A stretch of DNA of 64,000 nt. Origin: Photorhabdus asymbiotica (lineage in GTDB: Bacteria; Pseudomonadota; Gammaproteobacteria; Enterobacterales; Enterobacteriaceae). Position 1 is the first letter of the stretch, and every line of letters begins with the position of its first letter. Both the position numbers and the translations under genes were made by a program. The notes below the pieces were generated by a model. The model made no database searches and had not been told where the DNA came from. It saw only the letters and a list, made by a program, of their open reading frames with translations. The stretch lies in contig NZ_RBLJ01000004.1 in assembly GCF_003634575.1 (NCBI RefSeq), positions 806,001 through 870,000 of the forward strand, read 5' to 3'. Positions 1 to 64,000 of this stretch are shown here, piece after piece.

Positions 1-806
1 TCTGGCCTAAACCTGAAATTTATCAGAGTTTCAGGGCAATGTGTCATGCTGATTCGATTACCGTAGATCCTCATAAAGTTGGATTTATTCAGTATGCGGC
101 TGGGGCTGTCTGCATGAAAGATAAGCGTATTGTTGACTTGATTTCCTACCGTGCCGCTTATGTTTTTGAAGATGTTAATGATCAACCTGAGCAACCGGTT
201 AATCGGCGTGTGGTACTTGGTTCCTCTATTATGGAGGGTTCTAAAGCTGGGGCTACCGCGGCAGCGATTTGGGCAGCGCACAGATTGGTGCCACTTAATA
301 TCAATAGTTACGGAAAAGTGATTGCTGCGGGTATTGTGACAGCCAATTGGATGGTTAAAAAGCTGTTAGCTACAGAGCCGCTTGTTGTTGGCAAACGTTG
401 TTTTGAAATTCATGTCATGCCACATCCTGATTTCCATATGGTCAATTTTACCTTTAAAGAGCGGGGTAATGACGATTTGGGGCATCACAACCGTCTTAAT
501 AAACGTATGTATGAGCTTTGCTCATATGCGACAGGCCGAACTTATACCAATGATTTTCTGACTTCTTCCACTTCACTTGGCTATAGCGAATATGGCGATA
601 CACCTTGGCATTATGTTGCAAGCTGTGGTTTCCGCCGGGAAGAGTGGAATAAAGTTCGTAGTCTGTATGTTTTACGGGCGGCAGTCATGACACATTGTTT
701 ACGTAGTACTGACGATTTTGACGAATATTGGGAAAGGCTTCAGAAAATTTTTATTCACAAACTAACTCAAGTTGTTGATGAAGAAGAAAAAAAGAAAGTG
801 GTTTGA
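1..806 (+). CDS. Group II PLP-dependent decarboxylase, tyrosine-decarboxylase-like (3' part)
   Basis: The gene is cut by the left edge of the window and is open in frame from base 3, so only about 267 C-terminal residues are seen. The motif DSITVDPHKVGF (lysine codon at 75-77) is the pyridoxal-phosphate Schiff-base site of the glutamate/aromatic amino acid decarboxylase family. The following stretch, with AGAVCMKD and a conserved SIMEGSKAGATAAA segment, resembles bacterial tyrosine decarboxylases. The enzyme would be cytoplasmic and decarboxylate an aromatic amino acid, most likely tyrosine to tyramine. A TyrP-type permease starts 45 bp downstream on the same strand, the usual pairing of decarboxylase with transporter, which supports tyrosine as substrate. 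Another aromatic or diamino acid cannot be excluded without the N-terminal half. Confidence 0.85.
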   Translation, partial: WPKPEIYQSFRAMCHADSITVDPHKVGFIQYAAGAVCMKDKRIVDLISYRAAYVFEDVNDQPEQPVNRRVVLGSSIMEGSKAGATAAAIWAAHRLVPLNINSYGKVIAAGIVTANWMVKKLLATEPLVVGKRCFEIHVMPHPDFHMVNFTFKERGNDDLGHHNRLNKRMYELCSYATGRTYTNDFLTSSTSLGYSEYGDTPWHYVASCGFRREEWNKVRSLYVLRAAVMTHCLRSTDDFDEYWERLQKIFIHKLTQVVDEEEKKKVV

Positions 807-851
807 TTTTCTGTTATTAAATATTTGCAGTTGATTCGAAGGGAAAAAAAC

Positions 852-2060
852 GTGAAAAACCGTACTTTTGGCAGTACTTTTATCATAGCAGGAACAACGA
901 TCGGTGCTGGCATGTTAGCTATGCCATTAGCAACCGCTGGTGTGGGATTTGGTGTCAGTTTGATCATGCTGGTGGGTTTGTGGATTGTGATGAGTTACAC
1001 CGCATTATTGCTGGTTGAAGCTTATCAATATGAGTCGCCGGATACGGGGCTGGGGACACTTGCTCAGCGTTATCTTGGCAACGGCGGTAAAATATTAGCG
1101 GGTTTCAGTATGATGTTTCTGATGTATGCACTGACTGCGGCATATATCAGTGGGGCGGGGGATTTACTGACGATTAGCCTTAATAAATGGTTTAATTCAT
1201 CCTTTCCTGCTTCAGTCGGTGTTGTCCTATTTACGGTAATTGCTGGAGGCGTTGTTTGCATTGGCACCAGTTCAGTAGATATGGTTAACCGGGTTATCTT
1301 TAGTGCAAAAATTATTTTCCTGATATTAATGTTGGGGATGATGATGCCGCATGTTCAGAGTATTAATCTACTGACCATGCCATTAGAGCAAGGATTAATA
1401 TTATCTTCCATTCCTGTGATATTCACCTCGTTTGGTTTTCACGGCAGTGTTCCCAGTATGGTGAAATATATGAATGGAGATATACGTCGGCTGCGTTGGG
1501 TATTTATCATCGGCAGCGCAATTCCGCTACTGGCTTATATTTTCTGGCAATTGGCGACTCTTGGCAGTATTAATTCCCCTACATTCGTTAATATCTTAGC
1601 TGAAAACTCAGGGTTGAATGGTTTATTGCACAGCATCCGTGAAGTTGTTGCTTCACCGAAAACTGAGCTTGCCGTACAAATGTTTGCTAACTTGGCGCTC
1701 GCAACCTCATTCCTCGGTGTTGCACTTGGCTTGTTTGATTTTTTGGGTGATCTATTTAAACGCAAAGATAATGTAACCGGGCGTATGCAGACCGGTTTAT
1801 TAACTTTCGTTCCGCCATTGATTTTTGCGCTATTTTACCCAAAAGGCTTTGTGATGGCGTTGGGATATGCCGCCGTGGCGTTGTCAATCTTGGCGTTATT
1901 ATTGCCTAGTCTCTTGGCATATAAATCCCGTCAGCAAAATGAACGCCGCTATCGGGTATTTGGCGGTAAACCAGCATTATTGCTGGTATTTGCCTGTGGT
2001 ATTGCAATAATCGCCATTCAGATTGGGATAGTGAGTGGAATGTTGCCCGAAGTAGGATGA
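852..2060 (+). CDS. tyrP: Tyrosine/aromatic amino acid permease (TyrP-like)
   Basis: The 402-residue inner-membrane protein has about eleven hydrophobic segments and the N-terminal motif [14 protein letters not shown] of the hydroxy/aromatic amino acid permease (HAAAP) family (TyrP, Mtr, TnaB); TyrP of E. coli is about the same length. The GTG at 852 is chosen over an upstream TTG at 825 because the protein then begins [10 protein letters not shown], as TyrP does, and a purine-rich GAAGGGA lies at suitable distance before it. It follows the decarboxylase by 45 bp and is probably co-transcribed with it, importing tyrosine or exchanging it for tyramine. Family membership is clear; the exact substrate is inferred from similarity and from the neighbour. 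Confidence 0.9.
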
Positions 2061-2298
2061 CCACTTGATTTTGAAGATAAATTTATTTTTGACCTAAAGC
2101 GCATTCTCTGACAGATGGTCATATATACCCAATAGAGAATCCACGGAAGTACTCATTCAGCCGATAAAGGAGCAAATTGGGAAAGAATAATTGAAAGATA
2201 AGCACTTTAAAAACAAAATGGAGAAAAATTAAAAGTTATAATAACTGTCTCTATTTGACCCGGTGAAAAACTAATATTTAATTATAAGGAGTGAGATC
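2061..2298. other. Intergenic region tyrP to OsmC
   Basis: No gene is seen in these 238 bp. Around 2125-2142 a short run (TATACCCAATAGAGAAT) looks like the end of an ERIC element but is too short to call. The promoter of the OsmC gene presumably lies in the AT-rich part after 2180. Confidence 0.5.
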
Positions 2299-2739
2299 AT
2301 GGCGAAAGAATTATTTACTGCCAAAGTAAAATCTGTAGCTGGATTGAAAGTTGAATGTACATCAAGAGATTTCTCCTTTTATTTGGATGAGCCGCGTAAT
2401 TTAGGTGGCACTGATCATGGGATGAATCCAGTTGAAGCTCTACTCTGTTCTCTGGGGGCCTGTAAATGTATCGTAGCAAAGGCTTTTGCTAAACTGCATA
2501 AAATTAATTTAATTGATATTCATGTTGATCTGGAAGGTGAACTTGATACTGATGGTTTCACTGGTAGAAATAAACAAGCGAAATTAGGTTTCTCTAAAAT
2601 AGTAACAAAATTTTATATTAAAGCGGATAATAGTGAAGAAGAAATTCATGCCTTTGTCGACTTTATTAATAAAACCTGCCCAGTTCATGATACTATCGAG
2701 AATGCACCAAGTTTTGCTACTGAAATATATTGTGAATAA
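2299..2739 (+). CDS. OsmC/Ohr family protein
   Basis: This 146-residue protein has the two separated cysteines typical of OsmC-like thiol peroxidases: one in LCSLGACKCIVAKAF (around residues 51-60) and one in NKTCPVHDTIENAP (around 129-137). Family members reduce organic hydroperoxides in the cytoplasm using this cysteine pair; some YhfA/SufE-associated members have other roles. An AAGGAGTGAG ribosome-binding site precedes the ATG. It is a single-gene unit, separated from tyrP by 238 bp and closed by a bidirectional terminator at 2793-2825. Its peroxidase activity is inferred from the conserved cysteines. Confidence 0.85.
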   Translation: MAKELFTAKVKSVAGLKVECTSRDFSFYLDEPRNLGGTDHGMNPVEALLCSLGACKCIVAKAFAKLHKINLIDIHVDLEGELDTDGFTGRNKQAKLGFSKIVTKFYIKADNSEEEIHAFVDFINKTCPVHDTIENAPSFATEIYCE

Positions 2740-2792
2740 GTAAATGTTATGCTGAGATAATTTTAAAGAGAAAATGTTGTTTGAATTGATTT

Positions 2793-2825
2793 AAAAAATC
2801 CTCTACGGTGCAGTAGAGGATTTTA
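2793..2825. terminator. Bidirectional rho-independent terminator
   Basis: The arms AAATCCTCTAC and GTAGAGGATTT enclose a GGTGCA loop, with A-runs before and T-runs after. It lies between the convergent OsmC gene and the first small secreted-protein gene and can serve both. Confidence 0.85.
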
Positions 2826-2859
2826 TCGTAGGTACTTATATCTGACTAAACATAATTAT

Positions 2860-3186
2860 TTAATTTAAAGCTATCTCAACAGTAGTTATAATACAGTTTG
2901 TGCTTTCTATTCCAACTTTAATATCTAATCTCTGTGTATAAGCTGAATGCAATAGATTATTAATGTTTTCATCGCTTGATTTTGACCACAGATGACCAGG
3001 TTTCCCACAGTTACTGGCTAAATTTCCTTTAAATGTATAAAGATAAAGTGTAGTACTATTTGTTTCAGTTTTCCAATCAGCTTTAAGTTCGTAAACACGA
3101 ACAATCCCACTGTTGGGTTGAGCTGAAAATGCTGAGGTGCTAATCATGCCAATGAAAATAAACAACATAGATATAAATTTTTTCAC
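2860..3186 (-). CDS. Small secreted protein, paralogue 1 (unknown function)
   Basis: The 108-residue product begins with a Sec signal peptide (MKKFISMLF..., cleavage expected after SAFSA near residue 22), so the mature protein is about 86 residues and would reach the periplasm or beyond. It contains two cysteines (in SNCGKPG and STNCIITT) that could form one disulfide. I do not recognise a named family. The pattern of a strand-rich N-terminus, a CGKPG turn, a helix near the C-terminus and a final C-x-I-T-T-V strand recalls small OB-fold toxin B-subunit-like proteins, but that is speculation. It is about 65% similar to the gene at 3507-3824 and shares its upstream sequence and terminator type, so the two are a tandem duplication. 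The start has AGGAG upstream (read on the minus strand). Confidence 0.75.
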   Translation of the reverse strand: MKKFISMLFIFIGMISTSAFSAQPNSGIVRVYELKADWKTETNSTTLYLYTFKGNLASNCGKPGHLWSKSSDENINNLLHSAYTQRLDIKVGIESTNCIITTVEIALN

Positions 3187-3239
3187 AATCTACTCCTGGT
3201 TAATAATAAAGGTACTTTGGTAAGTTTGGAGTGTAGATG

Positions 3240-3258
3240 ATGAAGATAATATTTTCAT
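3240..3258 (-). promoter_or_regulatory. Inverted repeat upstream of paralogue 1
   Basis: ATGAAGATAATATTTTCAT is an imperfect inverted repeat 54-72 bp upstream of the start codon. The same element (ATGAAAATAATCTTTTCAT) occupies the same place upstream of paralogue 2. A regulatory protein site or a promoter-associated element is possible; function is inferred only from conservation. Confidence 0.4.
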
Positions 3259-3408
3259 TAGTTTTTTGTTAATATAAAAAGTGATTTGTCTGATAAATAA
3301 TACCTGAATTTTTATTTATTAAACTCAATGTGTTATTTTCATGGAAATTAGCTTTGTATAGAGAATAAGATAACAATAATAATATGATTATTGTGATTTA
3401 AATAAATT

Positions 3409-3443
3409 TAAAACCCTCTACTTTGCAATAGAGGGTTTTATTA
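3409..3443 (-). terminator. Terminator of paralogue 2
   Basis: AAACCCTCTA and TAGAGGGTTTT form a stem around CTTTGCAA with flanking A- and T-runs. It lies 64 bp after the stop codon of the minus-strand gene at 3507-3824. Confidence 0.8.
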
Positions 3444-3506
3444 TAGAGTTAGGGGGATTAATGCTTATCTATCTTTTTATCCCATTAATAATAATGTGAG
3501 AATTAA

Positions 3507-3824
3507 TTACCGTTGTTTAATAACATAAACCGTAGTTATATTACAACTCACATTATCTATGCCAACTTTAATATTTAAATCCTGTGCATAAGCTTGTTTT
3601 AATATATCATTGACGTTTTCAGCGCTTGATCCTGACCAAATATAACCTGGTTTTCCACAGTTACTAGCCAAAATTCCACTAAATGTATAAAGATAATGTG
3701 AGGGATTTTCCCAATCTGCTTTAATTTCTACAACTTTAACAACGCCGCTATTGGTTTCCGATGAGAATGCAGGGGCGCTAATCATACCAATTAAAATGAA
3801 TAGCATAGATATCAATTTTTTCAT
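3507..3824 (-). CDS. Small secreted protein, paralogue 2 (unknown function)
   Basis: The 105-residue protein has an N-terminal signal peptide nearly identical to that of paralogue 1 (MKKLISMLFILIGMIS, cleavage around residue 22), and the same two cysteines in SNCGKPG and VSCNITT. The mature chain is about 83 residues. Differences between the paralogues are concentrated in the mature N-terminal third and at the last residues, while the leader and the CGKPG region are conserved. It has its own AGGAG-type ribosome-binding site, its own terminator at 3409-3443 and a conserved inverted repeat at 3879-3897, so each copy is an autonomous unit. Function is unknown; a small secreted factor or toxin subunit is possible. 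Confidence 0.75.
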   Translation of the reverse strand: MKKLISMLFILIGMISAPAFSSETNSGVVKVVEIKADWENPSHYLYTFSGILASNCGKPGYIWSGSSAENVNDILKQAYAQDLNIKVGIDNVSCNITTVYVIKQR

Positions 3825-3878
3825 AGTTTACTCCTGGTTAATAATATAAAGAAGGTCTGACGTTTTGCAGTGTAGATT

Positions 3879-3897
3879 ATGAAAATAATCTTTTCAT
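3879..3897 (-). promoter_or_regulatory. Inverted repeat upstream of paralogue 2
   Basis: ATGAAAATAATCTTTTCAT pairs ATGAAAA with TTTTCAT and stands 55-73 bp before the start codon, matching the element at 3240-3258. The shared leader GTGTAGAT(T/G)ATGAA extends the conservation. Confidence 0.4.
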
Positions 3898-4442
3898 CAA
3901 CTTCATATTAATATAATAGGTGACTGTCCTGATAAATAATGCCAGAAGTTTTTCCATTAAAAATAAGTAATTGATAAAAATAACGTCAACATTGTTTAAA
4001 ATAATGAAAAAATTTCCACTAAAAATAAATATTTTCATCATTAAATTAAATGTTTTGTTGCAGATTTATTCTCTGCTTTAGCTAATTTATTAGTTATTTC
4101 TTTAACGAATTGATTACCTCTATCTGGTACCATAATCATCAAAAACTAAGATTCATAATCAATTAACCAACTGGTTATATTAAAACAATAAAAATATATT
4201 CCCATAGGAAACTATTCATATCAAGATAATTTTGATGATGAAATGATTAATCACCTATTCGAAGGGAATAACGACGACGAGTTATTTACTTGATGAACAT
4301 GTTTAATATGGATTTATCTACTGGACTATAAGAAAGAAAGTTTTTAACAGGTTATTTCTATTACACTATTAAATAGCTAATATATCCTTCATCTTTCAGG
4401 TTGTAGCTTTTATATTGTTATTCTGGTAAAGGTTTCATCGAT
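3898..4442. other. AT-rich intergenic region
   Basis: No gene of convincing length is found in about 545 bp between divergent units. A short open stretch ending at about 4294 can be translated (ending NNDDELFT) but has no ribosome-binding site and looks like a relic. The promoter of the acyl-CoA-oxidase-like gene should lie near 4300-4430. Confidence 0.5.
4379..4410. repeat. Relic of an ERIC element end
   Basis: TATATCCTTCATCTTTCAGG followed by TTGTAGC matches the end of the full ERIC copies in this window (compare 30799-30830). The remainder of the element is absent. Confidence 0.5.
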
Positions 4443-6206
4443 ATGAATAGATCATTGTGTGATTCAGCATCAAAATTAAAGTCTTATTTAGGTATAGGAA
4501 ATGCAGAAGTATCTGATAGTCTTTTAGAATTACTTAAAAGCAATTGTGATAGTTATCAATCGTCAGTAAAAAAGTTTATAGAACTGCTTAAATATATTCG
4601 AAATAATAATATTCATACGAAATCATTTAATGAATTAGTTGCCCTTCATGAACTGGTAGCTCCACATGATTGTGCTGTAGTTTCTATGCTGTCAATTCAT
4701 TTTAATTTAGCCATAGGTACTATCGCTAACTTAGGATCGCAAACTCCCTATGTCGAAACTCTTTACCAAAAACTTTGTTCAGGTCGTGCTATTGGTGTAT
4801 ATCTAGCGACTGAGCTGGCTCACGGGAATGATCTTATCGCAATCGAAACACAGGCTAATTATCTTCCGGAAAAAGGTGTATTCATGTTGAATTCACCAAG
4901 CCAAAATGCCTATAAATTTATGCCTAATACGACACCTTGTGAACTACCAAAAATAGCTGTAGTTTTAGCGCAGTTATATGTATCAGGAAAGAAATATGGT
5001 ATTTTCCCATTCATTCTCCCTCTGTCGGTAAATGGCAAATTAACGCCTGGAGTTAACATTACTCCACTTGGTGATAAGCCGGGATTTTATTTAGATAATG
5101 CAATAACTTCATTTGATCATGTCGAAATTCCTTTTGAAGGACTCCTCGCGGGTAATATGATAACCCTGACCAGAGATGGAAACGTATCATTGCATACTAA
5201 AAAATTAATAGAAAGATTCTCGTTAATTATAAATAGAATACATTCAGGGAAGTTATGCATGGCAATGAGTTCAGTGACAGCGGCCAAATCAGCTCTTCAT
5301 ATAACCAACGCATATGGAAATAAACGACAAACGTTTGGCTACTCAGGTATTATGCCAATAATTAATCATTCTCATTTCAAAGAGGGGATTGCCTGGGATA
5401 CTCTGAGCACGATCACTCACACGTTATACTTAAGAGAGTTAACCAGAAAGGTTTCGGTTATATTATCAGAATCAGTCAAAAACTTTAAATTTTCAGATGA
5501 ACTACTTATTGAAATCACGACGACTAAGTCGCTGTGTACATGGCGTACACAAGAAATATTACTTAATTGCCGTGAACGTTGTGGGGCACAGGGATTATTT
5601 ACGATTAACAAAATATCCAGTTATTTGATATCTAATTTTGGTGCAATTACGTCGGAAGGTGATAACTTGGTATTATCATTAAAAGCTGGCGGGATGATTA
5701 TTCTCAATAAGATGACGAAGATACATAAGACATCCGTCCAGCATGACTTATTTTCCATTTTGAATGGTTATATGAACTTTTTATATAAAAAACTAAACCG
5801 ACTAGTAGTGGGTAACAATAAGAAAATAAATCTCGATATGTTTAATAAGCATAGTAAAGATTTTCTAGAACTAAGCCAAACCTATGCCGTTTTATCCGTG
5901 GTGACGACAACTATTGATGCATACCACGATAATAATGATGATGATTTTTATATGATTATCGAAGGTTATCTTCTCGACTGGATTTATCGTACCATGAGTA
6001 ACCTCCTGAAGAGTGAAGTGATCAATCTACAGGAATCTCAAAAAATAGATGAGAGACGCATTGAATATATACGTAAGCATGCAGACAGAATAAACGATTA
6101 TATTACCAATTTTGGCGTGGATAAGATTGGCATTGAAACGCCGATATCGAGTAATGATTATATTTCCTGGTATGCAAATAATCACCATCAGTTAAAAAAC
6201 AATTAA
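4443..6206 (+). CDS. Acyl-CoA oxidase/dehydrogenase-like flavoprotein
   Basis: The 587-residue protein has the layout of an acyl-CoA oxidase: an N-terminal helical part, then ATELAHGNDL (around residue 120), corresponding to the TTELGHGS flavin-domain motif, a middle beta-domain ending in FDHVEIPFEGLLAG, and a C-terminal helical part with RCGAQGLFTINK and TSEGDNLVLSLKAGG. The glutamate in SEGDN matches the catalytic base of the oxidase family. It would oxidise an acyl-thioester with FAD. Such genes are unusual in enterobacteria outside natural-product pathways. It is AT-rich, stands alone with its own terminator at 6266-6300, and is followed by a decayed peptide-export locus, so it may have been part of a peptide or lipid modification cluster. 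The substrate is unknown. No signal peptide is visible. Confidence 0.8.
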   Translation: MNRSLCDSASKLKSYLGIGNAEVSDSLLELLKSNCDSYQSSVKKFIELLKYIRNNNIHTKSFNELVALHELVAPHDCAVVSMLSIHFNLAIGTIANLGSQTPYVETLYQKLCSGRAIGVYLATELAHGNDLIAIETQANYLPEKGVFMLNSPSQNAYKFMPNTTPCELPKIAVVLAQLYVSGKKYGIFPFILPLSVNGKLTPGVNITPLGDKPGFYLDNAITSFDHVEIPFEGLLAGNMITLTRDGNVSLHTKKLIERFSLIINRIHSGKLCMAMSSVTAAKSALHITNAYGNKRQTFGYSGIMPIINHSHFKEGIAWDTLSTITHTLYLRELTRKVSVILSESVKNFKFSDELLIEITTTKSLCTWRTQEILLNCRERCGAQGLFTINKISSYLISNFGAITSEGDNLVLSLKAGGMIILNKMTKIHKTSVQHDLFSILNGYMNFLYKKLNRLVVGNNKKINLDMFNKHSKDFLELSQTYAVLSVVTTTIDAYHDNNDDDFYMIIEGYLLDWIYRTMSNLLKSEVINLQESQKIDERRIEYIRKHADRINDYITNFGVDKIGIETPISSNDYISWYANNHHQLKNN

Positions 6207-6265
6207 CCGCAGGTAGGGGGGAATAGGTAAAAATGCGGGACACTACCTAAAGTTTAAATTAATTA

Positions 6266-6300
6266 GAAAAGCCTCTACGGTGAAATAGAGGCTTTTGTTG
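6266..6300. terminator. Rho-independent terminator after the acyl-CoA-oxidase-like gene
   Basis: AAAAGCCTCTA and TAGAGGCTTTT pair around CGGTGAAA, followed by GTTG. The core CTCTACGGTG is shared with the terminator at 2793-2825. Confidence 0.8.
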
Positions 6301-6324
6301 TTAAACCCAGACGATTAATAATAT

Positions 6325-7507
6325 GCTCAGTTACTCTGTTGTATATTTGAACCGGCAAACAGCCTGGCAAGCTTGGCATGGTGCTTTCCATCGGCTGGCC
6401 CGTGGCTGGTGACGGACTCTATCAAGAGCAGCCAGTTTTGCGAGAATAGAAGCAGCGGGTAATGGAACCATTGTTCGTAGTTTTGCTGTTGAAGGGAAAG
6501 AAGTTCGCGCTGGAGATGTTATTTTTATCGTTAACATGGAAACTCAAACCGAATATGGGCGTACAAGTCATGAAATTACTTCTGCCTTAAAGTCACAGAA
6601 GACGGCAATTAAACGAGAGATCATGCTGAAATCAGAGGCGTCTGATAAGGAAAGTGATTTTCTTACCCAGCTTCTTAAGAATAAGGAAGCGGAGATTCTA
6701 GAATTAGACAACTTGATCACAAAATCAACTGAACAAGTCGCATGGCTATTTGACAAAGCTCAGCTTTTCAATAAATTAGTCGGGAAAGGAATAGCACTTG
6801 AAACGGATCATATAGAACGTCGTTCTGATTATTATACCGCTTCTGTTCAACTGGCGGCTTACAAACGAGAAAAGGTTAAGTTGCAGGGTGAATCTATTGA
6901 TATCAGGGCGAGGTTGGCGACAATTCACATTGGACTTGAAACTTCACGTGAAACATTACGTCGAGATATTGCGCGGCTAGATCAAGACTTAGTCTCTACG
7001 GAAGAACGAAGGGAACTCTATATAACGTCTCCGATTGACGGTAAGTTAACGGGAATTACTGGATTAGTTGGCAAAAGAATTCGCTCGTCCCAAGAATTGG
7101 CGAGTGTTGTACCTACTTCGGGCCGCCCTAAAGTAGAAATCTTTTCCACCTCTGAAGTGATTGGCGAGTTACGAGAGGGACAATCTGTAAAATTACGGTT
7201 TGATGCCTACCCATATCAGTGGTTTGGGCAGCATGATGGTATTGTTACTGCAATTTCCACCACATTAGTTGAAGGGAGTTTAGGAACAAGGGATGAGAAT
7301 AATCGGCAACAGAAACGGTATTTTCAAGTTCATATCCGCCCCAAAAGCGACGGTGTACTCTTAGCGGGAAATATACATCCTTTACGGCCCGGAATGGGGG
7401 TCGAAACAGATATTTTTATAAGGAAAAGGCCAATCTACGAATGGATTTTATTACCTCTAAAAAGAATTCATGTCGCGACTCAAGGTAAACCTGGAGATGA
7501 TGTATGA
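6325..7507 (+). pseudogene. HlyD-family secretion adaptor, N-terminus destroyed
   Basis: The readable part (ATG at 6536, 323 residues) is a membrane-fusion protein of the HlyD type found beside C39-peptidase ABC exporters: a long coiled coil (residues about 20-170), a lipoyl/beta-barrel segment (TSPIDGKLTGITGLVGKRI) and a C-terminal segment ending PLKRIHVATQGK. Homology continues upstream of the ATG in the same frame (AAGNGTIVRSFAVEGKEVRA, about 6450-6510), then meets a TGA at 6410-6412. Further upstream only a fragment resembling the family N-terminus (LNRQTAW) is legible. The transmembrane anchor is missing, so a functional adaptor is unlikely. Its stop overlaps the next start (ATGA, 7504-7507), the normal operon arrangement. 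Confidence 0.75.
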
Positions 7508-8358
7508 ATGTCACAATGAAAGGCTACTTTGAAGCATTCCGGCACCGTCTTCCCGTGGTGATGCAAACAGAGGCTACAGAATGTGGGCTCGCTTGTGTCG
7601 CTATGATTGCAGGTTATTATGGACTTAACATGGATCTGCAAGCACTCCGCAAATACTATCAGGTGTCTTTAAAAGGTATGAACCTGCGCGATATTATAGT
7701 ATTAGCTGATCGTCTCTCATTAGCTTCTCGTCCAATTCGAGCTGATCTTGATTCTTTAAGTCAGGTAAAAACGCCTTGTATTTTGCATTGGTCTTTTAAT
7801 CACTTTGTTGTATTAAAGAAATTTTCCCGCCGTGGAGTCATTATTCATGATCCGGCAAAAGGTGAGAGAAGAATTTCTGTTGATGAGTTATCTAAAAAAT
7901 TTACGGGTATTGCACTTGAGCTTTGGCCAAATAAAGACTTTCAGAAACGTACTGAAAAGAAAACAATTCGATTGCTGGATATGTTTAAAAACGTATCTGG
8001 ATTATCTCGGGCTTTAGTTCAAGTATTGGCTTTATCATTTTGTATTGAAATAGAAGAGATGCCGATGAAATATGAAACAATGGTTGGAGACATGGGCAGT
8101 GCTCTGTCAGGTGGACAGCGACAGCGTATTTCTCTTGCCAGGGCATTGTACAAACGTCCAAAGATATTATTTCTTGATGAAGCAACGAGTGATCTGGATA
8201 TCGATAACGAAGCAAAAATTAATGACTCAATACGAGAATTAAAGATTACCAGGGTATTTGTAGCCCACCGTCCGACAATGATCGCAATGGCGGATAGGGT
8301 TTTTGACTTAAGTATGAACGCAGAAGTGGAGAATCCCCATGTATTTTTCTCTAAGTAA
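7504..8358 (+). pseudogene. C39-peptidase bacteriocin ABC exporter with internal deletion
   Basis: The 284-residue ORF joins two ends of an exporter that normally has about 700 residues. Residues 1-150 are a complete-looking C39 leader peptidase with QTEATECGLACVAM (Gln21, Cys27), WSFNHFVVL (His100) and HDPAKGERR (Asp116), which cuts double-glycine leaders. Residues from about 180 are the end of an ABC ATPase: signature LSGGQRQRISLARAL, Walker B ILFLDEATSDLD and the H-loop VFVAHRP. The junction falls at about 8040, just inside the first transmembrane helix; the remaining helices, Walker A and the Q-loop are gone. The frame is preserved, so a soluble chimera could be made, but it cannot be an exporter. 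The next gene overlaps its 3' end. Confidence 0.8.
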
Positions 8359-9247
8359 ACATATCAAAGTGACTGCATTTGTTGCTTTTTCTTCCATGAT
8401 GTCATTGTTTGCCACAGACTCTATGGCCTCTGAAAAAGTCATGCATATAAATTTTCAATTTGATGAATTTGCTCTACCGATAGCAAATCTTGAAATTGAT
8501 GGGAAAACTCAAAATCTTATGATTGATACGGGTTCAACTATAGGTCTCCATTTATCTAAAAATCTTATGTCGAAAATTTCCGGCTTAGTTATCGAACCGG
8601 AAAAAGCACGCTCCACTGATCTTACGGGTAAGATTTTTTTAAATGACAAATTTAACATTCCACAGCTTTCGATAAATGGGATGATGTTTAAGAATGTTAC
8701 AGGGGTTTCATTAACACCATGGGGGATGAAATTAATTGGAGATAATAATCTTCCTTCCTCAATGGTAATTGGTCTTGATTTATTCAAGGGGAAGGCTGTT
8801 CTTATTGATTATAAAAGCCGGAAATTATCGGTTTCTGATCATTTACAAGAATTGGGAGTCAATGTGGATAATGGCTGGATAAAATTGCCGCTGAGACTGA
8901 CTAAAGAAGGCATTGCTGTTAAAGTTTCACAAAACTTTAAGAACTATAACATGGTATTAGATACTGGCGCATCAGTTTCGATGTTTTGGAAAGAAAGGTT
9001 GAAATCTCCCTCAACTAATATTTCTTGTCAGGCTGTGGTTCAAGATATGGACAATAAAGGGTGCGTTGCATCGACGTTTCAACTTGACGAAATAGGCGCT
9101 AAGGGAATCAAGCTGAATTCGGTATTGGTTGATGGGGGATTTAATCAGTTAAATACTGATGGACTAATCGGGAATAATTTCTTTAATAAATACGCAGTAT
9201 TAATCGATTTTCCAGGTAAGCAATTATTCATTAAAGAGAACTCGTAG
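8339..9247 (+). CDS. Secreted bilobal retropepsin/pepsin-like aspartic protease
   Basis: The 302-residue protein begins with a Sec signal peptide (cleavage expected near SMA-SEK, residue 30). Two copies of the clan AA aspartic-protease half-fold follow. The first has MIDTGSTIGL (Asp63) and ends VIGLDLFKGKAVLIDY; the second has VLDTGASVSM (Asp208) and ends LIGNNFFNKYAVLIDF. Both lobes keep the catalytic Asp-Thr-Gly, so one chain could form the whole active site, as in pepsin, instead of the homodimer used by retropepsins. A GGAG ribosome-binding site lies before the ATG, inside the end of the exporter remnant. The overlap indicates it belonged to the same operon as the HlyD and C39 genes, possibly processing an exported peptide. 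The substrate is unknown, and periplasmic location is inferred from the signal peptide. Confidence 0.8.
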   Translation: MYFSLSKHIKVTAFVAFSSMMSLFATDSMASEKVMHINFQFDEFALPIANLEIDGKTQNLMIDTGSTIGLHLSKNLMSKISGLVIEPEKARSTDLTGKIFLNDKFNIPQLSINGMMFKNVTGVSLTPWGMKLIGDNNLPSSMVIGLDLFKGKAVLIDYKSRKLSVSDHLQELGVNVDNGWIKLPLRLTKEGIAVKVSQNFKNYNMVLDTGASVSMFWKERLKSPSTNISCQAVVQDMDNKGCVASTFQLDEIGAKGIKLNSVLVDGGFNQLNTDGLIGNNFFNKYAVLIDFPGKQLFIKENS

Positions 9248-9264
9248 GGATAGATAATGGGAAG

Positions 9265-9540
9265 ATGTTTTTGGTTTGGAAATTGAATCGTAACAACTTT
9301 CCCTTATGGCGTTTCTGTAAAATGTGCTGTGTATCGGCGTGTGAAGACGACTTCAACTTACAAGCTATTTGGAAAGGTGAACTGGTACAAAGTGATGCAG
9401 ACTGGCTGAGTACATTCCCAATATTGAACATAATTCGAGAGGAACTGGAAACGCAAATCGTGACGGGGCAGAATATCAGCTTTCACTTTACTATGTACCA
9501 TGAACTTGGAGAAAAGGTTATCGCGGTTAAGAAAGGATAA
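9265..9540 (+). CDS. Small hypothetical protein or gene remnant
   Basis: An open frame of 91 residues, MFLVWKLNRNN..., rich in Cys and Trp in its first half, and without signal peptide or recognised motif. No good ribosome-binding site is seen. Downstream bases 9578-9700 can be read as further protein-like sequence (NGSIVRGFSKVRLNN) in a different frame without a start, which suggests debris of a larger gene ended by ERIC insertion. Low confidence that it is expressed. Confidence 0.3.
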   Translation: MFLVWKLNRNNFPLWRFCKMCCVSACEDDFNLQAIWKGELVQSDADWLSTFPILNIIREELETQIVTGQNISFHFTMYHELGEKVIAVKKG

Positions 9541-9700
9541 CCTGGAGTTTGAAAGGCAGAAAGAACGTGAATAGTAAATGGTTCAATCGTTCGTGGTTTT
9601 TCTAAAGTCAGACTTAACAATGTCGATGAGACGATCGGTATTTACATCAACAGTATTGATGGCTTATATCCAGTAAGTTACCGAAACCTCAACTTAGTAC

Positions 9701-9830
9701 CTATACTCAATAGATTTCGAGTTGCAGCGCGGCGGCAAGTGAACGCATCCCCAGAAGCATAGATAACTCTGTGACTGGGGTAAGTGAAAGCAGCCAACAA
9801 AGCAGCAGCTTGAAAGATGAAGAGTATATA
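9701..9830 (+). repeat. ERIC element 1
   Basis: A full-length imperfect palindrome of about 127 bp with the core CGCATCCCCAG...CTGTGACTGGGG and the ends CTATACTCAATAG and GAAGAGTATA. It abuts ERIC 2. Confidence 0.85.
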
Positions 9831-9954
9831 CCCTATGGATTTCAAGATGCATCGCGACGGCAAGGGAGCGAATCCCCGGGAGCATAGCGAACTATGTGAC
9901 CGGGGTGAGTGAGTGCAGCCAACAAAGAGGCAGCTTGAAAGATGACGGGTATAG
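9827..9954 (+). repeat. ERIC element 2
   Basis: Full-length copy in the same orientation directly after ERIC 1, sharing the TATACCC junction. It diverges in the left arm (GATGCATCGCGACGG) and ends GATGACGGGTATAG. Confidence 0.85.
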
Positions 9955-10224
9955 AATGGATATTGTAGACACCGGCCTATACTGGGATATTTGCAATTAA
10001 AAGTTTGCCTTTATAAAAGGAAGTATTTTGTCCTAATACCACTCATTTAAATAAACTTGGATGAGTCAGTTTAAACAGCCAGCAATTTATGTTGGCTGTT
10101 TAAAATAACATATGATCTACTGATAATAAAACTATTCATGTCCTGTTTTGACTTGTATAACCGAATTTATTCTTATTTTCTTAACCTAATTGATAATCAT
10201 TCTTTTCTTACTCCCGTTTTATGA

Positions 10225-10352
10225 TATACCCAATAGATTTCGAGTTGCAACGCGGCGACAAGTGAACGCATCCCCGGGAGCATAGATAACTCTGTGACCG
10301 GGGTGAGTGAGTGCAGCCAACAAAGCAGCAACTTGAAGGATGAAGGGTATAT
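10225..10352 (+). repeat. ERIC element 3
   Basis: Full-length copy with TATACCCAATAGATTTCGAG at the left and GATGAAGGGTATAT at the right, in the same orientation as copies 1 and 2. Confidence 0.85.
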
Positions 10353-10506
10353 ATTGTTAGTTGTCTTATTCTTTGTTATAGAGTAACTCATTGTAAAATA
10401 AAGGTAATTATATTTACATCATCATTGATCTGTCCTGACATAATAGAGTTTTCTATCCCTTCCATTTTCCAAAAACAAATGCAACCCTTTTGTTTAAATA
10501 AATATC

Positions 10507-10982
10507 GTGTCGTTTAAGTTAGGTTTATATATTATGTGTTTAATATGGTTATGTTCAGTCTTTACGGCTGACCTGATTTAAACAAAAAGTGCTTTCTGAC
10601 AAAAATTATCTTGATTTTATACTAATCTGTTTAGAAAATCGCCGGGGTTAAGAAATAACTGATTGGGTCAGTGTGCATATTTATTTTGACGGACATGATC
10701 GCTTTGCTCTTATTTTCTGCCGGCTAAAGGTCTGCTTGGAAATAGCGGGATTCGGTTTTTCATTGCTGCAATGCGTGATGACATCACCAGGATATTTTGC
10801 GTTTTGTTTTATGACTGAGGCGGGGTTGGTGGTACCACGTTTTCAAGCCGAAATATCCCAATCCCGTCTTAATATTAAATGGGATTGGCATACCCGTAAT
10901 AGACAAAGAAAAGTGGCATGGCCGCTGAGAGTATTTCTCGAATATCGTTTTTATCTTTTACTGAAATAACGGAGAACCCGCC
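10507..10982 (+). promoter_or_regulatory. Conserved vgrG leader region
   Basis: These 476 bp upstream of vgrG are conserved with 24209-24806. A 98-codon open frame (10673-10969) exists here but is interrupted by the ERIC in the other copy and lacks recognisable features, so conservation more likely reflects recent duplication, and possibly promoter and untranslated-leader function. Confidence 0.45.
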
Positions 10983-13285
10983 ATGACTGTTTCAACCCCG
11001 GCGCTTATCTTTGAGCACAGTCGCTACAAACTCGACGTACGGAAGAACACCGCGCCGCTGGATATCCTGGCCTTTACCGGGCGGGAAGCATTAAGCCAGC
11101 CTTTTTGTTACACCATTGAATTCACCAGCCCGGTGAAAACGATTGAGCCGGGGCAGATGCTGATGCATAAAGCGGCGTTTACCCTGCACTCGCCGCGGGT
11201 GAATCCCGGTATCCGGGGCATGCCGATAATCCCGCCCATGCCGCTGCGCACCCTTTACGGCGTGATTAGCCGTTTCAGATTGCTGTCTACCTCGCATGAC
11301 GAAAGCCGGTATGAAGTGACACTGGTGCCCCGGCTGGCGCTGTTGGCGAACAGTCATCAGTCGGCGATTTACCAGAATATGTCGGTGCCAGAAATCGTGG
11401 AAAAAATCCTGCGGGAGCGGCACGGCTTCCGGGGCCAGGATTTTCTGTTCACGCTGGCGCGCACTTACCCGAAGCGGGAGCAGGTGATGCAGTACGGCGA
11501 GGATGACCTGCGATTTGTGCAACGGCTGCTGGCGGAAGTGGGTATCTGGTACAAACTGACGGCGGACGAACGGCTGAAAATTGACGTGGTGGAGTTTTAC
11601 GACAAACAGCGTCACTACCAGTTTAACGTCTACCTGCCGGCCCTGGACCCGTCGGGCATGCATGGCCGGGACACAGATGCGGTGTGGGGTATGGAAACCG
11701 CGCATCAGGTGGTGGAAGGGAAAATCTTGACCCGGGATTACAACTACCGCGATGCACAGCCGCAATACGGGATGGATGTGGAGGCGGATGTGACGCGGGG
11801 AGACCCGACGGTTTACGGAGAAGCGTACCATTACATCAATCACTACCGGGTGCTGGGAAACCGTTACGCCATTGAACCGGAAGCGGAAAGCGGGGTGTTT
11901 TATGCCCGGCTGCACCATGAGCGCTACCTGAATCAACAGACCCGGCTGCGGGGATTAACCACCTCGGCCACGCTGGTACCGGGGCAGGAGTTGAAAGTGC
12001 AGGGTGAGGCCCCTGAAGTGTTTCGTCAAGGGGTGATTATCACCGAGATAACCAGCAGCGCCCGCCGGGATGCAAGTTTTGTCATGGCGTTTACTGCCAT
12101 CCCCTATTCAGAAACCGTGTGTTTTCGTCCGGCATTAATTCCGAAGCCGGTGATGGCGGGCACGCTGCCGGCGCGGGTAAGCAGTACCACCGTGAATGAC
12201 CGGTACGGGGATATCGACAAAGACGGGTTGTATCGGGTGTCATTTGACTTTGACCGGGCGACTTGGCCGCAGGGGGGAGAAAGCCTGTGGGTGCGATTAG
12301 CCCGGCCCTACGCGGGTGACACCTACGGTTTTCACTGGCCGTTGCTGATTGGCACGGAAGTGGCGATTGCGTTTGAAGGGGGCGACCCGGACCGGCCTTA
12401 TATCGCTCACGCACTGCATGACTCGAAACACCCCGACCCCGTCACGCTGTACAACTACAAACGTAACGTCCTGCGCACGCCGGCGAATAACAAATTGCGG
12501 ATGGATGACGAGCGCGGGAAGGAGCACATCAAACTCAGTACTGAATACGGTGGCAAGAGCCAGCTCAATCTGGGGCATCTGGTGGACAGCCAGCGTCCGC
12601 ACCCGAATAAACGGGGCGAAGGCTTCGAGCTGCGTACCGATGACTGGGGCGCAATCCGCGCGGGTAAGGGGTTGTTTATCAGTGCGGATAAACAAGCCAC
12701 TGCCGGGGGACCGGTGCTGGAGATGCAGGCGGCAATTAGTCAATTACAGCAAGCACAGGCGTTAACGGAAGCCTTACGCGGTGCGGCAGAAACCGCTCAA
12801 GCTGAATTAGCAGATTTGCAGCATCAGAAAGCGTTATTGAGTGACACCTTAACGGAACTGAAAAAATCAGCGCTGTTACTTTCCGCGCCGGAGGGGATTG
12901 CCCAAACGACGGCGAAAAGTCTGCAATTGTCTGCGGGGGACAATGTCATTGTCACCAGTGGTAAAAATACTGATTTCAGCGTACTGAAAAAATTCACGGT
13001 GGCTGCCGGTGGGATGATTAGCCTGTTTGCTGAAAAGCTGGGGATCAAACTGTTTGCCAGTCGAGGTCGGGTAGAGATTCAGGCGCAGGGTGATGCGATG
13101 GGACTCGAGGCGTTGAAAGACATCACGGTAAGCAGTCATGAGGGCAAAGTGATCATCAGTGCAAAACAGGAGATTTTGCTGGCCTGTGGCGGGGGATATA
13201 TTCGGATTGGCAACGGGCAGGTGGAATGCGGTGCTCCGGCTCACATTATCCAGCGGGCAGGGGAATGGCAGAAGTTCGGCGGACA
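10507..13285 (+). repeat. Large direct repeat, copy A (vgrG upstream region and vgrG body)
   Basis: About 2.8 kb is almost identical to 24209-27108. It starts in the leader around GTCGTTTA and ends within the last ~75 codons of vgrG, after GAATGGCAGAAGTT. Copy B differs by one ERIC insertion and scattered substitutions. Confidence 0.85.
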
Positions 13286-13511
13286 GAGTTTTAATCAGAT
13301 GGCTTCCCAACGTGAGACCACGGATTTTTCTATAACACCGCAGGTCCTCTGGGCTTTTGATGATTCACCAGTGAATAACCAAAACGGACTTTTGCATAAC
13401 CAAGACAATAGTCAGCAACCATTAACAACAGGTTCTGACGGTGAAACCGCTAAACAGCAGCAATTAGGTGTGGAAAAAATGAAATTCTATTTAACAGAAG
13501 ATAAGGAGTGA
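10983..13511 (+). CDS. vgrG: Type VI secretion spike protein VgrG (module A)
   Basis: The 842-residue protein has the VgrG layout. The gp27-like N-terminal part covers residues about 1-380 (TPALIFEHSRYKLDVRKN, then LYGVISRFRLLS). The gp5-like OB fold and beta-helix follow, with the family signature around DIDKDGLYRVSFDFDR and GDPDRPYIAHALHD (about residues 405-490). A DUF2345-type extension reaches residue about 765 (SHEGKVIISAKQEILLACGGG). The last ~70 residues differ completely from the other VgrG here and probably act as the adaptor for the adjacent lipase. VgrG trimers form the puncturing tip of the T6SS and deliver cargo. It is followed without gap by the lipase gene. CGGAGA stands before the ATG. 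Confidence 0.95.
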   Translation: MTVSTPALIFEHSRYKLDVRKNTAPLDILAFTGREALSQPFCYTIEFTSPVKTIEPGQMLMHKAAFTLHSPRVNPGIRGMPIIPPMPLRTLYGVISRFRLLSTSHDESRYEVTLVPRLALLANSHQSAIYQNMSVPEIVEKILRERHGFRGQDFLFTLARTYPKREQVMQYGEDDLRFVQRLLAEVGIWYKLTADERLKIDVVEFYDKQRHYQFNVYLPALDPSGMHGRDTDAVWGMETAHQVVEGKILTRDYNYRDAQPQYGMDVEADVTRGDPTVYGEAYHYINHYRVLGNRYAIEPEAESGVFYARLHHERYLNQQTRLRGLTTSATLVPGQELKVQGEAPEVFRQGVIITEITSSARRDASFVMAFTAIPYSETVCFRPALIPKPVMAGTLPARVSSTTVNDRYGDIDKDGLYRVSFDFDRATWPQGGESLWVRLARPYAGDTYGFHWPLLIGTEVAIAFEGGDPDRPYIAHALHDSKHPDPVTLYNYKRNVLRTPANNKLRMDDERGKEHIKLSTEYGGKSQLNLGHLVDSQRPHPNKRGEGFELRTDDWGAIRAGKGLFISADKQATAGGPVLEMQAAISQLQQAQALTEALRGAAETAQAELADLQHQKALLSDTLTELKKSALLLSAPEGIAQTTAKSLQLSAGDNVIVTSGKNTDFSVLKKFTVAAGGMISLFAEKLGIKLFASRGRVEIQAQGDAMGLEALKDITVSSHEGKVIISAKQEILLACGGGYIRIGNGQVECGAPAHIIQRAGEWQKFGGQSFNQMASQRETTDFSITPQVLWAFDDSPVNNQNGLLHNQDNSQQPLTTGSDGETAKQQQLGVEKMKFYLTEDKE

Positions 13512-13514
13512 TTG

Positions 13515-15125
13515 ATGACAGATTCATCAGAAAAAGTGATTGTTACCCCGGTCTATGACGAACATGGCAGGCTGTATTACCCGTTGGTTAACGCGGCCAG
13601 TGAAAAAAATCTGAAAGCCATCTGTTATAAGGTGCCAAACCGGGTGATCCCGGTGATTTTTCTGCCCGGGGTAATGGGAAGTAATTTGCAGGATCAAAAG
13701 GGAACGTCAGTTTGGCGTTTAAACAGCAAAGTGGGTGCCTTGATGGACTGGCTTTTCAAGGGCGCAGAAGATCGAAAAAAGTTACTTGATCCAGAGAATA
13801 CCTTTGTCGATTCACGGGGAAGGGTGGATGACAATGATAAAGAAGGTCCTAAATTTCCTTCGCGGGAAGAACGGGGCTGGGGGCAGGTAGCCTATATGAG
13901 TTACGGCAAGTTTTTGCCCTGGCTTCAGGCGGCGCTGGATGATCAAGATGATTTATTGAAAAACCGGCTGGAAAATAATGGTGAAAAGACACTGCGTCAG
14001 CAACTGGAGTTTATGGATTTACAGGCTGAGACAGGGGAAGCCAGACTGACACCGGATGAAATTAAGCTGAGTTATCAGTATCAGTTTCCGGTTCATGTGA
14101 TGGGGTATAACTGGCTTCAATCTAATGCGGAGTCAGCAAACCAGTTGGTGAGCTATATTCACCAGGTAGTTACGGGCTATAAACGGCGGGGTCAGCCTTG
14201 TGAAAAGGTGATACTGGTCACGCATTCAATGGGGGGGCTGGTAGCGCGTCACTATTCAGAAATATTGGGGCGATGTACCAAGATTCTGGGAATTGTGCAT
14301 GGCGTGATGCCGACATTTGGTGCGCCGACAGCCTATAAGCGGATGAAAACGGGTGAAGCTAGCTTAGCGGGATTAGTGATAGGTAAAGATGGTGCACAGT
14401 TTACTGCTGTGATGGCGCAGTCACCGGGACCACTCCAGTTGTTGCCCGGTCTGGGATACGGCAAGTGGTGGTTGAAGATTGATGATGGAAATACACGCCA
14501 TAGCTTACCGGAGCGTGATCCTTATGAAGAAATTTACTTACAGCGCGATAAGTGGTGGGGATTATGCGAAGAACGTTTCATTAACCCGGAAAATAAGACA
14601 AAAAACCGGGCGGTAATGCAGGCAGATTGGGATAAATATCATGATTTATTGTTGACGCAAGTTCGGCCTTTTATCGAAAAGTTAACTGGCTGTTACCACA
14701 GCAATACCTATGCTTTTTATGGTAACAGTACGAAATATCGCTCTTATGGCACCGTCCGCTGGGTAGCCCGTAAAGATTATTTTAATCGGCCAAGTAATCC
14801 TGAACGGGCATTTAATAGCCCGATATTTGACCCGGCTGGTGCGGAGTTTTCAGATACGCGCAGTGTCAGATATCCGATGAAACCGGGCAATGACTATTCT
14901 CTGATACAGACTTTTGCGATAGCGGACCCGCAGGAGCCGGGTGATGGCACGGTACCCGTTCAGGGCGGGAAGTTTACCACTATTGGCTTGCGTTCAATAT
15001 TGGGGGCGGAGGTTGAGCATGAAAATGCTTATGATACCGACAAAACGCGTTTTTTTACCCTGCGAGCGATTGTCAAGATAGCGCAGTCTATTAAACAAAC
15101 TTCTCTGGCCTACCCTGATGAATAG
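13515..15125 (+). CDS. T6SS phospholipase/lipase effector, Tle4-like (module A)
   Basis: The 536-residue alpha/beta hydrolase has the nucleophile elbow VTHSMGG (Ser238), an acidic residue in PGDGTVP (Asp477) and a histidine in VEHENAY (His502), a plausible Ser-Asp-His triad. The PVIFLPGVMGSNL segment near residue 50 is typical of PGAP1/LCAT-like lipases, including T6SS effector family Tle4. It has no signal peptide, as expected for a VgrG cargo acting on target-cell membranes. The start is 3 bp after the vgrG stop, and the end overlaps the first immunity gene by 8 bp, the standard vgrG-tle-tli arrangement. Family assignment to Tle4 rests on the Tli4-like genes next to it; phospholipase specificity is not shown. 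Confidence 0.85.
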   Translation: MTDSSEKVIVTPVYDEHGRLYYPLVNAASEKNLKAICYKVPNRVIPVIFLPGVMGSNLQDQKGTSVWRLNSKVGALMDWLFKGAEDRKKLLDPENTFVDSRGRVDDNDKEGPKFPSREERGWGQVAYMSYGKFLPWLQAALDDQDDLLKNRLENNGEKTLRQQLEFMDLQAETGEARLTPDEIKLSYQYQFPVHVMGYNWLQSNAESANQLVSYIHQVVTGYKRRGQPCEKVILVTHSMGGLVARHYSEILGRCTKILGIVHGVMPTFGAPTAYKRMKTGEASLAGLVIGKDGAQFTAVMAQSPGPLQLLPGLGYGKWWLKIDDGNTRHSLPERDPYEEIYLQRDKWWGLCEERFINPENKTKNRAVMQADWDKYHDLLLTQVRPFIEKLTGCYHSNTYAFYGNSTKYRSYGTVRWVARKDYFNRPSNPERAFNSPIFDPAGAEFSDTRSVRYPMKPGNDYSLIQTFAIADPQEPGDGTVPVQGGKFTTIGLRSILGAEVEHENAYDTDKTRFFTLRAIVKIAQSIKQTSLAYPDE

Positions 15126-16197
15126 AAAAAAAGTACTTGTTATTGCGATGACCAGCCTGCTTGTGCTGGTGTCTTACGGGGTGTGGCACCGGTTACAGCC
15201 TTATCCCCCACATACTGTATTAAATCAGAAGGAACAATTAGCTGTGGATAAATTATTAGCAAACTTACAAACCCGTTGCATCGGTCGGTACTTGGTTGAT
15301 CTGCCCGCAAATTATAGCGATACCGTGAATGCAGCGCGGGTGAATGATAATTGGATAGAAACTCAACGGCTCTATTTGCCTGCTTTTGAACAACGTATCC
15401 AATTGCGGGAGCAGGCATTACGGCAGATGGTGACGTCATATCCCATTGATATGCCCTATTTAAAAAATACTTACCGTTTACCTCAGGGGATGCAGGGGAT
15501 TATTTTTGAGCGTATGCAAAATCAAAGTGTCCCGGATGTCGTCCGGGTATTGGAAGCTCATCTATATAGTAACGGGGTGGCAATAAAAGTGGAAATGGAA
15601 GCGAAGGATGGCTCTGCGGCACGTTATGATAAGGATCGGGAAATGCATCCTAATGTCTATACCAATACCGTACCAAAGAAACTGGAAGAACTTAAAGATT
15701 TATTATCCCGTATACAGGGACGTGCAGAAACGGAAATCCCGACGACGGCGGGAAGTTGTATCTCCAATGCGTTTATTGCTGATAACCAGAGGGACAAAGA
15801 AGATATAGATTTATTGTATAAAACGAACCCGGATAATTATTTGAATGTCAGAATTAATACCAATAACTATATCCGGGAGAAAGACAGTATGCTGGAGCGC
15901 ATTGGTGTAATTAAAGCAGCCCTGTACCGGGGGCATATTTTCCGTAAAGGCGTGCGAAAAATTAATGGGCTGGATACCGAGGAATTATTGGCGGTGGGGT
16001 TGCAGCAGATTAGTGATGATCCGCGTTATCAGTTTACATTATTGGCTAATGAGAAAACGGGTGGAAAAAAAACACCGGTATTTGATTTGACGGTGGTTAA
16101 TGATGAAAAGATACCGACAGCCTATACCCAGAATGAAATAGTGGCATTTTGGGATGCAATTAGCCAGACCCTCAGAGTCAGGCCGGGCGCTTTTTAA
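15118..16197 (+). CDS. Tli4-like immunity protein, copy 1
   Basis: The 359-residue protein starts with an N-terminal membrane anchor or uncleaved signal (MNRKKVLVIAMTSLLVLVSY). A periplasmic domain follows with QTRCIGRYLVDLPANY (about residues 56-72), ending in FWDAISQTLRVRPGAF. This layout matches Tle4 cognate immunity proteins (Tli4 N- and C-terminal domains), which bind and neutralise the lipase in the periplasm of the producer. The ATG overlaps the lipase stop by 8 bp, indicating translational coupling. It is one of three tandem copies; residues about 110-200 are the only part that differs strongly among them. Copy 1 lacks a two-codon duplication (VL) present in copies 2 and 3 near residue 8. 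Confidence 0.8.
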   Translation: MNRKKVLVIAMTSLLVLVSYGVWHRLQPYPPHTVLNQKEQLAVDKLLANLQTRCIGRYLVDLPANYSDTVNAARVNDNWIETQRLYLPAFEQRIQLREQALRQMVTSYPIDMPYLKNTYRLPQGMQGIIFERMQNQSVPDVVRVLEAHLYSNGVAIKVEMEAKDGSAARYDKDREMHPNVYTNTVPKKLEELKDLLSRIQGRAETEIPTTAGSCISNAFIADNQRDKEDIDLLYKTNPDNYLNVRINTNNYIREKDSMLERIGVIKAALYRGHIFRKGVRKINGLDTEELLAVGLQQISDDPRYQFTLLANEKTGGKKTPVFDLTVVNDEKIPTAYTQNEIVAFWDAISQTLRVRPGAF

Positions 16198-16288
16198 TTT
16201 GCTCATTAAGAACATTGCCTTCCGGTTTATTCTGCGGGCAATTATCAAATAGTGCAATTTGTTGACCAAACTTTTCTGGTTTATTTCA

Positions 16289-17374
16289 ATGAATAGAAAA
16301 AAAGTACTTGTACTTGTTATTGCGATGACCAGCCTGCTTGTGCTGGTGTCTTACGGGGTGTGGCACCGGTTACAGCCTTATCCCCCACATACTGTATTAA
16401 ATCAGAAGGAACAATTAGCTGTGGATAAATTATTAGCAAACTTACAAACCCGTTGCATCGGTCGGTACTTGGTTGATCTGCCCGCAAATTATAGCGATAC
16501 CGTGAATGCAGCGCGGGTGAATGATAATTGGATAGAAACTCAACGGCTCTATTTGCCTGCTTTTGAACAACGTATCCAATTGCGGGAGCAGGCATTACGG
16601 CAGACAAGAACAACGAAGGATATTAATATGCCCTATTTAAAGAATATTTATTCTGTTCCTCAGGGGATGAAAGGGATTATTTTTGAACGCATAGAAAATG
16701 TAAGCGTTGATGATGCATTCAGAGTGCTGGAGGCTTACTTGTACAGTAATGGGGTAGCAATTAAAGTAGAAATGGAGACGACAAATGGTTCAGCCGCTCG
16801 CTATGATAAAGACAGGACATCCTACCCTGCTGTATATGCCAATACAACTCAGAAAGATTTAGCTACATTGAGGGACTTATTATCCCGTATACAGGGACGT
16901 GCAGAAACGGAAATCCCGACGACGGCAGGAAGTTGTATCTCCAATGCATTTATTGCTGATAACCAAAGTGATAAAGAAGATATAGGCTTATTGTATAAAA
17001 CGAACCCGGATAATTATTTGAATGTGAGAATTCAGACGAATAACTATATCCGGGAGAAAGACAGTATGCTGGAGCGCATTGGTGTAATTAAAGCAGCCCT
17101 GTACCGGGGGCATATTTTCCGTAAAGGCGTGCGAAAAATTAATGGGCTGGATACCGAGGAATTATTGGCGGTGGGGTTGCAGCAGATTAGTGATGATCCG
17201 CGTTATCAGTTTACATTATTGGCTAATGAGAAAACGGGTGGAAAAAAAACACCGGTATTTGATTTAACAGTGGTTAATGATGAAAAGATACCGACAGCCT
17301 ATACCCAGAATGAAATAGTGGCATTTTGGGATGCAATTAGCCAGACTCTCAGAGTCAGGCCGGGCGCTTTTTAA
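16289..17374 (+). CDS. Tli4-like immunity protein, copy 2
   Basis: The 361-residue protein is nearly identical to copy 1 up to REQALRQ (about residue 112) and again from LLSRIQGRAETEIP (about residue 200) to the end. The centre is the most divergent of the three copies (TRTTKDINMPYLKN, ENVSVDDAFRVLEAY). The ATG at 16289 is chosen rather than an upstream in-frame start because it aligns with copy 1 and the sequence before it is the repeated intergenic segment. It is 91 bp downstream of copy 1 with no recognisable terminator between, so it is probably co-transcribed. Membrane-anchored periplasmic location is inferred from the N-terminal hydrophobic segment. Confidence 0.8.
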   Translation: MNRKKVLVLVIAMTSLLVLVSYGVWHRLQPYPPHTVLNQKEQLAVDKLLANLQTRCIGRYLVDLPANYSDTVNAARVNDNWIETQRLYLPAFEQRIQLREQALRQTRTTKDINMPYLKNIYSVPQGMKGIIFERIENVSVDDAFRVLEAYLYSNGVAIKVEMETTNGSAARYDKDRTSYPAVYANTTQKDLATLRDLLSRIQGRAETEIPTTAGSCISNAFIADNQSDKEDIGLLYKTNPDNYLNVRIQTNNYIREKDSMLERIGVIKAALYRGHIFRKGVRKINGLDTEELLAVGLQQISDDPRYQFTLLANEKTGGKKTPVFDLTVVNDEKIPTAYTQNEIVAFWDAISQTLRVRPGAF

Positions 17375-17465
17375 TTTGCTCATTAAGAACATTGCCTTCC
17401 GGTTTATTCTGCGGGCAATTATCAAATAGTGCAATTTGTTAACCAAGCTTTTCTGGTTTATTTCA

Positions 17466-18554
17466 ATGAATAGAAAAAAAGTATTTGTACTTGTTATTGC
17501 GATGGCCAGCCTGCTTATGCTGGTGTTTTACGGGGTGTGGCACCGGTTACAGCCTTATTCCCCACATACTGTATTAAATCAGAAGGAACAATTAGCTGTG
17601 GATAAATTATTAGCAAACTTACAAACCCGTTGCATCGGTCGGTACTTGGTTGATCTGCCCGCAAATTATAGCGATACCGTGAATGCAGCGCGGGTGAATG
17701 ATAATTGGATAGAAACTCAACGGCTCTATTTGCCTGCTTTTGAACAACGTATCCAATTACGGGAACAGGCATTACGGCAGATGGAGACGTCATATCCCAT
17801 TGATATGCCCTATTTAAAAAATACTTATTCTGTCCCTCAGGGGATGAAAGGGATTATTTTTGAGCGTATGCAAAATCAAAGTGTCCCAGATGCGGTCAGA
17901 GTATTAGAAGCCCATATATATAGCAATGGCGTGGCGATTAAAGTGGAAATGAAAGCGACAAATGCTTCCGCTGCACGTTATGATAAAGATCGGCAGATTC
18001 ATCCTGATATTTATAATAATGATGTACCAACTAAACTGGCTGAACTGAGGGACTTATTATCCCGTATACAGGGACGTGCAGAAACGGAAATCCCGACGAC
18101 GGCGGGAAGTTGTATCTCCAATGCATTTATTGCTGATAACCAAAGTGATAAAGAAGATATAGGCTTATTGTATAAAACGAACCCGGATAATTATTTGAAT
18201 GTGAGAATTCAGACGAATAACTATATCCGGGAGAAAGACAGTATGCTGGAGCGCATTGATGTAATTAAAGCGGCCCTGTACCGGGGGCATATTTTCCGTA
18301 AAGGTGTGCGAAAAGTTAATGGGCTGGATACCGAGGAATTATTGGCGGTGGGGTTGCAGCAGATTAGTGATGATCCGCGTTATCAGTTTACATTATTGGC
18401 TAATGAGAAAACGGGTGGAAAAAAAACACCGGTATTTGATTTGACGGTGGTTAATGATGAAAAGATACCGACAGCCTATACCCAGAATGAAATAGTGGCA
18501 TTTTGGGATGCAATTAGCCAGACTCTCAGAGTCAGGCCGGGCGCTTTTAAATAG
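17466..18554 (+). CDS. Tli4-like immunity protein, copy 3
   Basis: The 362-residue protein has a central segment (METSYPIDMPYLKNTYSVPQ) intermediate between copies 1 and 2: it starts like copy 1 but has the SVPQGMKGIIFER form of copy 2, then its own variants (KATNASAARYDKDRQIHPDI). It therefore looks mosaic. The flanking parts are almost identical to the other copies at DNA level. It ends the array; a terminator-like hairpin follows at 18614-18653. The anchor has substitutions (MASLLMLVFY) not found in the other two. Confidence 0.8.
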   Translation: MNRKKVFVLVIAMASLLMLVFYGVWHRLQPYSPHTVLNQKEQLAVDKLLANLQTRCIGRYLVDLPANYSDTVNAARVNDNWIETQRLYLPAFEQRIQLREQALRQMETSYPIDMPYLKNTYSVPQGMKGIIFERMQNQSVPDAVRVLEAHIYSNGVAIKVEMKATNASAARYDKDRQIHPDIYNNDVPTKLAELRDLLSRIQGRAETEIPTTAGSCISNAFIADNQSDKEDIGLLYKTNPDNYLNVRIQTNNYIREKDSMLERIDVIKAALYRGHIFRKGVRKVNGLDTEELLAVGLQQISDDPRYQFTLLANEKTGGKKTPVFDLTVVNDEKIPTAYTQNEIVAFWDAISQTLRVRPGAFK

Positions 18555-18613
18555 CGATAAAAATATGCTTCAAATTAAAATCCTGATAGGAATATCTAGA
18601 TAACGGGAATGAG

Positions 18614-18653
18614 GGTGAATCAGGATGATAAAGCCTGATTATTCACTTTTCGT
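18614..18653 (+). terminator. Hairpin after the immunity array
   Basis: GTGAATCAGG and CCTGATTATTCAC pair with a small bulge, followed by TTTTCGTTT. A plausible terminator for the vgrG-tle-tli unit. Confidence 0.55.
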
Positions 18654-18762
18654 TTAATGGTGAAGATTGAATAAAGAATATTTGACTAAATTTATTGACG
18701 ATTGTGGCTATTCTCTCTGTGGGAGGCCGTTTTTTTAATAATGAATTAATGAGAGGTTCAAT

Positions 18763-18990
18763 GTGATTAAATTCGATTTTTGGGAGACAGTATTAATCTG
18801 TATTTTTCTTGCTTTCTATTATGCATGGCCGATCATCATGATTATTGATGGTTATGTCATTTATCGGACTGTGCAAGGCATTAAGCAAAAGAAATACAAA
18901 CGTCTCCTGTTTTTAATTCCGGTTGCGGCGTTACTGAGTGGGCCGCTTATTTATTTTTTCATTCAATGGCTAAAGATATGGCTCTATTAA
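18763..18990 (+). CDS. Small membrane protein (unknown)
   Basis: The 75-residue protein has two hydrophobic segments (about residues 8-35 and 49-69) separated by a basic stretch (KQKKYKRLL), suggesting a two-helix inner-membrane hairpin. Translation starts at GTG with GAGAGG upstream; the overlapping ATG one base earlier is stopped at once. No family is recognised. It stands between the immunity array and the PAAR remnant and could be an accessory T6SS or immunity-related protein, but position is the only evidence. Confidence 0.55.
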   Translation: MIKFDFWETVLICIFLAFYYAWPIIMIIDGYVIYRTVQGIKQKKYKRLLFLIPVAALLSGPLIYFFIQWLKIWLY

Positions 18991-19087
18991 GATTACAGTC
19001 AATAACGGGGTATCTCGGTATAACATATTATTTCCCGATACTTGAAGATTCATTCAATTATTTTGATAACCAAGAGAGGATATCCCC

Positions 19088-19267
19088 ATGTCTGCTATTG
19101 TTTATTTAGGTGATGCCACCGTTCGAAATGACAAAGTGATCACCGCTTCTTCAACAATATATTTCAACCGTAAAGGCCGTTCTGTAGTAGTGCAATATTG
19201 TTGTTGCCAGTGGAGGAGTTGTGTATTGAGTTCAATGTCTTATCACTATGTCGAGTTATTATCATGA
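19088..19267 (+). pseudogene. Truncated PAAR-type spike tip
   Basis: The first ~30 codons (MSAIVYLGDATVRNDKVI, then TASSTIYFNRKG) match the start of PAAR/DUF4150 proteins that sharpen the VgrG tip. After residue 32 similarity ends and a cysteine-rich unrelated stretch runs to a stop at 59 residues, with the metal-binding part absent. GAGAGGATAT before the ATG is a good ribosome-binding site. The stop overlaps the next start (ATGA at 19264-19267), so translation of the remnant may still be needed for the downstream gene. A small indel or deletion probably destroyed the PAAR. Confidence 0.6.
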
Positions 19268-20391
19268 GCTGGCCGATTCCTGAAATCCCCTCACTTCGCG
19301 TTGTGGCACCTGTGCGTTATGGGGTGTGGGGGATTATTTTACTGTTGATGCTAACGATAGGCACCGGCATAGCACTGATGCTGATAGAACCCCCCGATTT
19401 CTTGCAGGTTGTATTGCATGGCAGTCTGCCGGCCTTTTTCGGCTGGCTGATGTTATTTGGTGCGGCATTGAATCGCTATGAACGATTTTGTACCGCATCG
19501 CAAGCCTGGGAAGCGGCCAGTGAGGAAACTCATTTTCAGTGGCAGCAATGGAGCAGAAAGCAACTGGCGGTGGTTGGCAATGTGATTCTGACGCCAGAAC
19601 CGCAGGGCATTGCTCCTCTATTGGGGGAGCAGAAAAATATACCAGCCTTTCCCGATACCGGACGGGCGCTGTCTGTGCCATCAATGGATTTCCGGCAGTT
19701 ACTGGCGCAAGTGGATCAGGATTTTGAGCAACAGTGTCCGGGGTATCGCCAGCTTTTGCACACCATTTATCTCGCTGACGTTCCTTCGACGGATTTGTTC
19801 CATGATAGCGAGTGTGTGCAACAACTGTGGGGGATGGCGCCCACGCAAATAGAACACCGGGAGGCAATAACCTCGTTATACGATAAGGCTGCTTTTGAGG
19901 GGCTGATAATGGTTATCGCCTGCCAGTGCTGGCCTGTTACAGGGGGTAAAAAAGCGTACAGCGAATTTTTGTCTGCGCAGTTGTTTTCCTCGACGGCATT
20001 TGCCGCCCAGAAAAAGTTAAACATTCTGGCTGGCATGGGAAGGGAATTACCTTCAGTTCCGCAGGAAATAAAGAAAGATTTCAAGATGTTATTTGAATAT
20101 AACCGCATTGATAAAAGCAATATGCGGCATCTCTGGGTCACAGGAGTTTCTCAAGACGCGCTGACTGAACTAATGATGGAGGGTCATGATAGCCCATTCC
20201 ATTTTGCCCCGGAAAATCCTGTGCATTTAATTGACCGTACTTTTGGTCCGCCGGGGCCGCTGTCGGTGTTTCTGGCCTCAGCCATGCTGACGGAGGCCGT
20301 TGGCCTGACAAACAGTGACCATATTATTATCAATCAATTACCTGAGGGTAACGCGATACTTTATTTAATGACGAAGGAATTACATTTATGA
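19264..20391 (+). CDS. T6SS-associated inner-membrane protein upstream of tssM
   Basis: The 375-residue protein (MSWPIPEIPSLRVV...) has two transmembrane segments close together (about residues 22-42 and 50-67) and a large C-terminal part with many Trp and Gln. I do not recognise a named family, but genes of this kind precede tssM (vasK) in several enterobacterial T6SS clusters. The ATG at 19264 is preferred over an upstream TTG because it overlaps the PAAR-remnant stop in ATGA fashion and gives the usual topology. The gene ends overlapping the tssM start (ATGA, 20388-20391). A role with TssM in the membrane complex is inferred from this coupling. Confidence 0.65.
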   Translation: MSWPIPEIPSLRVVAPVRYGVWGIILLLMLTIGTGIALMLIEPPDFLQVVLHGSLPAFFGWLMLFGAALNRYERFCTASQAWEAASEETHFQWQQWSRKQLAVVGNVILTPEPQGIAPLLGEQKNIPAFPDTGRALSVPSMDFRQLLAQVDQDFEQQCPGYRQLLHTIYLADVPSTDLFHDSECVQQLWGMAPTQIEHREAITSLYDKAAFEGLIMVIACQCWPVTGGKKAYSEFLSAQLFSSTAFAAQKKLNILAGMGRELPSVPQEIKKDFKMLFEYNRIDKSNMRHLWVTGVSQDALTELMMEGHDSPFHFAPENPVHLIDRTFGPPGPLSVFLASAMLTEAVGLTNSDHIIINQLPEGNAILYLMTKELHL

Positions 20392-23300
20392 AAGCGAATC
20401 ACTACCACCATGGCCTTTGGGGATATGTTTTTATTACTCTGAGTCTGGCCGGAGTATTTTTTTTGCTGATTTATCTTAATCAAACGTTGCTGGCGGAAAA
20501 AGGGCTGCTTGAACTCGCGTGGTATGCCGGTGCTGTGGTTTCTCTGGTCATACTGACCGGTTTATTGGGCAGCAAGATCTGGGAGCATATATGGCAAAAT
20601 AAAGCACAACAAAAATTCCGGCCAGAGACTCAACAGGCCAAGATTATCCCCAGTCAGTCTGCGTTAATACTGAGTGAATTAGGTGCCCGCCTGCACCGCC
20701 GTTACGGTCGGTTCTGGTGGTTCAAAGTGCGTATTTTGCTGGTGATGGGGGAGGGGGAACAGGTGGAGGCGATTGCGCCGGGGCTGACTGCCGGACACTG
20801 GCTGGAGGGCCATCGCACGCTGTTGGTGTACGGCGGCAGTGTGCAGAGTGAGCCGGATGCTGCCCAGTTGGCGGCCCTGCGTCGGTTGCGCCGTTTCCGG
20901 CCACTGAATGGGGTGGTTTGGGCGCTGACCGAAACCCAGAGTGCCCAGCCGGTTTTGATGGACAAGGCGCTGCGGATGTTACAGAAACAGGCCCAGCAGT
21001 TACGCTGGCAGGCACCGGTTTATTTGTGGCAGGTGTGTCACAGTGTCTGGTCGCAGGAAGACCGTGTCACTCAGCCGGTGGGCTGCTTTTTCCCGGAACG
21101 CACGACACCGGAAGCGGTGGCGGCACAATTACAGCGACTGATTGACCCGATGCGCCGGCAGGGCATGCAGCAACTGTTGGCAAAAAATGCCCATGATTTT
21201 CTGTATCGCCTGTCGTCTACTTTGGAAAAGCAGGGAATGGCTCACTGGCGTGATGTGCTGACGCCGGTATTGCAGGAATATGCGGATGTCGTGTTGTTGC
21301 GGGGGCTGATGTTCAGTCTGCCGGTCAGAGTCAATCAAGATGGCGCGCCCCAGAGCTGGCTGCCGGACCCGGTATGGCAGGGGGTACTCAGTGACTGCCG
21401 GCAGGCCCCCGGCAGACGGCTGGGATGGGTTCAGAAACGGCAGGTTTATCACGGCCTGATGGCGTTGGCGTTGTTGTGGGGGGCGGGTATGGTGCTGTCA
21501 TTTTTCAGCAACCGCGACCAGATAATGGTCGTCCAGGCGGCGGTGGCGGACCTGAAAACGCACCCGGCCGCATCCGGGGCTGAACTGATGGCGTTAAACA
21601 CGCTGCGCAATGAAGTGGGCCGGTTGCAGTCCCGGGTGGAACACGGGGCGCCCTGGTATCAGCGTTTTGGTCTGAATCAGAATGAGACGCTGCTGGCGAG
21701 GGTGATGCCGGATTACACCGAAGTGAATAACCGGCTGATACGGGATAAAGCCGCGGCGGTGTTGCAGGCGAAACTGAGAGCGCTGGTGAATTTACCGCCG
21801 AACAGTCCGCTGTGGGCGAATCGGGCGACAGCCGGTCATGACCTGTTGAAAGCCTACCTGATGATGGCCCGCCCGGAGAAAGCGGAGGGGGCATTTTTAA
21901 CCCGGATACTCAGTGAAAATGAACCGGCCCGGGCCGGGATTGCGTCGGGTATCTGGCTGAGTGCGGTGCCGGATTTATGGGATTTTTACGCGCACAATCT
22001 GGCGGCCCATCCGGCATGGAAAATCACCCCGGATACGGACTTAATCCGGCAGGTGCGTCAGAAACTGTTGACCCAGTTAAGCCGTCACAATGCGGATGCC
22101 ACGCTCTACCAGCAGATGCTGCAATCGGTGGCGAAGGATTATGCGGACTTGACGCTGAGGCAGATGACCGGCGACACGGAAGCGGCGCGGTTGTTTACCA
22201 CGGATAAAGTGGTGCCGGGGATGTTTACCCGTCAGGCATGGGAAGGGCAGATACAGACAGCGATTGATAAGGCGGTGGCTTCCCGGCGTGAAGCGATTGA
22301 CTGGGTGCTGAGTGACCGCCATCAGACCGTCCCGGCGGCGGTGTCACCGGCGGAGCTGAAAGCCCGGCTGACCGAACGTTACTTTACGGATTTTGCCGGG
22401 GCGTGGCAGACGTTTCTGAACAGCCTGCGCTGGAATACAGCCCAGAGTCTGTCGGCGGTGGTCGACCAGTTAACCCTGATGGCGGATGCGCGTCAGTCCC
22501 CGCTGATAGCGTTGATGAACACGGTGGCGTATCAGGGGCAGACGGGTCAGCAAGGCGCCACGTTATCGGATTCACTGGTGAAATCGGCGAAAGCGCTGTG
22601 GAATAAAAAAACGCCCCCGGGGATTGTCCCGCAGGCGGCAGGCACGCCGGGACCAATGGAGGCGACCTTTGGGCCACTGCGGGCATTGATGGGAGACAGT
22701 CAGACGGACGGGGGAATGAAGGCGGATAGCAGCCTGAATTTACAGACCTTTCTGACGCGGGTCACACAGGTGCGACTGACACTGCAACAGATGAACACCA
22801 GTGATGACCCGCCGGCCATGGCGAATACGCTGGCCCGGGCGGTATTTACCGGGAAAAGCACGGCGTTGACAGAGACGCAGGGTTATGGGCGTCTGATAGC
22901 GGCCAGTCTGGGGGAACAATGGCAGGGGTTGGGTCAGACGCTGTTCGTGCAGCCGTTAACGCAGGCGTGGCAGGGGGTACTGAACCCGGCGGCGGCGAAT
23001 CTGAATACGCAGTGGCAGACGGCGATAGTGGACAGCTGGAACAGGGCGTTTGCGGGGCGTTATCCGTTTGCTGGGGGGGAGAGTGAAGTGTCGTTACCGA
23101 TGCTGGGGCAGTTTATCCGGTCGGATTCGGGGCGGATAGAGCAGTTTCTGAACCGTCAGCTAGGCGGGATACTGCATAAAGCGGGCAACCGTTGGAGGGT
23201 GGATGAGGTGAACAGTCAGGGGTTGCGGATTAACCCGCGGTTTTTGCAGGCGGTGAATCAGCTGAGTCAGTTATCGGATGTGCTGTTTGCGGATGGCAGT

Positions 23301-23753
23301 CAGGGGTTACGGTTTGAGCTGCGGGCGAGAGCGGTGCGGGATGTGGCGGAAACTGACCTGACGATAGACGGCCAGCCGCTGCGTTACTTTAACCAGATGG
23401 AAAGCTGGCAGCGTTTTCGCTGGCCGGGGGAGACTTACCGACCGGGGGTGATGCTGAGCTGGACGAGTGTGAATGCGGGGTCCCGTTTATTTGGGGATTA
23501 TCAGGGGAACTGGGGGCTAATTCGCTGGCTGGCGCAGGCGAAAGTGGAGAGGCTGGATGAGAGTCGTTATCAGTTAACGTTTATGGCCCCGGATGGTTTG
23601 CCGCTGAGGTGGATTTTACGCACGGAAATGGGGAGTGGCCCGCTGGCGTTGCTGAAACTGCGGGGCTTTCAGTTGCCGAAGGCGATTTTTGAGGTGGCAC
23701 CGGGTCAAGAGAGGCCAGCCGAGACGACTGATGAGGACTGGGCGGCGGAATAA
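20388..23753 (+). CDS. tssM: Type VI secretion membrane complex protein TssM (IcmF/VasK)
   Basis: The 1121-residue protein has two N-terminal transmembrane helices (about residues 10-33 and 42-62), a cytoplasmic domain, a third helix near residues 355-372 and a large periplasmic part ending in an all-beta domain. Segments such as RQAWEGQIQTAIDKA and FNQMESWQRFRWPGE are typical of IcmF/TssM. TssM spans the inner membrane and forms the T6SS channel with TssJ and TssL. Where many homologues have a GTP-binding P-loop, this protein reads ILLVMGEGEQVEAIAPGL, so Walker A is absent. No other core T6SS gene is in the window, so it is isolated beside effector modules. GC content is clearly higher than in the flanking DNA. 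Confidence 0.9.
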   Translation: MKANHYHHGLWGYVFITLSLAGVFFLLIYLNQTLLAEKGLLELAWYAGAVVSLVILTGLLGSKIWEHIWQNKAQQKFRPETQQAKIIPSQSALILSELGARLHRRYGRFWWFKVRILLVMGEGEQVEAIAPGLTAGHWLEGHRTLLVYGGSVQSEPDAAQLAALRRLRRFRPLNGVVWALTETQSAQPVLMDKALRMLQKQAQQLRWQAPVYLWQVCHSVWSQEDRVTQPVGCFFPERTTPEAVAAQLQRLIDPMRRQGMQQLLAKNAHDFLYRLSSTLEKQGMAHWRDVLTPVLQEYADVVLLRGLMFSLPVRVNQDGAPQSWLPDPVWQGVLSDCRQAPGRRLGWVQKRQVYHGLMALALLWGAGMVLSFFSNRDQIMVVQAAVADLKTHPAASGAELMALNTLRNEVGRLQSRVEHGAPWYQRFGLNQNETLLARVMPDYTEVNNRLIRDKAAAVLQAKLRALVNLPPNSPLWANRATAGHDLLKAYLMMARPEKAEGAFLTRILSENEPARAGIASGIWLSAVPDLWDFYAHNLAAHPAWKITPDTDLIRQVRQKLLTQLSRHNADATLYQQMLQSVAKDYADLTLRQMTGDTEAARLFTTDKVVPGMFTRQAWEGQIQTAIDKAVASRREAIDWVLSDRHQTVPAAVSPAELKARLTERYFTDFAGAWQTFLNSLRWNTAQSLSAVVDQLTLMADARQSPLIALMNTVAYQGQTGQQGATLSDSLVKSAKALWNKKTPPGIVPQAAGTPGPMEATFGPLRALMGDSQTDGGMKADSSLNLQTFLTRVTQVRLTLQQMNTSDDPPAMANTLARAVFTGKSTALTETQGYGRLIAASLGEQWQGLGQTLFVQPLTQAWQGVLNPAAANLNTQWQTAIVDSWNRAFAGRYPFAGGESEVSLPMLGQFIRSDSGRIEQFLNRQLGGILHKAGNRWRVDEVNSQGLRINPRFLQAVNQLSQLSDVLFADGSQGLRFELRARAVRDVAETDLTIDGQPLRYFNQMESWQRFRWPGETYRPGVMLSWTSVNAGSRLFGDYQGNWGLIRWLAQAKVERLDESRYQLTFMAPDGLPLRWILRTEMGSGPLALLKLRGFQLPKAIFEVAPGQERPAETTDEDWAAE

Positions 23754-24208
23754 GGCAGATAGCTCTGGTTTGGAAATTATCCGTATGTTGTTCATTACCG
23801 CACTGATTTATCACCATGACGCAGTGAAAATAATGACAGCGGGCGGTCACCGGTAAAATAGGGATAAATTGAGTCGATAGGATAATAATATTCTGATTAA
23901 TGTATCGTGCTTTATTCGTGGATGGATAGACTGGCAACAAAATTATTTTTGTTGCCCAGTTTCAACCGACATCGTTTATTTTCATTCGCATAAATTAATT
24001 GATAATCATTCTTTTTCTCACGCTGATTTTATTGTATCTATTGCTGGCCTGAAAAATAATAGACCTTGTTCGCGGGTGTGATGTCATTTATTGAAAGAAA
24101 TAAATTATGCGATTTTCATTATCATGGCATTGTTCGGCAATAATCGAATTTTTCCGCCCTGCTATCTTACGAAGATACATGCCATCTTTTTATTCAACAA
24201 AAGGTATG
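23754..24208. other. Intergenic region after tssM
   Basis: No gene is supported. The T6SS unit may end near 23760-23860, but no strong terminator is evident. At 23998-24012 ATTGATAATCATTCT matches the element at 10188-10203. Confidence 0.5.
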
Positions 24209-27108
24209 TCGTTTAGGTTTGATTGATATATTGTGTGTTTAATATGGTGATGTTCAGTCTTTACGGCTGACCTGATTTAAACAAAAAGTGCTTTCTGACA
24301 AAAATTATCTTGATTTTATACTAATCTGTTTAGAAAATCGCCGGGGTTAAGAAATAACTGATTGGGTCAGTGTGAATATTTATTTTGACGGACATGATCG
24401 CTTTGCTCTTATTTTCTGCCGGCTAAAGGTCTGCTTGGAAATAGCGGGATTCGGTTTTTCATTGCTGCAATGCGTGATGACATCACCAGGATATTTTGCG
24501 TTTTGTTTTATGACTGAGGCGGGGTTGGTGGTACCACGTTTTCAAGCCGAAATATCCCAATCCCATCTTAATATTATACCCAATAGATTTCAATTTGCAG
24601 CGCGGCGGCAAATGAACGCATCCCCAGGAGCATAGATAACTCTGTGACTGGGGTAAGTGAAAGCAGCCAACAAAGCAGCAACTTGAAAGATGAAGGGGAT
24701 AAATGGGATTGGCATACCCGTAATAGACAAAGAAAAGTGGCATGGCCGCTGAGAGTATTTCTCGAATATCGCTTTTATCTTTTACTGAAATAACGGAGAG
24801 CCCGCCATGACTGTTTCAACCCCGGCGCTTATCTTTGAGCACAATCGCTACAAACTCGACGTACGGAAGAACACCGCGCCGCTGGATATCCTGGCCTTTA
24901 CCGGGCGGGAAGCATTAAGCCAGCCTTTTTGTTACACCATTGAATTCACCAGCCCGGTGAAAACGATTGAGCCGGGGCAGATGCTGATGCATAAAGCGGC
25001 GTTTACCCTGCACTCGCCGCGGGTGAATCCCGGTATCCGGGGCATGCCGATAATCCCGCCCATGCCGCTGCGCACCCTTTACGGCGTGATTAGCCGTTTC
25101 AGATTGCTGTCTACCTCGCATGACGAAAGCCGGTATGAAGTGACACTGGTGCCCCGGCTGGCGCTGTTGGCGAACAGTCATCAGTCGGCGATTTACCAGA
25201 ATATGTCGGTGCCGGAAATCGTGGAAAAAATCCTGCGGGAGCGGCACGGCTTCCGGGGCCAGGATTTTCTGTTCACGCTGGCGCGCACCTACCCGAAGCG
25301 GGAACAGGTGATGCAGTACGGCGAGGATGACCTGCGATTTGTGCAACGGCTGCTGGCGGAAGTGGGTATCTGGTACAAACTGACGGCGGACGAACGGCTG
25401 AAAATTGACGTGGTGGAGTTTTACGACAAACAGCGTCACTACCAGTTTAACGTGTACCTGCCGGCTCTGGACCCGTCGGGCATGCATGGCCGGGACACAG
25501 ATGCGGTGTGGGGTATGGAAACTGCGCATCAGGTGGTGGAGGGGAAAATCCAGACCCGGGATTACAACTACCGCGATGCTTTGCCGCAATACGGGATGGA
25601 TGTCGAGGCGGATGTGACGCGGGGGGACCCGACGGTTTACGGGGAAGCGTATCACTACATCAATAACTACCAGGCACTGGGAAACCGTTATGCCCTTGAG
25701 CCGGAAGCGGAAAGTGGGGTGTTTTATGCCCGGCTGCACCATGAGCGCTATCTGAATCAACAGACGCGGCTGCGGGGGTTAACCAGTTCGCCGACGCTGG
25801 TACCGGGGCAGGAATTGAAAGTGCAGGGTGAGGCGCCCGACGTGTTTCGTCGAGGGGTGATTATCACCGAGATAACCAGCAGCGCCCGCCGGGATGAAAG
25901 TTTTGTCATGGCGTTTACCGCCATCCCCTATTCAGAAACGGTGTGCTTCCGCCCGGCATTCATTCCGAAACCGGTGATGGCGGGGACGCTGCCGGCGCGG
26001 GTAAGCAGTACCACCGTGAATGACGCCTACGGGGATATCGACAAAGACGGATTGTATCGGGTGTCGTTTGACTTTGACCGGGCGACGTGGCCGCAGGGGG
26101 GAGAAAGCCTGTGGGTACGATTGGCTAGACCCTATGCGGGTGACACCTACGGTTTTCACTGGCCGTTGCTGATAGGCACGGAAGTGGCGATAGCATTTGA
26201 AGGGGGCGACCCGGATCGGCCTTATATCGCCCACGCGCTGCATGACTCGAAACACCCGGACCCCGTCACGCTGTACAACTACAAACGTAACGTCTTGCGC
26301 ACGCCGGCGAATAACAAATTACGGATGGATGACGAGCGCGGGAAGGAGCACATCAAACTCAGTACCGAATATGGCGGCAAGAGCCAGCTCAATCTGGGGC
26401 ATCTGGTGGACAGTCAGCGTCCGCACCCGAATAAACGGGGGGAAGGCTTTGAGCTGCGTACCGATGACTGGGGGGCAATCCGGGCGGGTAAGGGGTTGTT
26501 TATCAGTGCGGATAAACAGGCGGCTGCCGGGGGACCGGTGCTGGAGATGCAGGTGGCAATTAGTCAATTACAGCAGGCGCAGGCGTTAACGGAAGCCTTA
26601 CGCGGTGCGGCAGAAACCGCCCAAGCTGAACTGGCGGATTTGCAGCACCAGAAAGCGTTATTAAATGACACCTTAACGGAGCTGAAAAAATCGGCGCTGT
26701 TACTTTCCGCGCCGGAGGGGATTGCCCAAACGACGGCGAAAAGTCTGCAATTGTCTGCGGGGGACAATGTCATTGCCACCAGTGGTAAAAATACTGATTT
26801 CAGCGTACTGAAAAAATTCACGGTGGCTGCCGGTGGGATGATCAGCCTGTTTGCTGAAAAGCTGGGGATCAAATTGTTTGCCAGTCGAGGTCGGGTAGAG
26901 ATTCAGGCGCAGGGTGATGCGATGGGACTTGAGGCGTTGAAAGACATCACGGTAAGCAGTCATGAAGGCAAAGTGATCATCAGTGCAAAACAGGAGATTT
27001 TGCTGGCCTGTGGCGGGGGATATATTCGGATTGGCAACGGGCAGGTGGAATGCGGTGCTCCGGCTCACATTATCCAGCGGGCAGGGGAATGGCAGAAGTT
27101 TGGTGGAC
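24209..27108 (+). repeat. Large direct repeat, copy B (vgrG upstream region and vgrG body)
   Basis: Counterpart of 10507-13285. Identity covers the leader and the first ~765 codons of vgrG and then stops abruptly. The leader carries one ERIC element that copy A lacks. Confidence 0.85.
24577..24699 (+). repeat. ERIC element 4, inserted in the vgrG leader with TA duplication
   Basis: Copy A reads AATATTAAATGGG at 10871-10883. Here the same sequence is split after AATATTA, and a 123-bp ERIC follows, starting TACCCAATAG and ending GAAGGGGA; then TAAATGGG resumes. The TA at 24575-24576 is repeated at 24700-24701, consistent with insertion into a TA dinucleotide. Confidence 0.9.
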
Positions 27109-27332
27109 AACGGACCAGCCAGTTGGTCCAGCAATGGCAGACCACCAGTTATTCTGTGACGCCAAAGGTTGCACAGGCTTATAACATTTCTCCGTTAGCT
27201 CGTCAGAATATGCAATTCCATACCGGAGATGGTGGCGTGCAGGAGTTATCAACTGCACAGGATGGGAAAAGCGCCCTGCAAAAGCAGATTGGTGTGGAAA
27301 TCAGTAAATTGAAAATAAAAGATGAGGAGTAG
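24807..27332 (+). CDS. vgrG: Type VI secretion spike protein VgrG (module B)
   Basis: The 841-residue protein is about 97-98% identical to the module A VgrG over residues 1-765, with the same gp27-like, gp5-like and DUF2345-type parts. After FGGQ the tail is unrelated (RTSQLVQQWQTTSYSVTPKV), apart from a similar final pattern (LGVEKMKFYL in A, IGVEISKLKI in B). The tail is likely the docking region for the lipase encoded 3 bp later. It should assemble in the same spike as module A VgrG, possibly even as mixed trimers, because the trimerisation parts are the same. GGAGAG precedes the ATG. Confidence 0.95.
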   Translation: MTVSTPALIFEHNRYKLDVRKNTAPLDILAFTGREALSQPFCYTIEFTSPVKTIEPGQMLMHKAAFTLHSPRVNPGIRGMPIIPPMPLRTLYGVISRFRLLSTSHDESRYEVTLVPRLALLANSHQSAIYQNMSVPEIVEKILRERHGFRGQDFLFTLARTYPKREQVMQYGEDDLRFVQRLLAEVGIWYKLTADERLKIDVVEFYDKQRHYQFNVYLPALDPSGMHGRDTDAVWGMETAHQVVEGKIQTRDYNYRDALPQYGMDVEADVTRGDPTVYGEAYHYINNYQALGNRYALEPEAESGVFYARLHHERYLNQQTRLRGLTSSPTLVPGQELKVQGEAPDVFRRGVIITEITSSARRDESFVMAFTAIPYSETVCFRPAFIPKPVMAGTLPARVSSTTVNDAYGDIDKDGLYRVSFDFDRATWPQGGESLWVRLARPYAGDTYGFHWPLLIGTEVAIAFEGGDPDRPYIAHALHDSKHPDPVTLYNYKRNVLRTPANNKLRMDDERGKEHIKLSTEYGGKSQLNLGHLVDSQRPHPNKRGEGFELRTDDWGAIRAGKGLFISADKQAAAGGPVLEMQVAISQLQQAQALTEALRGAAETAQAELADLQHQKALLNDTLTELKKSALLLSAPEGIAQTTAKSLQLSAGDNVIATSGKNTDFSVLKKFTVAAGGMISLFAEKLGIKLFASRGRVEIQAQGDAMGLEALKDITVSSHEGKVIISAKQEILLACGGGYIRIGNGQVECGAPAHIIQRAGEWQKFGGQRTSQLVQQWQTTSYSVTPKVAQAYNISPLARQNMQFHTGDGGVQELSTAQDGKSALQKQIGVEISKLKIKDEE

Positions 27333-27335
27333 ATT

Positions 27336-28946
27336 GTGAGCGAACCGAAGGAAAATGAGATTTATATTCATCCGGAATATGATGAATTAGGCTCCCCTTA
27401 TTACAACGTCCCCAATGCCAGAACGGAAGAGAATCTGATAGCAACCTGTTTGAAATATGCGACTAAAGTGATCCCGGTGATTTTTCTGCCGGGGGTGATG
27501 GGGAGTAATTTAAAATCGAAACAAGGGGAATCAGTCTGGCTGCTAAACAGGATATTGAGTTTTGATGTTTTAGCCTGGACCTGTAGAGGAGCGTCTTACA
27601 GAAAAAAAACCTTAGACCCGAATAAAACAGAGGTTGATGATTCCGGGGCTATCACACCTGACCACACGGAAAAGAATAAATTCCAGACTTGCAGTCAGCG
27701 TGGCTGGGGAGAGATAGCCCATATTAGCTATGGCACTTTCCTGCCCTGGCTTCAGTCGGTGCTGGATGATGAACGTTTGGCATTTGAGTACTGTTTGGCA
27801 GGGCAGGGACAACAAACCCTCCGGCAACGCATGGTAGATATGAACCTGAATGCGGAGTGGGGTGAAGAGCCGCTGACACGGCCCGAGGTTGACCACAGCT
27901 ATAACTTTGTCTACCCGGTTCATGTGATGGGTTATAACTGGCTGCAATCCAATGTGGATTCTGCCAAGAGGCTGGCGAAATATGTGGATAAGGTTTTAGC
28001 TTTCTATGGCAGGCGCTGTGCAACTAACAAGGTGATTTTAGTCACTCACTCGATGGGCGGGTTAGTGGCCCGTCATTACTCTGAGCAGCTAAATGGTAGA
28101 GATAAAATTTTAGGTATTGTGCATGGCGTGATGCCTGATACCGGTGCGCCAACCACTTATAAAAGGATGAAAACCGGTGAAGATGGCATAACTGGATTGG
28201 TTATCGGCAGTAATGGTGCGGAGATGACGGCGGTGATGGCCCAGTCTCCCGGACCGTTACAGCTGTTGCCGGGAATGAAGTATGGTAAACGTTGGCTACA
28301 TATCGCGGATGGTAAAATCATGCACAAACTGCCGGAATCAGATCCTTATAAGGAAATCTATCTGGAAAAAGAGCGGTGGTGGGGATTATGTGAAACCCGG
28401 TTTTTAAACCCGGATAAACAGGATAAATGGAAGGATAATGAAAGTTGGGAAAAATATTCAGCAATTATACAAAACGAAGTTCAGCAATTTATTGAAGAGC
28501 TAACCGGTAACTATCATTCGAATACTTATGCCTTTTATGGTGCCAGTGAGAAACACTTATCGTATGGCGTTATCTCTTGGCAAGAGCAAGATAATGGTAA
28601 TTATGACAAAACGGAAGATTATTCCGGTATGACCTTTAATCAGCCAGTTTATGATCCTATCGATCTGAAAACCGGTTCAACACGTATAGTTCGTTTTTCC
28701 GTTGGGCCGCTGTTTCGGGATATTCATGATAAAACTTTTAAGCTGGCTCCTCCCAGGGAACAGGGAGATGGTACGGTACCGATACAAGCTGGTCGGATTA
28801 CCTATAACGGTTTACGTGGCTTGCTGGCAACGGAAGTCGACCATGAAGGGGCTTATAAAGAGAATAATGGAACGAAAGAGACTCCCGCTCGGTTATTTAC
28901 CTTACGCTCAATTGTCAAGATGGTGCAGGCGGTGAAAATTGGATAA
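27336..28946 (+). CDS. T6SS phospholipase/lipase effector, Tle4-like (module B)
   Basis: The 536-residue protein is homologous to the module A lipase (same PVIFLPGVMGSNL and HVMGYNWLQSN segments) but clearly diverged, especially in the lid-like middle and near the C-terminus. The nucleophile is Ser239 in VTHSMGG; QGDGTVP and VDHEGAY supply the likely Asp and His. It starts with GTG preceded by GAGGAG and its end overlaps the immunity gene by 8 bp. No signal peptide is seen. It is expected to be carried by the neighbouring VgrG and to degrade membrane lipids in target cells; substrate class is inferred from the family. Confidence 0.85.
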   Translation: MSEPKENEIYIHPEYDELGSPYYNVPNARTEENLIATCLKYATKVIPVIFLPGVMGSNLKSKQGESVWLLNRILSFDVLAWTCRGASYRKKTLDPNKTEVDDSGAITPDHTEKNKFQTCSQRGWGEIAHISYGTFLPWLQSVLDDERLAFEYCLAGQGQQTLRQRMVDMNLNAEWGEEPLTRPEVDHSYNFVYPVHVMGYNWLQSNVDSAKRLAKYVDKVLAFYGRRCATNKVILVTHSMGGLVARHYSEQLNGRDKILGIVHGVMPDTGAPTTYKRMKTGEDGITGLVIGSNGAEMTAVMAQSPGPLQLLPGMKYGKRWLHIADGKIMHKLPESDPYKEIYLEKERWWGLCETRFLNPDKQDKWKDNESWEKYSAIIQNEVQQFIEELTGNYHSNTYAFYGASEKHLSYGVISWQEQDNGNYDKTEDYSGMTFNQPVYDPIDLKTGSTRIVRFSVGPLFRDIHDKTFKLAPPREQGDGTVPIQAGRITYNGLRGLLATEVDHEGAYKENNGTKETPARLFTLRSIVKMVQAVKIG

Positions 28947-30057
28947 AAAAAAGTGTTTACTGATTTTATTCGCGATAGTGGCGATTTATGCCCTGTGGCG
29001 GTGGTATTTCCCGGTTTATGATCATCCTGTATTAACTGAAAAGGAAAAGAAAGTGACAACTGAAATGTTAGCGAATATGCAGACCCGTTGTGTGGGCCGT
29101 TATTTAATTGATCTCCCTGCCGGGTTTGACAATATTGTCCATGACGGGATATCGATTGGTGATGCGAGAATAGAAACTGAGCGTCTGTATCCCCCTGAAT
29201 TTGAACATCGGATACGGTTAAGAGAGCAGGAATTAAAGACGATGCAATATGTTAATCCTAAAAATATGCCTTTTTTAAAGAAGGTTTATCGTCTTCAGGG
29301 GGATCTGAATGGCGTGATTTTCGACAGGAATCAGGACACGAGTGTGCCTGGTTATGCCCGAGTATTGGAAGCGCATTTCTATAATAATGGGGTTGCTTTT
29401 ACCATAACAATGAAATTTATGGAGCTGATTGATGATAAATATTCCTATCAAAGAGAGGGTTTTATCAAAGCAGGTTTTTCTGAAAGAGATTTAAATACAA
29501 AAGATAGAACAATGATGAAAATGAGGGATTTGTTATCCAGAATCAGTGGCAGAAAGGAAACGGAAATTCCTAAGGTAGCCGGTACCTGTATTCCTGATGG
29601 TTTTATTGCCGGTAGTGATAATGAAAAAGAGGATATTACCTTTGTCTATCAACGAAATAAGGATGACCATTTTAATTTCAGTATTGAGATATTGAATGAT
29701 TTGCAAGAGAAAGACCATCTTTTAGATCGTTTGAAGGGAATGGAAGGTATATTACTGGCCATGCATGCCAAGGTGATAAGGAAAGGAAAGCGGGAAATTA
29801 ATGGCACTTATACGGAGGAAGTTTTAACAACTGCCCCGGTGGAAACAAACCTGGAGCCGGGAACTAAGATGCCTGGATATGCATTTAGCTTAATTGCCAA
29901 TGAAACCGCTGGAGATTACAAGAATCCCTTTGTGAATATTGATCTGAAAAATGACCGGATATCCGCGACGCCGTACAGTGAAAACGAATTAATAGCATTT
30001 TGGGATGCGGTAACGAGCACTTTTCGTAAAAGGCCGGGTGCTTTCGATTCACGATAA
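28939..30057 (+). CDS. Tli4-like immunity protein (module B)
   Basis: The 372-residue protein has an N-terminal hydrophobic anchor (KKCLLILFAIVAIYALWRWY) and a periplasmic domain with MQTRCVGRYLIDLPAGF and the ending FWDAVTSTFRKRPGAF, homologous to the three immunity copies of module A but single and well diverged. Translation appears to begin at TTG 28939, eight bases inside the lipase gene, exactly the overlap used in module A. Its divergence parallels that of the lipases, as expected of cognate pairs, so cross-protection between modules is doubtful. A weak hairpin follows at 30073-30099. Confidence 0.8.
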   Translation: MDKKKCLLILFAIVAIYALWRWYFPVYDHPVLTEKEKKVTTEMLANMQTRCVGRYLIDLPAGFDNIVHDGISIGDARIETERLYPPEFEHRIRLREQELKTMQYVNPKNMPFLKKVYRLQGDLNGVIFDRNQDTSVPGYARVLEAHFYNNGVAFTITMKFMELIDDKYSYQREGFIKAGFSERDLNTKDRTMMKMRDLLSRISGRKETEIPKVAGTCIPDGFIAGSDNEKEDITFVYQRNKDDHFNFSIEILNDLQEKDHLLDRLKGMEGILLAMHAKVIRKGKREINGTYTEEVLTTAPVETNLEPGTKMPGYAFSLIANETAGDYKNPFVNIDLKNDRISATPYSENELIAFWDAVTSTFRKRPGAFDSR

Positions 30058-30072
30058 AAAGCGTTTTAAATT

Positions 30073-30099
30073 AAACCCCTTATAGGGATATAAGGGTTA
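30073..30099 (+). terminator. Hairpin after module B
   Basis: AAACCCCTTATA and TATAAGGGTT pair around GGGA, but no T-run follows, so it may be only a weak terminator or a 3'-end stabiliser. Confidence 0.35.
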
Positions 30100-30114
30100 A
30101 TACAATCAAGGAGT

Positions 30115-30240
30115 ATAAAATCACTAAAATACCAATAGGTATTTCACGTTCAGTTATCAGGTTAGTGCAGGCGGTGAAAATTGGATATGCCGCTGTGGCT
30201 GTGGTATTTTCCAGTCTATTATTATCTTGTATTTAATTTA
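30115..30240 (+). pseudogene. Relic of a lipase/immunity gene junction
   Basis: GTGCAGGCGGTGAAAATTGG at 30163-30182 repeats the last codons of the module B lipase (28924-28943). It continues, after loss of about 40 bp, with a degenerate copy of the immunity gene start (CTGTGGCTGTGGTATTTTCC against CTGTGGCGGTGGTATTTCCC). Upstream, 30121-30162 vaguely follows the lipase 3' end. This is the scar of a further tle-tli cassette. Confidence 0.7.
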
Positions 30241-30798
30241 AAATAAATTAAGAAACGCTATTGTGAAGGTCAGGAAGATTAATTGGGAATCATGACTTTT
30301 TTTAACTTCTGATTTTAATCGGTATAAAGTCTAAACGGTTTTTTTTACCACTTTTAACATCTGTTTTTTATTGAGTTTAATCATCATGGGATATTGTGTT
30401 TTCAGCCAGTAAATAATCTTATTATGTAAAAATACCCTTTTATGTTTTATCAGCTAGTTAATTTTTTTGTTCAGGGGTTAAATTCTATCATATTAACCGT
30501 TTTATCCCTTTTTTATTGCGTTGTTTTTATGGGTTATTTAGTAAAATAATGGTAAAAAATACCTGAGTGTATCCCTTTTAATAGAGTATTTACTGAGTTA
30601 AATCCACTTTTTATATACAACTTTAATCTTTCTGTGTTCGCGTTTTCAAATGGTTATGGTAGGTTAAATAAATATAAAATAAGCGAAGGATAATAATGTT
30701 GATAAATGAATTAAACATGGCAGGGAATAGGTCGTTTTTAGTCACTCAGTACCTTTTTAAAATCTGGTATTAATGGGGGACTTGTTTTTTTAACACTT
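30241..30798. other. AT-rich region after module B
   Basis: No gene of usual size is seen. A 25-codon frame (30696-30773) with GCGAAGGA before its ATG is the only candidate and is listed separately. Confidence 0.5.
30696..30773 (+). CDS. Possible 25-residue peptide
   Basis: ATG at 30696 follows AAGCGAAGGATAATA, an acceptable ribosome-binding site. The peptide MLINELNMAGNRSFL... ends FKIWY and has no known motif. It may be chance or the start of a broken gene. Confidence 0.2.
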   Translation: MLINELNMAGNRSFLVTQYLFKIWY

Positions 30799-30924
30799 AT
30801 ACCCTTCATCTTTCAAGTTGCTGCTTTGTTGGCTGCTTTCACGCACCCCAGTCACATAGTTATCTATGCTCCTGGGGATGCGTTCACTTGCCGCCGCGCT
30901 GCAACTCGAAATCTATTGGGTATA
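30799..30924 (-). repeat. ERIC element 5
   Basis: Full-length copy in the opposite orientation to copies 1-4, from TATACCCTTCATCTTTCAAG to CTATTGGGTATA, with the CCCCAGTCACATAG and CTCCTGGGGATG arms. Confidence 0.85.
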
Positions 30925-30990
30925 TACCCTTCATCTTTCAATTTGCTGCTTTATTGGCTGTTTTCACTTACCCCAGTCATGAACTATGTT
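30923..30990 (-). repeat. Truncated ERIC element 6
   Basis: Begins TATACCCTTCATCTTTCAAT directly after ERIC 5 and stops after CCCCAGTCATGAACTATG; the second half is missing. Confidence 0.75.
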
Positions 30991-31002
30991 AAAAAATGAT
31001 TA

Positions 31003-31043
31003 ACCTGTAAAACGATTATCATTTAGCAGGGTTTTTTATTGTT
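31003..31043 (+). terminator. Hairpin with T-run
   Basis: AACCTG-TAAA pairs imperfectly with TTTAGCAGGGTT, followed by TTTTATTG. No gene ends just upstream, so it may be part of the debris around the ERIC copies. Confidence 0.3.
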
Positions 31044-31267
31044 TAATTAAACATTAATATAGCAAATGATTTTCATTGAAATTTTTTTTAATCTAATGGT
31101 TTTTCCCGTTTTCAGACCCGTATTTAACTTCCCCATTTTCATTAAACGGGTTTTCTCGTTTTTCTGTATTTGTTTTTTAGATTTAAAACCAGAGCGGATA
31201 ACAACAAGTATGATAATGGTATTAAAATCAACGTCCGTTTCTCTAATCATTTTTAATGCTGATAAAT

Positions 31268-31300
31268 AAAGCCCCGTGTTAACGAGGCTATTTTTGATAT
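31268..31300 (-). terminator. Terminator of the bicupin gene
   Basis: Read on the minus strand, AGCCTCGT and ACGGGGCT pair around TAAC, followed by TTATTTATC. It starts about 35 bp after the stop of the minus-strand bicupin gene. Confidence 0.6.
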
Positions 31301-31333
31301 ACAGGTTTTTCCAATACACCACGGTGTAATATC

Positions 31334-32497
31334 TCAAGTTCTACGGCGTGATATAACGAGTTTATCCTTCGGACGGTCCGCCCAATCGGAGATCTGATTG
31401 CTGAAGTTATCTGCCAGCAAATAAGACGGAGTTTTAGCGAACCAATCAGAGAGTGAGATATCCTGGTAGATGCCGTTATCTAGCACAACCAGCACTTTAA
31501 GATCATCCTTGCCAATATTTTCGATATAGTGACCAAATCCCTGTGGCACGTAACCAACGTCGGTTGGCCCAAATTTCGAGGTTTGGGCATGTCCGTGGGA
31601 ACTAAACACGGTCATACGTCCTTTGCCTGAAATGTAATATTGCCATTCGTTAGCATTCGGATGCCAATGGAGTTCACGTATTGCACCCGGTTTAACGATT
31701 TCGATGAGACCGGTGATAGTGGTAGAAATGGGAAATTCCTTCGATGATGCCCGATAAATAATCCCTGCGTCGTTCTCAAAGAAGGGTTTGTTTTTCAAGA
31801 GTTGATAACGGTGGGTGAGTGGGGCATCGTTCAATCCTCCGTCGTCTACCGGTAGGGGAAGTTTTGGCGGTATGGCACCACCGACGATGTAAGCTTCACC
31901 GGGTTTGATTTTAGAAAAAACCTTTGCTGGCATGTTAACACTTTTCTCTAGTACTTCTTTCGGCGTATGCGTTATCCAATCAGTGATGCTGAATGTGCCA
32001 AATTCTGAGAAGTGCCCATCATCAAAAGTTAGAATGAAATGCGCGCCACCTTCAAGCGCTTGAATAGAATGACCATGACCTTTGGGAAAATACCATACAT
32101 CGCCGGGGCCAAAATCGGCGACTTCACTTTTGCCCTCTGGATCGATAATGGTAATACGTGCATGTCCTTCAAGCATATATGCCCATTCAGCGGCAATGGC
32201 ATGCCAATGGAGTTCACGCACACCACCCGGTTCGAGTGTCATATCAACACCAGCAATCCCTTCAGAGATAGGAAATTGTTCTACGGTAGCTTCCCGTGCC
32301 CATCCGTATTCAAATATACGTTTTTCGCTGTCTGTAAATTTATATTTATACAAACTTTTAGCTGCCGGAGGTGGTTTATTATTACCCGTTGTAACAGTAT
32401 TGTGTTGTTCGTCAGCAACAGCGGATTTAATCATACTACCTATGCTGGCTGCTGCACCAATTGCAGATGCTTTCAAGATATCACGACGTGAGAACAT
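31334..32497 (-). CDS. Tat-exported bicupin, oxalate decarboxylase family
   Basis: The 387-residue protein begins with a twin-arginine signal (SRRDILK, Arg4-Arg5) and is expected to be folded before export to the periplasm. Two cupin domains follow, each with a metal site: ELHWHAIAAEW (His97, His99, Glu104, with His143 in GHGHS) and ELHWHPNANEW in the second half. The lid over the first site reads FSEFGTF with a glutamate (Glu165) where Bacillus OxdC has its proton-donating Glu in SENST, favouring decarboxylase over oxidase chemistry. Manganese would be the expected metal and oxalate the substrate. It is transcribed in the same direction as the siderophore operon but separated by 330 bp and has its own terminator, so it is probably separate. 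Confidence 0.85.
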   Translation of the reverse strand: MFSRRDILKASAIGAAASIGSMIKSAVADEQHNTVTTGNNKPPPAAKSLYKYKFTDSEKRIFEYGWAREATVEQFPISEGIAGVDMTLEPGGVRELHWHAIAAEWAYMLEGHARITIIDPEGKSEVADFGPGDVWYFPKGHGHSIQALEGGAHFILTFDDGHFSEFGTFSITDWITHTPKEVLEKSVNMPAKVFSKIKPGEAYIVGGAIPPKLPLPVDDGGLNDAPLTHRYQLLKNKPFFENDAGIIYRASSKEFPISTTITGLIEIVKPGAIRELHWHPNANEWQYYISGKGRMTVFSSHGHAQTSKFGPTDVGYVPQGFGHYIENIGKDDLKVLVVLDNGIYQDISLSDWFAKTPSYLLADNFSNQISDWADRPKDKLVISRRRT

Positions 32498-32827
32498 ATT
32501 TTTGCCTCCAAAATGGAACCCGTAAGCGTGGTTGTAAGCTGATATATATTCGTTTGTTTTTCTTAGCTAATCATTGTCACTGAAAGGAAAAATCAGAGGT
32601 GACTTACTAATCATAGTAAAAAGATGAATTTTGCAATGAGGAAAAAATGTTTATTTTTATTTTAGGATTAGCGGAGGCATTTATTTGCCGAAAAGATACA
32701 GGAATAGTACGCCCATCTGTATTACTTTCTCGAAAGGAGCAAAGTTTCATTGGATGAGCGACTATTTTACTACTGACTGATTAACCTGGGAAAATCAGCG
32801 CTGTCTCAGATTTTTTCCGTAGTATGA
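32498..32827. other. Intergenic region between siderophore operon and bicupin
   Basis: No gene is seen in 330 bp. It must contain the 3' end of the long siderophore transcript and the promoter of the bicupin gene (minus strand), but no strong hairpin or clear promoter stands out. Confidence 0.5.
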
Positions 32828-35764
32828 TTAATCTTGTTTGTCGGAATAAGGACGAACGTATTTAATAATACAGTCAAGTTTTTCGCAGGTTTCCAGCCAT
32901 TCTCTCTCTGGTTTGGAATCTCTGACCAGCCCAGCGCCAGCCTGGAGCCAACAGCGTCCTTTATGCTGATAGAGAGAGCGTAATACCAGCGCGGCATCCA
33001 GTTTACCTGCGCTATCTAATAACATGACGCAACCGCTATAAAGCTGACGTGGTTCACCTTCATAACGTGAAATTGCCTGTAAAGAAGGTTTCTTCGGTAT
33101 CCCCGAAGCAGTGACTGCCGGGAATAAAGCGATGAACGCATCCCAACGATTTTTGTCTGTTTGGAGTAATCCTTTTACCCGTGATGCCAAATGTTGTACT
33201 GAACCACGTTCACGAATAGCCATAAATTCTGACACACAAAGTGTTTCAATCTGGCAAATCGGCGCCAACTCTTCTAATGCCAGTTTGGCAGAAACTGCAT
33301 GTTCGGAGATTTCTTTTGGGTCAGAAAGTAAATCTGCCCGCAGCCGTTGATCCTGCTCTTTGTCATGGGTCAATGCTCTGGTACCTGCCAATGGTTGGGT
33401 GCTGACCCAACCTGAACCATCTGCCTCAACGACGGTTTCTGGGCTGAAACCATAAGCTGAGAAATCTTCATCACGCAGGAAGAAGGAGCGGGCCGGTGTG
33501 TTAGCCTGACGGCCAAGCCAGTAACTATGCGTCATATCAATATTGGACCCAAGCTCAACTTTGCGTGACAGGATCACTTTTTGGTAGTGACCAGCGGCAA
33601 TATCTTTAACCGCATTTGCTACGTTGTCTTGATAATTTTTTGCGGCGGTTACCGGGTTGATAATTTCTATCTCTTTGGTATATGGGAAAGCCGGTGTGCC
33701 TGATTGATCAGCTTGCCTGATTTTTTCGCTCAATGTAGCAATCTGATCTTCTTCAAGTGTCCGTATCAGAACCTGCCCTTGAGTTATGCGTAATTCATGC
33801 TGGGGAACAGTGATTTTGATTAGTGCTTCATTTTGTTGTGCTAATGGTAGTCCATATGTCATATGGGAAAACTCAAATAGTGTTCTGCCATAAGCACGCC
33901 AGTCTTTGATAGGGAGAGCATTAAGCGCCTGCTCAAGCTTTTGGCTTAATGTATTAATATTGTATGGATGATGATTACCTTGTGAATCAATTAATTGTCC
34001 CGATGCATCGGCACTTATAGTCGCTGCACAGCCCATCCCTAATGACCATTCACCTTTTGTTTCATAAAGTGTACAAGGTTGTGAATCATTATCATCTGAG
34101 AGCAAATGAGTGATGAGATCTAACGGAGTACTGGTAATAGCAATCGTGCGTTCATGATATTGTTGCATTGAATTGCCATGTTCTGTTTGGGCTATCTGTA
34201 CTAATTGGCGTTTGTCGATTTTTCCCACAGTGGTTAATGGCCAATACGCCACAGACAACCATTGATCAGGGATTTTATGGCGTTGAACGCCTTTCTGATG
34301 CAAAAATGCTTGCATCTGTGCGGATTCTGGTTGATTGCCACTTTTAAGCAGGCAGGCGCAGATTCGTTCACCTAATAGTTCATCAGGGACAGCAATGACA
34401 ACCACATCATCAATATCAGGATGTTGCAGCAATAATGTTTCTACTTCTTGGGTCGAAATTTTCTCACCACTGCGGTTAATCTGCTCTTTAATTCTCCCCT
34501 CAACGATCAGGTTGCCATCTGAATTCATGCGAACCAGATCGCCGGTACGGTAGAATCCATCTGTGGTAAAAGCGACGGCGTTATGCTGTCCGGCGCGATA
34601 ATATCCGGTGATGGTGTAGGGGCCGCGTGTAATCAGTTCACCGACTTCACCAAGGGCGACAGGTTGCAAATTGGCATCAACAATTTTGATCTCATCTTCT
34701 TCTGACAATGGGCGCCCTTGGGTATTAATGATGACCTCGTAGGGATCGTCTAGTCGGGTATAGCAGAGTAATCCTTCCGCGGTACCAAATACCTGCTGCA
34801 AAGGACCAAGGCGTGTCATGACCAGTTCTGCCAGTTCCGGTGTGAGTCTGCCACCACCGACTTGTAAGCAGCGCAGGGATGAAAGGTCGCTTTGTTCCCA
34901 GTCGCGGGCTTGCTCCCAGAGACGCGCCAGAGCCGGCACTAATGCTAAATGTGTCACCTTGTGCTGTTCGATCAATGGCATGGCTTCATCACAGCTGGCG
35001 GTATCACTCAGGAGTACACATCCCCCTTGAGAAAGGGTACCCAGAATACCGGGGCTGCCTAAGGTGAAGTTATGGGCAACAGGCAATACGGCTAAATACA
35101 CACTTTCCGTATTTACTGCACACAGACGGGCAGAGAGGACAAAATCATAGGTATAGGCGTCGTGAGTACGCGGAATTAATTTCGGTGTTCCCGTCGTTCC
35201 TCCTGAGAGTAACAAAACGGCAATATCACCATAGGTTGGTCCAGTAATATTGAGCGGTTTATCATCAATGGATGCTAATGCGGTAAATTCTTCCGCTTCT
35301 CCATCAACGATAATGTGTTTCAGATCGGGACAAGATGCCGCAACTTCCCGCGCCATTTCCCGGTAATCAAAACCATGAATACAATCAGGGATAATGTAAG
35401 CCACTGGGCGCGCAATCTGGCAAAGCGCGTGAATATCATGTGCCCGTTGAGTCGGCATTAATAACACTGGGTGAGCACCCAGTCTAAATAAAGCAAAACA
35501 GGTGACGACAAAAGAGATTCGGTTAGGCAGTTGTACCATGACGTTATCACCACGACGTACTCCCCGGTGAAATAACCCACTGGCCAATCTTTCTGCGGAT
35601 TGGTGCAATTCACGGTAAGTTAGCTGTTGTTCTTGATAGATCAGCGCTGTTTTATTACCCCAAATACCAGACCAACCAGCAAGTTGTTGGTCCAGCGTTT
35701 TACCATTCCAAAGATAGTCTGGCGTCATAGTCAATGTTTTCCCTGGGATAGAAAAAGGTGCCAT
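32828..35764 (-). CDS. ybtE-ybtS: Fused salicyl-AMP ligase and salicylate synthase (YbtE-YbtS)
   Basis: The 978-residue protein joins two normally separate enzymes. Residues 1-525 are an aryl-acid adenylating enzyme (LLSGGTTGTPKLIPRTHD, FGTAEGLLCYTRLDD, catalytic lysine near residue 515 in TVGKIDK). Residues from Met533 are a salicylate synthase of the Irp9/YbtS type (STQPLAGTRALT, ISEHAVSAKLAL, LFPAVTASGIPKKP); 446 residues remain, about the length of free YbtS. The linker is only about ten residues and no stop or frameshift separates them. It would convert chorismate to salicylate and activate it for the ArCP of the HMWP2 homologue. ATG at 35764 overlaps the thioesterase stop (TAATG); longer upstream starts would run into that gene. 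Confidence 0.9.
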   Translation of the reverse strand: MAPFSIPGKTLTMTPDYLWNGKTLDQQLAGWSGIWGNKTALIYQEQQLTYRELHQSAERLASGLFHRGVRRGDNVMVQLPNRISFVVTCFALFRLGAHPVLLMPTQRAHDIHALCQIARPVAYIIPDCIHGFDYREMAREVAASCPDLKHIIVDGEAEEFTALASIDDKPLNITGPTYGDIAVLLLSGGTTGTPKLIPRTHDAYTYDFVLSARLCAVNTESVYLAVLPVAHNFTLGSPGILGTLSQGGCVLLSDTASCDEAMPLIEQHKVTHLALVPALARLWEQARDWEQSDLSSLRCLQVGGGRLTPELAELVMTRLGPLQQVFGTAEGLLCYTRLDDPYEVIINTQGRPLSEEDEIKIVDANLQPVALGEVGELITRGPYTITGYYRAGQHNAVAFTTDGFYRTGDLVRMNSDGNLIVEGRIKEQINRSGEKISTQEVETLLLQHPDIDDVVVIAVPDELLGERICACLLKSGNQPESAQMQAFLHQKGVQRHKIPDQWLSVAYWPLTTVGKIDKRQLVQIAQTEHGNSMQQYHERTIAITSTPLDLITHLLSDDNDSQPCTLYETKGEWSLGMGCAATISADASGQLIDSQGNHHPYNINTLSQKLEQALNALPIKDWRAYGRTLFEFSHMTYGLPLAQQNEALIKITVPQHELRITQGQVLIRTLEEDQIATLSEKIRQADQSGTPAFPYTKEIEIINPVTAAKNYQDNVANAVKDIAAGHYQKVILSRKVELGSNIDMTHSYWLGRQANTPARSFFLRDEDFSAYGFSPETVVEADGSGWVSTQPLAGTRALTHDKEQDQRLRADLLSDPKEISEHAVSAKLALEELAPICQIETLCVSEFMAIRERGSVQHLASRVKGLLQTDKNRWDAFIALFPAVTASGIPKKPSLQAISRYEGEPRQLYSGCVMLLDSAGKLDAALVLRSLYQHKGRCWLQAGAGLVRDSKPEREWLETCEKLDCIIKYVRPYSDKQD

Positions 35765-36570
35765 TATGCGAACTCCTGTAAATAGACATATTGTATAAAT
35801 TGTGTAACGTGACGAATAAAGCTCTGAGGATCTTGAGTAATATAAAAATGGTCGCCGGTAACTTCCTGGCAACAATAAGAAAGGTTTTGCGTGTTACCTG
35901 CAAGCCAATGATGCCATTGCTGAACTTCCATAGCAGAAGCTTCTTTGTCTTCGTTGCCATAAAGCAATAGCGTTGGTGTTTGCAGTTTTACTGAATCAGG
36001 TTGAATAACATGGTGATAGTGCTCTGTAGCAAAAAAATCAGCACGTAGCATTGGTAAGAACAATGCAAGCAATCCTGGATCTTCTCGTAACATCGGGCTG
36101 CAACCGCCGATATCAATCAATTGCTCAATGAATTCATGATCAGGCAGTCCGCTCAGTTGGCGGCGAGGTTGAAGATGGGGGGCATGACACCCCGAAAGTA
36201 CCAGTGCCTTGAGGGAACAGTTATGTTGTTCAAGGCGTTGGCAAGTTTCAAAAGCAACCTGAGCTCCCATGCTATGACCAACTAATATCAGGTTTTCTCT
36301 CTGTGCAGGAGTGAATGATACGATCAGATCGGCAAGTGATTGTGCTAATGGCTCAATCCGGGTGGTCGCGCGTTCATTCATACGGCTGTCATGTCCGGGG
36401 TAAATCACCAGTGAAGCCGCTATATCTGAATTTTCTAATGTGGACCATTGGCGGAATGCACTGGAACTGCCCCCAGCAAAGGGGCAGATTAGCAATGTGT
36501 ATTTGGGCTTGCCGTGAGTCGTCAGGCATGGGCGAATCATCGGGTGTGTAGGAAGTACCCACGTCATCAC
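35764..36570 (-). CDS. ybtT: Type II thioesterase (YbtT-like)
   Basis: The 268-residue alpha/beta hydrolase has the nucleophile motif GHSMGAQVAFE near residue 100, the early segment LLICPFAGGSSSAFRQW and a histidine in TGDHFYI near the C-terminus, the usual type II (proofreading) thioesterase pattern. It removes mis-primed acyl groups from carrier proteins of the assembly line. Translation may begin at GTG 36570, which overlaps the ybtU stop, or the ATG immediately after it. Gene order irp1-ybtU-ybtT-ybtE is the same as in the Yersinia high-pathogenicity island. Confidence 0.9.
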   Translation of the reverse strand: MMTWVLPTHPMIRPCLTTHGKPKYTLLICPFAGGSSSAFRQWSTLENSDIAASLVIYPGHDSRMNERATTRIEPLAQSLADLIVSFTPAQRENLILVGHSMGAQVAFETCQRLEQHNCSLKALVLSGCHAPHLQPRRQLSGLPDHEFIEQLIDIGGCSPMLREDPGLLALFLPMLRADFFATEHYHHVIQPDSVKLQTPTLLLYGNEDKEASAMEVQQWHHWLAGNTQNLSYCCQEVTGDHFYITQDPQSFIRHVTQFIQYVYLQEFA

Positions 36571-37664
36571 TATTTTTCCTTAGTTAGCATCAATTGAGCT
36601 GGATCAATCCAGACTGGAGGCGATAAATCCTGGGTAACAGGCTCTCCCATAATGCGTAAAATTTGTTGCCATAAGTCTGCCAGCCGTAGTTGGTAGTCGT
36701 AGGCAAAAGCAGTAGGGCGGAGAGCGCCAGTTAATACAGAACTTAAGGTATTGAGTAGAAATGCCACACCTTCAGCACCATCACATTCAAATGCTGTCAT
36801 CCAGTTTTTGGTTGCCGGACAAAGAATTTGTGATGTTGTCTGGTGCAAATAAGCCCCATCTGGCTGACTGGCGTTTAGGTAAAGGCTTTGCTCATTATTT
36901 AGATGATTTGGTGCATGAAGAACCGGTGTCCAGATAACCGGCCCATAACTGGCTTCCTGCGTAAGATAACCGGCAGGCCAAATCAGCGTCATTTTATGCA
37001 TAACCAGGTTATGCATGTCTGGATCTCTGGGGTCCAGATAAGATTGAACGTTTAACGTTATCGTTGTATCCGCAAAGCTGAGTTCAAAGCAATGAAATGC
37101 ATTGCTCCGTTGACCGACATAAACTATCTCCATGTGTTCCGGGCAATGACATGCCTGTAATAACAGGTCAAGTGCGGAAAATAGTAACTGACGGCTGGTT
37201 GTCAGGTAGCCACTTACCGGACGTTGCTGTGATAATTGGTTGATTTGTTGTGCCGCATGTAACCAGCTTCTACCAGCATGGCATTGGCTGTAAAAGCTAT
37301 TTACCCAAAACATAGCATCATGTTTGTTAGCTGTTGATTGGTGTCTTTTGATGGCTTCTGCATCAAGCGGGTGTTCCTGAATGACAGAAATACCCCGCGC
37401 CAATAATGCCTGAGTTAATTGGTCGCCTTTGCCACCAATAATCTCTGCACGGATGACCACACAGGCAATATCGATGTCGTCTGGCAGTTCATCCAATGAG
37501 TGAAATAGTGGCACGTTGAAATCACGAGCAAGTTGTTGCGAACGCGTACTTCCTTGCGCCAGAATCCCAGCCAGTTCCAGACCTGGCCGAGGTTGTAGAA
37601 ACGCATTAAGGTACAGTTCGCCAAATTTTGAACCGACAATCAGAACCCGCCGTGGCTTTATCAT
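36570..37664 (-). CDS. ybtU: Thiazolinyl imide reductase (YbtU/Irp3)
   Basis: The 364-residue protein has an N-terminal nucleotide-binding fold (RRVLIVGSKFGELYLNAFL) and the GFO/IDH/MocA-like layout with VIQEHPLD near residue 110, where the family has its conserved E-x-P. In yersiniabactin synthesis the NADPH-dependent enzyme reduces the second thiazoline to a thiazolidine while bound to HMWP2. The start overlaps the irp1 stop by four bases (ATGA). Its presence predicts that the product of this locus also contains a thiazolidine ring. Confidence 0.9.
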   Translation of the reverse strand: MIKPRRVLIVGSKFGELYLNAFLQPRPGLELAGILAQGSTRSQQLARDFNVPLFHSLDELPDDIDIACVVIRAEIIGGKGDQLTQALLARGISVIQEHPLDAEAIKRHQSTANKHDAMFWVNSFYSQCHAGRSWLHAAQQINQLSQQRPVSGYLTTSRQLLFSALDLLLQACHCPEHMEIVYVGQRSNAFHCFELSFADTTITLNVQSYLDPRDPDMHNLVMHKMTLIWPAGYLTQEASYGPVIWTPVLHAPNHLNNEQSLYLNASQPDGAYLHQTTSQILCPATKNWMTAFECDGAEGVAFLLNTLSSVLTGALRPTAFAYDYQLRLADLWQQILRIMGEPVTQDLSPPVWIDPAQLMLTKEK

Positions 37665-40600
37665 ATGTTCTCCTTAACAGGCTCAATAGTTGGGACTGAA
37701 TTCAGGATGTCTTTCAGACAACTAACCAGAGAGCCGACATGTTTGTGTTGGAATAGACTGTAATGATCACCATCAAGTGGTGTCACATTAACTGGCCCGA
37801 AAGTCTGCCAGCCAAGATCCCTTGAAGTGATTGTGGTTGGATCAAGGTAATCCATAAAATCAGGCAATGCTTGTACTGCCCGGATAAGACAGAAAGGCTG
37901 CGAAGTCCGCGGTGGACAGTAATCAAGCAATGCACTCAGATTGTGGCGCCATACCGAGTAAAGTGCAGTCAGCGAGCTGTCAATCTGTGCCGATTGTGGT
38001 AAGGCTTCGTGCAGCGCCTGAAGGAATGTCTCAGTATTAGCCGCGATAACACGGTTATCCAGCACCAAACCGGGGAATTGTCCCTGTAAATCGAGCAGGA
38101 AATGACGATGACAGAATGCATCATCCAGAGTCAGATCAGTGCGCACGTTTGGCGCAAAACTATCAATCAGGATGCAATGAGAAACGCTTTCACCCGCCGC
38201 GCGTAACTGATGTGCCATTTCATAGGCCACGAGTCCACCGAAAGACCAGCCGGCCAGTGTATAAGGTCCTTTAGGCTGGAAGCTACGGATTTGATTGATA
38301 TAGTCAGCAGCCAGCGCAGCAACGGAAGGCTTATCGGTATTTAAGCTATCTGGCGCAAATGCCAATCCAATCATACGTTGGGTGCTGAAATTAGCTGCCA
38401 AATGGCGATACCCCAGTAGATGTCCACCAATAGGATGTACGATAAATAAGGCTGGTTGCTCAACATTTCCTTTGTTCAGTATCACACTCTGGCAAGCGTT
38501 TTCCGGTTGATGTTCAATAAATTCAGCCAATGAATGTACGGTATCGTAAGTTTGTAACAGGCTGAGTGGATATTGACGATTGAACGTCTGGTTGATTTTC
38601 ACCATTAGCCTCACTGCCGCAAGAGAATCTCCGCCAAGAGTAAAGAAACTCTCGTGCACGTTGATACCTTGTTGCTCTAATACCGATTCCCAAAGGCTTA
38701 ATACCGCTTGTCCTGTCGCGTTGAGGGTCACCGCCGATGGCGTTGAGTTAACTTCTTGCGCTGTTTCAATCAGAGTAACCAGTGTACGTCTGTCGATTTT
38801 ACCGTTGTCTGATACAGGTATCGTATCAAGCGTGATAAATCGCTGTGGACACATCCAAACCGGCAAGGTTTGCTGCAACCAGTGAGGCAGTACCGGTAAA
38901 AGTTCTGTAGATACGGGGGCGTTGTCAGTTAAACGTAAGCCCGCGACGAGTTGCAATGCGCCGGTTGATGTGGTGTGTGCAAACACTAATGCTTGTTGTA
39001 TCTCAGGGTGCTCACATAAACGGTGCTCAATTTCGCCCAGCTCAATTCGATAACCACGAATTTTAATCTGGTGATCATTGCGTCCCAGAAATTCGATATT
39101 ACCGTCTGGCCGCCAGCGTCCTAAGTCACCGGTGCGGTAAAGTCGCTCACCGGTTTGAGGATGAGTGATAAATGCGTGTTCAGTTTTTTCTGAATCGGCC
39201 CAATAACCCAGCGCCAGCCCTTGTCCGCCAATATAAAGCTCACCGGTTACCCAGACCGGACAAGGTGAAAGTGCTGAATTAAGTACATAGAAGGTCTGAT
39301 TAGCCAAAGGCTTACCATAGGGAATGCTACGCCAGTTGGGATCAATGTGTGCGATAGGATAGGCGATAGACCATATTGATGCTTCGGTAGCACCTCCCAA
39401 ACTGAGAAGATTTAGCTCAGGGTGGAGAGCATATAATTTTGCTGGCAAATGGGTTGGTATCCAGTCACCACTCATCAATATCCAGCGCAGACTATCCAGA
39501 GAATGTGGGTAGCTTCGGGCATATTCTTCAAGCAGTTGTACAAATGCCGGAACAGAGTTCCAAACTGTGACCGATTCTTGCTGTAACCATGTCAATAATT
39601 TGTCAGGTTGACGGCTGTCACCAGGAGAAGGAATAACCAATTTTGCCCCACAGCTCAAAGTACCGAATAGATCATAAACTGAGAGGTCAAATGTTAATTC
39701 TGATATTGCCAGTACGCTATCGTGTTCATTGAGTGCAATGCGTTGGTTAATATCAAGGATGGTGTTGACCGCGCCCTGATGATCTATCATCACGCCTTTT
39801 GGTTTTCCGGTAGAGCCGGAGGTGAAGATGACATAAGCTAAATCCTCAGGGCGTGCGGATAAACTCTGCACACCGGGATTGACAGGTAAGCGGTTAAGTA
39901 ATGTTTCATCCAGAGAGATGACTTGCACATTGTCAGGCCAGCTCATCTGTTGAGCAAATTTAGGTTGAGTCAGTACGGTATCGACTTCTCCTGAGGCTAA
40001 TAGCTGATGGATGCGCTGTTGCGGATAACTAGCATCAATAGGCAGATAAGCCCGTCCTGCTAATAAAATCGCAATAACCGCGACAACTTGTTCCCAGCCT
40101 TTTTCCATTACTACACCAATCAGAGATGAAGTCTGATTTTCCTGCGCTTGCAGATGAGCCGCCAGTGTCAGGCTTTGTGACCACAAAGTGCGATAGTCTA
40201 ACTGACGAGAGGTATCGACAACAGCAGTGTGTTGTGGATAACGATTTACTGCCTGTTCAAGTAATGAGCAAAGTGTATGAGGCGGAAAAACGTTTTTCGT
40301 CGCATTACTGTTCTGACATAAAGTGCGATCACTGGCCGGGAGCCAGTCAGGAAGTGGGGCGTTCCATGGGTAATCTGGTTCGAGCAGTGCAACGATACTG
40401 GCTTGATAATGGGCAAACATGTTTTCTGCAACTTGTGGTTGGAACAGTTGCGGCAAAATTGCCCATTGTAGGGTGACACCACCGTCTGCGCTGGAAATTA
40501 GCATACAGTCAAGATAAACATGGGGTGTTTGCGCACCAAAAAGATTCAGCATTCCTAACCCTGATGGCCCTTTGCCCGCCGTACCGGTGGTATCGTTGAA

Positions 40601-43600
40601 TACGATTGGCATTCCAGCATTCAGGTTGTGGCGATGCTGATTTTTCTCTCTGAGTACCAATTGCCCGTCAAACAGCGCATGTTGCAGATCGGCTAACCAC
40701 TGTCTTTGTATCCGGCTTACTGCATCACCGAAGCCTGTAATATTGCGTAAATCCACTTCTAATAATGATGTGGTAGACAGATTGCCGACTAATGTATCGC
40801 AATGCTGTGGCATTAACAGGCGGTTGCCATGCAGGACATTAATAGTGAAATGTTCGCTGTTACTCCATACTGACAGAATATGGGCAAATAATGTGAGCAT
40901 AACTTGTGAAGGTGATACCCGGTGTTCTGCCGCACGTTGTTGCAAACGTTGCCACTGTTGTGGACTGATATATCCTGTTAGGCACTGTTGATCGAGTTGT
41001 TGTGACTGATGATCTTTCAGTGGTAACACTGGTGCATCAGGAAGTGAAGGTAAGCGATCAAGCCAGTATTGCCGGCTTTGTTGCCAGGCTTCTCCGGTTT
41101 TCTCATTCTCCAGTGCTTGAATATAGTCACCGATAGTCGCCACTGGCGGCTCTGGCTGCCAGTTAGGCTCCTGATACCAATGGTGTAAATCACGCAAGAT
41201 TAACGTTAGACTTTTACCATCAGCTACCAGCAGGTCGATGGTCAAATGCAATAGGTGTGTCCGATCATCAGTATGGTAGAGCGTTAAGTCAAACAGCGGC
41301 CAGTTGTCGCTGGGAACCCCTTGAGTACGCAGTGTGTCACGGGCATCATCCAACTGGGTCTCGCGCTCATTTGGCATCATGTTACGGCAATCAATGACCG
41401 TCGGTGTATAGCAGGGAATGTCCGGCAGAATATGATATTGCCCATCTTTCACATAACCGCGTAATTGCCCATGATGGTTTATCACACGGTTCCAGGCGGT
41501 GGTGAAACGAGGTAGATCAAGTCCGTTGATAGCCAGTTCAGCGTAGAAGTGGGCGATACCGTTACCAAATTGGAACAGTTGACTTTCTCCTAACCAATAA
41601 GCGTATTGCAATGCGGTGAGTGGCAGAGTCTGTTCTGATGCGGGTTCTTTAGCCTGATCGGGTGTAGCACGCGGAGCTGAATTTGTCTCAACTACCCGCA
41701 GGGTACGGCAAAATTCATTCAATTTAGGATGTTCGAATAGCTGTTGCAGATTAGCCTGTTCGTACCCTTGGCGGCGTAGTTGCACCACCATTCTGGTCGC
41801 AATTAAGCTATCACCACCACTTTGGAAAAAGTCACTTTGGCGTTTTATTGGCTGAGGAAGCAGTGAACTCCAGAGCGCAATCACTTGCTGTTCAATATCA
41901 TGGAGTTGTTCATCTTCTGTTTCCGGTTGCCCAGTTTCCGTGGTTAACGTTTGTACCATGCTCTCTTTCGTTGTCACTGGCAGCGGCAATTGTTCTTGCT
42001 GTTGAATATGCAATGAGTAAGGCAAGGTAGAAAATTGTGCTGCTATTTCACGGACATTAAGCCGCGCTTGCTGTTCAGTCCGCGCCAGAATCAGTTGTTG
42101 ATGCAGTTCAGGTCCGTCTTGTCCCGGCCATTCCAATGAAACCCGATAACCAGACTTCTCCAGACATTGACGCCAGTCAGCAAGTTCCAGCAATGCACTG
42201 TCACCGCGATCGTCGGTCCAGGCGTTAATACCTTCAATAAATCCAACACTGGCGAGTTGCATAGCACTTTCACGCTTGGTTGATTCAATGATCAGCAACC
42301 ATCCGCCGGGTTTCAGTAACCGAGACAGACGTTGCAGGGTATTTTTCAGGTGGACTGCATCATGTAATACGTTAACCGCCATAATCAGGTCATAACCCGA
42401 TTCAGGATGCTGACTAAAATCAATACGTTGGTTAATGTCGAACAGGGCAAATTTTACAGTTTCGCCATAGTGATTGAGTAACTGGCGTGCATCATCCAGA
42501 AATAGCGGTGAAACATCAGTAAAGTGGTAATTTTCAATGACTTGTGCATTGTGCGCCAGTACTTTCGCTGAGGTTGCCCCAGTTCCTGCACCGACTTCCA
42601 GTACTGTGAAATGTTCGGATGTTTGGCTCAATTGGCGGACAATTTCAGCGGCAGTTTGGTTCAGGCAACGTAACGCCGGGTTCTCACTGTAGAGGCTGGC
42701 TGTGGTTTGTTTATCGGCAAACAGCAATTCCAATGCATTGCCTTTTCCGGCAAGCAGGGTGTCATGTTGTCCGATACAAGTTGCTACATAACGACTGATA
42801 GTTTGGCACCATACTGCATCATCCAGTTTTGTTGTAGGAGCAGGAATATGACTAAGCGGTTGCAAACAACGGTATCCGTCAGCGGTTTTTTCAATAAATC
42901 CTTGCTTGTTTAATAACGTCAGCCATTGGGTAAGCAGGCGTTGATACTGTGGCGCCAGTTGTAAACGTTGTTCAATCTCTTCACGAGAGTGGCTTTGTTG
43001 TGGAGAAGTGAATAGGTTATGGCGTAGTAAAGTCTGGCCCAGACCCAATAATGCTTGTTGTTCAATGTGTTGCCAGGAACGTTCAAACGCTTGTTGCTCT
43101 GTTAACGCAGGCAACGGTAACACATCGGTGTTGATAACCCGTGGTTCTGGCAGTGATAATGACAAATTATCTTCTGCAACCAGCCATAAATTATAACCTT
43201 GTGTTTCGTCCTGACGTGGCTGAATTTCTGCCAACCGTATTTCAGGCTTAGCACGTAGATTTTGTTCAGCCTGACGCAATTCAGGATGTTGTGGCCAGAA
43301 GTCATAACGCAGGTGACCAGAAGGTGGTGTGCGAAGATCATAATGCTCTATGCGTTCAGGCTGGCGGCAAATTTGCACTAATAGCGCATTGTAAGCAGCA
43401 AACAGCGCTTCAATGACACCTGGCTCTAACACATCATCCATGCAATACCAGTTAAATAGCAGATCACCATCGACTTCCATAACTTGATGATCCAGCCAGA
43501 CTTGTGGCGTTTGGCTCAGAACAAACACCGGGTCACCGAGTAATTGCGTGATAGATTGTTTGATGGCGACACCTTCTTGTGCCATCCCCAACATACTAGT

Positions 43601-46600
43601 GAAAACCACTGGTGTTAGTGGTTGTCTGCTTTGAGCTTCGCCATTTTGTTGGCGACCGAGTTCCCGCAATACTTCAACACCATTGACATGATTGTGGCTC
43701 AGCCGTTGCCAGAGCAAGGCTTGGGTTTTTTCCATGCTGACACGTAGGGAGGTTGTCTTGCGTAAATCGAAATCCATCAACATGACTGAGGTAAAATCAC
43801 CAATCAGATCTTGCACCTCTGGATGGAAAGGCTGTCGGTTAAAGAAGGTCAGGTTGAGGGTAAACAACGGATGACGGCTGTACCATTCAAGAGTATGAGC
43901 AAATAGTGTCAGCAGGCCAGCAGAAGGCGTCACGCCCCATTTTTTCCAGCTTTGTTTAAGTCTCTGCCAGTCAGATTCAACCAATCGACCTTCATAAGTC
44001 GTAAATTGTGGCTGACCACGCTGAGGCAGTTGTGGGTTCAACGGTAATCTTGGCGCAGGGGGCAGTGAAAGTAATTGTTCCTGCCAGTATGCCCATGACG
44101 CCCGCCACTCTTTACTTTCACGTTGCGCTTGTTCTGCCATCACATAGTCGCGGAAAGTAAATGCTTGTGGAGCTAGTGGTTGCTGGCGATAAGCAAGTTG
44201 TAGATCATCCATCATGATCCGGAAACTCTGTACGTCAAACTGCAACAGGTCCAGGTTCATATGTAAGCGACAACGTTCATTTGGTAGCAACGAAATAGAG
44301 ACTTCAAACAGTGGCCACTGTTCCGCAGGTGGTACGTGATAGGAAAGGGTATGACGACGCTGAGCCAAAGCTTGTTCGCAGGCTGTATCGTCTAGCGTTC
44401 GCAAGTCATCCTGTGATAAAGCATACCAAGGCGTTTCAGGCAGAATTCTTTGTTGTCCATCTTCATCCACTACCATGCGTAACATGCCATGACGCTGAAT
44501 TAAAGCATTCCATGCCTTCTCGAAACGCGGGATATCAAAACTATCCAGTGCCAGATCCCATTCAAATAAGACATGGCAAGCTACACCACCAAAATCAATG
44601 GCCTGAGTACGACCAATCCAGTAAGCATGTTGAATTGGCGTCAGAGGGAATGGTGCATGACGCTGGGAATTGTCAATCATGATTTCAGGTTGAACAGAGA
44701 CGATTGGCTGTTCAGGCAATGCGTCGCCAATTAGTGCATTGAGTCCCGCCAGCGTCATGTTCTGATAAGCCAATCCAGCGGTTAATCTAAAGCCAAATTG
44801 CTGGTGGATGACTGCATTCAGCTCCAGGAACAACAGGGAATCCAAACCGAATTGCAATAAATCCTGTTGCGGTGCTAAATGTTCAGGCTGTTCTAATCGC
44901 AATAATGTTGCGACACGTTGGCGCAACCAATTGAGCCGTTCTTCTTTATCCTGATACAACGTATTATCGGCAGAGTGCGAAAGGGTAGGCGTTGTCGTTG
45001 TAATACCAGCCTGTAAACGGCGCAAAATATCGGGATGATGTTCATCTAATCGCATTGCCAGATAGCAAGGAGATGCAGTACGCAGAGATTGATTAAAATG
45101 CCAGATACCTTCATTTATGCTGAATGGTAACATGCCATCTTGCGCCAGTTTTTCTACTAATCGCCGGTCGCGGGCCATACCAATACCACCCCAAACGCCC
45201 CAAACTAACGTTTTCACTATCAATTGATTTGGTGCTGTCAGTGCTAAAGATTCCAAACAAGCATTGGCGATTGCATAAGCACCTTGTCCCTGAGCGCCTA
45301 ACATTGATGCAGCAGAAGCGTGAAGCAGTAGATATTGGGCGTTATGTTGCACAAGCGCCGTTTGCAACGTTGATGCACTTTGGGCTTTTACAGATAACAT
45401 CTGTGACAGTCGTGGGGGCTCAAGTTCTGCCAGCCGGGTATGATCAGCCACACCTGCGGCATGAATCACACCAGCAATACGATCTTCTTGTGCCAGCGTT
45501 TGTATTGCTTTTAATAGGGCTGACGTATCAGTGACATCAACGTTAATCCAACGTATTTCACATTCAGTACTCAGTGACAACTCTTGTACAAAAGCAGCCC
45601 AGTCCGCATTTTGGCGGCGGGCAAACACGGCAATCTTACGCGCGCCTTGTGCCAGTAACCAACGGATGGAAATCTGACCGATACCGCCCATACCACCGGT
45701 AACAATGTGCCAACCCTCACGAGGAATCGACATCGGCTGTTGCGATAATGGTAATGGTTGACGTTGTAAAACCGGTACAGAGATTTGATTCCCACGGACT
45801 TTCAGCCAGCGCTGGTGTTCATGATTGTGTTTATTCAAATAGCCAAGTGCCAATGACAAAGAGTCTGCATCGTTGATATCAGCAATATCAATCGCCTGAA
45901 TATGACGATGGGGATATTCTTCAACTGCGACACGCAGCAATGCCCAAACAGCATATTGAGCCGGATTGATATCTTCTTTTGATAAGGTGGTTTCCGGCTG
46001 AGCGCAGCAGGTTATAACGGTTAACGGTGCTGTTTCGTCACATTTTAATGCGCTAATAACCTGATCACATAATTTAACAACATCATGGCCTTCAAGCAGT
46101 AATAACGTATTTCCGCTTTCAGGCTGTAAATTAATCCCCGCCTGACGCCAATGATGAATCATCTCATCATTGGCAGTTGAAGAACGGAGGGTATACGCCG
46201 TTGAAGATCTTGGTTTATCCGCGGTATTGATTGTACGCCAATGCAGGACATAGTGAGTCTCAGGGCATGGCTGTGGCACCGGAAGCCATGATTTGGTCAT
46301 AGCGTGTTTTGTCATAGATCGTGCTGCTACAGTTTGGCGCGGAAGATCGGCACGATCACTTAACAGCGCGAATAAGCGTTCGCCAGCATAGATCAAGGCA
46401 GGGAAAGCAGCGAGTAAACGGGCTTCCAGTGACCGGCGTTTGGCATAGGGTAAGGCGCTATCAGGGCGATACATTTTACTTGCCGTTGGCCCGGAAGCTT
46501 CCCGGTAATAACCTTGCTGGACACAGTAAGTCAATAACTGTTCCAGCAGAGGGTGCCAGCAAGGTTGTAGGCGACCTGCTCGAATAGTGTCGATGGCACT

Positions 46601-49414
46601 AAAACCTTGTTCAGCATCTCGCCCATGACATTGATAAACCAATGCATCGGTATACAGCGCTCGTAGGATAGTGGCATCAGAGTTTTGCTCAATGGCAGGG
46701 TCGAGCAGGAAATTGACATCAAGCCCGGTATTGACATTGGCTGAGTGCGGCACAGACTTAGCCGCAGGGAAGCTGTAATGCTGCTCATCAAATGGATAGA
46801 GTGGAGCATGGCATTTTACTCCGGTGATCGGGAAAAGGTGCTGCCAATCGAGATGTACACCGGCACAGTAAAGTTGCATGAGGGCCGTTTGCTGAGCGGT
46901 TTCTGGGGAGCTTTGACGCTGTGCACCAGCAATCCAAGTTTCTTGTGGCAGACGGAAACGTCGCCCAATCCCGGTTAACTGTGCATCAGCCCCAAACTCA
47001 ACGAATAATGCAACACCTTGCTGGCGGGCAAATTCAACTGCCTGATAATAGCGTACAGTTTGACGCATATGATTACGCCAGTAGTCTGGTGAGCCTAGTT
47101 GCTCAGAAGTTGCAATATTCGCGGTCAGGGTAGAAATCAGCGGAATTTCTCCCAATGTAGGCTGTAAGCCGTTACAGCGCTGGGAAAATGTATCCAGAAC
47201 TGAATCAAGCATGGCTGAATGTGCTGCACAGGCAACGTTAAGACGCTGGCAGTGAATCTGCTGTTGCTCCAGACGTTGTGCCAGAATATCAATTTCTGCC
47301 TCTGTACCAGCCCAAACCCAGTGTTGCGGGCCATTGCAAACCGCCAGATCCAATGCCAGTGAATGGGTAAAGGGAAGAATATCTTCTTCGTTGGCGAAGA
47401 TTGCCAGCATCGCTCCCCCCTGGGAGCATTTTTGCATCAGTTTGCCCCGTACCGCGACTAACGGCATCACTTGTTCAGGCGTGAAAATCCCGGCAACCAC
47501 GGCTGCGGCAAATTCTCCGACGGAGTGCCCCAGTACGTAATCAGGCTTTAATCCAAGTGCTTGCCAATGTGCTGCCAATGCAATTTGATGTGCCACAATG
47601 GCGGGTTGTGCGTATTCGGTGGTGGCTAATGCCGCATCATGCTCTCCGAACATCACGGCTTTTAATGGCAATGCCAATTCGGATGTACAGGCAGCACAGC
47701 AACGATCCAACATAGCGGCGAAAACCGGAGAGCTGGCATACATGGCTTCTCCCATACCAGGCCATTGACAACCCTGCCCGCTGAATTGCCAAAGCTGCTT
47801 GCTTTCGCTATTAACTTGCCCGCTGAAAATATTTGGTGTTGGGCTATTGTTTGCAAAGGGGGTATTTGCAAAGGCAGATAAGCTCTCGGCACTTTGTGGT
47901 GTCAAGGTCAGTGCTAAACGCCAAGGGAGTGAAAGGTCGCGTCCTTGCAAAGCGGTCCAGGCCAGATCTGCATGATGCTCTGGTGCATCATGGAGTGCCG
48001 TCGCGTAACGTTGTGCTAATTGTCGCAATGAGGATTCAGAAGCAGCAGAGAGTAGTAACGGCGAAGCTTGTGGATTATGGGCACGGCGACGATGTAATTC
48101 TTCTGGCAATGATTGCACCACAATATGACAGTTAGTACCGCCAATACCGAATGAAGAGACGCCTGCGGTACGCAATTTTTGCGTCCAGCGCTGTCCTTGT
48201 GTTGCTAGTTTGAACGGACTTTGTTCCAGCCGTAATGCCGGATTAGGTTGCTCCACATTGATAGTTGGCGGAATGTAACCATGCCAGACAGACAAAACCG
48301 CTTTAATCAAGCTGGCAATACCTGCGGCAGTATCAAGATGGCCTATGTTGCTTTTCACTGAGCCAAGGTAGCAGGGTGGTACTGCCACACTACGCTCAGC
48401 GAATATGTTGCGTAACGCGTCAACTTCGATGGGATCGCCAAGTGGTGTTCCTGTACCGTGCGCTTCAATCATGCCGACATCATCAATACTGACATCTGCC
48501 AGTTGTAATGCTTCGGTAATAACGCTGAGCTGACCATTAACCGAAGGTGCAGTGAAGCCGACTTTTTCGTTGCCATCGTTATTAATTGCACTGCCACGCA
48601 ATACCGCCATGATGGGATCGCCATCGCGTAAAGCATCACTCAGACGTTTCAGCGTGACAACACCAACACCATTGCCGCCGTAGGTGCCATTTGCCTGACT
48701 ATCAAAGGGGCGACAATGTCCATCAGGCGAGAAGATCATCCCGGGTTGATACAAATAACCGCTTTCTTGTGGGAAAGAAACTGCCACACCACCAGCCAGT
48801 GCCATGTCACACTCACCGGCGCGTAGGTTCTCACAAGCCATATGCACGGCAACCAGTGAACTTGAGCACGCGGTTTGTACCGTGAGTGCAGGACCTTTCA
48901 GGTTTAATTTATAGGCCGTACGCGTCGCAAGATAATCTTTGTCGTTACTGATTAGCGCCTGAAGTCCTTTAACTTTGCCGACATCGGTCATCGTGAATTG
49001 TGACCATGAAGGCCAGGTGCTAACCCGGCTACTACCGAAAACGCCTGTTTTCAGGTGTACATTACGCGGTGCATAACCCGCATGTTCAAGAGCGTGCCAG
49101 GCGGTTTGCAGGAATAGGCGCTGTTGAGGATCGAGCATCTCTGCTTCCTGACGTGAATAGCCAAACAGGGTAGCGTCAAATTGTTCCGCATTCTCCAGTA
49201 TCGCTGCCTGACTGACAAAGTTTTCACTATCAATGACTTCAGGAGGAATACCTGCATCTAATAATGTTTGACGGGAGAGTGTGGCAGTACACTCAACCCC
49301 ATGTTGCAGGTTATGCCAGAACGCATTGCTATCTGATGCCTGCGGAAAGCGGCAGGCAAGGCCAATCACTGCGATGGGATCACAATTATCGTAGTGAGGC
49401 GTTAAATCTGTCAT
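37661..49414 (-). CDS. irp1: Hybrid PKS-NRPS, HMWP1 (Irp1) homologue with extra Cy-A-PCP module
   Basis: The 3917-residue enzyme is about 750 residues longer than Yersinia HMWP1 (about 3160, recalled). Domains by eye: KS (active Cys183 in QTACSSSL), AT (Ser631 in GHSVGEF), a methyltransferase-like remnant about 880-1010 without a SAM-binding G-x-G-x-G, KR (TGGMGGIGQ near 1238), ACP (Ser1526), Cy1 (from 1585, DLLQFDVQS near 1721), C-MT (LEVGAGTGATS near 2273), PCP (Ser2536), Cy2 (from 2597, DLLVADGKS), A (FTSGSTGKPKG near 3195), PCP (Ser3597) and TE (Ser3724 in GWSFGGL). Yersinia HMWP1 has KS-AT-MT-KR-ACP-Cy-MT-PCP-TE. The A-domain residues read by eye (D-L-Y-N-M-S-L-I-W) match the cysteine code. 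It should add malonate without the gem-dimethyl group, then a methylated cysteine ring and one more cysteine before release. Confidence 0.92.
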   Translation of the reverse strand: MTDLTPHYDNCDPIAVIGLACRFPQASDSNAFWHNLQHGVECTATLSRQTLLDAGIPPEVIDSENFVSQAAILENAEQFDATLFGYSRQEAEMLDPQQRLFLQTAWHALEHAGYAPRNVHLKTGVFGSSRVSTWPSWSQFTMTDVGKVKGLQALISNDKDYLATRTAYKLNLKGPALTVQTACSSSLVAVHMACENLRAGECDMALAGGVAVSFPQESGYLYQPGMIFSPDGHCRPFDSQANGTYGGNGVGVVTLKRLSDALRDGDPIMAVLRGSAINNDGNEKVGFTAPSVNGQLSVITEALQLADVSIDDVGMIEAHGTGTPLGDPIEVDALRNIFAERSVAVPPCYLGSVKSNIGHLDTAAGIASLIKAVLSVWHGYIPPTINVEQPNPALRLEQSPFKLATQGQRWTQKLRTAGVSSFGIGGTNCHIVVQSLPEELHRRRAHNPQASPLLLSAASESSLRQLAQRYATALHDAPEHHADLAWTALQGRDLSLPWRLALTLTPQSAESLSAFANTPFANNSPTPNIFSGQVNSESKQLWQFSGQGCQWPGMGEAMYASSPVFAAMLDRCCAACTSELALPLKAVMFGEHDAALATTEYAQPAIVAHQIALAAHWQALGLKPDYVLGHSVGEFAAAVVAGIFTPEQVMPLVAVRGKLMQKCSQGGAMLAIFANEEDILPFTHSLALDLAVCNGPQHWVWAGTEAEIDILAQRLEQQQIHCQRLNVACAAHSAMLDSVLDTFSQRCNGLQPTLGEIPLISTLTANIATSEQLGSPDYWRNHMRQTVRYYQAVEFARQQGVALFVEFGADAQLTGIGRRFRLPQETWIAGAQRQSSPETAQQTALMQLYCAGVHLDWQHLFPITGVKCHAPLYPFDEQHYSFPAAKSVPHSANVNTGLDVNFLLDPAIEQNSDATILRALYTDALVYQCHGRDAEQGFSAIDTIRAGRLQPCWHPLLEQLLTYCVQQGYYREASGPTASKMYRPDSALPYAKRRSLEARLLAAFPALIYAGERLFALLSDRADLPRQTVAARSMTKHAMTKSWLPVPQPCPETHYVLHWRTINTADKPRSSTAYTLRSSTANDEMIHHWRQAGINLQPESGNTLLLLEGHDVVKLCDQVISALKCDETAPLTVITCCAQPETTLSKEDINPAQYAVWALLRVAVEEYPHRHIQAIDIADINDADSLSLALGYLNKHNHEHQRWLKVRGNQISVPVLQRQPLPLSQQPMSIPREGWHIVTGGMGGIGQISIRWLLAQGARKIAVFARRQNADWAAFVQELSLSTECEIRWINVDVTDTSALLKAIQTLAQEDRIAGVIHAAGVADHTRLAELEPPRLSQMLSVKAQSASTLQTALVQHNAQYLLLHASAASMLGAQGQGAYAIANACLESLALTAPNQLIVKTLVWGVWGGIGMARDRRLVEKLAQDGMLPFSINEGIWHFNQSLRTASPCYLAMRLDEHHPDILRRLQAGITTTTPTLSHSADNTLYQDKEERLNWLRQRVATLLRLEQPEHLAPQQDLLQFGLDSLLFLELNAVIHQQFGFRLTAGLAYQNMTLAGLNALIGDALPEQPIVSVQPEIMIDNSQRHAPFPLTPIQHAYWIGRTQAIDFGGVACHVLFEWDLALDSFDIPRFEKAWNALIQRHGMLRMVVDEDGQQRILPETPWYALSQDDLRTLDDTACEQALAQRRHTLSYHVPPAEQWPLFEVSISLLPNERCRLHMNLDLLQFDVQSFRIMMDDLQLAYRQQPLAPQAFTFRDYVMAEQAQRESKEWRASWAYWQEQLLSLPPAPRLPLNPQLPQRGQPQFTTYEGRLVESDWQRLKQSWKKWGVTPSAGLLTLFAHTLEWYSRHPLFTLNLTFFNRQPFHPEVQDLIGDFTSVMLMDFDLRKTTSLRVSMEKTQALLWQRLSHNHVNGVEVLRELGRQQNGEAQSRQPLTPVVFTSMLGMAQEGVAIKQSITQLLGDPVFVLSQTPQVWLDHQVMEVDGDLLFNWYCMDDVLEPGVIEALFAAYNALLVQICRQPERIEHYDLRTPPSGHLRYDFWPQHPELRQAEQNLRAKPEIRLAEIQPRQDETQGYNLWLVAEDNLSLSLPEPRVINTDVLPLPALTEQQAFERSWQHIEQQALLGLGQTLLRHNLFTSPQQSHSREEIEQRLQLAPQYQRLLTQWLTLLNKQGFIEKTADGYRCLQPLSHIPAPTTKLDDAVWCQTISRYVATCIGQHDTLLAGKGNALELLFADKQTTASLYSENPALRCLNQTAAEIVRQLSQTSEHFTVLEVGAGTGATSAKVLAHNAQVIENYHFTDVSPLFLDDARQLLNHYGETVKFALFDINQRIDFSQHPESGYDLIMAVNVLHDAVHLKNTLQRLSRLLKPGGWLLIIESTKRESAMQLASVGFIEGINAWTDDRGDSALLELADWRQCLEKSGYRVSLEWPGQDGPELHQQLILARTEQQARLNVREIAAQFSTLPYSLHIQQQEQLPLPVTTKESMVQTLTTETGQPETEDEQLHDIEQQVIALWSSLLPQPIKRQSDFFQSGGDSLIATRMVVQLRRQGYEQANLQQLFEHPKLNEFCRTLRVVETNSAPRATPDQAKEPASEQTLPLTALQYAYWLGESQLFQFGNGIAHFYAELAINGLDLPRFTTAWNRVINHHGQLRGYVKDGQYHILPDIPCYTPTVIDCRNMMPNERETQLDDARDTLRTQGVPSDNWPLFDLTLYHTDDRTHLLHLTIDLLVADGKSLTLILRDLHHWYQEPNWQPEPPVATIGDYIQALENEKTGEAWQQSRQYWLDRLPSLPDAPVLPLKDHQSQQLDQQCLTGYISPQQWQRLQQRAAEHRVSPSQVMLTLFAHILSVWSNSEHFTINVLHGNRLLMPQHCDTLVGNLSTTSLLEVDLRNITGFGDAVSRIQRQWLADLQHALFDGQLVLREKNQHRHNLNAGMPIVFNDTTGTAGKGPSGLGMLNLFGAQTPHVYLDCMLISSADGGVTLQWAILPQLFQPQVAENMFAHYQASIVALLEPDYPWNAPLPDWLPASDRTLCQNSNATKNVFPPHTLCSLLEQAVNRYPQHTAVVDTSRQLDYRTLWSQSLTLAAHLQAQENQTSSLIGVVMEKGWEQVVAVIAILLAGRAYLPIDASYPQQRIHQLLASGEVDTVLTQPKFAQQMSWPDNVQVISLDETLLNRLPVNPGVQSLSARPEDLAYVIFTSGSTGKPKGVMIDHQGAVNTILDINQRIALNEHDSVLAISELTFDLSVYDLFGTLSCGAKLVIPSPGDSRQPDKLLTWLQQESVTVWNSVPAFVQLLEEYARSYPHSLDSLRWILMSGDWIPTHLPAKLYALHPELNLLSLGGATEASIWSIAYPIAHIDPNWRSIPYGKPLANQTFYVLNSALSPCPVWVTGELYIGGQGLALGYWADSEKTEHAFITHPQTGERLYRTGDLGRWRPDGNIEFLGRNDHQIKIRGYRIELGEIEHRLCEHPEIQQALVFAHTTSTGALQLVAGLRLTDNAPVSTELLPVLPHWLQQTLPVWMCPQRFITLDTIPVSDNGKIDRRTLVTLIETAQEVNSTPSAVTLNATGQAVLSLWESVLEQQGINVHESFFTLGGDSLAAVRLMVKINQTFNRQYPLSLLQTYDTVHSLAEFIEHQPENACQSVILNKGNVEQPALFIVHPIGGHLLGYRHLAANFSTQRMIGLAFAPDSLNTDKPSVAALAADYINQIRSFQPKGPYTLAGWSFGGLVAYEMAHQLRAAGESVSHCILIDSFAPNVRTDLTLDDAFCHRHFLLDLQGQFPGLVLDNRVIAANTETFLQALHEALPQSAQIDSSLTALYSVWRHNLSALLDYCPPRTSQPFCLIRAVQALPDFMDYLDPTTITSRDLGWQTFGPVNVTPLDGDHYSLFQHKHVGSLVSCLKDILNSVPTIEPVKENI

Positions 49415-52400
49415 TGTGCAGCTCCTTTATGACGTTTTTCCCGTTGTTGCAGACGCTTTTGTTGTTGGCGCTGACGAGGGGTAATCGACTGGCGATTTCC
49501 GTCGTGGGCATCCTTTCGGCAGCGCAAGCTGAGCGTCTCTGGTGTTGGATAAGCGAATAAATCAGTAACGGCAAGATGATGGAAACCCGCATGTTGTAAT
49601 TTGCTATGCAGTTGAATTAACTGTAGCGAGTTGGCTCCTGCCTCAAAAAAGTTTTGTTGTGCATTAATAGGATGATTTGTTACCGATAAAAACAGGCGTT
49701 GAATTTCATTGCATATTTGTGGATCGAGTCCTTCCGAACGTGGTGATGACGCAATAACAACAGCGGCGTTATCTCCAACTATGGTGCATTGCTGGCGTGG
49801 CATCAGTTGTTCCAATGCTGAATGCCAGCTTTCTGGTTGTGCAGCAAGGGTACGCAAGAGTGCCATATAGCTATTGAACATGTTTTGTAACTGATGCGGT
49901 TCAAATAACTCTTCGACAGCATCCCAGTTTAGGCAAAGCTCATTGTCAGATTCGTAAACCTGATGATCCAACCAGATTTGTGGCGTTTGTGAGATACCCC
50001 AAACCGGTTTCATCCATGATGAACGTGAAAGGAATCGTCCTTCATGTGTTCCCAATGCACTGGTGAAAACGACTGGCATAATAGCTGCATCGGGACCACG
50101 GCTCTGTGCCAGTTCACGCATCACTCTGATAGCTGAAATATGGCGGTGATCCAGATCCTGCCATAATTGTTGTTGCAGTCGTCGGGCGCTTAATAACCAA
50201 TTTTTCTCTGGATGCCAGGCCAGTAATGACAGTGAAGTGAAATCACCCAGAATGTGATTAATGTCCTCATGCCAATGCGGACGATCGAAAAGGGTAAGAT
50301 TAAGGGTTAACTCCGGTCTGGCGCTGAATGCGGACAAAACAGCCGCATAAGCCGCAATTAAGAGCGCCGAAGGGGTTATCTGATGGGAGGCAGCATGTTG
50401 CTTTAACTGATTCCATTCATGTGCAGATAACCGATCGCTGTAGCGCACAAAACGCGGAGATTGAACATCTTCCGGTGCAATACGTAATGGTAATTGCGGG
50501 GCCAGTGGTAATGTTTTCACTTGCTCCTGCCAATATTGCAGTGAGTTCTGATGTGCCGGCGTTTGTTGCTGGCGTAACACACAATCCCGGAATGTGACTT
50601 TCAGTGGCGGCAATTCGTACTGTTCGTTGAGATATAGCTGTTCTAATTCAGCCAGCAATATCTGCATGCTCAACCCGTCCAATAGCAAATTATCCAGGCT
50701 GACAAATAATCGGGAGACAAGGCTGTTGTCTTGAGCAAGTTGGAAATCGAACACCGGCCAGTGACTGGCGTCTAATACCTGATGTGACAGACGTTCGCGT
50801 AGTGTGTCTGCCTGCGTAATATCCGTGAATTGGTGTTGTTTAACGGAGAACATCGGGACATCTTTCAATACCTGCTGCTGTCCATTAATCACAATAGTTC
50901 TAAGCACAGGATGGCGCTGGATCAGGCGATTTAATACCCGGTTCAGTCGTTGAACATCTAACTGTTCTAGCCGGTATTCGATAAAGAAATGAGCACCAAC
51001 ACCACTGAGGGCAAAACCGGGATGGCGTCCAACCAAATAAGCTTGCTGAACTTCGGTTAATGGGAAAGGCTGATATTCATCTTGCTCTTTTGGTATTGAA
51101 TAGGTTTCTGATGCAGTTTCAGACAGAGGCGCCAGTGTAGCAGCAAACTCTGCCAATTGCGGGTTACGGAAAAGATGTCCAAGTTCGCCTTTGAAGCCTT
51201 GTTGTGTCAATTCACCAATCAGACGTGTAGCCAGAAGACTATCACCGCCAAGTTGGAAAAAGTCACTATGACGGCCTAATTGCTCTGTATTTAGCAGGCG
51301 TTGCCAGAGGTTGGCAACGGTTTGTTCTACCGGATTCAACGAGGTCATTTCATTCTGGTGTGACACGTCTGTTTTTGTCGTGGATTGCAGGGCTTGTGAC
51401 AGCACCTTCCGATCAATTTTGCCGTTAGGTGTCAGAGGCAGACGCGGAATAACATGTAAACGCTGTGGGATCATATATCCCGGCAAATGTTGCGCCAATA
51501 CGGATTTAATTTTTTCCCGATCAGGAAGGGTGACGTTGTCACTTGCCTGCATCAACAACACACTAAGATTACCGATGGTAATGGGTGTTTCCGCCTGTAG
51601 TGGTAAAAGAGGCAACCACTGTGACGCAGAACGTAGCTGAATACCGTGAGGTGATAACAACTCAGTCGTAATCAGGGAGAGAGATGAGGCTTGTTGCAAC
51701 TCCATTGCCAACACCAGCGCACCGGGTTGTGCCAGAGGCATTAACGCTTTGATGCAATTTGCAGGATCTCCCTCGCGGTGTAAGACATTGTTTAGCAGGA
51801 TGATATCGGCCTGATGCTGTAGCGACTCTGGAATTTGTTCAAGCCAATGATGTACTGATGCGTGGGCATAACCGCTTAACCGTGTTTGCGCCTGATTGAT
51901 CAGGGCTTGGGAACGTTCAAACCCGAGGTAAGACAGATGTTGGTCAGTGATATGTTCTGCTAGCCACTGAGCACAGAGGCCGCTACGGGCGTCAAACTCC
52001 ATCAACGTAATAGGGCGTTGTAACCGTTGGGAAAGGGCAATGATTACCTGTTTTAGTCCTGCTAACCATTGCTGGGTTTCTGGTAGTACGAAGAGCTGCT
52101 GTTCTGGCGCGAATTGCGGATCATCAAGTAATGTAACTGCGGCCTGTTGCCCGGTAAGAATGCTACGTAGCATAGAGTGCCAGCGTTCTGGGATGCATCC
52201 TGCTTCATTATTGAATGTCGTGGCTGGCGATACGGCCTGATAGACATGATGTGTAGATTCAGCTAATAGCTTGCATTGACAAAGGTATGCCAGCATACGG
52301 CCAAACCAGTCATGATATTCCGGTTGAGGCTGATAGTGTTTCAGACAATCGGTGAGCGATTGAGGTGCAGTAAACGTCATACCGTGACGAGACAAATGTT

Positions 52401-55400
52401 CTAACAGAAATATGGCAACCTGAGGGTCATGGCTGTTATCGGTTATTGCCTGAGCGGTGGGAAACAGATCACGGTAGCTTATGGGTAATTGTGGTGCACG
52501 ATTGACGCGTTGGCATAAAGTATCGCCTTCCAATTCAAGGAATGCCACCAGCGATTTCTCTTTTTCGCCACTGGCTAAGGCAACCCCTTTACTGATTCCG
52601 GTTACCTGATTCAGGGCAGCATCAATCTCTCCTAACTCAATTCGGTATCCACCGATTTTTACCTGGCTATCGCGACGTCCCATAAACTCAAGCCAGCCTG
52701 CGGGATGGTAACAGCCTAGATCACCAGTACGGTACCAGCGTTCTCCTTGATCGACGACGAATTGGGCAGAAGTGCGCTCTTCATCATTAAAATAGCCTAA
52801 TGCTACACCGGCACCACCAATCCAAAGTTCACCGACAACCCAGTCAGGGCAATCACGACCATCTTCACCAACGACACGGTAACGCTGGTTAGCCAAAGGA
52901 TAACCATAAGGAATAGAGCGCCACTGTGCGTCAACTTGTTTGACGATATATTCATTTGACCAGATAGCAGCCTCCGTTGCGCCGCCCATAGCACTTAATA
53001 CACCATCAGGATTGAATGCACGGTAACGCTCAGGCAGTGATAAGCCGATCCAGTCCCCAGATAGCATCACGGTACGAAGCGCTTTCGGCGCATCTACTTC
53101 CATTCCTTCACAATAGGTCAGCAACATATCAAACAGCGCCGGTACGCTGTTCCACAATGTAACGTTATGTTGCGCGATCAGCATTTCCCAAGTTGATGGG
53201 TCGCGGCGTTGGGCTTCGTTAATTAATACCAGTGCACCTCCAGCACTGAGAATGCCAAAAATGTCATAAACAGAGAGGTCGAAATGCAGGGCTGAGAGTG
53301 CCAGTAACCGGTCATGACTTTGAACCTGATGACGGCGATTGATGTCCAGACAGGTATTGAGTGCGCTTTGGTGGCTGATAACCACACCTTTTGGCATCCC
53401 CGTTGAACCAGAGGTATAGATAATATACGCCGGATCAGTAACCGCGCGTTTGGACATGTTTGCTAAAGGAGGTAATTGAGCATCCTGATGCCAGGAAATG
53501 CAATGTATATCTTGTGACCAGTCATCATTCTGTTGTTCAGGATCAATGATAACGACATTGATCCCGGCACTTTCACAGATAGTACGTCGTCGGTTTAATG
53601 GTTGATCAACGGGAACTGGAACGTAGACACCGCCGGCGTAAAGTATGGCTAATACGGCGACAATTTGTCCGATACCTTTTTCCATGCTAATAGCAACCCG
53701 GTCTCCCGGCATCACTGGCATTTTTTGCAGTACGGCAGCTAACTGGCGGGCGGCCAGACTTAATTCGCCATAACTCATTTTTTTATGATGAGTCACCAAA
53801 GCCACAGCATTTGGTGTACGTTCTGCTTGTATGAACACGCCCTCATGCAGCAGAGCATTTGGTAGGGGTTCAACCGTGTTATTGATTTGGCGTCGCAGAT
53901 GATACTGCGACTCAGGCATCAGATCCGGTAGCTTTTCGTTCCACTGCGCGGCGTTTTCCGTCAGGTTCTCAATCAGCCCCTGATAGGCCGTGAATAAGGT
54001 ATCCATTAAGCCGTCAGGGAAGAGTTCATCATTACTATCCCACTGAATATTCAGCGAGTTTTCATGTTCAAAGGAAACGAAATCCAGCCATACCTGAGGG
54101 GTTTGTGATATTCCCCAACTTGGTTTTCCCAGTACATCACGGGTATTTTCACCATATAAAGGTCGACCTAAATTGCTGGTAAATACAATTGGCGCGCCGT
54201 GTGGGTGGCTACCTCGTTTCTTGAGTTCACGTAAAACTTCTACACCAGACCAGTGACGATGTTCGTAAGCTTCGGCAAAGGTAGCTTGCGCATCCTGAGC
54301 CAGTTGGCAGAACGGTAAATTATCACCAGGAATGTCTAACAGCAGAATGTTGGTAAAATCGGCTAGCATGTTGTCAACCGCGGTATGTAGTGGCGCTCTG
54401 TCAAATAGCGTCAGGTTGAACAACAAGCGCGTTGCATTATTCCAGCGACATAATAAAGCGGCAAATGCGGTCGCGAGTGCCATAGTTGGCGTAACACCAT
54501 TTTGCTGCGCGAGTTGTTTAAATCGTTCCCAATGTTCAGGCGCTAAACGGAAACATCTGCGCTGAATATGAACATTTTTTATTAGGGAAGGGTCCCGAGC
54601 CAAAGGCAGCTGAGGGGCAAGCGGCAAAGTGTCTAACCGGTTGCGCCAAAACACCTCTGCTTCTTGCCGAGCCTGTTTAAATTGGGCCTGATACTGTGTT
54701 AGATAACTGCAAAAATCATAGTCGGAACAAATAGCGGGCAGGTTGCGTTTGGCAATTAATGCTGCCAGTTCGGTGAAAAATAGACTGAAACTGGCGGCAT
54801 CCATGATCAGTAGATCAATATTGGCATGCAGCCGGTGTTGATTATCACCAAACAGGCTAAGCTGAATATCGAAAGTTTCCCCTTCTTCAACCTGTAATAC
54901 TCGGTGGCTCAGTTGTTCACGTAGGTTGTTCAACGCTTGTTGTTGCTCATTAGTTGTCAGATTGCGCAGGTCATGAACAGTTAATTTTTTCAAGTCAACA
55001 CGGGTCATACCTTGCTGGCGACCATCTGACAAAAACCGCACGCGCAACATCGGATGCCGCTGAATCAGCACATGAATCGCAGCTTCCAGTTGTTCAGGTT
55101 CCAGACCCACGCCATCGAACTCTTGATACAAATGGCAACCAACTCCCCCCAACGTTTGTTCTGGTGAACGTCCAACAAAGTAAGCATGTTGTACTGCCGT
55201 CAATGGGAATGGGCGCGCATCTACAATCAGTGGTTGTGGCGTTGTATCTTTGGGCGCGGTGTGAGCGACAGGTGCATGACGTTGTAGAAGCTGGCTCCAG
55301 GCGTGCAATGTTGGCTTTTGGTAAAGTTCGCGCAGAGTGACGCGATGTCCCTGACGTCTAAACTGGTTTAACAATGCCATGATTTGCATTGAATCCAGTC

Positions 55401-55506
55401 CATTGCGAATTAAATCATCGTTATCGTCCACCAAAATATTTTTTTGATTAAACAGGTCAGATATGAGCTGACGCAGCGAATCTGGGGAGTGAAGGTCCGT
55501 GTGCAT
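49411..55506 (-). CDS. irp2: NRPS, HMWP2 (Irp2) homologue
   Basis: The 2031-residue NRPS is the same length as Yersinia HMWP2 (about 2035) and has the same order: aryl carrier protein (Ser39 in NGLDSMQI), Cy1 (from about 95, DLLIMDAAS), A domain (TSGSTGMPKG near 695, FDLSVYDIFG and LWNSVPALF giving a cysteine-type code) with a methyltransferase-like insertion (about 985-1300) before its C-terminal core (LTPNGKIDRKVL near 1361), PCP1 (Ser1423), Cy2 (from about 1480, DNLLLDGLS) and PCP2 (Ser1960 in GANSLQL). It joins salicylate to two cysteines and cyclises them. The insertion corresponds to the epimerase-like part of HMWP2. The stop overlaps the irp1 start (ATGA). The gene starts 52 bp after the ABC transporter gene. 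Confidence 0.93.
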   Translation of the reverse strand: MHTDLHSPDSLRQLISDLFNQKNILVDDNDDLIRNGLDSMQIMALLNQFRRQGHRVTLRELYQKPTLHAWSQLLQRHAPVAHTAPKDTTPQPLIVDARPFPLTAVQHAYFVGRSPEQTLGGVGCHLYQEFDGVGLEPEQLEAAIHVLIQRHPMLRVRFLSDGRQQGMTRVDLKKLTVHDLRNLTTNEQQQALNNLREQLSHRVLQVEEGETFDIQLSLFGDNQHRLHANIDLLIMDAASFSLFFTELAALIAKRNLPAICSDYDFCSYLTQYQAQFKQARQEAEVFWRNRLDTLPLAPQLPLARDPSLIKNVHIQRRCFRLAPEHWERFKQLAQQNGVTPTMALATAFAALLCRWNNATRLLFNLTLFDRAPLHTAVDNMLADFTNILLLDIPGDNLPFCQLAQDAQATFAEAYEHRHWSGVEVLRELKKRGSHPHGAPIVFTSNLGRPLYGENTRDVLGKPSWGISQTPQVWLDFVSFEHENSLNIQWDSNDELFPDGLMDTLFTAYQGLIENLTENAAQWNEKLPDLMPESQYHLRRQINNTVEPLPNALLHEGVFIQAERTPNAVALVTHHKKMSYGELSLAARQLAAVLQKMPVMPGDRVAISMEKGIGQIVAVLAILYAGGVYVPVPVDQPLNRRRTICESAGINVVIIDPEQQNDDWSQDIHCISWHQDAQLPPLANMSKRAVTDPAYIIYTSGSTGMPKGVVISHQSALNTCLDINRRHQVQSHDRLLALSALHFDLSVYDIFGILSAGGALVLINEAQRRDPSTWEMLIAQHNVTLWNSVPALFDMLLTYCEGMEVDAPKALRTVMLSGDWIGLSLPERYRAFNPDGVLSAMGGATEAAIWSNEYIVKQVDAQWRSIPYGYPLANQRYRVVGEDGRDCPDWVVGELWIGGAGVALGYFNDEERTSAQFVVDQGERWYRTGDLGCYHPAGWLEFMGRRDSQVKIGGYRIELGEIDAALNQVTGISKGVALASGEKEKSLVAFLELEGDTLCQRVNRAPQLPISYRDLFPTAQAITDNSHDPQVAIFLLEHLSRHGMTFTAPQSLTDCLKHYQPQPEYHDWFGRMLAYLCQCKLLAESTHHVYQAVSPATTFNNEAGCIPERWHSMLRSILTGQQAAVTLLDDPQFAPEQQLFVLPETQQWLAGLKQVIIALSQRLQRPITLMEFDARSGLCAQWLAEHITDQHLSYLGFERSQALINQAQTRLSGYAHASVHHWLEQIPESLQHQADIILLNNVLHREGDPANCIKALMPLAQPGALVLAMELQQASSLSLITTELLSPHGIQLRSASQWLPLLPLQAETPITIGNLSVLLMQASDNVTLPDREKIKSVLAQHLPGYMIPQRLHVIPRLPLTPNGKIDRKVLSQALQSTTKTDVSHQNEMTSLNPVEQTVANLWQRLLNTEQLGRHSDFFQLGGDSLLATRLIGELTQQGFKGELGHLFRNPQLAEFAATLAPLSETASETYSIPKEQDEYQPFPLTEVQQAYLVGRHPGFALSGVGAHFFIEYRLEQLDVQRLNRVLNRLIQRHPVLRTIVINGQQQVLKDVPMFSVKQHQFTDITQADTLRERLSHQVLDASHWPVFDFQLAQDNSLVSRLFVSLDNLLLDGLSMQILLAELEQLYLNEQYELPPLKVTFRDCVLRQQQTPAHQNSLQYWQEQVKTLPLAPQLPLRIAPEDVQSPRFVRYSDRLSAHEWNQLKQHAASHQITPSALLIAAYAAVLSAFSARPELTLNLTLFDRPHWHEDINHILGDFTSLSLLAWHPEKNWLLSARRLQQQLWQDLDHRHISAIRVMRELAQSRGPDAAIMPVVFTSALGTHEGRFLSRSSWMKPVWGISQTPQIWLDHQVYESDNELCLNWDAVEELFEPHQLQNMFNSYMALLRTLAAQPESWHSALEQLMPRQQCTIVGDNAAVVIASSPRSEGLDPQICNEIQRLFLSVTNHPINAQQNFFEAGANSLQLIQLHSKLQHAGFHHLAVTDLFAYPTPETLSLRCRKDAHDGNRQSITPRQRQQQKRLQQREKRHKGAAQ

Positions 55507-55558
55507 GAAGAAATCCTATAAAAATGGCGATTACGTAATAAGTCGGATACCAGGTGGG

Positions 55559-57310
55559 TTACACCTTATGCGGGTGTAAATGCCAATGCTCTTCTGAGCC
55601 AAGGTGATTTTTCCAAAGGGATTGGTAAAGCGGACACCGCTGTAGTAGTTCATCATGGGTACCGCTATCACAAAGGGTTCCATGATCCATCACTAATATT
55701 TGATCAGCGCGAGTTATCGTGCTTAGCCGATGAGCGATGACAAAGACGGTTTTATTCTGGGTAAGAGAATCAAATGCTTCTTGTATCAACTGTTCATTCT
55801 CAGGGTCCAATGAAGCTGTTGCTTCGTCCAGAAATAAAACAGGAGACTGTTTTAGAATAGCGCGAGCAATAGCAAGCCGTTGGCGTTCACCACCAGACAG
55901 CGTACCGCCATCTACCCCCAAAGGTGTATTGTACCCTTGCGGTAAGGCCATAATTGTATCGTGAATATTGGCAAGGCGGGCGGCCTGTTCCAGTTGCAAC
56001 TGAGTGGCGTTGGGATCACCCAAACGGAGATTATTAGCGACGGTATCCTGAAAGAGTGCGGTTTCCTGAAACACCATGGTGACGGTGTCATACAGTGCCT
56101 GAGTCTGGTAATGATGGATATGATTCCCGCCCAAACGGATTTCACCTTTATCCAGTTGATAGAAAGAGAGCAATAAATAGGCCAGCGTGGATTTGCCACT
56201 GCCGCTGGGTCCCACAATGGCGGTCATGCTGCCTTGTGGTGCATAAAACGAAACGGTTTGGATGGCGGGTTGACAAGTACCTGGGTAGCTAAATGAGATG
56301 TTATTAACTTCAACATCATATTTGGTTGGCGCTGCTAATGGTCCAGAGACTTGTGTAGTAACGGCTTCTATCTCTGCAATGTGTGTTTCGCCTACTTGCG
56401 TCAATGCAGTGATATTGAGCAGAGGAATGATCCCGCGTAAAGGGGTAATAGTGGCAAACAGCAGCAGAATAGTGATAAGCATTTCCGAAAGGGTTAATGC
56501 TTCTGGTGAATTGAAGCGTAGGGCGCCCGCCAGAATGCCAACGACCACGCTGGTATCAATAATGATGTAAAACAGGCTCAACAGCGGAATACTTCTGAAT
56601 ACCCCGTGGCGGAATGCGACACGTAATTGGTCGATTTTGCGGTTAAAACGTTGTTCTACCGTCGTGGTCGCTGCCGCAGCACGAATAAAGGACATACCTT
56701 GGGCGTACTCTACAATTGCTTCAGATGCATCAGCCATCATAACGGCGCGCAGGCGCAATATTTCATTCAGTTTTTTGCGGATGGCCCCTAAGATGAGCAT
56801 TCCAACCATCAGTACCAGTAATGCGCTACCGGCAACGACCCAATCGAACCAGAATAAAGCCAGATAGATGAGAGTCAGCATCATAACCTGACAGGCGATT
56901 TGTGGTGTGGTATAGGCTGACTGATTTTCCTGCCATTGCACATCTTCAGATAACGTTAGCGCTATTTTTCCGGCACTTAATCCCCGAATCGTGGCTACCG
57001 ACATACTGACCAAGCGTTGTAATAAAGAACGACGGATTTCGATACCTAACCCATAAGCGGCAATGGTGAGTTTACGCAATGCGCGGGTCATAAAAGCGAA
57101 CCGGAGCAACAGTAAAATAACTAATAATGCCAGAATGATAAGCGGCAGCCTGTTGTTGCCACTTTCCTCCAGATGAGCGAAAGCCCAAGCAGCAATAGCA
57201 AGTTGAGCAATAATTGCCACGGTATCAAGCTGCTTATATAACAATCCACTGAACCAAACCCGTTGCAGTTTTGGTGACAGATGTTGCTGGAGACGATTAA
57301 ATAGCCCCAT
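55559..57310 (-). CDS. ABC transporter, fused permease-ATPase, YbtP/YbtQ-like (second of pair)
   Basis: The 583-residue half-transporter has an N-terminal membrane domain with about six helices (residues about 20-300) and a C-terminal ATPase with Walker A GPSGSGKST, canonical signature LSGGERQRLAIARA, Walker B VLFLDEATASLD and the H-loop VFVIAHRLST. Together with the preceding gene it is expected to form a heterodimer in the inner membrane. The Yersinia YbtP-YbtQ pair has exporter-type architecture but takes up iron-siderophore; the same role is inferred here. Which of the two is closer to YbtP or YbtQ cannot be settled by eye. It overlaps the preceding ABC gene by 14 bp. Confidence 0.85.
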   Translation of the reverse strand: MGLFNRLQQHLSPKLQRVWFSGLLYKQLDTVAIIAQLAIAAWAFAHLEESGNNRLPLIILALLVILLLLRFAFMTRALRKLTIAAYGLGIEIRRSLLQRLVSMSVATIRGLSAGKIALTLSEDVQWQENQSAYTTPQIACQVMMLTLIYLALFWFDWVVAGSALLVLMVGMLILGAIRKKLNEILRLRAVMMADASEAIVEYAQGMSFIRAAAATTTVEQRFNRKIDQLRVAFRHGVFRSIPLLSLFYIIIDTSVVVGILAGALRFNSPEALTLSEMLITILLLFATITPLRGIIPLLNITALTQVGETHIAEIEAVTTQVSGPLAAPTKYDVEVNNISFSYPGTCQPAIQTVSFYAPQGSMTAIVGPSGSGKSTLAYLLLSFYQLDKGEIRLGGNHIHHYQTQALYDTVTMVFQETALFQDTVANNLRLGDPNATQLQLEQAARLANIHDTIMALPQGYNTPLGVDGGTLSGGERQRLAIARAILKQSPVLFLDEATASLDPENEQLIQEAFDSLTQNKTVFVIAHRLSTITRADQILVMDHGTLCDSGTHDELLQRCPLYQSLWKNHLGSEEHWHLHPHKV

Positions 57311-59096
57311 GATAATTTGCTCCTGTCCCGGTATTTTCTCTCCGCCAGGCAGACCACTGGCTGGCGTATGCGCCTTGCTGTGCGACTAGTTCATCATGAG
57401 TTCCTTGTTCAATGATTTGTCCTTTATCCAGGACCAGTATTTGATCAAAATGACGGATAGTCGGCAGGCGATGGGCAATAACAATCACTGTCTTGTTGCG
57501 ACATAAGGCATTGAGTGCTTGTTGCATCTCTTTTTCACATTCTGGATCGGCATAGGCGGTGGCTTCATCCAATACCAGAATGGGGGCGTTTTTCAGGATG
57601 GCTGCGGCAACGGCGATACGCTGTTTTTCTCCTACAGACAAGCTGATACCGTGGTTAAGCACAGTGTTGTAGCCTTGTGGTAATTGTTGGATAAATTGAT
57701 GTGCTTGTGCTGCGACAGCCGCTGTTTCAACTTCAGCTTGTGAAGCATCAGGACGGGCAAGCCGTATGTTATTGGCTATTGTATCGTTGAACAGAAATAC
57801 CCGTTGGAAAACAAAAGAGATGTTATTACGCAGAGTGGGTTCATCCATATTGCGGATATCAACCCCACCAACCGTAATTTGGCCTTGTTGAGGGTCCCAA
57901 AGACGAGCAATCAGGTTTGCTACCGTGGATTTACCCGAACCACTGGCACCTACTAAAGCTAATGAATTTCCGGCAGGTATGGAAAACGAAATGTTATTTA
58001 ACGCGTTATCCTGTTCATCTTGATAAGAAAAACTGACATTATGCAAAGTAACACTATGATCGGCAGGTGTTTGACTCTGAGTACACGGCACCAGTTCAGG
58101 CTGATTCATTAACCAGCGATAGCGTGTGATCAACGCCTCTTGTTGTTGCAAACGTGTCATCACAGCGAACATGGATGAAGCAATATTGCCGAATGCCATC
58201 GCCGCCAGAATAAAGAAAGTAAATTCAAATAAAGATATTTCTTGTCGGTTGAATAGCCAAACTGCTAAAGGGAGGACAAATAACAGATTAGCGCTGGATA
58301 ACACGAAAAACCGGCTGGATTTAACCTGCACTTTCTCAACCCAAACATCGATAATACGTGTTAGAGCGGTAAATGCCCCTTCAGCGCGCTGGAGGGCAAC
58401 ATTACCACCTGAATAAGTTTTTACTACGGGAATTGCGTTAATAACTTCACCCATTGTCGAAGCAATACGATTTTGGGCTGCATAAAAGCGCTGAGTAGTG
58501 GTTTGTACTTTTATCTGAATATAGATGAATAATAAACAGGCACCCAAAGTTGGCGCAAATGCCGCTAATGCTAACCGCCAGTCAATGGCTAGCATGACAC
58601 TCAGTGCGATGAGTGGACCAAACAAAGTTGCTGACATCTCTGGAATGATATGGGCAATACCATCCTCAAGTTGTTCGACGTCATCTAACATCATCTTCTT
58701 TATTTCGGTGCTGTCGGTCCGTGTGAAGAAGCCTAAAGGAACGGACTTCAACTTACTGCTGATGTTACGACGGACATCGGCTTGAACGTCGGCGGCGATC
58801 AAATGAGAAACAAACGTTGAACCACTGAAAGTCAACATAGCGGCAAAAGTGAAGCTCAATAACATGACACCGTAATTTAATAGCGTGTCATATTGTCCAT
58901 CATAAATAGATTGGGTAATCAGCCCGGCGACGGCTGCCGGTAGTATTTGCAGACCAGCGGAAACAATGGCAAGTGCAATAGCAACGTAACTCAGAGTGCG
59001 GTATGGGCGCATCATGTTCCACAGCTCTTTAATGACACCGGCATCGGCGGCACGTTGTTCTGGTGAGTTCTGGATAGAAGAGTCATTACTGAGCAT
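57297..59096 (-). CDS. ABC transporter, fused permease-ATPase, YbtP/YbtQ-like (first of pair)
   Basis: The 599-residue half-transporter has a six-helix membrane domain and an ATPase with Walker A GASGSGKST, Walker B ILVLDEATAYAD and the H-loop VIVIAHRLPT. The ABC signature is LSVGEKQRIAVAAA: the second glycine-position residue is valine instead of glycine, so one of the two composite ATP sites of the heterodimer may be degenerate. Its start lies inside the 3' end of the MFS gene (11-bp overlap), showing translational coupling. Role in siderophore-iron uptake is inferred from the yersiniabactin system. Confidence 0.85.
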   Translation of the reverse strand: MLSNDSSIQNSPEQRAADAGVIKELWNMMRPYRTLSYVAIALAIVSAGLQILPAAVAGLITQSIYDGQYDTLLNYGVMLLSFTFAAMLTFSGSTFVSHLIAADVQADVRRNISSKLKSVPLGFFTRTDSTEIKKMMLDDVEQLEDGIAHIIPEMSATLFGPLIALSVMLAIDWRLALAAFAPTLGACLLFIYIQIKVQTTTQRFYAAQNRIASTMGEVINAIPVVKTYSGGNVALQRAEGAFTALTRIIDVWVEKVQVKSSRFFVLSSANLLFVLPLAVWLFNRQEISLFEFTFFILAAMAFGNIASSMFAVMTRLQQQEALITRYRWLMNQPELVPCTQSQTPADHSVTLHNVSFSYQDEQDNALNNISFSIPAGNSLALVGASGSGKSTVANLIARLWDPQQGQITVGGVDIRNMDEPTLRNNISFVFQRVFLFNDTIANNIRLARPDASQAEVETAAVAAQAHQFIQQLPQGYNTVLNHGISLSVGEKQRIAVAAAILKNAPILVLDEATAYADPECEKEMQQALNALCRNKTVIVIAHRLPTIRHFDQILVLDKGQIIEQGTHDELVAQQGAYASQWSAWRRENTGTGANYHGAI

Positions 59097-60333
59097 TCAC
59101 GTTCTCCTTTTGGAAATCGCGGAACTTGTGAAATGTCCAGAACAGGCCAGTGAGGGTGAAAAATGATGCAAGAGCGAAAAGGGAAGCATAGCTTACTTTA
59201 GTGACAATCATTCCACCTAACACGGAACAGATGATCGCAATGCTCATATCTGCGGACTGCATCAACGCAAAATCCACACCAGACTGTGTGCCTGCCGCCA
59301 AAGACATCATTTGGGTATACAAGGCAACAAATTTAGCCGCGGTGATTAACGTGATGAAGACATATGCCGTTGAAAGTAGGGATAGCGGGGCTTCTGGTTG
59401 TTGGGCAAGCCAGAAAATACCCACTAATACCATGCATTCAAACAGCATCAGGCCTAACAATGTTTGAATGGAACCTAATTTACGTACAATGATACCGCCA
59501 AGTAAGACACCGGATAACCCAGCTAATGCACCACCACTGGCGGCAATGATGCCAAGTTGGGTTAAATCTACTCCGCGATCTATCAAGAACGGAGAGAGCA
59601 TGCCGAGTGAAAGGCGCGTACCAATCATACAGAGCAATATTAAAATTAGAGCCTGTTTAACTGGGGCACGACGCAATGCACTCTTTAATGAAGGTGTTAC
59701 CGCAGTCTTTGAAATATTCGATGCTTTCTTTTCCGGTGTTTCCTTGATAAATAAAACAGGCAGTGACATCACTAGAATCAATATGGCTAACACACCAGCA
59801 CCAATATGCCAGCCATACAGTGAGGTAAGATATAAAAACAGACCGCTGCCTATAATAGACCCCAGATAACTGCCTCCAACCTGCATGACATTGCTCCAGG
59901 GGCGATGCTGTGGGGATAACCGGTCAATAGCATGGCCGTCTGTAGTGGTGTCTACTACGGTCAGACAAAGGGTGATCAGAAACAGACCCGTGATAATCAG
60001 CGGCATATGCTCAGCAGGTTCTGCTAATGACATTGAACAAAAAAGCAGTGTAATTAACACATTACCGCAGAGCATGATGCGGCGAGAGTTGGTATCTCCC
60101 GAACCGGATTTACGATAGCGTTCTACAATGGGAGCCCAAAGGAATTTGAATGCCCAAGGTAACATCAACAGATAAAGTAGCCCTATCTTGTCCGGGGTAA
60201 CACCGTGGCTGCGCAGAAATGCTGGCATGCTTTGTAACGTTAACATACCGATGGTACTTTGGATGGTGTAAACACCAGCCAAAGCCAAAAGTAGCAACGA
60301 GACATGACGGGGGTGTGAGATATTGTGCATCAT
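59086..60333 (-). CDS. MFS transporter, RhtX/FptX/YbtX-like
   Basis: The 415-residue protein has about twelve transmembrane helices and the segment STIGMLTLQSMPAFLRSHGV followed by DKIGLLYLLMLPWAFKFLW, typical of the RhtX/FptX siderophore permeases related to AmpG. In rhizobactin and pyochelin systems single proteins of this type import the ferric siderophore; YbtX in Yersinia is encoded in the same kind of cluster, though its need for uptake is unclear. Two consecutive ATG codons (60333 and 60330) overlap the receptor stop. Symbol ybtX would be reasonable but orthology was not tested. Confidence 0.88.
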   Translation of the reverse strand: MMHNISHPRHVSLLLLALAGVYTIQSTIGMLTLQSMPAFLRSHGVTPDKIGLLYLLMLPWAFKFLWAPIVERYRKSGSGDTNSRRIMLCGNVLITLLFCSMSLAEPAEHMPLIITGLFLITLCLTVVDTTTDGHAIDRLSPQHRPWSNVMQVGGSYLGSIIGSGLFLYLTSLYGWHIGAGVLAILILVMSLPVLFIKETPEKKASNISKTAVTPSLKSALRRAPVKQALILILLCMIGTRLSLGMLSPFLIDRGVDLTQLGIIAASGGALAGLSGVLLGGIIVRKLGSIQTLLGLMLFECMVLVGIFWLAQQPEAPLSLLSTAYVFITLITAAKFVALYTQMMSLAAGTQSGVDFALMQSADMSIAIICSVLGGMIVTKVSYASLFALASFFTLTGLFWTFHKFRDFQKENVNAQ

Positions 60334-62333
60334 AGTGCAACGCTCACATCCAACCCAACATTCAAGCCTTTACTCATCATGCTGAGCGTGTTTCCTTGTT
60401 GGAAACTCGAAAGACGGTACTTTTTGTTGCCTAAATTTTCGCCATAAAATTTAACATTGATACCATGTGCCATTTCTAAACTTAATGAAGCGTCGTAGAG
60501 CGTATATCCCCCTTGTTCAAGGGTATTTGCTTCATTAAAGTAGCTTTTTGAATAGTAGCGTGCACCGGCATTTAAATAGAGGTTACCCGGTAACAATGTT
60601 TGATCAATAAGATAGTCGAAACTTGCATTGAGCATGACATCTGGCGCATAAGGCAGACGTTTGCCATTATAACTTATGCCATTTGTTGTATCGGTTGCAT
60701 CAGTGAAATTCGATTTACCTACACTGCCGCCAAGAGAAAATTTAAGTCCTTGCATTGGCTTGATCTGACTACTTAGCTCAATACCTTTACTTTCCGCTTT
60801 CCCGGCGTTGCGAATAGATTGCATACCAATGGGACCAACATAGATTTGCTTGTCTTTTGAACGAATATAATAAACAGCGCTATCTAACGTCATTGCATTA
60901 TTAAAGAACGACGTATGCCAGCCGAGTTCGTAATTGTCGGAGGTTTCGGTATCGTAAGGCTTTCTATCATTGGCGGAGGACACAATGTTATTGAATCCGC
61001 CGGGCTTATAACCTTTAGTTGCAGAAACATAGAAACGGGTATCGGGTGTAAATTGCCAGCCCAGAGCCGCCTTAGGTGTGAATTCGTTGCTGGAGACTTG
61101 GTTATCAAAAGCATCAACTGCCATCATGCCAGAGCGGCCCGCATAGTCTATCTGCGATTTTTCATGTGACAAACGACCGCCAAGGGTCAGATCCCATTGA
61201 GCAGCAATCGGTAATTTAACTTCACCAAACAGTGCCAGTGATTTTCCTTTTATTGTGTTAAAGGCATCACCATAGTAACCAGGATAGCCACTGGTGTGAT
61301 GTTTATTATTTTCATCTGAAAACCAGCCGCCGAGAACGCTGCTAATCCCATTTGAGAAATTGGAATTTAAACGCAGTTCTTGAGTTGTGGCGTGATGTTT
61401 CTCTTTCCATTTACCCCCGATAAAATCACGGAAAATATCGCGATCTTGATAGGAAGTCACGCTTGTTAATGTACTGCTACCAAAATCGTATTCAGCTTTG
61501 AGTGTATAACTGTTGACCCTTCTTGTCAGATCAGGGATAGGGCCTTCATATTTCTTCTGTCGAAATTGTTCGTCGGTTAAATAAAGCTCCTCATGTGAAT
61601 CGAGATCTTCATGAGCAAAGCTAAGTTCAGCGCTAAAAGGGGAATCTTCTGGCGCAAATGTCAGTTGCCCTTTACCGAGCCAGGTTTTACTGGAGTCAAC
61701 ATTTTTATCACCACGACTTGGTATATCGATTTGTCCAGATTCGTTTACCCAGCGCAGGCTGGTACTGCCGTAAAGAACGTCCTCGATAAGGGGCATTGAT
61801 CCGCTGAAGGAACCGCCCTGTTTCAACTTAGAGTAGTTGCCAGAAAGATTAAGCCAAGGGCCTTCTTTTGGCGAACGGGTGATAATATTGATAACGCCGG
61901 CTTGGGCGTTTCCACCATATAAGGTGCCTTGAGGACCGCGTAATAATTCTACGCGCTCTACATTGATTAATTCTTGTGTTAGGAACTGATGATCTTGAGG
62001 AACACCATCAACATAGATTCGAATGGAAGGCGAATAGAAATCGGGTGAACTGATACCCCGAATTGTGGTTGCTGAATAGGTCCGGTTACCACGTGAACGG
62101 ATTTGTAAACCTGGGAAAGCACGCTCAAGATCTTGCACTTGGGTAATACCTGCTTGCTCAAGTTCTTCGCCTGTTTTAACCAAAACGCTGCCGTCAACTT
62201 TATTTAACGCTTCTTCCCGTTTGTTAGCCGTCACAACCAAAGTATCTTCTGTGGCTTCAGGCGAATGTTCTGCCCAAACCATAGGAGAAATTAGGCAACA
62301 TAAGACAGAAGCCTTAGCATATTTTTTTTTCAT
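60330..62333 (-). CDS. fyuA: TonB-dependent siderophore receptor, FyuA/Psn-like
   Basis: The 667-residue outer-membrane receptor has a signal peptide (cleavage near VWA-EHS, residue about 21), a TonB box (EDTLVVTA), a plug domain with VERVELLRGPQGTLYGGNAQ (about residues 125-150) and a 22-strand barrel ending in a C-terminal aromatic-type residue pattern (GLDVSVAL). Segments such as YVGPIGMQSIRNAGKAESKG and ATKGYKPGGFN match FyuA of Yersinia, of similar length. It should bind the ferric form of the siderophore made by this cluster. It is the first gene of the operon, directly downstream of the Fur-box region. The Photobacterium receptor FrpA is another possible name. Confidence 0.9.
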   Translation of the reverse strand: MKKKYAKASVLCCLISPMVWAEHSPEATEDTLVVTANKREEALNKVDGSVLVKTGEELEQAGITQVQDLERAFPGLQIRSRGNRTYSATTIRGISSPDFYSPSIRIYVDGVPQDHQFLTQELINVERVELLRGPQGTLYGGNAQAGVINIITRSPKEGPWLNLSGNYSKLKQGGSFSGSMPLIEDVLYGSTSLRWVNESGQIDIPSRGDKNVDSSKTWLGKGQLTFAPEDSPFSAELSFAHEDLDSHEELYLTDEQFRQKKYEGPIPDLTRRVNSYTLKAEYDFGSSTLTSVTSYQDRDIFRDFIGGKWKEKHHATTQELRLNSNFSNGISSVLGGWFSDENNKHHTSGYPGYYGDAFNTIKGKSLALFGEVKLPIAAQWDLTLGGRLSHEKSQIDYAGRSGMMAVDAFDNQVSSNEFTPKAALGWQFTPDTRFYVSATKGYKPGGFNNIVSSANDRKPYDTETSDNYELGWHTSFFNNAMTLDSAVYYIRSKDKQIYVGPIGMQSIRNAGKAESKGIELSSQIKPMQGLKFSLGGSVGKSNFTDATDTTNGISYNGKRLPYAPDVMLNASFDYLIDQTLLPGNLYLNAGARYYSKSYFNEANTLEQGGYTLYDASLSLEMAHGINVKFYGENLGNKKYRLSSFQQGNTLSMMSKGLNVGLDVSVAL

Positions 62334-62409
62334 ATGAATACTCTCTATGCCTTTTCAAATCATGTTTTACAAAAATTAAGTGTGGTAAAACAAAAAACAT
62401 ATAGAGAAG

Positions 62410-62454
62410 GCTAGCGGGAGTAACAAAAGAGAGCTAACGGGATAGGGACAAAAG
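62410..62454. promoter_or_regulatory. 23-bp-spaced direct repeat, candidate AraC-type regulator site
   Basis: GCTAGCGGGAGTAACAAAAG (62410-62429) and GCTAACGGGATAGGGACAAAAG (62433-62454) form two imperfect copies spaced by 23 bp, about two helical turns. A weaker third GTAGCGCGATACG follows at 62454. They lie between the divergent receptor and regulator genes, where YbtA binds in Yersinia; binding here is inferred. Confidence 0.5.
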
Positions 62455-62473
62455 TAGCGCGATACGTACTATT

Positions 62474-62492
62474 GATAATGATTATCATTAAT
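62474..62492. promoter_or_regulatory. Fur box
   Basis: GATAATGATTATCATTAAT matches the classical 19-bp Fur consensus GATAATGATAATCATTATC at 16 of 19 positions. It lies between divergent fyuA and the AraC-type regulator gene, so both can be repressed by Fur with iron. Confidence 0.85.
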
Positions 62493-62627
62493 GATAAATT
62501 GCGTGATATTCACATTCCGTATATATATAAAATAAAAATATAATGTCTTTAATATGCACAATATACTGTTTTAGTGTGGAAAGCGCTTTTGAAATGGTGT
62601 CTGATGCTAATTTTACAGGGGGATCTC

Positions 62628-63614
62628 ATGAAGACGATCTATAGCAAGAAATTGGGAGTTTTCGCTGCTAACCATTGCAATTGCATGCATTTACAAGTGG
62701 AGGAAAATAATACAAATCCCTCATTACAAACTGAGGAATTATCAGACGGAATTCATATAAATCGAATTCGTTTTGAGCTTAACAAAGATTTTACAGAATA
62801 TTGTGAAGGACCGCCGACGGTATCGATTGCGTTTATTTTAAGCGGGGAGGGGAGAATGGCGATTGAGAACGGCGATGTTTTAGATATTAATCCTGGCACA
62901 ATGGTATTTTTCTATTCACCTAAGACGACACGTGGCATGAATTTCTTTGGCTGTGGAACGTGGCATATTCTCGATATCCGTTTTTCTCTGAACGAAATTG
63001 AAGCTCAGGAGTTGCCATGTTTTACCAAATTGACGTCGGGTTTTGAAAAAAATGTTAGCTATAGTGATGTTTTGATGATGGCTCGTCCTATTTATCCGCC
63101 ATTTATGCAGATAGTCAATCAAATAGAAGAATGTCAATTAAATGGCAATGTTAGAAAGGTTTATTTAAAGGCGAAGGCGTTAGAGATACTCGCTTGTGTG
63201 ACGGCTCAAATTTATGATTGTCAATATAATGTGATTAACAGTTTACAGCGCCGTGCTGTGTATAATGCAATAAAAATAATTAACAATGATTATCATTCTC
63301 CCTGGACAATAAAATCGTTATCAAGAGCGGTTGGTTTGAATGAGAGAAAATTAAAAGAGGGATTCCGTGCTGTTGTTTTTCGTACTTTCCATCAATATTT
63401 GGAGAACGTTCGTATGACCACAGCGGAAGATTTATTGAAGAAAGGGATGAGTGTTATTGATGTTTCTACCGCGGTAGGTTATTCCAGCCCAAGTCATTTT
63501 TCTAAACGTTTTCGGCAACATTATTTGATCAACCCTAAAGCATGGCAAGCGAAATATGCCGTAAGCCACACATTACTGGCAGAACATATTGCAGTGGAAG
63601 GTAAATATACTTAA
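62628..63614 (+). CDS. ybtA: AraC-family transcriptional regulator (YbtA-like)
   Basis: The 328-residue protein has an N-terminal ligand-binding part (about residues 20-170, including FILSGEGRMAIENGDVLDI) and a C-terminal double helix-turn-helix (WTIKSLSRAVGLNERKLKEG and SVIDVSTAVGYSSPSHFSKR, about residues 235-310), the layout of YbtA/PchR, which sense the ferric siderophore and activate receptor and synthesis genes. ATG 62628 is preferred over an upstream GTG because GGGGGATCT lies at the right distance. It is divergent from the operon and shares the Fur-box region. A short ERIC fragment and a terminator follow. Confidence 0.9.
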   Translation: MKTIYSKKLGVFAANHCNCMHLQVEENNTNPSLQTEELSDGIHINRIRFELNKDFTEYCEGPPTVSIAFILSGEGRMAIENGDVLDINPGTMVFFYSPKTTRGMNFFGCGTWHILDIRFSLNEIEAQELPCFTKLTSGFEKNVSYSDVLMMARPIYPPFMQIVNQIEECQLNGNVRKVYLKAKALEILACVTAQIYDCQYNVINSLQRRAVYNAIKIINNDYHSPWTIKSLSRAVGLNERKLKEGFRAVVFRTFHQYLENVRMTTAEDLLKKGMSVIDVSTAVGYSSPSHFSKRFRQHYLINPKAWQAKYAVSHTLLAEHIAVEGKYT

Positions 63615-63650
63615 TAGATTTCGAGCCGCAGCGCGGCGGCAAGTGAGCGT
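63609..63650 (+). repeat. Truncated ERIC element
   Basis: TACTTAATAGATTTCGAGCC through GCGGCGGCAAGTGAGCG is the left part of an ERIC; it overlaps the last codon of the regulator gene, and the right part is missing. Confidence 0.7.
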
Positions 63651-63660
63651 AGGTTCCCAA

Positions 63661-63688
63661 AAGGTGGCCATTTTTGATGGCCACTTTA
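63661..63688. terminator. Bidirectional terminator
   Basis: GGTGGCCAT and ATGGCCACT pair around TTTTTG, flanked by AAAA and TTTA. It separates the convergent regulator and RTX genes and can serve both. Confidence 0.7.
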
Positions 63689-63716
63689 TGGATAGGGATA
63701 TCGCATGATTTTTATG

Positions 63717-64000
63717 TTATGCCAGTATTATATTGTCTGCGGATAGACTATCCATGCTGACGCCAACCAAAGTGACTGAGTTTTGGCCGAAGGTAAACAC
63801 TAAGTTATTGTCTACCATTGAGGCGTGATCCAGATAACTGCTTTTATCGCTGCTGCCTTCGGTACCCAAGAACACCAGTTTGTCTGTTTTATTGTAACCG
63901 TAGATGATATCTTGTCCAAATTCACCGTTGAACAGGAAGGTATTGTTATTGCCTTGGCTTTTCAACACATCGTTACCTTCACCGCCAACAAAAACATTAT
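63717..64000 (-). CDS. C-terminal end of an RTX (hemolysin-type calcium-binding) protein
   Basis: About 94 C-terminal residues are in the window and the gene continues beyond its right edge. The first residues read NVFVGGEGNDVLKSQGNNN, with the calcium-binding nonapeptide GGxGxD. The following part (FGQDIIYGYNKTDKLVFLG) and the ending SADNIILA are typical for the tail after RTX repeats, which carries the type I secretion signal. The protein would be a large secreted toxin, protease or adhesin; which of these cannot be told from the tail. It is convergent with the regulator gene across the terminator at 63661-63688. Confidence 0.8.
   Translation of the reverse strand, partial: NVFVGGEGNDVLKSQGNNNTFLFNGEFGQDIIYGYNKTDKLVFLGTEGSSDKSSYLDHASMVDNNLVFTFGQNSVTLVGVSMDSLSADNIILA

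What the first reader, a model, noticed from the sequence alone, without database searches (positions are those of the whole stretch)
37661..49414. HMWP1 homologue with an additional cysteine module and a lost first methyltransferase
Seen: between PCP Ser2536 and the TE there is a complete extra Cy-A-PCP (DLLVADGKS, TSGSTGKPKG, Ser3597), and between AT and KR there is no SAM-binding motif although an N-terminal remnant of the region persists. Known: yersiniabactin HMWP1 has KS-AT-MT-KR-ACP-Cy-MT-PCP-TE and no A domain of its own. Inference: the product lacks the gem-dimethyl group and contains one more cysteine-derived unit. The length difference (about +750) fits gain of about 1030 and loss of about 250 residues. 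Piscibactin or photoxenobactin-type pathways are the closest known comparison I recall.
Basis: partly seen in the sequence, partly recalled or inferred. Interest (0 to 1): 0.75.

Follow-up and report, generated by a model that had tools for sequence, protein, structure and literature searches.

The report
Siderophore enzyme with non-closing extra module
This is a Photorhabdus copy of a published iron-scavenger assembly-line enzyme (PxbG); what its extra last step does has been unclear, and its sequence suggests that this step attaches a cysteine but can no longer close it into a ring, which fits the odd sulfur ends of the known products.

Summary
Minus-strand ORF 37661-49414 (3917 aa) is KS-AT-KR-ACP-Cy3-MT-T5-Cy4-A2-T6-TE. 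Between AT and KR only an N-terminal remnant of the first methyltransferase region is left. Against E. coli HMWP1 about 309 residues are lost there and a module of about 1060 is gained. It is not new: it is PxbG of the photoxenobactin/piscibactin cluster, whose missing cMT1 and extra Cy4-A2-T6 are published (PMC9396620, PMC9177418). The neighbours match, fused PxbJ included.

Possibly new: the extra Cy domain is not complete. Six residues tied to the Cy tunnel and ring closure are changed in 26 of 26 Cy4 domains and in 0 of 84 Cy1-3 domains, and in the piscibactin plasmid's Irp1. The condensation motif is kept, and dN/dS near 0.07 argues against decay. Best reading: Cy4 joins the chain to cysteine without closing a fourth thiazoline, and the open adduct is cleaved to sulfur-ended products. 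Main caution: PchE closes rings without the dyad Thr.

The parts
37661..49414 (-). PxbG (HMWP1/Irp1 homologue), 3917 aa, KS-AT-[MT1 remnant]-KR-ACP-Cy3-MT2-T5-Cy4-A2-T6-TE
46964..49381 (-). KS (residues 12-480) and AT (542-817) with KS TACSSS, EAHGTGT, NIGH and AT GHSVG
46358..46936 (-). N-terminal remnant of the lost first methyltransferase region (residues 827-1019; 34% identity to HMWP1 836-1038); no methyltransferase hit; median dN/dS 0.115 (measured on residues 860-1020)
45191..46288 (-). KR with its upstream part (residues 1043-1408; KR Pfam 1234-1408)
44717..44920 (-). ACP (residues 1499-1566, Ser1526)
43325..44665 (-). Cy3 (residues 1584-2030), the six ring-closure/tunnel residues all kept
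42140..42652 (-). MT2 (residues 2255-2425), SAM motif VLEVGAGTG at 2271
41705..41902 (-). PCP T5 (Ser2536; span 2505-2570 set by eye around the Ser)
40310..41638 (-). Cy4 (residues 2593-3035): keeps D2727, D2732, S2735, Y2606, N2859, T2963, D2969; has L2861, G2863, N2878, S2880, N2940, H2965, M2971 where HMWP2-Cy2 has T1753, F1755, D1770, T1772, T1830, Q1858, Q1864
38798..40261 (-). A2 adenylation domain (residues 3052-3539); pocket segments like those of the PxbF and HMWP2 A domains
38516..38710 (-). PCP T6 (residues 3569-3633, Ser3597)
37709..38452 (-). TE (residues 3655-3902), GWSFGG, Ser3724
49411..55506 (-). PxbF (HMWP2/Irp2 homologue), carrier-Cy1-A1(with MT-like insert)-PCP-Cy2-PCP; 49% identity to HMWP2
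36570..37664 (-). PxbH, thiazolinyl imide reductase (TIGR01761 over cut-off)
35764..36570 (-). PxbI, type II thioesterase (YbtT/Irp4-like)
32828..35875 (-). PxbJ, fused salicyl-AMP ligase and salicylate synthase (start codon uncertain; overlaps PxbI)
55559..57310 (-). ABC transporter (33% to its best match in the E. coli ybt locus)
57297..59096 (-). ABC transporter, second of the pair (37% to its best match in the E. coli ybt locus)
59086..60333 (-). MFS transporter (43% to an ORF of the Vibrio irp locus L047)
60330..62333 (-). TonB-dependent receptor (43% to an ORF of the Vibrio irp locus L047, 31% to FyuA)
62574..63614 (+). AraC-family regulator

Best explanation
The ORF is PxbG, the large polyketide/nonribosomal synthase of a photoxenobactin/piscibactin metallophore cluster. 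SHOWN by sequence: the first methyltransferase core is missing; MT2 is present; the extra Cy4-A2-T6 is an intact, constrained module; Cy4 keeps the condensation motif but lacks residues that other Cy domains use to close and dehydrate the ring. SHOWN by others in homologues: T6 or module 6 is needed for photoxenobactins C and D (X. szentirmaii) and E (V. anguillarum); four cysteine sulfurs enter photoxenobactin C; a product with a fourth thiazoline has not been reported in what I read. INFERRED: A2 loads cysteine on T6. Cy4 moves the methylated three-cysteine chain from T5 onto that cysteine and stops there. The open S-acyl (or N-acyl) cysteinyl-T6 adduct is then cut at the C-S bond, giving thiocarboxylate (photoxenobactin E) or, after oxidation, dithioperoxoate (photoxenobactin C). 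The T6 remnant is cleared by TE and the type II TE. Thioester formation by Cy4 and the C-S cleavage were proposed by PMC9396620; the added claim here is that the lack of ring closure is written into Cy4's sequence. In this reading the extra module donates sulfur rather than adding a ring.
For: Architecture. The five biosynthetic genes match those of X. szentirmaii pxb at 80-82% (domains). Nine of nine residues mutated in X. szentirmaii PxbG are the same residue here. T1753, F1755, D1770, T1772, T1830 and Q1858 (HMWP2 numbering; 21 of 21 published positions matched the E. coli sequence) are all changed in 26 of 26 Cy4 domains, and none is changed in 84 of 84 Cy1-3 domains. Of 43 positions invariant in those 84, Cy4 keeps 26 throughout, varies at 3 and has lost 14 throughout, while DxxxxD, Y1505, N1751, T1856 and D1862 are kept. 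Cy4 lacks both T1830 and Q1864. The same signature is in Irp1 of the piscibactin plasmid. Median dN/dS is 0.067 for Cy4, against 0.047 for Cy3 and 0.067 for A2. Papers: mutation of the Asp-Thr dyad, of the Gln and of the gating Phe hits cyclodehydration (PMC9547227, passages). PchE Q482A and T474A triple the linear product (PMC8807600, passages). Deleting module 6 abolishes photoxenobactin E in V. anguillarum (PMC12421891, passages).
Against: PchE has Ala at the dyad-Thr position (alignment) and still makes a thiazoline, with Q482 and T474 said to compensate, so loss of that Thr alone proves nothing. Cy4 keeps T1856, the PchE T474 equivalent, and the key Asp. PchE F372A retains 31.6% activity. 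Q1864 also varies in Cy1 domains, and one other sampled Cy domain of unknown product (L060) lacks both T1830 and Q1864. The six positions were picked after seeing the alignment, from those named in PMC9547227. Cy groups differ from one another in general: Cy3 has lost 12 of 64 positions invariant in Cy1 and Cy2. The authors of PMC9396620 also call Cy3 inefficient, yet Cy3 has all six residues, so residue content is not the whole story. Their Cy4 D2771A mutant only halved photoxenobactin C. No product was measured for this strain. The supplementary alignments of PMC9396620 were not seen, so the pattern may already have been noted there.
Confidence: 0.7

Rival explanations
1. Cy4 is an ordinary, fully ring-forming Cy domain; the cluster makes a four-thiazoline siderophore that is too unstable or too quickly cleaved to be seen, as first hypothesised for piscibactin (2012, cited in PMC9396620).
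For: DxxxxDxxS, Y1505 and the key Asp are kept. PchE shows that one missing dyad residue can be compensated. pxb products are unstable (PMC9396620).
Against: Six tunnel/dyad positions are changed in 26 of 26 Cy4 domains and in none of 84 Cy1-3 domains. The predicted four-ring product was not detected in P. damselae or V. anguillarum (PMC9408133, passages), and the X. szentirmaii authors assign Cy4 thioester formation only.
Confidence: 0.12
2. Module 6 is a decaying, non-functional leftover; the real product is piscibactin released from T5.
For: Piscibactin matches release from module 5, and PMC9408133 (passages) said that a non-functional module 6 could not be ruled out. Cy4 has lost residues.
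Against: Cy4, A2 and T6 are under purifying selection like the rest of the enzyme (median dN/dS 0.067, 0.067 and 0.045). T6 Ser, A2 Asp/Lys and the first Asp of the Cy4 motif are the same in 28 of 28 sequences, three of them identical X. hominickii copies. T6 inactivation in X. szentirmaii removed photoxenobactins C and D; deleting module 6 in V. anguillarum removed photoxenobactin E and cut piscibactin about a thousandfold.
Confidence: 0.05
3. Cy4 closes the ring but slowly, and the chain is cleaved first; the sequence changes tune rate or substrate (a C-methylated donor) rather than remove the reaction.
For: The published view is low heterocyclisation efficiency (PMC9396620). Some changed positions (T1753, F1755, R1509) lie at the donor or acceptor entrances described in PMC9547227, so donor fit could explain them.
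Against: The dyad Thr and helper Gln are both gone, which is more than tuning. No closed T6 product was mentioned in the papers I read.
Confidence: 0.13

Closest known systems
pxb cluster and PxbG of Xenorhabdus szentirmaii DSM 16338 (photoxenobactins; PMC9396620, PMC9177418)
   Same: Same domain order, same missing cMT1, same extra Cy4-A2-T6, same fused PxbJ; PxbG 80% identical; nine of nine mutated residues shared.
   Different: 69 residues shorter, counted from the start that fits the published numbering (4035 - 49 = 3986 aa there); no chemistry known for this strain.
irp cluster, Irp1 (piscibactin; Photobacterium damselae subsp. piscicida, Vibrio)
   Same: In the Vibrio homologue L047: no MT hit between AT and KR and an extra Cy-A-carrier module. 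Same Cy4 residue signature in L047 and in the P. damselae stretch.
   Different: 45-46% identity in Cy4; salicylate synthase and ligase are separate ORFs in L047; longer AT-KR interval (487 aa). Only module 6 of the P. damselae gene was fetched.
yersiniabactin HMWP1 (irp1, E. coli SCU-122)
   Same: KS-AT-KR-ACP-Cy-MT-PCP-TE backbone; 43% identity over one 1569-column stretch.
   Different: HMWP1 has a first MT between AT and KR, and no A domain or fourth Cy was found in it.
PchE, BmdB, EpoB and HMWP2 heterocyclisation domains (solved structures)
   Same: Cy4 is recognisably of this family by sequence (BmdB-Cy2 E = 6.1e-61) with DxxxxDxxS.
   Different: Those close rings; Cy4 lacks both the dyad Thr and the helper Gln, whereas BmdB keeps Thr, PchE keeps Gln, and EpoB and HMWP2-Cy2 keep both (read).

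Membership tests
pxb/irp (photoxenobactin/piscibactin) synthase | HMWP1-like enzyme without MT between AT and KR | tested here: met
pxb/irp (photoxenobactin/piscibactin) synthase | Extra Cy4-A2-T6 between T5 and TE | tested here: met
pxb/irp (photoxenobactin/piscibactin) synthase | pxbF-pxbJ neighbours, with bifunctional PxbJ in Xenorhabdus/Photorhabdus | tested here: met
pxb/irp (photoxenobactin/piscibactin) synthase | Residues shown by mutation to matter in X. szentirmaii PxbG | tested here: met
   9 of 9 identical
pxb/irp (photoxenobactin/piscibactin) synthase | Makes piscibactins/photoxenobactins | not testable with these tools
   no metabolite data for this strain
yersiniabactin synthase HMWP1 | First methyltransferase between AT and KR | tested here: not met
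yersiniabactin synthase HMWP1 | No adenylation domain of its own | tested here: not met
   AMP-binding 3052-3405
ring-forming Cy domain (for Cy4) | DxxxxDxxS motif | tested here: met
   residues 2727-2735
ring-forming Cy domain (for Cy4) | Asp-Thr dyad with helper Gln | tested here: not met
   Asp kept; Thr is Asn, Gln is Met. Working Cy domains can lack one of Thr or Gln (PchE, BmdB)
ring-forming Cy domain (for Cy4) | Forms a thiazoline | not testable with these tools
   no fourth ring reported for homologues in the passages read

The most novel reading that the evidence does not exclude
Cy4 of the pxb/irp enzymes is a dedicated non-cyclising, sulfur-transferring Cy domain: a distinct functional subtype fixed before the Vibrionaceae and Xenorhabdus/Photorhabdus clusters parted, whose job is to hang the chain on a cysteine so that its sulfur can be kept as a thiocarboxylate. 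In a small tree it falls on the side of other Cy domains that have lost some of the same residues (Nostoc and Streptomyces), so such domains may be more widespread.
Probability: 0.5. Interest if true: 0.65.

Novelty: already known. Interest (0 to 1): 0.42.

Why it matters
The useful addition is a sequence-level explanation for an open question in the piscibactin/photoxenobactin field: why the sixth module gives no fourth thiazoline and the products end in thiocarboxylate or dithioperoxoate. The residue signature makes that testable on a single excised module. If it holds, it would also give genome miners a way to tell Cy domains that close rings from those that probably do not, which would correct structure predictions for other clusters.

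Tried and rejected
Thiotetronate link: I considered that Cy4 might share ancestry with the Cy domain of thiolactomycin-type clusters, which also use cysteine sulfur. I read passages of PMC5518548. Its proposal uses a cysteine desulfurase, I held no thiotetronate sequence, and nothing tests the link; left as an idea. Sorangibactin (PMC10127202, passages) uses a TE route and is not parallel. Tandem Cy domains of the VibF kind, a precedent from recall for splitting condensation from cyclisation, were searched for but no paper was opened for them.

Recent duplication of Cy1-3 as the source of Cy4: not supported. Cy4 shares 27.5-32.1% identity with the window's own Cy1-3 and groups apart from them (97/97, 15 rows, one long branch).

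Relaxed selection on module 6 after natural loss of MT2: no clear signal. Cy4 in the P. caribbeanensis pairs is slightly raised (0.15 and 0.19), but one ordinary pair reaches 0.20 (10 chosen pairs).

Family-wide genome count: 5 of 99 sampled genomes had any match and only 2, the window's own included, a match at 86% or more, because few Photorhabdus/Xenorhabdus genomes were drawn; not used. The class-wide search supplied comparison Cy domains only. The 10 actinobacterial loci were left out of the PxbG comparisons, and gave no Cy domain.

Not run: structure prediction and fold search; metagenome and viral scans. Not seen: the supplement of PMC9396620 and part 4 of its text, and the BmdB and EpoB mutation papers (PMC5098645 is not held; both are known here only as cited).

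Literature check for the Cy4 residue pattern: paper searches, and passages. None of what I saw names these residue losses. This is no proof of absence.

Full report
WHERE IT IS. The window lies in a 5.10 Mb genome of eight contigs. Among 36 loci returned by the protein search, 26 are Xenorhabdus or Photorhabdus and 10 are distant actinobacterial synthases. The nearest is P. australis (94% over PxbG).

THE OBSERVATION. The minus-strand ORF 37661-49414 encodes 3917 residues. Pfam gives KS, AT, KR, three carrier domains, two Condensation-family domains, one methyltransferase, one adenylation domain and a thioesterase (25 of 27 families shown). E. coli HMWP1 (L046, strain SCU-122) gives two methyltransferase stretches and no adenylation domain among the 25 families shown of 26. 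Pairwise alignment shows what was lost: window 827-1019 pairs with HMWP1 836-1038 (34%), and 1043-1240 with 1370-1564 (30%), so the piece with the MT1 core is gone while its N-terminal part remains. The interval from AT to KR (columns of window residues 821-1233) is 413 residues here, 404-440 in the 26 Xenorhabdus/Photorhabdus loci, 487 in a Vibrio homologue, 637 in an E. coli element of another type (L045) and 722 in HMWP1. The remnant is constrained (median dN/dS 0.115, 24 comparisons).

WHAT IT IS. PMC9396620 (parts 1-3 of 4 of the text read) and PMC9177418 (passages) describe exactly this for PxbG: no cMT1 and an added Cy4-A2-T6, in a cluster with PxbF, PxbH, PxbI and a fused salicylate synthase/ligase PxbJ. 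All are here: PxbF 49411-55506, PxbH 36570-37664 (TIGR01761), PxbI 35764-36570 and PxbJ 32828-35875 with both AMP-binding and chorismate-binding domains. BLAST against the X. szentirmaii locus gives 80-82% identity for these five genes, PxbG included, and 76-87% for the transporters and receptor. All nine residues that were mutated in X. szentirmaii PxbG fall on the same residue here once numbering is aligned.

THE EXTRA CY DOMAIN. I aligned the Cy domains of PxbF and PxbG from the window, 26 Xenorhabdus/Photorhabdus loci, yersiniabactin (L046), the L045 element and a Vibrio irp cluster (L047). Numbering follows HMWP2; all 21 positions named in PMC9547227 that I checked agree with the E. coli sequence. 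After dropping two loci identical to a third (L022 and L026, identical to L017), there are 84 Cy1-3 domains and 26 Cy4 domains (24 loci, the window and L047). T1753, F1755, D1770, T1772, T1830 and Q1858 are unchanged in 84 of 84 and all changed in 26 of 26. I picked these six after seeing the alignment, from the positions named in the paper. F1755 is Gly in 22 and Ser in 4; T1830 is Asn in 25 and Ser in 1; R1509 becomes Glu in all 26. Q1864 is Met or Ile in every Cy4, but this position also varies in Cy1. Kept throughout are D1620, D1625, Y1505, N1751, T1856 and D1862; S1628 is kept in 25 of 26. As a control, treating Cy1, Cy2 or Cy3 in turn as the odd group gives 7 of 68, 6 of 63 and 12 of 64 otherwise invariant positions lost, against 14 of 43 for Cy4; none of the six is among the losses of those controls, though Q1864 is for Cy1. 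The piscibactin plasmid's Irp1 (L077) has the same signature (not in the counts above). In a wider sample of 27 Cy domains (9 from the clusters above, 18 others), only the two Cy4 domains have all six changes. Of the others, three have five, one has four, one has three, three have two and one has one. One (L060) also lacks both T1830 and Q1864.

WHAT THAT MEANS. PMC9547227 (passages) says that mutation of the Asp-Thr dyad and the nearby Gln severely affected cyclodehydration, as did mutation of the gating Phe. PMC8807600 (passages) reports that alanine at PchE Q482 or T474 cuts the ring product to 9.8% and 15.3% and triples the linear one. Cy4 lacks dyad Thr, helper Gln and gating Phe together. 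Against this, PchE itself has Ala at the dyad-Thr position and closes rings, F372A there keeps 31.6% activity, and Cy4 keeps the equivalents of PchE T474 and D480. The claim rests on the combination, on its association with one module across two bacterial orders, and on chemistry reported by others: four cysteine sulfurs enter photoxenobactin C and Cy4 is assigned thioester formation only, and deleting module 6 in V. anguillarum removes photoxenobactin E while piscibactin persists about a thousandfold lower. Purifying selection (Cy4 median dN/dS 0.067, range 0.053-0.115, 24 comparisons that all share the window and so are not independent) argues against decay.

ADENYLATION DOMAIN. A2 shares pocket segments (FDLSVYD, WNSVP, SGDW, GGATEA-IW) with A1 of PxbF and the HMWP2 A domain. 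I read these as a cysteine code by recall. Published mutants support A2 as the more specific loader of T5 and T6.

LITERATURE STATE. PMC9408133 and PMC10915793 (passages) described module 6 as possibly non-functional or the source of a cryptic product. PMC9396620 calls Cy4 the least efficient Cy domain. In the texts and passages I saw, no residue explanation is given; the supplement was not seen.

SIDE RESULT. Three Photorhabdus PxbG genes (L030, L032, L033) are intact ORFs of 3502-3534 aa that also lack MT2. Pfam finds no methyltransferase in L030 and L032 (L033 was not scanned). L030 keeps a 24-residue scrap and the other two do not, so at least two deletions are likely. In a search of 12 genomes of the genus (own included), 7 hold the whole MT2-T5 stretch at 87-100%, 2 hold only its carrier end in ORFs of 3524 and 3534 aa (the lengths of L032 and L033), and 3 hold nothing close. 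By the published MT mutant such enzymes should make only unmethylated early products.

Noticed in passing
L030:16021-26526, L032:15898-26469, L033:15898-26499: PxbG of P. heterorhabditis SF41, P. noenieputensis and P. caribbeanensis are intact ORFs lacking the second methyltransferase as well, apparently with two different deletion junctions.
   Followed up: partly
L017, L022, L026: Xenorhabdus hominickii DSM 17903 shows three loci on three contigs identical over all 34,594 bases fetched: either a large recent triplication of the pxb region or an assembly effect.
   Followed up: partly
window 10983-30057: Type VI secretion genes: VgrG (10983-13511), IcmF-like (20388-23753), a lipase-like ORF (13512-15125) and Tli4-type immunity genes (16259-17374, 28939-30057), apparently in two repeated sets judging by ORF sizes (the ORFs at 24807-27332 and 27336-28946 were not scanned).
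   Followed up: no
L045:9659-30357: E. coli strain 005008 carries, beside integrating conjugative element genes, a yersiniabactin-like cluster with no salicylate gene annotated in the stretch fetched.
   Followed up: no
   Followed up: partly
window 62574-63614: The AraC-family regulator beside the cluster had no match at 1e-10 to any ORF of 250 aa or more in L046 (which holds ybtA), L047, L024 or L009.
   Followed up: no
window 31334-32497: A cupin-family gene sits just downstream of pxbJ and is also present at 91% identity in the P. australis locus; role unknown.
   Followed up: no
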